Of a stretch of 24,664 nucleotides of DNA, positions 1-24,664 are shown piece after piece. Under the pieces are notes generated by a model. It saw only the letters and a list, made by a program, of their open reading frames with translations, was not told where the DNA came from and did no database searches. The stretch lies in the IMG/VR virus record IMGVR_UViG_3300025308_000344, positions 1-24,664 of that record. The stretch is one strand, 5' to 3'. Numbering within the stretch: position 1 is the stretch's first letter; each line of letters begins with the position of its first letter. Position numbers and translations under genes: made by a program. Source of the stretch: a virus.

Positions 1-1152
1 TTATTTCTGCTCATTGGCTACTGGCTCTTGAATTTTATCGAGTGTATTTTTGCTGGCGGCAGATTTGAAATGATCATCCGTGACCTGCAAATAATGTTTT
101 GCCGCTACCAGTTGGCTATTTCCCATCCATGCACAGACTACATGCAGCGGGAATTTTTGCGTCAGCTCTGTTTCCCGGCTGCTCCGTAAATTCTGAAACA
201 GCTTTGGCCAAGGTTTCAATTGTGCTTTACAAATGATACGCTCAAAGGATGTGCGCAGATTAGAATTTTTCTTGCGGTACCGCGTAATCAAATACTCCGT
301 TCCAGCCGCCGCATGATCAAATGCTTCCTGCAGGTGCGGCAATAATTCAGGATAGATCGGCACTATGCGTATATCTTTACCTTGGTGGTGTTCGGTTTTC
401 GGGCTGTGGACAACCATTCTGGAACGCGCCCAATCAATATCTGCCCATCTGAGCCCCAAAACTTCTGAAGGACAACGCAGGCCACCGTATCTGCACAACG
501 CAAAAATTAACCGCCACTGCTGATCGGGACAGGCTTCCAATACTTTTTCTGATTCCTGTGTCGTTATAAAATACATTCTGGCTCGGTTAGGCTGTACTGC
601 CACCTTTACACCTTCAAACGGATTCTTTTCGATAATATCTTTGCGCATGGCGGCGCGAAAAAACTGCTTTGCAACGCCGCATCGCCGGCGCACGGTGTTA
701 TCGGCGAGATTCATCCTGATGAGCCCCAGTCTCCATGTATCGACGTCGCCAGCCGTTATATCACGCAGAATCTTATTTTCCCCGAAATATTCTATCAGAT
801 TATTGCGGACATGCACATAGGACATGCGGGTGCCGGGCTTGACATCAATTCGAGACTGAATATAGGCATCAATAAAGTTTTTTAGTGTAACAACTTGCCT
901 CTTGGGAATCAATCCAACAGCCGCAAGTTTATTGAGCATTACATCGCCCAGAGATGCCAGCCAGCGTGATATCTCCGGATCAGGCGAACAGCCTAAAAGA
1001 GCGCTGCTAAGCAGTGACTCAATCCTAATTTTTGTAAATTCTGCCATCCTCTGCGAGGCATGTCCCAGACGTATTGTTCTGCGTTTGCCGTCTGCACAAA
1101 CAAATTGTATACTTCGCCTGTTGTCAGACGAAGAGCGTGAAATACTTGCCAT
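1..1152 (-). CDS. int: Tyrosine recombinase (phage integrase)
   Basis: This 383-residue protein should cut and rejoin DNA at attachment sites to integrate and excise the prophage. Residues about 85-185 look like the SAM-like core-binding domain and about 190-360 the catalytic domain. Catalytic residues visible are Arg226 in YGGLRCPSE, Lys252 in SPKTEHH, Arg323 in FQNLRSS and the nucleophile Tyr354 in AAKHYLQ. The usual HxxR histidine is Gln320 and the second histidine position is Asn345 (WMGNSQ). From memory, this variant occurs in planctomycete integrases, so I do not read it as inactivation. The gene ends with TAA at the window's first base and lies downstream of the excisionase-like gene and the tail genes on the same strand. 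No attachment site is visible, so it probably lies left of the window. Family is confident. Confidence 0.93.
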   Translation of the reverse strand: MASISRSSSDNRRSIQFVCADGKRRTIRLGHASQRMAEFTKIRIESLLSSALLGCSPDPEISRWLASLGDVMLNKLAAVGLIPKRQVVTLKNFIDAYIQSRIDVKPGTRMSYVHVRNNLIEYFGENKILRDITAGDVDTWRLGLIRMNLADNTVRRRCGVAKQFFRAAMRKDIIEKNPFEGVKVAVQPNRARMYFITTQESEKVLEACPDQQWRLIFALCRYGGLRCPSEVLGLRWADIDWARSRMVVHSPKTEHHQGKDIRIVPIYPELLPHLQEAFDHAAAGTEYLITRYRKKNSNLRTSFERIICKAQLKPWPKLFQNLRSSRETELTQKFPLHVVCAWMGNSQLVAAKHYLQVTDDHFKSAASKNTLDKIQEPVANEQK

Positions 1153-1186
1153 AGCTTTTCAATCCACAAAAAAGGTGATTACAATT

Positions 1187-1387
1187 TCAAATCTGATAAT
1201 TTGAAAACTTCTTTTGCTGTTCGATATAGGCGACTAAATCCTGCGGGTCGTAGCGGACTAAGCGATTAATCCGAATAGATCTAATCTTGCCCTCCTTTGT
1301 GATTTGCCAGAGCGTCCTTGCAGATATGCAAAGTGCCTTAGCGGCCTCATTCACCGTTAAGAGCAGTGGTTTAGTTTCTGGAATCAT
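1187..1387 (-). CDS. Excisionase-like helix-turn-helix protein (MerR/AlpA type)
   Basis: The protein is 66 residues. It carries a winged helix-turn-helix of the excisionase/DUF helix_turn_helix_17 type: LTVNEAAKALCISARTLW followed by IRSIRINRLVRYDPQDLVAYI. Proteins like this bind attachment-site or promoter DNA and often steer integrases toward excision. I chose the ATG at 1387 because AAGGAGATATAAA precedes it directly; an upstream in-frame start 11 codons earlier lacks such a site. It lies 34 bases upstream of the integrase on the same strand, which fits a recombination-directionality role. That role is inferred from position and fold. Confidence 0.8.
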   Translation of the reverse strand: MIPETKPLLLTVNEAAKALCISARTLWQITKEGKIRSIRINRLVRYDPQDLVAYIEQQKKFSNYQI

Positions 1388-1516
1388 TTTATATCTCCTT
1401 AAAAAAGTTAATTGATACAACTGAATATGTTTTAGTGAGACAAGCCAACTCTGCGTGGTTTTCTCGTCTTTCCACCAGCCATCGGAGTCGCAAAGCCTTT
1501 CTATAAAATATCAAAC

Positions 1517-1912
1517 TTACCATTTATTCTCCGGACACTTTTCGGTTGTCAATGCCACCTTAGCCCAGAGCATACAGCCGCAATGCGGGCACCGCCAGCC
1601 ATCAACACAGGCAGAACATATCTGCCTTCGTTTGATATACGTTTCCTTATCAACAGTTTTGAAGCCGCCGCCACTCCATTTAATCATAGCCTTTGCGAAA
1701 TTCTCCGCCATCTGCGGAATGGTCGGTTTTTCAACGACAGATTTATGGTGTTTGGGTATAACTTTGTTTGATGTTGTAATAATTGCCTGTTCTTTAATCC
1801 AGCAGCCAAGCAGACAGCACCAGACTTTCTTTTCAGAAGCGTGCATACACATCCGGCACTCGGATATTTGTTCTGCGGTCATTACAGGTTTATTTTTTTT
1901 GTCGCAAATCAT
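1517..1912 (-). CDS. Cys-rich zinc-ribbon phage protein, function unknown
   Basis: A 131-residue soluble protein with two cysteine clusters. The first is around residues 17-38 (SECRMCMHASEKKVWCC, then LLGC). The second, near the C-terminus, reads CSACVDGWRCPHCGCMLW and then CPENKW. The C-terminal pattern (CxxC, CPxCGC, CP..KW) resembles a small zinc domain I remember at the ends of phage tail-operon proteins; its role there is unknown. The ATG at 1912 overlaps the upstream stop as ATGA and has GGAG five bases before it, so translation is probably coupled to the Cys-rich tail protein. A GTG two codons earlier is less likely. It is the last gene before the excisionase. Confidence 0.7.
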   Translation of the reverse strand: MICDKKNKPVMTAEQISECRMCMHASEKKVWCCLLGCWIKEQAIITTSNKVIPKHHKSVVEKPTIPQMAENFAKAMIKWSGGGFKTVDKETYIKRRQICSACVDGWRCPHCGCMLWAKVALTTEKCPENKW

Positions 1913-3234
1913 AAACACTCCATCAGCTTCCAGTAATCTTCCCAGTTTATTCCAAGAGGCGGCTCATCTGATGTTGTTGATGTATGGCCTTGAATACATA
2001 TATACTTTTTGCCATCAGAATTTGAAACAACTACACTTTGAGTAGTATATGATGTACCCGCCGACCAAATCTCCGGCTCAATAACTCCGGTAACATCTAT
2101 CAGCGTAACAGTACCACCATATCCTTGCGGTGATATAAGGTTGTTATTCTGGTCGCGGCAGCACCCACCAACAAGGCAATTTGAATATGAATTGGGTGGA
2201 CAGGGCAGACTGTAATCAGTAGCCCTGCAAGGCGGGCATCTTGAACAATAATCCGGATACTGCTGACAAAACTGAACCCCGTGGTTTGGCACAGAGTAAC
2301 TAAATGCCGTACCATAAATTCCGTAGTTACATTCTTCAAGCGTGGAAAAATTTATTTCTATTTGAACACCGTCAAAAGGAGATTGACCAGCGCCAATACA
2401 CACTCCATAATAGGTATCTCCATAAGGAATACCATAATTTGCTCTATCAATACGTTTTGTGAGAGTTTGCGTATCTGCACTGCCGCCGTTTATCGTCGAC
2501 GGGGTAATAAAAAAGGGTTTTCCTGCTACATCAGCCTCAAACCAGGCGCGACTGCTGGCGTAAGTCGCAGTTACAGGTGTGCATAGTGGATTTGTCGAAG
2601 CGTTCCAGAGACTTACCAATTGCTGCGCAACGGTATCTCTATTTGTTGATGTTGCGGTATATGTAATCGTATGCGAGGCTGAATTATCTGCATTTGTAAC
2701 AGTAAGGATAAACTGGTCGCCGGATTGGACATTAGCCGCTAAATAATCCTCATATTGCTTTGCTTTGGCACGGCCTCCTGCCCAACTCATATTATCGCAC
2801 CCATAGCCCGGGTCGTTATTCTGGCCCAAACAAAAGCATTTATCTTCAAGTTCTTCGATAATTGTATCATCGCTGCATCTGCGAATACCCTTTATGTGGA
2901 CAACTATCTGATTTGGGACGAAACCTGCCTCCCAGCCACAACCGTAATCACCCAGGCTGTTATCACATTCATCAAACCAAACGCCACAGCAGGTATCAGG
3001 GATAGTCAGTTTAAAATAACCGCCATTTTCCCAGTCAATACACGCATAATAAGTATCATCACAAGTACCATCGTTTATTATCACCCTTACCTGCCCGGCG
3101 TGGTCGCCGGATTCCATCAGACATCCTTTGTACTGACAACTGCGGCAGGTTGTACTCGTATTAAAGTACACCAGATAGAACCCTGAATCTGACTGGGAAG
3201 TATAAAACTTTACGCAGCCATCTAACACAGGCAT
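1909..3234 (-). CDS. Cys-rich distal tail protein with C-terminal carbohydrate-binding-like module
   Basis: A 441-residue protein with about 27 cysteines, many in close pairs (TTCRSC, DTCCG, CFC, CSRCPPC, GGCC). This suggests a disulfide- or metal-stabilised extracellular structure. The last 60 residues (IWSAGTSYTTQ, KKYICIQGHTS, then NWEDYW) match the CBM5/12-like pattern W.aGt.Y...v....kkY.c...Ht......W..yW seen in chitinases and phage tail fibres. A glycan-binding, receptor-recognition role at the tail tip is therefore likely but inferred. I chose the ATG at 3234 because it overlaps the upstream TAA as TAATG; 32 more upstream codons are open but would overlap the previous gene heavily. It follows other tail genes and precedes the zinc protein. 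Confidence 0.7.
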   Translation of the reverse strand: MPVLDGCVKFYTSQSDSGFYLVYFNTSTTCRSCQYKGCLMESGDHAGQVRVIINDGTCDDTYYACIDWENGGYFKLTIPDTCCGVWFDECDNSLGDYGCGWEAGFVPNQIVVHIKGIRRCSDDTIIEELEDKCFCLGQNNDPGYGCDNMSWAGGRAKAKQYEDYLAANVQSGDQFILTVTNADNSASHTITYTATSTNRDTVAQQLVSLWNASTNPLCTPVTATYASSRAWFEADVAGKPFFITPSTINGGSADTQTLTKRIDRANYGIPYGDTYYGVCIGAGQSPFDGVQIEINFSTLEECNYGIYGTAFSYSVPNHGVQFCQQYPDYCSRCPPCRATDYSLPCPPNSYSNCLVGGCCRDQNNNLISPQGYGGTVTLIDVTGVIEPEIWSAGTSYTTQSVVVSNSDGKKYICIQGHTSTTSDEPPLGINWEDYWKLMECL

Positions 3235-4133
3235 TATGAACACCCCGCTATTTTCAATTTCAGTACATTGCCGGCATCGACCGGCTGGAAGAATTGACCT
3301 GTGTAAATAGTCTGGAAAATCTGCGTGCAATACCAGGAATACGTTGTTACATAAGTCTGATAGTTATATTCAGGATACTTTGCTATAAATACTGTATTAC
3401 CAGTATTTAACGAAGGTATGCAATTATTAAGGTTGCCGCCGCTGCCAACGATAATACATTTAACAGCGAGAAGACCTTCACCATATTGGCCGGGAGGGTC
3501 TATTAACATACCAATTGAATTGTATCTCTGAACATAAAGAGTTGACCCGCTGGGATATGAATAGACTCGAGCGCGAACGATTGATGTGTTGTCAGTCCCT
3601 AATTTTACAATCGCCCATTTTAATCCTGTGCCAGCCTCTTTCCAGAGTATTGAGACTGCGCCGCTTGGTGTGCTGTTTAAATAGGCATATCCGTAATCCT
3701 TGATGTCGGCAAACATATTAGATTCATCAATTACATTTATCTGTACCGGACTGGCTCCATAGACCAAAGCCCTGCCAATTGAGCCGTGTGGTATGGGTTC
3801 TTCACAAATAACAAAGCGTCCACCACTGTGTGCAGCGATATTCGGTATATCGCCAACCAATACAACCTTGTTTTTGAACTGCGGCAGAGCATCGGCATCC
3901 ACCGGACTGAAAACTACATCAGAAATCCCAAGAATTCCAAATCTGTCAATATCTGCGTATGAACTGTTGTTTTTAATATAAACAGAATTAGAATTGCTAT
4001 CCTGACCTGTACCATCTCCGCCGCTGGTCTTGTTCCGCTGATAGGCTTCCGCCGTTTCGAGCATCGCGTTGTACGCTCTTGCCGGTATAGCAAGCCTTTG
4101 ACCGGCCTGAACTCTTTTGAAGCTATCAGCCAT
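3234..4133 (-). CDS. Phage tail-region structural protein, function unknown
   Basis: A 299-residue protein opening MADSFKRVQAGQRLAIPARAYN. From memory, this N-terminal block (FKRV..GQ.L.IPA.AYN) recurs in proteins at this place in planctomycete prophages; I know no assigned function. The rest is Gly/Ser/Thr/Asn-rich with many predicted beta segments, typical of a tail-tip or fibre component. Residues 36-50 are a low-complexity Gly/Asp/Ser/Asn linker. It starts two bases after the upstream stop and shares the A of TAATG with the next gene, so it is translationally coupled on both sides. No signal peptide or membrane segment is visible. Confidence 0.7.
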   Translation of the reverse strand: MADSFKRVQAGQRLAIPARAYNAMLETAEAYQRNKTSGGDGTGQDSNSNSVYIKNNSSYADIDRFGILGISDVVFSPVDADALPQFKNKVVLVGDIPNIAAHSGGRFVICEEPIPHGSIGRALVYGASPVQINVIDESNMFADIKDYGYAYLNSTPSGAVSILWKEAGTGLKWAIVKLGTDNTSIVRARVYSYPSGSTLYVQRYNSIGMLIDPPGQYGEGLLAVKCIIVGSGGNLNNCIPSLNTGNTVFIAKYPEYNYQTYVTTYSWYCTQIFQTIYTGQFFQPVDAGNVLKLKIAGCS

Positions 4134-4135
4134 TT

Positions 4136-4936
4136 TTAAATTCCCAGCCCGCCAAAATTGCCATACTCATAAACCTGTTCAATATAGACGGCAACAGGCT
4201 TTTTAATCAGAACCTTTGCGTTTGTGTCAGTATCATTGTCATATCTGACCCACAGATATTCCCATCCCTTTTTCGCGATGTTTGTAATTGAGCCGATTGT
4301 TTTGCCTGTAATATTCGGACTTGCTGAAAATTTAAAAGTCATTTCCCAATCGCCGCGATTGCCGCGCTTTGAGCCGGATGCCCCCATAAACAAAACTTCT
4401 CCCGCACTATACCCACCCCAGGAGCTGTTATTGACCTTGCCGGTGAGAGCAAAAAGAGTCTGTTTGTAGGTTGGTGTTACAACGCCGGTAGAAAAAATAT
4501 AAGTATCCGACCATGTGAACACAGGCACTGTAATATCGCAGCCATTTACGCTGTTATTGTCAACGCAAATAGCGCCATCAAACACAGGTGCGGTCTTGCC
4601 CGATGGAGCGTACCTGCTGATAGTTGACAGGCTTTGCGTAATGTGCTGCGTACCGCCGCCAGTTTCAAAAGAAAAGTTGGACTCATTAGGGTTTTGCTGA
4701 TTATTAGACATACCATACTTGGCAACACCTTCCCAAATCGTCTGTGCAATTTGAGCAACTTCGCACGATACTTTCGGTAAATCATTCCAGGTAGAAGGCG
4801 CGGTTGTTCCGAGTATCGAAAGCGCAGCGGCATCATCGTCTGTATTCTGGATAATGTATTCAACCTGTGCGCTTCCGCTTTGTGAACTAACTAATTGACG
4901 GCCAAGATATTTTTCTTCGCAAGTTACATCCGGCAT
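4136..4936 (-). CDS. Putative distal tail or baseplate protein
   Basis: A 266-residue protein (MPDVTCEEKYLGRQLVSSQS start) just downstream of the tape measure gene. That is where siphoviruses encode the distal tail and tail-tip proteins. The sequence is beta-rich, with a central block (ETGGGTQHITQSLSTISRYA) and a C-terminal half containing WGGYSAGEVLFMGASGSKRG and WEYLWVRYD. I do not recognise a named domain, so the call rests on gene order and composition. Its ATG overlaps the tape measure stop as TAATG, indicating coupled translation. A collar or fibre-anchor role is possible. Confidence 0.65.
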   Translation of the reverse strand: MPDVTCEEKYLGRQLVSSQSGSAQVEYIIQNTDDDAAALSILGTTAPSTWNDLPKVSCEVAQIAQTIWEGVAKYGMSNNQQNPNESNFSFETGGGTQHITQSLSTISRYAPSGKTAPVFDGAICVDNNSVNGCDITVPVFTWSDTYIFSTGVVTPTYKQTLFALTGKVNNSSWGGYSAGEVLFMGASGSKRGNRGDWEMTFKFSASPNITGKTIGSITNIAKKGWEYLWVRYDNDTDTNAKVLIKKPVAVYIEQVYEYGNFGGLGI

Positions 4937-6870
4937 TAGACGAACTCCTCGCCACTATCTTCGGTATTATCAGCTATTTCTGCGGTGTTTTTGGCAGTCT
5001 CCTGGGAAGCGGCTGCAATCTTTTGCATTACACCGCCAGCGCCAAGCCCTGATAATCCGGATGCACTGAATGTTCCAACTGCTGTAGCACCGCCAGCCGC
5101 AACCGCATCGCTAAACTTCGGAGGTACTTTCGGCAGAGCAGGAGCTTTTCCCGCCGCCGGCTCTGCGGCTTTTGCGAGCGATGATTGCCACTGGCTCTTT
5201 GCTTTGTCAAGTTCCGCACCAACAGCCGCGAGCCTATCTGCCGCTTCCTTGTCGTTTGCAGCCAAATCATTCGCATACGACTGAGCGGTTGTGTTCACAT
5301 TGTTTTGATACGCCGATGATGCGTTTGAGTGAGAGTTTGTTCTGTCTTTTTCAATGTCGGAATATGCTTTGTTGTTCTCAGATTCCCTGTCAGCCTTGTC
5401 CTGTGCAAGCTGGTCATCAACATAGCCTTTGGCAAACGTATCATCAAATTTGGGATTGAGCAGCTTCTGCCACCAGATATAAATGCCCATCAATTTCCTG
5501 ACGCACCAATCTGACACATTCGCAAAAACAGATTTAAAACCTATCCATGCCGTTTTCAGAAAAGCAACCGTTTCAATCCAGGCAACCTTAATGCCATAGA
5601 CAGCTGTATCCCAAACTAAAACCATCGAATATCCGATTCCGTTCCAGTATTCCAAAAACTTGTTTTTGAATGAAAGCCATATCTCAAGCAATACCTGCTT
5701 ACCTTTCAAAAATTCCATCTTCAAGGTTAGCCACAGGATTTGAGCGGCAAGTGTAATATCACCCTTTGCGAGCGCCTGACTGATGCCGTTAAATGCCTTT
5801 GTCGCATCCTGCTTCAATTCAACAAACCTCTCGCCAAGCCAGGCGAGTAACTTGCCACCATATCCACTGAAATACAGAAACGCCCCAACACCTGCGGTAA
5901 GTGCGGTGACAATCATTCCGAGCGGAGAGAGTATGAACAGCAGCACCGTTTTGAGTACCGCAAAAGCGCCGATAACGATGGAGAGGATTTTCGCAGAAAA
6001 CGTCATCGCAAGTCCGAGTGCATAGAACGCTGCGCCAGCCGCTGTAATACCGGCCCCGACATACAGCGCCATTACAACAACTCCCTTGTTAATTTTAATC
6101 CACTCCGTTATCTTAGCCACGACCGCAACTATTTTATCGGCCATATCGGTCAATATGGGAATAAGAGCCGCTCCAACCCGAAACAATTCCATTTTCATAA
6201 CAGCGGTAAGTTTTTTCAGTTCATCGTGAAATACCGATGCCGCCTCGGCATCCTGTGTACTCATAATCAGGCCGAGCCGATGAGCTTCCTCGATTAGTGC
6301 GTTTATGCCGCCTTTGCCTTTAGCAAATATCGGCAGCAGCTCTGTACCAGCTTTTCCGAATATCTTCATCGCCAGCGCAGCTCTATCCGTTGGATTTTTG
6401 AGCGAGCCGATACGGTCGGCCAATTCAATGAATTGCCGGTCAGGCGACATTGAGTTTAATTCTTTCGCCGTAAGTCCAAGTTGGCCAAACGCTTCAGCGG
6501 CTGTTTTTAGCCCGCCGCCTGCCGCAAATAGATTTTTCTGCATGAACCGGATGCCCTTAGCGACATCTTCAATGCTGCCCTCCGTTTGACTTGCGACATA
6601 GCCAAGTCCGCTGAGAGCCTCTACGCTCATTCCTGTCTTTGTCGCCATATCAGAAAGGGTATCGCCCATCGCCGCCGCCTTTATAGAAGCGCCCGCAAGA
6701 GCGCCAACGATTGAGGCACCGGCAAGCATTGTCCTGCGACCCATTGCAGATACGGTTGAACCCCATGAACGAAGTGATTTCTCGGCAGAACGAAGACCGC
6801 GAATAAGCGGATTCTTATCTACGAATATCTCGACATACGCTCGACCTGCTTTTATTGCACCAGTACTCAT
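4936..6870 (-). CDS. Tape measure protein (tail length determinant)
   Basis: A 644-residue protein. It opens with a typical tape measure N-terminus: AGRAYVEIFVDKNPLIRGL, RSAEKSLRSWGSTVSAMGRR, then Gly/Ala helices. Residues about 70-220 carry the phage tail tape measure pattern (MGDTLSDMATKTGMSVEALS, RQFIELADRI, GTELLPIFAKG). A hydrophobic stretch spans about residues 263-336, and the C-terminal part is helical and Ala/Asp/Lys-rich. It sets tail tube length and helps eject DNA. At the usual 0.15 nm per residue the tail would be about 95-100 nm, a rough inference. GGGAG lies five bases before the ATG. A heptamer inverted repeat lies immediately upstream. Confidence 0.93.
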   Translation of the reverse strand: MSTGAIKAGRAYVEIFVDKNPLIRGLRSAEKSLRSWGSTVSAMGRRTMLAGASIVGALAGASIKAAAMGDTLSDMATKTGMSVEALSGLGYVASQTEGSIEDVAKGIRFMQKNLFAAGGGLKTAAEAFGQLGLTAKELNSMSPDRQFIELADRIGSLKNPTDRAALAMKIFGKAGTELLPIFAKGKGGINALIEEAHRLGLIMSTQDAEAASVFHDELKKLTAVMKMELFRVGAALIPILTDMADKIVAVVAKITEWIKINKGVVVMALYVGAGITAAGAAFYALGLAMTFSAKILSIVIGAFAVLKTVLLFILSPLGMIVTALTAGVGAFLYFSGYGGKLLAWLGERFVELKQDATKAFNGISQALAKGDITLAAQILWLTLKMEFLKGKQVLLEIWLSFKNKFLEYWNGIGYSMVLVWDTAVYGIKVAWIETVAFLKTAWIGFKSVFANVSDWCVRKLMGIYIWWQKLLNPKFDDTFAKGYVDDQLAQDKADRESENNKAYSDIEKDRTNSHSNASSAYQNNVNTTAQSYANDLAANDKEAADRLAAVGAELDKAKSQWQSSLAKAAEPAAGKAPALPKVPPKFSDAVAAGGATAVGTFSASGLSGLGAGGVMQKIAAASQETAKNTAEIADNTEDSGEEFV

Positions 6871-6893
6871 TTCGCTCCCTTCGGTCGCTCAAT

Positions 6894-6963
6894 AGTTATC
6901 AGCTATCAGTCCTCAGTCTTCAGCAAATTCTTTTCACTGAAAGCTGATGTCTGAAGACTGACC
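6894..6963. repeat. Inverted array of 7-base repeats (CTGANNN family), site 1
   Basis: Two arrays of degenerate heptamers face each other. The left array, 6894-6924, reads AGTTATC, AGCTATC, AGTCCTC, AGTCTTC. The right array, 6936-6963, reads ACTGAAA, GCTGATG, TCTGAAG, ACTGACC. A perfect 11-base inverted repeat pairs 6913-6923 with 6951-6961. The element fills the gap between the second chaperone ORF and the tape measure gene. It also supplies the last codons and TGA stop of that chaperone ORF. Confidence 0.85.
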
Positions 6964-7239
6964 GCTGCAATTAATTCCTTTAAACGCTTCACGAAGTATT
7001 CCAATATTCTCTCGCGTCACCAGGACTGAATCCTTTTTGACAGAGTAGTAAGGATTAAAGTCGGTTGGCTTGAATACCTTACTCTTCTTCGGGTCGCGGT
7101 TTATATTTGCCAGTAATGCCATAAGATTAGAAGCCCTCGACCATGCATCACGGCCTGCGCCCTCTGACATCCACAGAAGCTCCCGCAAAGTAAGACCGCC
7201 AGGGTCAACGCCTATCGCGCCGGCTAACTGATAAATCAA
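6934..7239 (-). CDS. Tail assembly chaperone, downstream ORF (lambda T-like position)
   Basis: A 101-residue product between the first chaperone and the tape measure gene, which is the place of the second tail chaperone ORF. The blocks GGLTLRELLWMSEGAGRDAW and NRDPKKSKVFKPTDFNPY recall a small conserved family I associate with planctomycete prophages. The ORF lies in the -1 frame relative to the preceding gene. The only start is a TTG whose TTGA overlaps the upstream stop. The frame stays open further upstream (NESASGTGQDTWEL), so a -1 frameshift fusion as in lambda G-GT is possible. I found no canonical XXXYYYZ heptamer near the overlap. The last ten residues (GQSSDISFQ region) come from the heptamer repeat. 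Confidence 0.75.
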   Translation of the reverse strand: MIYQLAGAIGVDPGGLTLRELLWMSEGAGRDAWSRASNLMALLANINRDPKKSKVFKPTDFNPYYSVKKDSVLVTRENIGILREAFKGINCSGQSSDISFQ

Positions 7240-7670
7240 TTCCCAAGTATCCTGGCCAGTTCCGCTTGCGGATTCATTGCATCGAGCTTCATTCTTACGT
7301 TCTCTATTGCCATCTCTATCATTGTCTTCTGCGCGGCTACAGCCCTGGCTCTGTCCGGCCTGCCGCGCTTTTGGAAAAAATCTACAAGTTCCTCATAGAG
7401 AGCTGTTTGAGCGGCAAGGATAGCATCGCCGCCCAGCGCACGACCAAAGTCGACATCAGTAACGCCGAGAGCATCCGCCTGCGGTTTGATTAAACAGTAC
7501 ACAACATCGCAGAGCAGAATCTCATCGGTGCCAAGACGTGTCAAGAGAGGTGGTTCTCCCGCCTCCGGTTCGACAAGATTGACACCAAGTAAATCTCGCA
7601 CGCGTTTTACACTGTCGATTGTCATTGCAACCGACCACGTCTTGCCGGCATTATCAGTAAATGCTTTCAT
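7236..7670 (-). CDS. Tail assembly chaperone, upstream ORF (lambda G-like position)
   Basis: A 144-residue protein starting MKAFTDNAGKTWSVAMTIDS. The pattern resembles phage tail chaperones that bind the tape measure while the tail polymerises. It has a short beta start (TWSVAMTIDSVKRVRDLLGV), a central DxxLLCDVVYCLIKPQADAL segment and a C-terminal helix rich in Ala/Arg/Met (RARAVAAQKTMIEMAIENVR). The assignment rests on order (tail tube, this gene, T-like ORF, tape measure) and size. GGATGGAATAAA precedes the ATG. Its TGA is embedded in the TTGA start of the next ORF. Confidence 0.78.
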   Translation of the reverse strand: MKAFTDNAGKTWSVAMTIDSVKRVRDLLGVNLVEPEAGEPPLLTRLGTDEILLCDVVYCLIKPQADALGVTDVDFGRALGGDAILAAQTALYEELVDFFQKRGRPDRARAVAAQKTMIEMAIENVRMKLDAMNPQAELARILGN

Positions 7671-7722
7671 TTTATTCCATCCTGTCTTTTAGAAACTCTA
7701 AAACAAAAAGAAGTTTTGTATC

Positions 7723-7792
7723 TCGTGAAGCGTATCTCGTTGTTTTTCGCTTCACACTTCACGCCTCACGCTTCACGAACGACGAAATACGC
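7723..7792. repeat. Inverted array of 7-base repeats (CTTCACG family), site 2
   Basis: Four consecutive heptamers at 7750-7777 read CTTCACA, CTTCACG, CCTCACG, CTTCACG. An opposing copy lies at 7723-7732 (TCGTGAAGCG), which is perfectly complementary to 7769-7778. A second nested pairing, with one mismatch, joins 7731-7740 to 7783-7792. The 126-base gap between the tail tube gene and the chaperone gene is largely this element. The sequence differs from sites 1 and 3 but the 7-base period is the same. Confidence 0.82.
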
Positions 7793-7796
7793 CTGA

Positions 7797-8249
7797 CTAT
7801 ACACCATCAATTGCCCACGCCTTATACGTCGTCAGCTTGGCGGTGATATTGTACTTGATAGCCTCGGTGAGCGTTTCGTCACGACTGAACTCTGTAATAG
7901 ACCAATCGCCAACGGGACCTTCCACTCCGGTAGTTGCCTTTGCTCCGGTCAGTACGGCAAGTCCAATCGCGCTATTGGCAAGCCACGCAGTCCTGAGTGC
8001 TATCAGTCCGGCATCACCGGCCTTTGCAACTAAGCCAAATGACACTTCAGCCTCCTTGAGCGTTGGCGCTATCGCTTTCCAGCCGGAATTTGCGCGGGTA
8101 GTAATATCCGCATCGCTGGTGCTGATTTTTAGAGATACATCCTGAATGCGATCTAAAGTTAGCGTAAACGCAGTTAACGCCGAACCCAACGTTGCGTTAT
8201 AATACAGTTTTGCATCGATACCGAGCATGAAATCAGGTGTTGTTGCCAT
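7797..8249 (-). CDS. Major tail (tail tube) protein
   Basis: A 150-residue protein with a recognisable tail tube pattern. It has an early beta block (DAKLYYNATLGSALTAF), the motif VSLKISTSDADITTRANSGW, then LKEAEVSFGLVAKAGDAGLI and a late strand (TLTEAIKYNITAKLTTYKAW). The DVTxxxxxxxaDvTTRann.GW block is one I know from single-domain tail tube proteins of siphoviruses in planctomycete prophages. These form stacked hexameric rings around the tape measure. The ribosome site is AAGGAATTTAAA. It follows the gp10-like gene by 22 bases and precedes the chaperones. Confidence 0.87.
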   Translation of the reverse strand: MATTPDFMLGIDAKLYYNATLGSALTAFTLTLDRIQDVSLKISTSDADITTRANSGWKAIAPTLKEAEVSFGLVAKAGDAGLIALRTAWLANSAIGLAVLTGAKATTGVEGPVGDWSITEFSRDETLTEAIKYNITAKLTTYKAWAIDGV

Positions 8250-8271
8250 TTTAAATTCCTTATAAAAAAAA

Positions 8272-8730
8272 TTACTTTTTAATACTATTTGCCCACATCG
8301 CGGGCAGTTTTGGTAAATTCTTATTTAGCGCCGGGTTCATATAAGGCCGCGGAGCGATGGTTACATATTTTTTGCTGCTGAAAGCTGACAACTGATGGCT
8401 GATAGCTGCTTTCCCGCCATACTCAAGAGTATGCGGAGCATCCTTTCCCTTGACACCGCCGAGCTTTGCAGGGCCAACGACAACCGACTGTGTCGATTTA
8501 TCGTAGCCAAAGAAGATGAACCGTTTAAGTAGTCCGGTCTGACTTCTTGGCGGCTGGCCGGGCAGACTGGTTTTATGTTTCCTGCCGCCTGGCTTAATAC
8601 TGCTCTTTGCCTCCCTGCGAATAAATGCACCGATTTTACTCAGCACAGACCTTGCCGCTTTGTCCGCGGCAGAAACCACTTCCTTGCTGTCAAAGAACAT
8701 CTTCTTAAATTGGATTATGCTTTTTGCCAT
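8272..8730 (-). CDS. HK97 gp10-like / tail completion protein with repeat-encoded insertion
   Basis: A 152-residue basic protein resembling HK97 gp10-type head-tail joining or tail completion proteins. Visible parts are an N-terminal helix pair (VVSAADKAARSVLSKIGAFI), a basic loop (SIKPGGRKHKTSLPGQPP), TGLLKRFIFFGYD, the strand VVVGPAKL, HTLEYGG, and a C-terminal block APRPYMNPALNKNLP. Between HTLEYGG and the APRPYM block, residues about 108-119 (AISHQLSAFSS) are encoded by five heptamer repeat units at 8377-8411. They probably lengthen a surface loop. It starts six bases after the upstream stop and only a weak GGAT is seen as ribosome site. Confidence 0.8.
   Translation of the reverse strand: MAKSIIQFKKMFFDSKEVVSAADKAARSVLSKIGAFIRREAKSSIKPGGRKHKTSLPGQPPRSQTGLLKRFIFFGYDKSTQSVVVGPAKLGGVKGKDAPHTLEYGGKAAISHQLSAFSSKKYVTIAPRPYMNPALNKNLPKLPAMWANSIKK
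8377..8411. repeat. Five 7-base repeats (CTGANNN family) inside a coding region, site 3
   Basis: The units read GCTGAAA, GCTGACA, ACTGATG, GCTGATA, GCTGCTT. They are flanked by a 6-base inverted pair (8380-8385 with 8408-8413). This is the same family as sites 1 and 5, but here it is translated, without a stop, within the gp10-like gene. Confidence 0.82.
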
Positions 8731-8736
8731 TAGTTT

Positions 8737-9219
8737 TTATCCAAAGTAGCCCATATAAATGTTTGCCTTCGTTGCATTGGTGAGCGTCAATACCTCCGCG
8801 GCAATCCAATCAATGTCGAGACCATCAAAACTTGCAACACATACCATATCGTTGCCGCTGTTTGGTGATTTAATATCGAGCGGCCAATACATCGTAACAA
8901 CTGCCGTGTCTGCATATCGCTGCAAATCGGATGATTCCTGGGTCTGCGGGTCTTGCAAACAAACCATCTGGCCAAGCGTCCAGGTAATGTCTGCAATGAG
9001 TATCGCCGGCCCGCCGCTGCCTCTGCCGCCATATAGTCGTGTCTGAACAACGCCATTGTTCGCTCCGATAGCGGCAACGATGATTTGAAGCCCTCTGATT
9101 ATTGATGAAGCTACGTTATGAGCATACGATGGTTTGCAATCCATCGTGCCGACAGCCAGTGGTGTATCGACAGCTTCAACTGACCGTATTTTCTGCCAAC
9201 CTTGATTATGAATTCCCAT
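8737..9219 (-). CDS. Phage structural protein of unknown function
   Basis: A 160-residue protein (MGIHNQGWQKIRSVEAVDTP start) between the adhesin and the gp10-like gene. It is hydrophobic-neutral and probably beta-rich, with a Gly-rich loop (LYGGRGSGGPAILIADITW) and a C-terminal TNATKANIYMGYFG. I recognise no family. Position suggests a neck or minor tail component, or part of the accessory block. I chose the ATG at 9219 because AAAGGA lies ten bases upstream. An in-frame start at 9282 would overlap the end of the adhesin gene. Confidence 0.65.
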   Translation of the reverse strand: MGIHNQGWQKIRSVEAVDTPLAVGTMDCKPSYAHNVASSIIRGLQIIVAAIGANNGVVQTRLYGGRGSGGPAILIADITWTLGQMVCLQDPQTQESSDLQRYADTAVVTMYWPLDIKSPNSGNDMVCVASFDGLDIDWIAAEVLTLTNATKANIYMGYFG

Positions 9220-9250
9220 ATTTAAAAATTCCTTTCTGCATTTTTTTACT

Positions 9251-11704
9251 CTACGCACAAACCGAAAGCCGCCGAAACGCATTCTGCTGTGCTATTGTTA
9301 CGTCGTCGCCTGCCAGATTTTGATAATGAATTGTCTTTCCTGCCGCTGGAGCCCATTTTATTGGTCCGGCCAGAGCATTATTAGCTGTGGTGTTATAGAC
9401 GCTGCCGCGAACAATGAAGTATGCGCCACTTGCTGCGGCGCCCAGTACCCAGTTTGACCTGTTCGCTGCTGCGGCGTATAAATCGCCCGATACATCCGCG
9501 TATGAATTTACTCCTACCAGGTAGATGCATCCTGAGTTATAAATCCCGTTGCCTGCTATTAACGTGCCGCCGCTCTGCGTTACAACGGTGCCGGTCCCGT
9601 CTAACCGCATAACAAAACACTGGTCCCCATTTGAATTGCCGCCATAGAGATTGCCGACTATTGTTAAAATCAATCCTGACGCAGATGTATTAGCATATAA
9701 CGCCATGCCATACATCCCTGAACCAGATTGCGCAGCCCACATAGTCCCAGTGATAGTTACAATAAGATTTGCTGCTGCAAGATATACGGCTTCAGTATGT
9801 GTTACTCCTACTCCTGCCATCAATGTTCCATTGATTGTTAAAGTTGCTCCGGCTCCTACGGCATATACTCCATACGTATTTAATCCTATCCCGCCGTAGA
9901 TACTGTCACTGACATTTAGCTCGACTATAGCGCCTGCGGCGATATATACGGCACACGTGGAAGTTCCTGCGACTATCGATGTGCAATTTACAGTTACCTT
10001 GTTTCCAGAGTTATTTACTCGTATCAAACCGGTTGAACCGGAACCACTGATAATACCGGCATTGAGTATCTTAACGCCCGCGGACGCATCAATAATGAGT
10101 TGACTTGACATCGCTCCTATCGCATATACATCTCTGACAGTAATGGTTGCTATATCCATTACCATAACAAGATTATTCAAATATGTGTTTTGTTCTGCCG
10201 TGGGGGCAGCATTACCGTACCAATTAGACCCTGTGCTCCAATTGCCGGCAGTCTTTGCTATAACGGCTTGTAATACATAGGTTTCACTGCTGAACGCGTT
10301 GGCGGTGTTGTTAGTCTTATCGCCGCCATAGTATATTCGGCCCGTATAATTGTTCCTGACGGCATATGCGGTATTATCGACCGTACCACCGGTGACATTA
10401 CCTGTTATCAATAACATGCCGGTACTCCAATTACTGATGCCGGTAGCATTGGCGCCGCTTCCTCCGGTTACATTCCCTATAACAACAATTTTTCCTGAAC
10501 CATTATTAGTGATACCGCTTGCCGCGCCACTACCGGAGGAAATATTGCCTGTAACGGTTATCGTCGAAGAACTGTTATTCCATATAGCGCTGGCAATTAA
10601 CGAGGCGGTTACATCACCTGTGATAGTTACAGACCCGCTTCCAGCGGCATATATGCCACACGCTGATGCGTCAACGGTTCCGCCAGTGACGCTTCCGGTA
10701 ATTGTTAAAATCGTAGTTCCGGAAATTGAGACTCCGTACGCCGAATTTGCCGAGCCTCCTGCAACAGCTATAAGTTCGCTGCTGCTTCTGATGACATTTG
10801 CCGTGCCGGCCGGAGCAACTATACCGCAGCCCGCAGCGCCATAGACACCGCCATTTGCGTTAATGGTACATCCGGTAACTGCTCCACTTGCCACTGTTAC
10901 ACCATACGATGACGAATTTGCTCCTCCGGTAATAAGTTCTCCAACGGTAACATTAGAATTAGAGTTACTAATGCGGATTCCATGTGCTCCGTTGTTCCCC
11001 CCTGTAACATTACCTGAAACCGTTATCGATGCACCAGCATTAGTTCCTATACCATCTGCATTGCTCGCTGAGCCGCCATAAACATTTCCTGTGATAGTAA
11101 CCGTGCCTTTACCAAATACACCCTTCGCGTACGACTGAGTACCACCATACACATTGCCTGTGATATTCAGAGTACCGCCGCAGCCCATCCAGATTCCGTA
11201 GTTATTATTCACCGTGCCGCCATGAACGTCACCAGTCATATTGAGGGTGATACCAGAACCACCAAAGTTGAATCCGTAAATATATCCTACTGCCGATTGC
11301 CCGGCGCAGATGTTTCCAGCGAAATTTATGGTCTGTGTTCCAGCGGCTGTGTATAAGGCGCTGTTGCCGGTTCCTGCGTACATATTGGCACAAATTAAGG
11401 TGAATGTGTAATTGCTGATCAGATAGACGATATAACTGGTTCCCGCTTGTATTGTACCAGAGCATCGTAAGGTTTTATTGTCGGCATAAACAAAAATCGT
11501 GCCACTCCCTGTTGCATCAGCAGCTTGGCCCGCATACAGGCCAGCAAGATTTGCGGTGTCACAATCTAAATTAACCCAGTAACTGCATAAGAATACCGTC
11601 TCACCGTCTACCGGAGCGCGACCAAGAGAGCTGCCTCCGGGACTGTCCGACCAAACAGACGTACTCCAATTGACACCGCTGCTACATAGATAAACGTTAG
11701 GCAT
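9251..11704 (-). CDS. Large repetitive beta-helix adhesin-like protein
   Basis: An 817-residue Gly/Thr/Asn/Ala/Val-rich protein. Residues about 130-470 hold more than ten imperfect repeats of roughly 20-30 residues built on (V/I)xITGNVxGGT...A.GI, such as LNITGNVYGGTQSYAKGVF and VTITGNVYGGSASNADGIG. This is the pattern expected of a right-handed parallel beta-helix. A Trp module near the N-terminus (VNWSTSVWSDSP) recurs near residue 485 (GNWSTGSNWYGN), suggesting two related halves. The C-terminus (KWAPAAGKTIHYQNLAGDD) lies outside the repeats. No signal peptide is visible, so it is more likely a virion fibre or decoration than a secreted host protein. Its ATG overlaps the upstream stop as TAATG. 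Confidence 0.75.
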   Translation of the reverse strand: MPNVYLCSSGVNWSTSVWSDSPGGSSLGRAPVDGETVFLCSYWVNLDCDTANLAGLYAGQAADATGSGTIFVYADNKTLRCSGTIQAGTSYIVYLISNYTFTLICANMYAGTGNSALYTAAGTQTINFAGNICAGQSAVGYIYGFNFGGSGITLNMTGDVHGGTVNNNYGIWMGCGGTLNITGNVYGGTQSYAKGVFGKGTVTITGNVYGGSASNADGIGTNAGASITVSGNVTGGNNGAHGIRISNSNSNVTVGELITGGANSSSYGVTVASGAVTGCTINANGGVYGAAGCGIVAPAGTANVIRSSSELIAVAGGSANSAYGVSISGTTILTITGSVTGGTVDASACGIYAAGSGSVTITGDVTASLIASAIWNNSSSTITVTGNISSGSGAASGITNNGSGKIVVIGNVTGGSGANATGISNWSTGMLLITGNVTGGTVDNTAYAVRNNYTGRIYYGGDKTNNTANAFSSETYVLQAVIAKTAGNWSTGSNWYGNAAPTAEQNTYLNNLVMVMDIATITVRDVYAIGAMSSQLIIDASAGVKILNAGIISGSGSTGLIRVNNSGNKVTVNCTSIVAGTSTCAVYIAAGAIVELNVSDSIYGGIGLNTYGVYAVGAGATLTINGTLMAGVGVTHTEAVYLAAANLIVTITGTMWAAQSGSGMYGMALYANTSASGLILTIVGNLYGGNSNGDQCFVMRLDGTGTVVTQSGGTLIAGNGIYNSGCIYLVGVNSYADVSGDLYAAAANRSNWVLGAAASGAYFIVRGSVYNTTANNALAGPIKWAPAAGKTIHYQNLAGDDVTIAQQNAFRRLSVCA

Positions 11705-12018
11705 TAAATCACCTTGCGAATAGTGTTCATCCCATGCACAAGACCGAGAATACCGGCAAATACCTGACCTACTGAGGCTTGTAATGAAGCCAAATCTTCA
11801 TCAAGATGCTCAATATCATCCAGCCTGATAGACTCGACTTTCCCCGTCAGCTCCCAGGCTTCATTTGGCTGGCCGGCATTATCGCATTTTGCGGCGGCGA
11901 GGACTATTTGTACTGATGTCTTAATTTTTCCTTCGACTACCCCGCTTTGAATAAGTATCTGCGGGATTAATACTGCATTAGGTTTTACGATTTCTGTGTT
12001 TTGAATTGGAATAGGCAT
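11704..12018 (-). CDS. Small phage protein of unknown function
   Basis: A 104-residue protein (MPIPIQNTEIVKPNAVLIPQ start). The N-terminal half is beta-type with KTSVQIVLAAAKCD. The C-terminal half is acidic and helical (RLDDIEHLDEDLASLQASVG), with a possible short amphipathic or coiled-coil segment. It precedes and is translationally coupled (TAATG) to the adhesin, so it may be a chaperone, connector or attachment partner for it; that is inference. The ribosome site is AAAGGATAAAAA. Confidence 0.6.
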   Translation of the reverse strand: MPIPIQNTEIVKPNAVLIPQILIQSGVVEGKIKTSVQIVLAAAKCDNAGQPNEAWELTGKVESIRLDDIEHLDEDLASLQASVGQVFAGILGLVHGMNTIRKVI

Positions 12019-12021
12019 TTT

Positions 12022-12564
12022 TTATCCTTTCAACTTTGCAGCCAAAGCGTCAACTTCGGCCTGTGTATATAGTTTTTCTGTTTCGTTTTTAACGGCTTTG
12101 TCAACTTCAACTTGTACCTCTGCCGGTGTACTCAATGTTTGTACTGCGTGAATTCGTGTTGCTATACCGCCGAGTAATGCCGACACAATTATTGTAGCGA
12201 TTCCCATTTCACCGAAAATTTTATCTGACAACGCCTGTGCTGTTTTGTAATTCGTTTCGGCTTCATTGTTGGCAAGATTAAATGACTTGTCGTCCTTGTC
12301 GGTCAAATACGCATATTGAGCCTGATTCAACGCATGAACATACTTGACAGCGGCAAGATTCTGCTTAGCACCGGCAAGATTGTTATAGCCCAAATAATTC
12401 CTGCCTTTGTTTATCGAAGTCGAAAAACAAGGGTCGTTGTCGAAAATATAACGGTCTGCCAAAATACTTTTATCAGCCGGCATAAATTGGTCTGACAGAC
12501 AGCCCGCGATAAGTGTCAACGCCGTTATAAAAAACAACACAACTAAAATCACATAATTTTTCAT
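12022..12564 (-). CDS. Putative phage lipoprotein with a second membrane segment
   Basis: A 180-residue protein with a hydrophobic signal (YVILVVLFFITALTLIAGC) ending in a lipobox-like LIAGC with Cys22. A second hydrophobic segment lies around residues 118-138 (IATIIVSALLGGIATRI). The remainder is helical and charged, ending in LYTQAEVDALAAKLKG. It lies beside a holin-like gene and a DUF1353 gene, so a lysis (spanin-like) or superinfection-exclusion role is possible; neither is shown. AAGGA lies seven bases before the ATG, and ATGA overlaps the previous stop, so translation is coupled to the DUF1353 gene. Confidence 0.65.
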   Translation of the reverse strand: MKNYVILVVLFFITALTLIAGCLSDQFMPADKSILADRYIFDNDPCFSTSINKGRNYLGYNNLAGAKQNLAAVKYVHALNQAQYAYLTDKDDKSFNLANNEAETNYKTAQALSDKIFGEMGIATIIVSALLGGIATRIHAVQTLSTPAEVQVEVDKAVKNETEKLYTQAEVDALAAKLKG

Positions 12565-13010
12565 GCTACGTTCCTTAAAATAATGTCCTTATCTTCAATT
12601 ACCGGCTCTAAATCGTTCTTGACCGGATACGTTGCTTTTTCACCGAACCATCGGAGTCCCTGCCAGTAGATACCGGCGATAGTTTTATTCCCGCCGCGAG
12701 CGATACAAATATCCCTGAATAAATTATCTGCCGCAAGTCTATGCTGTTCTCTGGACAGTAAGCCCTCACGAATCAACTGATACAACGCATCGTGTATCAA
12801 AGACGCTGTTCGCGTAATTTTTGAATCCGGTATGCCCGATGCTCCATCCCAGGCATAACCAGCAAAAACAGTCAAGATACCATCAGGTGTAAGTTTTACG
12901 AACTTCGGTATCTCAACATTACAACCCAGGATACCAGTCTGAATGCTTATTGTTTCAGCCAGTTCATAGTTATAAGACTTTTTCCGTTTTGATATTTCTC
13001 TGTATTTCAT
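12561..13010 (-). CDS. DUF1353 family protein
   Basis: A 149-residue protein with the hallmarks of DUF1353: AGYAWDGASGIPDS, then an Arg (TRTASLIHDALYQL) and a C-terminal RADNLFRDI-type segment (AADNLFRDICIARGG). Members occur in many phages, near neck or lysis genes. The conserved Asp, His and Asp residues have been suggested to form an enzymatic site, but the function is unproven. It overlaps the downstream lipoprotein gene as ATGA and starts two bases after the upstream stop, so it is part of a tightly coupled set. A role in cell-wall attack is possible, since no other lysin is visible. Confidence 0.8.
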   Translation of the reverse strand: MKYREISKRKKSYNYELAETISIQTGILGCNVEIPKFVKLTPDGILTVFAGYAWDGASGIPDSKITRTASLIHDALYQLIREGLLSREQHRLAADNLFRDICIARGGNKTIAGIYWQGLRWFGEKATYPVKNDLEPVIEDKDIILRNVA

Positions 13011-13012
13011 AA

Positions 13013-13441
13013 CTATCCAACCATCCGGTACGTAACGGTAATTACGCTGGTGAAAACATTGTCGCCGGCGAGATGTTCCCGCGAATAAATCGGGTCAATT
13101 TTCGTATTAATCCATATAGCAACTCTTGTCGTCATTGTTAAATGTTTGAGTTTCAGGAAATCCTTTATTTCCGTAACAAAAGAAATCAACGCCACCGTTT
13201 CAGTTTCATAATCTGCGGTGAGTTTCTTCTGGATACCAATATCAATACTATAGTCATCCTGTTCGCTTACTCGTGTGACAACAGATGAATCAACCGACCG
13301 CGGAACTACAGTTACCTTTAACGCGGCCAGTTCTTTTAATTCAAAGTTTGGAAAGACCGTGCGCACCGGAGTAAACGAATAGCTGAATGTCCCGGTAATT
13401 AACTTCGCTGCCAAAGCATCTGCTATTTGAATAATATCCAT
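13013..13441 (-). CDS. Tail terminator-like neck protein
   Basis: A 142-residue protein (MDIIQIADALAAKLITGTFS start). The pattern FELKELAALKVTVVPRSVDS, then YSIDIGIQKKL and a late beta strand (VFTSVITVTYRMVG), recalls a family I know at the head-tail joint of planctomycete prophages. In siphoviruses this size and alpha-beta layout fits the tail terminator that caps the tail tube. It lies three bases after the holin-like gene and ends two bases before the DUF1353 gene. AAGGA lies ten bases before the ATG. The exact neck role is inferred. Confidence 0.65.
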   Translation of the reverse strand: MDIIQIADALAAKLITGTFSYSFTPVRTVFPNFELKELAALKVTVVPRSVDSSVVTRVSEQDDYSIDIGIQKKLTADYETETVALISFVTEIKDFLKLKHLTMTTRVAIWINTKIDPIYSREHLAGDNVFTSVITVTYRMVG

Positions 13442-13444
13442 TTA

Positions 13445-13735
13445 CTACTCATCCTTTTTATTGACTTGCTTGCATGGAAAGCAGGGTATGCTTTTAAGCA
13501 GACCTATCAACTCTTCGAGTAAGTTAGAGTTTTTTGTAATGGCCTCAGTGCTCCCCTTGCACAAATCAACCAGTACACACCGAAAATCTGATTCCAATGT
13601 AGAAAGAGTTTTCTGGTTTTCTTCTATGGCCTTCGACATCCGCTGTTCACGCTTCCATCCCTGCCATACGAAAAATAATACCAATGCCACAGGTACACCA
13701 AATTTTTCAATCATGTTGAATATTATCTGTTCCAT
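13445..13735 (-). CDS. Small membrane protein, holin-like (UviB/BhlA type)
   Basis: A 96-residue protein with one N-terminal transmembrane helix (GVPVALVLFFVWQGW, about residues 13-27) followed by a basic turn and a long charged helix (KREQRMSKAIEENQKTLSTL). That is the architecture of UviB/BhlA holins. The C-terminus has CFPCKQ. It could form membrane holes at the end of infection, but single-helix membrane proteins with coiled coils have other uses too. The ATG overlaps the upstream stop as TAATG. It is the first gene of a block that separates the connector from the gp10-like and tube genes. Confidence 0.6.
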   Translation of the reverse strand: MEQIIFNMIEKFGVPVALVLFFVWQGWKREQRMSKAIEENQKTLSTLESDFRCVLVDLCKGSTEAITKNSNLLEELIGLLKSIPCFPCKQVNKKDE

Positions 13736-14097
13736 TATGCTGATACCTCTTTTGTATGAACTCTCATTGTTATTTGATGCGGGTCGCTATACCGCCAGCA
13801 ACCATCGCCCGATAAGAACACAATCTCAAACGTCTTGTCATCGGCAATTATCCTGTCGCCTTTTTTGGGTTCGATTAGGATGCCGCCCAATACTAAATCT
13901 GCCGTCAGGATAATCCAGTCTGCAATCTGGCCGTAAACAGACAGTCCTGATTCATCAGACACCTCAAACTTAGTGACACCGCGAGTGCCGAGTACACCGA
14001 CGGTAATTACACCTCGCGTATAGGTAACGGTTTCCGACATGTGTTTGATTCGCATATCAGAAAGCCATTGAGCGCCGGTTTTTAATATGTTGGCCAT
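13735..14097 (-). CDS. Head-tail connector (stopper-like) protein
   Basis: A 120-residue protein with MANILKTGAQWLSDMRIKHM, TVTYTRGVITVGVLGTRGVT, DWIILTADLVLGGILIEPKK and GDRIIADDKTFEIVFL. The DLVLGG...EP..GDRI segment is one I recognise from head completion proteins in planctomycete prophages, likely equivalent to the lambda gpFII-type stopper. It follows the decoration protein gene, as expected for a neck protein. A large inverted repeat lies directly upstream, and only a weak ribosome site is visible (GATGATGTGAA). Confidence 0.7.
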   Translation of the reverse strand: MANILKTGAQWLSDMRIKHMSETVTYTRGVITVGVLGTRGVTKFEVSDESGLSVYGQIADWIILTADLVLGGILIEPKKGDRIIADDKTFEIVFLSGDGCWRYSDPHQITMRVHTKEVSA

Positions 14098-14115
14098 TTC
14101 ACATCATCTCAATCA

Positions 14116-14216
14116 AATAGGCTTTGGGCTTTAGACTTTGGGTTTGGGGTCAGGCTTAGGACTCTGGGTAGAATACTTTTTACCTAAAGCCCAAAGCCCA
14201 ATACCCAAAGCCTATT
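14116..14216. repeat. Large inverted array of 7-base repeats (GGCTTTG family), site 4
   Basis: Heptamers GGCTTTG, GGCTTTA, GACTTTG, GGTTTGG run from 14120. The opposing arm has CTAAAGC, CCAAAGC, CCAATAC, CCAAAGC (14184-14211). Pairings are a perfect 15-base inverted repeat (14120-14134 with 14184-14198) and, in another register, 13 bases (14116-14128 with 14204-14216). It fills the gap between the DUF2190-like and connector genes and overlaps the DUF2190-like stop codon. There is no T-tract, so a classic terminator is unlikely. Confidence 0.88.
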
Positions 14217-14952
14217 ACGCTTCCTGAGCCCACGTTCCGCGAATTGCGGCAATTCGGTAGCCATCTGTGCCATCAGCAACGAACGTGATGAAGTCGCCTT
14301 TCTTGGCTGTCGCTTTGGTGTTCGAGAGCTTCTTGCCATCACCGCCAGCGGCAACGCCAAGCCCACCGATATTCTTATCTGCTGCCTGGAAGTCAACTTC
14401 GACAAGAGCCGCACCATCAGCGGCCATATTCATCACCGTAAACTCCAAACCTGCCGCTGTTGCAGGCAGAGTGATTACAGCAGCATCCGCTGTGACATCG
14501 TAACAAACACCGGACTCTGTCACGCCTGCGTTTGCACTTGCAGCCTTTGTGATACGAGCGCCCTGAGCAAACGTAGGTATGCGCGGGTCAAACTTGTTGA
14601 TTGCGACATAGACGAACTCATCCGCTGCCAGAGCGCCAATAACGGCCATACCAAGCAGGACATCACCCGTCGCCTGGGCATCGCCGCCGATCTGCGTAGC
14701 AGCGCCGGTGCCGGCTGTGCCGACTTTCGGATTACCGTTGGCATCGAACCAGACGGGAAGACCGGCAACGAATGCCTCATCCTTTTTTGGAACTGCAAAA
14801 ACACCCTCGACGGCCAGAGCGCCTTTGGCACCTGCCGCAATATCGAGCTTGGTAATACCAACTTGTCCTTTTAATACCACGATAGTCCCGGCTGCTACAT
14901 CAGCGGCCGGTGTGTAATCGATTGATTTTCCATTTTGATAGAAACTAATCAT
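14215..14952 (-). CDS. DUF2190-like capsid decoration/head protein
   Basis: A 245-residue protein. The first 115 residues have the DUF2190 pattern: MISFYQNGKSIDYTPAADVA, AGTIVVLKGQVGITKLDIAA, VFAVPKKDEAFVAGLPVWFD, then GDVLLGMAVIGALAADEFVY. DUF2190 proteins are head decoration or cement proteins of the capsid surface. The C-terminal 125 residues are a further beta-rich, Ala/Gly-rich domain (ITLPATAAGLEFTVMNMAAD, FITFVADGTDGYRIAAIRGT), which may be a surface-exposed addition. The gene is directly after the capsid gene. AGGAG precedes the ATG by nine bases. High Ala/Gly/Val and low Cys fit an abundant virion protein. Confidence 0.82.
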   Translation of the reverse strand: MISFYQNGKSIDYTPAADVAAGTIVVLKGQVGITKLDIAAGAKGALAVEGVFAVPKKDEAFVAGLPVWFDANGNPKVGTAGTGAATQIGGDAQATGDVLLGMAVIGALAADEFVYVAINKFDPRIPTFAQGARITKAASANAGVTESGVCYDVTADAAVITLPATAAGLEFTVMNMAADGAALVEVDFQAADKNIGGLGVAAGGDGKKLSNTKATAKKGDFITFVADGTDGYRIAAIRGTWAQEA

Positions 14953-14979
14953 TGTTTTTTACTCCTATAAAAAAAATAT

Positions 14980-15007
14980 CTGAAAACTGATAACTGAAAG
15001 CTGATAG
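14980..15007. repeat. Four tandem 7-base repeats (CTGANNN family), site 5
   Basis: CTGAAAA, CTGATAA, CTGAAAG and CTGATAG follow each other without interruption. They lie between the end of the protease-capsid gene (15014) and the ribosome site of the DUF2190-like gene (14952). The family is that of sites 1 and 3, in one orientation only. Confidence 0.88.
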
Positions 15008-15013
15008 CTAATA

Positions 15014-16990
15014 TCACGCTTCGCCTTTTATCTTCACCGCGCCCCGGTAATCCTGCTCTTTGACCCCGAAGTCGATATATCCTCTGAATTGGATACCGAG
15101 TGTATTAAAATCTGCATCGGTTTTTTCAACGGTCGGCCTATCGATTCCATTGAGGAACGCAACCTCAATGGCCGGCAGCCGATTGGGATCGGCAAACAGA
15201 TACCACGCCTTGGTACTGGAGCCGGTAAAACTCGCATTACCCAGATACGAAGAACTCACAACAGAGTACTTGCCGGCATGCGGGTTATCCTGGGGTTTGC
15301 CCTTATCGGCGGTCGTTGTCTCATTGAGTTTTAGAGAGCTCATAAGAAGCTGAGCCTGTACCTTCAATGCGTTGGGTACCAGCAAAATACTTGGCGCGAT
15401 ACCTAAAGGCCGTTTGTTCGGCTTGGTCTGATCCAAAAACAGCAGCTCAGCAAGCGTAAGACCATCGACGCTTAATACTGTTTCTGCACCGGCCAGATAA
15501 TTCTTATTATTGGTACTGAAGAACGTGCCGGGATTCGATAAGAGTAATGACCATACAGCCTCGGCTATTGCCTCGGCAGCGCCCATACCGATTTGACGGG
15601 GCAGATCTGTGAATGCACCCATATCATCGTTTATGATCATCTGACGGGTAAGAGCGAACATAATGCCGTGGGTATCGGCCTTTTGCGAGAATGCCTGCTC
15701 ACCTATAGAGCCATGCTTTATCTCACCATCAGGGCCAATAGCCTCGAATTTCAAGTTGCCGGTCATGCGATAGCGGGTATGCTGCTTGAAATCGTTGACC
15801 GATGCTACCTTGCAAATCTGCCGCCATGCATCCTCGATATAGTTATAACCCTCAAGGAGCATTTTATTGGCGATGTTGGACAATATCCCCGGCAGCGAGA
15901 TGGTACTGAACGCAGCCTGTAGCCATCCGGTAGCATCGCTGCGAAAACGCGGCAGCTGTTTTCCTACAGCCCGCTCGCAGAATTCCTGGATACCCATCCC
16001 GCGCATTTTATCTGCAGCGGTTAAAATCTTGTCATCGTACATGGCAGCAAGCCGCTTTGCTGTTATTCCGGCTGTGATCATTGCCGATGCCTCAAGAACG
16101 GTTGGTGTTGTCTGGCTTGCATGTTCATGAATGGCAGGCGCTTTGGGTCTTGATGTTCGAAGAACTTCCAGCTCCGTTCGCTCTTTATCCCAGCCATCTT
16201 CGATTGCCTTGGCCTCTATGTCCGGGAATTTGCCAGCGCAGGTTTCCTGAATGGCCGAGATACGTTTGGTCTCAGCAGCAATCTTCTGACGCATCTGGGC
16301 AACAGGGTCAGCGATGACAGGCGCTGCTGCCGAGGCATTGATGGTTTCTGGAGTCGCAGGTATCGGCGGAGTCGGTGCGATGGCCTCTACCTTTGTCGGC
16401 TCGGTTGCTTTTTGGACTTGGGGTTTAGTAACTTCTGCTGAACTTTGTGGTACTGTCTGCATTTGATTCTCCTTTGCTGCGATTTTAGCGCTGGTTTTCG
16501 TATCAGCGCCGTTATCGACAAAACTGATTTCTTTTAAAACTGATTGACGAACTATATGAACCGGACCATCAAATGTCCGGCCGTTGACTTGAATGTTCTG
16601 ACCATTGGGTACAAACTCCACCTTTACAACTGCAGCACCGATTGACGCCTGCCATGGGAATCCGTTACCTCCGCTTTTGGCGACATCGCGTGCCCAGCTG
16701 GTATCACGGCTAATGAGACCTTCGGCAGTCACCTGGCCATTCTCAATAGTTACACACCGGGTATGTCCTACACCCTGGCGTGGATTATGGTCTAACCGAA
16801 TGGGTATATCCTGCCTCGGAATAGACAGACCCTCAAGATCGACGACCACTGGATGCGGGAATCCCTCGATATTCATCGGACCACCGGTATATGCTACCAT
16901 TGTGAATTTAGGAATGGCCTTACTGTCTGCTGCGGCTGCAATTGAAAGCGGGCATGTAAATTCAAACGAATCAGGCAACTTGTTTTGCAT
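15014..16990 (-). CDS. Prohead protease-major capsid protein fusion
   Basis: A 658-residue fusion. Residues 1-175 look like a head maturation protease (IPIRLDHNPRQGVGHT, GFPWQASIGAAVV, VLKEISFVDNGADT). Residues about 177-300 form a Pro/Ala linker and a helical delta or scaffold-like part. Residues about 320-658 are an HK97-fold capsid subunit with GILSNIANKMLLEGY, DFKQHTRYRMTG, DGEIKHGSIGEQAF and FNTLGIQFRGYIDFG. The chosen ATG has AAAGGAG seven bases before it and overlaps the portal gene end by 20 bases; a start nine codons upstream lacks such a site. An internal in-frame ATG at 16462 (Met177) has an almost identical site. That could let capsid protein exceed protease. From memory, such fusions occur in planctomycete phages. 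Confidence 0.88.
   Translation of the reverse strand: MQNKLPDSFEFTCPLSIAAAADSKAIPKFTMVAYTGGPMNIEGFPHPVVVDLEGLSIPRQDIPIRLDHNPRQGVGHTRCVTIENGQVTAEGLISRDTSWARDVAKSGGNGFPWQASIGAAVVKVEFVPNGQNIQVNGRTFDGPVHIVRQSVLKEISFVDNGADTKTSAKIAAKENQMQTVPQSSAEVTKPQVQKATEPTKVEAIAPTPPIPATPETINASAAAPVIADPVAQMRQKIAAETKRISAIQETCAGKFPDIEAKAIEDGWDKERTELEVLRTSRPKAPAIHEHASQTTPTVLEASAMITAGITAKRLAAMYDDKILTAADKMRGMGIQEFCERAVGKQLPRFRSDATGWLQAAFSTISLPGILSNIANKMLLEGYNYIEDAWRQICKVASVNDFKQHTRYRMTGNLKFEAIGPDGEIKHGSIGEQAFSQKADTHGIMFALTRQMIINDDMGAFTDLPRQIGMGAAEAIAEAVWSLLLSNPGTFFSTNNKNYLAGAETVLSVDGLTLAELLFLDQTKPNKRPLGIAPSILLVPNALKVQAQLLMSSLKLNETTTADKGKPQDNPHAGKYSVVSSSYLGNASFTGSSTKAWYLFADPNRLPAIEVAFLNGIDRPTVEKTDADFNTLGIQFRGYIDFGVKEQDYRGAVKIKGEA
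16457..16478 (-). promoter_or_regulatory. Internal ribosome binding site and in-frame start within the protease-capsid gene
   Basis: On the minus strand AAAGGAGAATCAAATGCA places a consensus Shine-Dalgarno five to six bases before an ATG at 16462. That ATG is in frame with the fusion and encodes MQTVPQSSAEV. The site is nearly the same as the gene's own start region AAAGGAGAATACAAATGCA. Initiation here would give a 482-residue protein holding the delta region and capsid domain. Confidence 0.6.
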
Positions 16991-18362
16991 TTGTATTCTC
17001 CTTTGGTAACAGGCCAAGTTCGGTCATTAGTTTTTTTTCTTTTGAACGCTGGCGAAGTTCAACTTCCCAGTCTTTGCCCTGACGGGCGAATTCAGCGGCT
17101 AAGGTTGTTGTATTAGAGATAAGGCGCTTCGACTGGGCATTGGCCTCTTTGGCAGGATCGACATGCTCGACACCATCAAAGAACCACTGCCTTGGCAGAT
17201 ATGGCTGTCTTCGCAGGAATGCAAACTCTGTTAAAAGCTGCGCTTCATATAACCACGCCTCAAAAATCCTATCTAATACCACCTCACCCATATGTGCCTG
17301 TTCGACGCGGATACTCTTATAATAAGTCTGATGGTCGAGTCGACCGGATGCGTAGTTGTAGCCTGAACTATTACACAGTGCGATATTGAGCGGCATATTC
17401 ATACAGCGTGAGATCTCATTTAAGACCTCGCGCTTGAATTCTGAATAGGTGGTTGTCGGCTGCTGGGCCTCTATTTGACCGAGTTTCCAGCCATCGGGTA
17501 ATGTAGTTGCCATTCTTTTTTCAAGTCCGACAATATCCATCGGCTCTAAGTTTGCCGCTTCACCGTTGGCAGGACTATCGGTATAGAGCACCGCGGCAAA
17601 ATCGGCTGCTGTCTCGGCAGCGCCAAGAACAGCTAAAGTATATCTTCGTAATTGCGCAAAGAGCGGCAATGCCGGTGTGATCTCCGGGATACCACGATGC
17701 TGGCCGGGTCTGTCTATGCGGAACCAATGAATCATCGCAGCTGCGCTGATACGGTCGCAGTCCATCGAAAAATATCCACCATCTCCCGGATGCTGTCTGA
17801 GGACATAATACATAGCCGGATTACCCCAGGCGTCGAATTCAATACCATCGACAGAGTTACCTGCAATCAATGTAAGCTGCGGACTGGTAACTCTTTCAGC
17901 CTCTACGAGTTGAAGATCGAGTTTTACTGAGCATCGAAGCTGCATATTGGCAACTAACATACCGAACGCTTCACCATCTCCGGCCTTGGCCATACGCATT
18001 GTGCGAAGTTTTTCAGCTAAATTGGTACTATCGGCCCAGCGACTAAACTCGGTTTCGATGCGGCGATTGATTTCAGGACTGTCGGTAAGAAGCTGTAATC
18101 TTGGCCCGGTTCCGATGCAGTCATTGGCAATGGTAAGAATAATGCCCTTGGCATATGAATTATTGGCAATCTCGTAGCGGCTCCGCTCACGAAGTTTGCT
18201 GCGAACATCTGCGCTTGCTGCCGCATCGGCCGAGAGCGAATCGGCATTTGCCCAATGACGGGCGTTGTCGGCGGTGGTTTGCGCGGCATCGAACCTTGCC
18301 CGCAGGACACGTCCTGCCGGATTGACAACTTTGCACCCTTTGTTTTTGAACCATGAGAACAT
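16971..18362 (-). CDS. Portal protein (lambda gpB-like)
   Basis: A 463-residue portal that forms the dodecameric DNA gate of the head. It resembles the lambda-type portal family: N-terminal GRVLRARFDAAQTTADNARH, the block RSRYEIANNSYAKGIILTIA, IGTGPRLQLL, WADSTNL, AFGMLV, QLVEAERVTS, FRIDRPGQHRGIPEITPAL, then NMPLNIALCNSSGYNYASGR and a C-terminal helical part. AGGAG lies eight bases before the ATG, inside the preceding small gene, whose TAA abuts the start. The 3' end overlaps the protease-capsid gene by 20 bases. Confidence 0.9.
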   Translation of the reverse strand: MFSWFKNKGCKVVNPAGRVLRARFDAAQTTADNARHWANADSLSADAAASADVRSKLRERSRYEIANNSYAKGIILTIANDCIGTGPRLQLLTDSPEINRRIETEFSRWADSTNLAEKLRTMRMAKAGDGEAFGMLVANMQLRCSVKLDLQLVEAERVTSPQLTLIAGNSVDGIEFDAWGNPAMYYVLRQHPGDGGYFSMDCDRISAAAMIHWFRIDRPGQHRGIPEITPALPLFAQLRRYTLAVLGAAETAADFAAVLYTDSPANGEAANLEPMDIVGLEKRMATTLPDGWKLGQIEAQQPTTTYSEFKREVLNEISRCMNMPLNIALCNSSGYNYASGRLDHQTYYKSIRVEQAHMGEVVLDRIFEAWLYEAQLLTEFAFLRRQPYLPRQWFFDGVEHVDPAKEANAQSKRLISNTTTLAAEFARQGKDWEVELRQRSKEKKLMTELGLLPKENTNAKQVA

Positions 18363-18560
18363 TTAATCTGCTCCTGGAGGAGATAGTTTTGTGAATTTCA
18401 AACCCAGCCCTTTGCATTGGCTGGCATTCTTACTGGCCAAATACTTATCCGCGGCAATTTGCTCAGACAAAGGGTGTTGTTCAACGGAAACTCCGTCACT
18501 GGAAACTTTTGCCGGCGACTTTGCATTTTCTAAAATCGAATTATTTAAATCATCTGCCAT
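18363..18560 (-). CDS. Small protein before the portal, starting just after a tRNA
   Basis: A 65-residue soluble protein (MADDLNNSILENAKSPAKVS start). It has a conserved-looking core HPLSEQIAADKYLASKNA and the end LGLKFTKLSPPGAD. I remember short proteins with (S/L)x(D/E)QIxADrYLASk and K/RLxPPG in this location in planctomycete prophages, where they sit like lambda gpW; the function is unassigned. The ATG lies two bases after the last tRNA base and no Shine-Dalgarno is visible. If the tRNA 3' end is cleaved, the message would be essentially leaderless. Longer ORF versions run through the tRNA and terminator and are rejected. The TAA abuts the portal ATG. Confidence 0.72.
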   Translation of the reverse strand: MADDLNNSILENAKSPAKVSSDGVSVEQHPLSEQIAADKYLASKNASQCKGLGLKFTKLSPPGAD

Positions 18561-18562
18561 AA

Positions 18563-18634
18563 TTGCGGGAGAAGGATTCGAACCTTCAACCTGCGGGTCA
18601 TGAACCCGCTGAGCTGCCATTGCTCTATCCCGCC
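18563..18634 (-). tRNA. tRNA-Met(CAT), initiator-like
   Basis: The 72-base sequence folds as a standard cloverleaf: acceptor GGCGGGA/TCCCGCA, D-stem GAGC/GCTC with loop AATGGCA, anticodon stem GCGGG/CCCGC, loop TTCATGA, variable AGGTT, T-stem GAAGG/CCTTC with TTCGAAT. The anticodon is CAT. Initiator hallmarks are visible: a mismatch at 1:72 (G:A), an A11:U24 pair, and three consecutive G:C pairs at the base of the anticodon stem. No CCA is encoded; A73 is followed by TT and the ATG of the next gene. It lies between an intrinsic terminator and the head operon, all on the same strand. Confidence 0.88.
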
Positions 18635-18651
18635 GTAACAACCATTTATGC

Positions 18652-18698
18652 GAGCCAAAAGAAAAAGCCGTGCAGGGGATGCAGCCCTGCACGGCTTT
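18652..18698 (-). terminator. Strong intrinsic terminator upstream of the tRNA
   Basis: A perfect 14-base stem (18664-18677 with 18685-18698, AAAGCCGTGCAGGG and its complement) with a 7-base loop. On the minus strand it is followed by TTTTTCTTTT. It stands before the tRNA and head genes, so transcripts from the terminase side should stop here unless antiterminated. The other strand has a weaker T-run, so bidirectional use is possible. Confidence 0.8.
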
Positions 18699-18759
18699 AT
18701 TACTTTTGGTTTTTGCCTGCCCGATAGCTAGTCGTCAAGCGTATTAACTTGTCTATCTT

Positions 18760-18787
18760 AATTTACACTTTCATTTTTGTAAGTCAA
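18760..18787 (-). promoter_or_regulatory. Possible sigma70-type promoter facing the terminator
   Basis: TTGACT (18782-18787), a 16-base spacer and TAAATT (18760-18765) on the minus strand. A transcript from about 18752 would meet the terminator after some 90 bases, which could give a short RNA or a leader controlling entry into the tRNA-head operon. The -10 box is only 4 of 6. Confidence 0.3.
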
Positions 18788-18851
18788 TATGTCGAGGGGG
18801 ATTTTAGGCGGTATTTTATAAGGCACTTTCTATTAGTAGAAATTTTTTTAA

Positions 18852-18983
18852 TGTACAGCCGATATCGATGGAGTTCTTGTTAAATTTGGTGTTTATGAAC
18901 GGCCTGAAAAACAAACTGGAGTACAAATAAAATTGGCTGGCATTAACGCGGGACGAAACCCTTTGTATAGCCAGCCATCGTGA
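18852..18983 (+). pseudogene. Possible remnant ORF without a start codon
   Basis: On the plus strand 43 sense codons run from a TAA to a TGA. They read DGVLVKFGVYERPEK and then IKLAGINAGRNPLYSQPS. The composition looks like genuine protein, but there is no ATG, GTG or TTG near the beginning, and the opposite-strand neighbours are phage genes. It may be the 3' end of a lost gene. I do not recognise the family. Confidence 0.3.
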
Positions 18984-19076
18984 TTCTTAATAGATTATAC
19001 GATATAATTTCGGCATTAGGGAGATAATTCTTTTAAAATTTTTAACCCATTGATAATAATTAGCTTGTGGTAAAAG

Positions 19077-19244
19077 CTAAGTAATTGCGCGTTCTCGTGT
19101 CGTCATTCGTTGTCCGCAATTTTTGCAGATACGATACCTGACAATTTGCCTATTTGCGATACGGGTGCCTTCGACAGAAAAATGCCGGCATCCGCAGTTG
19201 CGACATTCAAGTCCCACATCTTTTTGCTGCTTTTCATCAGACAT
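19077..19244 (-). CDS. Small zinc-ribbon protein
   Basis: A 55-residue protein (MSDEKQQKDVGLECRNCGCR start) with two cysteine pairs: CRNCGCRHF at residues 14-22 and CKNCGQRM at residues 40-47, separated by VEGTRIANRQIVRYR. This is a four-Cys zinc ribbon like the N-terminus of NrdR or Ogr/Delta-type phage activators, and could bind nucleic acid. From memory, short proteins of this layout follow the terminase gene in planctomycete prophages. Its ATG lies inside the last codons of the terminase gene (8-base overlap, ATGTCTGA), so it is translationally coupled. The weak upstream ribosome site is AAAGGCGGG. Function is inferred. Confidence 0.75.
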   Translation of the reverse strand: MSDEKQQKDVGLECRNCGCRHFSVEGTRIANRQIVRYRICKNCGQRMTTRERAIT

Positions 19245-21438
19245 TATTGGCCCGCCTTTGTTTCTGCAATTCTGAAAGCGTTATCTGTTTCCGCTCAGTT
19301 GTTTTCAATGCCTGACCATCTACCTTGCACCCGCACATCGCCGCTGCACATGCGCATCCAACCAAGCAGTCAAACCAGTGATTGTCCGGTCTGCCAACCT
19401 TGGCAGTCCATTCGTGAACTGTTCTGCCGTGACCTTGTGTCCTAACCCAGAACTCTGAATTTGCGATATGCTCTGCAAACTGACTGTGCATTGACCCCAT
19501 ATTGCCAAAGATTGTCATTCCACCTTTATCACCCATCGCCATTTTGAGCCGTTCCTGCACAAACGTCTTCCAGAAATTCACATCGATAGCAACATACGGA
19601 AATTCATTGGTCTTATTTACATTCGGGATGTACCAGTGGAATCCATATCTCTCACCCGGCTTCTTGATGTAACTGCTCATCGGCCTACTGGCCGCCTTTA
19701 GACCGACACCGCGAGATGACATGATAATATTACCGACCTTGCGACGGACATTCTCAACGATGCCAGGCTTATATCCGCTGTCAATGAATCCTCGGTCAAT
19801 TCGCATCGTTGCACCGCCTGTGCGATGCCAGTTTCTTGCAAGATAATCAGTAATCAGGTTATTGAGTCCTGATTGTATTGCGGCATCGATACCAGCGCCG
19901 ATGATTTCACCCGAAAGTTTCCTTGTTGCGGTCTTCATTGTGAATATCAGTCGTTTCTGTTCCGGGTAGGTGCCGTAATCGACGATGTATCCTGTAAAGT
20001 CATCCTCCCAGGCACAGACGCAGTAGTAAATTAATGTGTCATGTACATCGCAGAACATGGTTAAGTACTGGCATTTGAGTGGGATTTCACCTCTCTTGCG
20101 GTCGTTTACCTTGGCCATAACATCGTCCACGGTCAGTAATATGTCATCCTTGTCACCGGTTTTTGGTTCGTTTTGGTATTCGGCCATGAATGCTGCCGCG
20201 TCCCGGTAGTATAAATTCATCGCATGCTGTAATGCCGACAGTTCATCATCCTGTTTTCGCTGCGGCCATGCAACTTCCGCGCCCTCGTCCATCGCCTCAC
20301 GATGCTCTGCATACCACGCCGTACCCTCGCTGGCGTTGCCGCCAGACTGAAAACTCTCCGCCCTGATTTGAGAGTATTCATCCCACAACTTAATGTTTGT
20401 CGGGAACTTATACAGCATCTTCGTGCATTCACCTTGCCAATAGGGATTCTTCTTGCGATTCAAAATCTGGTCGGCCAAATCATTGTCGTAAATCTTTGTG
20501 CAGGTGAGCAGACCGGAGATTTTCTTGCCCGGTCCCGACAGACCGAGAACATCGCCGTTGAGTATTTGCAGCCGCTTGCGTGTCTGTTCCGGGGCACCGG
20601 CGGACTCCCTCGTCTGTGGGTCATCAATAAGTACCAGGTCTGGCCGTAAAATCTTACCCTCAACCGTTGTATGAATCTGGCCGCGGATATTGGAGTCAAG
20701 GCTCGTAACTGTTATGGCATGTCCACTGGCGAGACTGCCAGGGATTGTTGGGAATACAATCTTTTTTGTGCCCCAAACTATAAACGTCAGTTCGTCTTTA
20801 TACCGCTGGCCGCGCTGCCGATGAGCGTTGTTCTCCAGTGCCCGCACAGGGAACACAATCTCTGGGAAGTCCTCAAGCAGTAAATCATTGCCAATCAGCG
20901 ATGCCTGGACACCCTGGAATAACGCCAGCGACTGACCAACGGCAGAGCCTATTAGACATACCGACCGGCTGATACCGGAAAACACCGCCCATATCGCCGC
21001 CGCTATCGTAAGCGTTGTCTTGCCGGAACCTCGCGGCATTGCAAATGCAAACAGACCGCCGGATGTTACCGCCTCCTCGATTTTCGCGATTACTTTCAGG
21101 TGGTCGGCTGACCATTCAAGGTAAAAAGCCTGCGGAAAGTAAGTCTCGCAGAATAATCGGAGGCTCTTAAGGGTCGCCGCCTTGCGAACAGGGTCAACCA
21201 CCTTCGGCAACTCGCCAATGTCCTGTGCAGCCCGGCGTGCCGCATTCTTCTTTGCCAGGTCGCGGGCCTGAGAATCCAACAAAGATTGCTTCTGCACCGG
21301 ATTCTCGTACCTATTGAGTTCTCTGGCCTCATGAGCAGAAAGCGTCTGGCCGCTTTTCACCTTTTGAAGCAATAATAAATGCCGCTGCTTCTGAACAAAG
21401 CCAAGGACGTTTGAACTTATTCTCTTTTTTTCACGCAT
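19237..21438 (-). CDS. terL: Terminase large subunit
   Basis: A 733-residue packaging motor and nuclease. The N-terminal 95 residues (QKQRHLLLLQKVKSG, ARELNRYENPVQKQ) look like an added HTH-like segment. The ATPase domain has Walker A at residues 135-142 (PRGSGKTT) and Walker B at 268-274 (LVLIDDP). SLDSNIRGQ lies between them. The C-terminal RNase H-like nuclease begins near LTMFCDVHDTLIYYC, followed by GIDAAIQSGL, and DNHWFDCLVGCACAAAMCG near the end. It is somewhat longer than typical. GAAGTGA is a moderate ribosome site. The preceding small gene may act as small subunit. Downstream it overlaps the zinc-ribbon gene by eight bases. Confidence 0.93.
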   Translation of the reverse strand: MREKKRISSNVLGFVQKQRHLLLLQKVKSGQTLSAHEARELNRYENPVQKQSLLDSQARDLAKKNAARRAAQDIGELPKVVDPVRKAATLKSLRLFCETYFPQAFYLEWSADHLKVIAKIEEAVTSGGLFAFAMPRGSGKTTLTIAAAIWAVFSGISRSVCLIGSAVGQSLALFQGVQASLIGNDLLLEDFPEIVFPVRALENNAHRQRGQRYKDELTFIVWGTKKIVFPTIPGSLASGHAITVTSLDSNIRGQIHTTVEGKILRPDLVLIDDPQTRESAGAPEQTRKRLQILNGDVLGLSGPGKKISGLLTCTKIYDNDLADQILNRKKNPYWQGECTKMLYKFPTNIKLWDEYSQIRAESFQSGGNASEGTAWYAEHREAMDEGAEVAWPQRKQDDELSALQHAMNLYYRDAAAFMAEYQNEPKTGDKDDILLTVDDVMAKVNDRKRGEIPLKCQYLTMFCDVHDTLIYYCVCAWEDDFTGYIVDYGTYPEQKRLIFTMKTATRKLSGEIIGAGIDAAIQSGLNNLITDYLARNWHRTGGATMRIDRGFIDSGYKPGIVENVRRKVGNIIMSSRGVGLKAASRPMSSYIKKPGERYGFHWYIPNVNKTNEFPYVAIDVNFWKTFVQERLKMAMGDKGGMTIFGNMGSMHSQFAEHIANSEFWVRTQGHGRTVHEWTAKVGRPDNHWFDCLVGCACAAAMCGCKVDGQALKTTERKQITLSELQKQRRANNV

Positions 21439-21460
21439 TGTTCACTTCTAATCACACTTT

Positions 21461-21721
21461 TTATTTGCTGCGGGCATCCTTTGGAATACGGCAGCCTCGC
21501 AGCGACACCCCACGGTCACGCAGACTCTGATAATAGCCCTCAATCGCCGGCCGGAGTTCATCGGGTGTCCACTGACCCTTGATGATGAACATCGGCGGGA
21601 ATCCAGCTCGCACAGCCTCGCGTATCCACAAGTTCTTAAATTTCTGCTCGGCCAGGCTCGTCAGGTACTCTGGGGATAATGCCATTGAATTGTCTGCTAT
21701 AACCTTACTTTTCTTATCCAC
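21461..21721 (-). CDS. Small protein upstream of the terminase, possible small-subunit position
   Basis: An 86-residue protein. I chose the GTG at 21721, since AAAGGA lies six bases before it; TTG codons two and five codons upstream are alternatives. Sequence features are LSPEYLTSLAEQKFKNLWI, RAGFPPMFIIKGQWTPDELR and LRDRGVSLRGCRIPKD. The family is not one I recognise. Position 22 bases before terL suggests a terminase small subunit or accessory, but no clear helix-turn-helix is visible. This is the first gene of the leftward packaging transcript, whose promoter must lie in the region to its right. Confidence 0.6.
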   Translation of the reverse strand: MDKKSKVIADNSMALSPEYLTSLAEQKFKNLWIREAVRAGFPPMFIIKGQWTPDELRPAIEGYYQSLRDRGVSLRGCRIPKDARSK

Positions 21722-21803
21722 TTTCAATCCTTTCAAAAATATGTTAAATTCGGTACACTACCGCATTTCTTAAAACGCCATATTTCGCAAATAAAACCAC
21801 TTT

Positions 21804-21917
21804 CTAATGGTTTTCACGCCATCTGCGCGCCCCACGAACGAATGAGTTAAAATCATCGACCATTCCGCGTTGGGCATCGAAGAACATCTCGTCCGGAGTA
21901 CCTAAATTTATTTTCAC
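21804..21917 (-). CDS. Possible 37-residue protein, unassigned
   Basis: GTG at 21917 to TAG gives 37 residues beginning MKINLGTPDEMFFDAQRG and ending FVRGARRWRENH. The frame is open for eight more codons upstream (ending WRKQCVP). The peptide has a protein-like mix of charged and aromatic residues, and GGACGAG precedes an internal ATG (MFFDAQRG). There is no strong ribosome site and no known family. Another overlapping frame (39 residues from MMCPNFERS) competes. It could be a small early protein or chance. Confidence 0.3.
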   Translation of the reverse strand: MKINLGTPDEMFFDAQRGMVDDFNSFVRGARRWRENH

Positions 21918-22119
21918 AGGAACGCACTGTTTGCGCCACGTTTAGCGACCTCTCAAAGTTCGGACACATCATCGCACTTCTTACATCTCTCGCTTTGTGC
22001 GAACGTGGTGCGTCGTGTGTATAACACGTTTTTATGCAATCTCGGTTTTTTACATTTGTTATCATTTTGCCTAACTTTCATAGAACTTAGTCAGTCATAA
22101 ATAAATCTGACATATTTCA

Positions 22120-22135
22120 AAATAATCGATTATTT
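22120..22135. promoter_or_regulatory. 16-base perfect palindrome, candidate operator
   Basis: AAATAATCGATTATTT reads identically on both strands. It lies about 70 bases upstream of the KOW-like gene in the divergent control region. Its length and symmetry suit a dimeric repressor site, but no repressor gene is visible in the window. Confidence 0.35.
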
Positions 22136-22205
22136 AACTTGATGTGTTTGAAGAAACTTGGCCTGATGTAATCAACATAGAACATAAATTTTGAAAGGGA
22201 AAAAA

Positions 22206-22364
22206 ATGAAAATCAGAATTACAAAAGGCAAAAACAAAGGAACACGCGGAAGAGTTGTTGGTGTCTACATGGATGGCCGCTATGACATCAACGTCACCAA
22301 CAGAAAACCAAACCAGCCAAAACAGATGGTCATCAAGATGACCCATTGCGAAGAGGTCAGATAA
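22206..22364 (+). CDS. Small KOW-like basic protein
   Basis: A 52-residue protein (MKIRITKGKNKGTRGRVVGV start). The segment ITKGKNKGTRGRVVGVYMDG matches the KOW beta-barrel motif, found in ribosomal proteins and NusG, which binds RNA or protein. The rest (YDINVTNRKPNQPKQM, VIKMTHCEEVR) completes a small SH3-like sheet. It is basic and soluble. AAAGGGAAAAA precedes the ATG. It lies 33 bases upstream of the HARE-HTH gene and shares its direction and likely transcript. An antitermination or transcription-modulating role is possible but is inference. Confidence 0.65.
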   Translation: MKIRITKGKNKGTRGRVVGVYMDGRYDINVTNRKPNQPKQMVIKMTHCEEVR

Positions 22365-22397
22365 ATAAACAAATAATTTTTTTAAAGGAACAATACT

Positions 22398-22883
22398 ATG
22401 AAGAAAACGGACATCAAAATCAACGGGCTTTACACAATGAAGATTGGTAAGAACACTATCGCTGTTCGCATTATGAGCCAGAACCCTGATGGTCATTGGG
22501 TTGGTGTCAACGCCAACACTAACAAAGAGGTCATTATCAAGACCCCTGACCGTCTTTGCGGAGTGTATCATCCCAAAGCCGACAAGGCGGCGCAGGGTGC
22601 AAAGAACATTGATGAGCCAATCAAGGGCGCAACATCTAAGAAAGAACGCACCACGACGCAACGTGGCGGCTTGAGTGCGGCATTGCGTGTGCTTGAAGAA
22701 GCGGGCGAGCCGCTCAATTGCAAGAATATGGTCAATCTGATGCTGGAAAAGGGCTACTGGAAAACCGCTGGTAAGACTCCTTCGGCTACGATTTATTCCG
22801 CAATCGCGCGCGAGATAAAAGAAAAGGGAGCCGATGCCAGATTCCGTAAAACCGAACGAGGCAAGTTTACACTTGCGAAGTAA
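22398..22883 (+). CDS. HARE-HTH domain protein
   Basis: A 161-residue protein in two parts. Residues 1-55 form a beta-rich region (INGLYTMKIGKNTIAVRIMS, HWVGVNANTNKEVII), similar in feel to the KOW-like neighbour. After a basic linker, residues 91-160 form a HARE-HTH winged helix (LSAALRVLEEAGEPLNCKNM, YWKTAGKTPSATIYSAIARE, ARFRKTERGKFTLA). HARE-HTH domains occur in chromatin factors, RNA polymerase delta and restriction-modification proteins, and were proposed to sense modified DNA. Here it is convergent with two DNA methyltransferases. The ribosome site is AAAGGAACAATACT. The terminator just after the stop ends the rightward transcript. Function in the phage is inferred. Confidence 0.82.
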   Translation: MKKTDIKINGLYTMKIGKNTIAVRIMSQNPDGHWVGVNANTNKEVIIKTPDRLCGVYHPKADKAAQGAKNIDEPIKGATSKKERTTTQRGGLSAALRVLEEAGEPLNCKNMVNLMLEKGYWKTAGKTPSATIYSAIAREIKEKGADARFRKTERGKFTLAK

Positions 22884-22891
22884 CGCGACCA

Positions 22892-23752
22892 TTATTTTTG
22901 CTCCTGGCACGCCCCAGCCACAGCGGTTGGGGTTTTTTCGTTGATTTGCTCCATGTGCTTTCTGTAATCAACTCTTCCGGCGGCATAATTATACTCTGTG
23001 TCCAGAACTGCCTTCTTGCCGGCAAACTCCTCCCACCGTTTGATTATCACGTCCATGTAAATCGGGTCAATCTCCATGCCATAGCTTACACGGTTGTTCT
23101 TATGGCACGCAATCAGCGTGGTCCCCGACCCCATGAATAAATCCAATACGATATTTCCGGCGACCGAGCTATTTACCATTGCCCGCTCTACGATTTCAAC
23201 AGGTTTCATTGTTGGATGCAGGCGGTTTGCAGATGGCTTCTTCTCCTCCCATACTGTGTTCTGCGTCTTGTCGCCATACCAATTATCTGGCTTGCCTTTA
23301 ATGTGTGCGTAAAAGATGGGTTCGTGCCTAAACTTATAACGACCGAAACCCCATGCAAATGTATTCTTAACCCACACAATTTGACATCTGACCTCTATAC
23401 CCGCTGCCAGCATCGCGGACTCTGTTTCACGCTGCCATGCCGAGGCGTGACAGACATACACAGCCGCATTATCGGAGGCGTTTTCTTTGTATTGCGTAAA
23501 AAATGCTCCCATGAACGCGATATATTGAGCTTCCGTCATAGCATCGGACTTAATCGTCAGTGCTTCTTCGGTGTATCCCTCATAATTGACATTATATGGT
23601 GGGTCGGTAAAAATCATATCTGCCTTGGCACCTGCCATCAGCCGCTCGACATCTTCTGTCTTGGTGCTGTCGCCGCATAAAAGCACATGAGCGTCCTTTA
23701 CATCCTGGCGGGTATATTCAAATTCATGTCCACATTCACATTTAGTTTTCAT
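22892..23752 (-). CDS. DNA amino-methyltransferase, beta-type, DPPY (likely N6-adenine)
   Basis: A 286-residue enzyme that transfers methyl groups from S-adenosylmethionine to DNA. It starts with a partial zinc knuckle (CECGHEF, residues 5-11), then HVLLCGDST, catalytic motif IV TDPPY at residues 49-53, HPTMKPVE at 179-186 and the AdoMet motif LDLFMGSGTT at 203-212. Motif IV before motif I is the beta-class order. DPPY suggests adenine methylation; the site is unknown. I chose ATG 23752 since AAAGGA lies six bases upstream; a start 24 codons earlier would overlap the neighbour more. It overlaps the upstream methyltransferase by 11 bases. The opposite-strand terminator lies in its 3' end. No restriction enzyme is visible, so it may be an orphan protective enzyme. 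Confidence 0.92.
   Translation of the reverse strand: MKTKCECGHEFEYTRQDVKDAHVLLCGDSTKTEDVERLMAGAKADMIFTDPPYNVNYEGYTEEALTIKSDAMTEAQYIAFMGAFFTQYKENASDNAAVYVCHASAWQRETESAMLAAGIEVRCQIVWVKNTFAWGFGRYKFRHEPIFYAHIKGKPDNWYGDKTQNTVWEEKKPSANRLHPTMKPVEIVERAMVNSSVAGNIVLDLFMGSGTTLIACHKNNRVSYGMEIDPIYMDVIIKRWEEFAGKKAVLDTEYNYAAGRVDYRKHMEQINEKTPTAVAGACQEQK
22912..22938 (+). terminator. Intrinsic terminator of the KOW/HARE-HTH transcript
   Basis: An 8-base stem CCCCAGCC/GGTTGGGG (one G:T) with loop ACAGC is followed by six T on the plus strand. It lies 28 bases after the HARE-HTH stop and inside the end of the opposing methyltransferase coding region. Its codons there encode TPTAVAGA. Confidence 0.78.
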
Positions 23753-24554
23753 CTTGTTCCTTTCTGATACGAATTGCCTTTTTGCCGGTAAAATCCTCCC
23801 AACGCTGCACGCAAATATCCACATACAGCGGGTCTATCTCGACCGCCATACATCGCCGATTGTTCTTATGACATGCGATTATTGATGTTCCCGACCCACA
23901 GAATGGCTCAAGTACGATTGCGCCCTGTTTTGCTCCCATTGCAATGTAATGTTCTGCAAACGCTACTGGAAACACCGCCGCGTGAACCTCCGAGAACGAG
24001 TTCTTGCCGGATGGATTAAGCTCAAACACGTTTGATATGTTCCTAAACACATTCGTCTTTATCTGCCGTGTCGGATTCGGCTCTGTGGCAAAGATGAAGA
24101 TGTACTCAAAGCGGGAGTTCATTACCGACTCACACATTGCTGGTTGACCGCCACCTTTGTGCCATATCGACACATCACAAAAATGGTTACGCAGGGCATG
24201 GAGCAACTCAATAACAGCGATTTTGTTCCCAGCCAGTTGCTGGAGGTTGATGAACTGGTATATGCTATGCTTCTGGATAGTCAGAATCACAGCCATTAAA
24301 AACGACAGATATTCCTCGGTTGGCTTGTCATCGCTGTCGTTGGCATACTTCTGCTCGGTCATGTTCTTGTTGCCGCCGAGCGAATTGTCTCCAGCGTTGT
24401 ATGGTGGGCTGGTAAATACAATGTCAGCGGTCTCACCGGACATCAGTAACGCGAGGTCGTCGTTGCTCGTGGAATCGCCACAAAGCAGGCGGTGCCCGCC
24501 ACGGACATCTGCGGGTGATATGTCAAACTCATGTTGGCAATGTTCGCATTTCAT
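23742..24554 (-). CDS. DNA amino-methyltransferase, beta-type, SPPY
   Basis: A 270-residue DNA methyltransferase related to its downstream neighbour. The order is zinc knuckle CEHCQHEF at residues 3-10, GGHRLLCGDST, catalytic TSPPYN at about 48-53, a long central region (QFINLQQLAGNKIAVIELLH) likely to recognise the target, then AdoMet motif LEPFCGSGTS at 215-224 and MAVEIDPLYVD. SPPY is commonest in N4-cytosine enzymes but also occurs in N6-adenine ones, so the methylated base is unsure. I chose ATG 24554 because it overlaps the stop of the upstream gene as ATGA; an upstream start would read into that gene. No restriction partner is visible. Confidence 0.9.
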   Translation of the reverse strand: MKCEHCQHEFDISPADVRGGHRLLCGDSTSNDDLALLMSGETADIVFTSPPYNAGDNSLGGNKNMTEQKYANDSDDKPTEEYLSFLMAVILTIQKHSIYQFINLQQLAGNKIAVIELLHALRNHFCDVSIWHKGGGQPAMCESVMNSRFEYIFIFATEPNPTRQIKTNVFRNISNVFELNPSGKNSFSEVHAAVFPVAFAEHYIAMGAKQGAIVLEPFCGSGTSIIACHKNNRRCMAVEIDPLYVDICVQRWEDFTGKKAIRIRKEQDEN

Positions 24555-24664
24555 ATATTGTGTGCCTTTCCGCATTTCGGGCATTTGACCTGTCCACCGA
24601 GCAGATACAGGTCGCCCGGTTTGGTAATGGCAATTTTAGGCACCGGCGGTATATCATCCTCGTC
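24551..24664 (-). CDS. C-terminal end of a ParB-like/methyltransferase-linked protein (cut by window edge)
   Basis: Thirty-seven C-terminal codons of a gene continuing beyond the right edge. They include PKIAITKPGDLYLLGG and then CPKCGKAHNI before TGA. The segment (T)KPGDLYLLG is the linker that in ParB-methyltransferase fusion proteins stands just before HRLLCGDST. That second motif is present at the start of the next gene. So the upstream gene is probably a ParB-like nuclease or specificity protein split from its methyltransferase. The Cys pair (CPKC) mirrors those at the N-termini of both methyltransferases. Its TGA overlaps the next ATG. The rest is not visible. Confidence 0.55.
   Translation of the reverse strand, partial: DEDDIPPVPKIAITKPGDLYLLGGQVKCPKCGKAHNI

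Follow-up and report, generated by a model that had tools for sequence, protein, structure and literature searches.

Several kinds of short bacterial repeat resemble the arrays described here. Direct TAACTGA repeats are found in Beggiatoaceae, Cyanobacteria and Bacteroidetes (MacGregor 2015, PMC4679880), and the class 3 putative regulator sites of Geobacter metallireducens consist of five tandem MTYCTGA units that occur in pairs (PMC2700814). Heptameric simple sequence repeats (STRR/LSSR) are known from Nostoc, Calothrix and Xanthomonas (PMC4692102 and the literature it cites), and REP- or MITE-type elements, such as the GTAG- and CGTC-tagged REPs, are dispersed and palindromic (PMC3733652). 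The prevalence of a period of exactly seven among bacterial intergenic repeats has lacked an explanation since the surveys that PMC4692102 and PMC4679880 cite. Our literature search returned no paper on heptamer repeats in planctomycetes, and we met none that describes heptamer arrays as segregating insertions in a phage.

We analysed a window of 24,664 bp (W), an entire IMG/VR record, in which five sites, numbered 1 to 5, carry period-7 arrays. Like TAACTGA repeats, these arrays have a CTGANNN skeleton (TAACTGA is CTGATAA in a shifted register), lie between genes, have a period of seven, show 7-nt indels and are sometimes missing in close relatives (PMC4679880). Unlike them, they belong to a genome with many heptamer families and segregate between sister phages, and N is free: sites 1, 3 and 5 contain variable N rather than exact tandem TAACTGA units, with TAA being one of 24 triplets. 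Nor do the window arrays stand in forward orientation just upstream of start codons; their orientation is mixed, and all four gap arrays begin at most 7 nt past the upstream stop codon or overlap it, about 20 nt ahead of the next start. The Geobacter class 3 sites resemble site 1 in anatomy, with CTGANNN units in inverted arms around a spacer (about five units per arm, compared with about four at site 1), but comprise only 16 putative sites, assigned to a single family in one cultured proteobacterium (PMC2700814).

With STRR/LSSR arrays, those studied here share 7-bp tandem units beyond chance, an intergenic location, degenerate positions, several families per genome (as in Calothrix) and occasional inverted pairs. 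They differ in that neighbouring units are not near-copies, as recent tandem copies would be, in the CTGANNN arrays of the host metagenome-assembled genome (MAG) and window, and in that a fixed hairpin module, or a dispersed element longer than the array, accompanies some families. Like REP and MITE elements, site 2 and the hairpin module of the host are short non-coding dispersed intergenic elements with hairpins. Only site 2, however, has several copies that share sequence beyond the repeat units; sites 1, 3, 4 and 5 have no such multi-copy sequence in the part of the host sampled. In contrast to REP elements, no cognate transposase was found here. In 59 relatives, the number of Y1 (REP-type) transposases is weakly correlated with CTGANNN arrays (rho 0.27, p 0.04), and we set this candidate driver aside.

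Period-7 arrays in the structural block of a tailed phage

The window represents a tailed phage whose structural genes lie on the minus strand and encode tape measure, major tail, neck, tail chaperone, head decoration, head/protease, portal and terminase proteins. A tRNA gene adjoins the portal gene (18563-18634, minus strand; Rfam tRNA, 60.9 bits) and falls within the mechanical ORF 18363-18692.

A local period-7 detector (score of at least 11) found six segments at the five sites, whereas 300 Markov-1 (dinucleotide) simulations averaged 0.07 segments and never exceeded 2, so the signal survives the comparison with shuffled sequence on which the initial annotation had made it depend. Other periods from 4 to 30, excluding 7 and its multiples, gave 0 or 1 segment each. 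The detector also bore out, in the main, the array coordinates and unit types proposed earlier: CTGANNN at sites 1, 3 and 5, CTTCACG at site 2 and GGCTTTG at site 4. None of the five sites matched a curated family among the Rfam covariance models.

Site 1 (6894-6963) consists of two mutually inverted CTGANNN arms (6894-6923 and 6937-6963) of about four units each. It lies at the junction of the tape measure gene (4936-6870, minus strand), which is downstream of it, and the gene 6934-7239, whose C-terminus it encodes. Site 2 (7676-7796) had been described as a CTTCACG array; such units are present (7748-7777), but they form a small portion of a longer dispersed element, from which the site as a whole derives. 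Site 4 (14117-14215) has inverted GGCTTTG arms (14117-14150 and 14182-14215) that form a strong hairpin; the period-7 segments there span 14118-14154 and 14183-14214. Sites 3 and 5 have a single CTGANNN arm each, and site 5 (14976-15009) starts 7 nt past the stop codon of the major head and protease gene (15014-17017, minus strand).

The claim that every gap of more than 50 bp among the structural genes carries an array holds for all four such gaps. The rule is local to the structural block, however, and array-free gaps of this size lie outside it at 1421-1516, 18693-19236, 21737-21852 and 22066-22133. Site 3 (8377-8410) does not occupy a gap but sits within the neck or tail-completion gene (8272-8730, minus strand; PHROG 5), where it is read in frame and encodes AAISHQLSAFS. 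Inverted repeats had been reported at three sites, whereas perfect arms of at least 10 bp occur at only two, site 1 (11 bp) and site 4 (15 bp); the repeat at site 2 is imperfect (80-90%), and sites 3 and 5 have none.

Heptamer arrays across the planctomycete host genome

A search with the head/protease gene, which also located the relatives, led to contig MHXU01000150.1 of the MAG Planctomycetes bacterium GWC2_45_44, which is 100% identical to window positions 5017-16524. The host of the phage is an uncultured planctomycete.

Across 811 kb of this MAG, chosen regardless of arrays, we found 75 period-7 segments (score of at least 13) and none in shuffled controls. Among the other periods from 4 to 14, non-multiples of 7 gave 3-18 segments (0 for period 4), and the harmonic at 14 gave 39. 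More than ten families were represented, including CTGANNN, CGTGAAG, AAAGCCC, CCCTANN, TTCTGNA, CACTTTT, CAACTTT, TTTTTGA, CAGTAGN and GAAGANT. Only 9 of 70 merged arrays were in ORFs, compared with 89% of the sequence being coding, and the host arrays taken together did not favour stop codons over start codons (medians 56 and 68 nt). Four consecutive CTGANNN units matched 51 times (overlapping matches) in the MAG and the reversed pattern not once; CTGANNN runs were present in 27 of 59 genomes of the host neighbourhood, and some relatives (G057, for example) had near-perfect arrays. The host search that the initial annotation had proposed thus revealed a host-wide planctomycete feature, with hundreds of such stretches in the genome, many sequence types and one period. 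The idea that the units supply stop codons in each of the three frames was rejected, as it fails to fit all families.

The window sites differ in how closely they resemble host sequence. Site 2 is truly homologous to an element of roughly 145 bp that is dispersed in the host, where about ten copies match it. The ends of this element have AGAGTTTCT in common, in direct order, with no clear target duplication. In roughly 1.1 Mb of the MAG sampled, sites 1, 3 and 5 had motif-level matches only and site 4 no match at all, and none of these four had extended homology to any host copy; we infer a host origin for them.

Scans of IMG/VR with five CTGANNN units, a reversed control and a period-8 control each returned at least 120 matches and so did not discriminate the CTGANNN pattern. 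In the two period-7 scans, the matches listed contained 471 further period-7 arrays, compared with 16-132 at non-multiples of 7, these loci having been preselected for one period-7 array and some of the contigs possibly being host DNA. Among the matches listed, viral contigs with one CTGANNN or AGTCNNN array often had several more heptamer families, with at least one more at 121 of 203 loci; examples are L147, L154, L158 and L162. Multi-family period-7 arrays thus seem common in uncultured phages or prophage-bearing contigs.

Differences between sister phages

Where they overlap the window, four sister contigs (L009, L010, L011 and L016) show about 91% identity to it, and three outgroups (L018, L019 and L026) served to polarize the differences. 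In the sisters, the gaps are not ordinary conserved spacers, the outcome that would have counted against the initial annotation; comparison with the sisters displays insertions directly, along with an inversion at site 2 and presence or absence of site 3.

W and L009 carry site 1; L011 lacks it, and there the flanking genes abut. Because the upstream protein ends at about the length of the L011 protein in all three outgroups, site 1 is a gain that also lengthened this protein, a recent one acquired as a two-armed block. The left arm of site 1 is the same in W and L009, and the right arm differs at six positions, all of them N and none within CTGA. W and L011 have site 3, L009 and L010 lack it, and the corresponding loop is shorter in the outgroups, which shows site 3 as an in-frame insertion into a variable loop. 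The neck-gene orthologue of L009 (window 8272-8730) is interrupted by a group II intron-like insert of ~2.5 kb near window position 8334, with a putative reverse-transcriptase-like ORF and a 5' end that reads GTGCGATGCGTAGG on the gene strand.

At site 2, L011 carries the core in the opposite orientation to W (97.8% identity to the reverse complement over 46 bp), between two flanks that are 100% collinear. The order in L011 is that of the host copies, so W and L009 carry the inverted form. W also has 14 extra bases, exactly two units, that are lacking in L009, L011 and the host copies. Sites 4 and 5 occur in every sister that covers them (L009, L011 and L016), and site 5 is unchanged in all three, though the haplotypes differ by about 9% elsewhere.

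More distant relatives held only two period-7 segments in 431 kb of phage and prophage DNA. In L018, the orthologue of gap 2 is filled from stop to start codon by an array of a different heptamer family (TTCTTCA-type), and in L019, from the same MAG, this gap has no array. These comparisons show that arrays in the phage arrive, flip and change quickly. At ~11505-11518, L010 joins window position 11894 directly to 16845, with several structural genes missing; this contig is either a deleted prophage or a chimaera.

Unit statistics of CTGANNN arrays

We compiled 131 units from 41 distinct CTGANNN arrays of the host and window. Of 64 possible triplets, 24 were used; N1 was almost never G, N3 was never C, and N3 was the only position homogeneous within arrays. 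Neighbouring units were identical in 6.7% of cases, compared with 6.1% after shuffling within arrays.

These statistics bear on whether each array grew in situ from a 7-base seed, through tandem duplication, before decaying. Among long simple repeats of bacteria, heptamers are the commonest, and polymerase slippage has been proposed as their source (PMC4692102, PMC4679880); some relatives have near-perfect arrays, and site 2 of W has grown by exactly two units. Tandem duplication should, however, yield alike neighbours, which makes slippage alone inadequate for CTGANNN and contradicts, for this family, simple slippage as the form of the amplification suggested in the initial annotation. Acquisition of site 1 as a two-armed block and dispersal of the site-2 element together with its flanks also argue against slippage, and we regard it as quite improbable as a general account.

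Retention of CTGA while N varied between sisters at sites 1 and 3 would also fit binding sites for a DNA- or RNA-binding protein, in which each CTGA forms one contact with free bases between. Both TAACTGA repeats (PMC4679880) and the paired five-unit MTYCTGA sites of Geobacter (PMC2700814) have been proposed as regulator sites. Such binding would leave CTTCACG, GGCTTTG and many other period-7 families unexplained, and array positions vary between sisters; we consider this reading very unlikely.

Folding of the arrays

Folding of the mRNA strand is stronger than in shuffled sequences at sites 1 and 4 (z of -3.45 and -3.32, respectively) and weak at site 2, and sites 3 and 5 do not fold (z of about -0.4). 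In L009, the z values are -3.45 for site 1 and -1.95 for site 4. The arms of sites 1 and 4 are of one family in inverted order, and this is why they form hairpins.

The arrays might instead be selected RNA hairpins that stabilise or end transcripts and so set the ratio of head to tail proteins, much as the initial annotation had suggested in proposing that hairpins tune mRNA. The persistence of both folds in L009 and the abutment of all four gap arrays on an upstream stop codon would suit such a role. Against this as a common purpose, two sites are unfolded and a third barely folds, site 3 is coding, and site 1 is missing from L011. At site 4, comparison of W with L009 finds 23 pairs unchanged, 9 preserved despite a one-sided change and 7 broken, with no case of double compensation. 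A comparison of two haplotypes cannot settle the matter, but it lends no support to a conserved RNA role, and neither folding nor the pair comparison supports a conserved hairpin as the general role of the arrays. We judge it unlikely.

Probable passengers of host type

Overall, we consider it probable that the five arrays are host-type dispersed heptamer repeats that have colonised the phage, mostly as passengers. They would be copies or derivatives of the degenerate period-7 repeats dispersed in the planctomycete genome, entering the phage intact, as elements some tens of bases in length, and spreading by element-like copying rather than by slippage alone. Rearrangement in place would then account for the inversion of the site-2 core, its two-unit expansion and the turnover of free positions in one arm of site 1. 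Arrays would survive at the least harmful positions, most of them in the stretch from a stop codon to the ribosome-binding region that follows, with one tolerated in frame in a variable protein loop (site 3), and most would probably be near-neutral.

In favour of passengers of host type, we count the identical phage DNA in the host MAG, the abundance of host arrays compared with shuffles, the scarcity of arrays in distant phage regions and the unlike neighbours in CTGANNN arrays; the host copies of site 2, the empty site 1 of L011 and the site-2 inversion point the same way. Several observations pull in the other direction. Sites 1, 3, 4 and 5 have no extended homology in the host sequence sampled, no target duplication or element end could be defined, CTGA is kept while N changes, unlike neutral decay, and site 5 is unchanged between divergent haplotypes. 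The phage and its sisters amount to a natural experiment on a small scale: at orthologous sites, gains, inversions and the turnover of units can be read off.

Hairpin-headed arrays in the host

The module most often found beside host arrays is a hairpin, ATCGSC-loop-GSCGATTCC, also given as ATCGSC-loop-GSCGATTCCACA. Of 32 strict copies, 81% are continued by a period-7 array on their TTCCACA side and 6% on the opposite side, compared with 10% for random intergenic sequence, 11% for shuffles, 19% for period 6 and 22% for period 8; the copies come partly from contigs chosen for CTGANNN arrays, and most head-adjacent arrays are of other families. At least eight families occur beside the module. 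Both inner pairs of its stem are exchanged, with GC/GC in 22 copies and CC/GG in 13. Examples in the host MAG (G001) include L055 2419 (minus strand, after groEL), L076 19225 and 19362, L054 6853 and L079 10895. In four other genomes (G009, G010, G012 and G051), 5 of 6 module copies, read by eye, lead into a heptamer array, that of G051 belonging to a further family. None of the window's arrays carries the hairpin head.

The array side faces the stop codon of a gene in 26 of 31 module copies with neighbours, many at 29-38 nt, a stop-to-module distance of about an array length. Among host arrays, only this hairpin-headed subset is oriented relative to stop codons. The result is a testable anatomy with a polarity, from stop codon through array to hairpin, which would not be expected from slippage alone, and this composite is the most promising lead on the maker of period-7 arrays. 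A broader and rather unlikely proposal is that one process in these bacteria writes heptamer arrays of many sequences from a restricted set of words, not by slippage, and reaches resident phages, acting in the host often on one side of this fixed hairpin at the 3' ends of genes. On L054 of the host MAG, positions 7188-7232 of the minus strand match the Acido-Lenti-1 RNA motif (RF01687) slightly over its gathering score.
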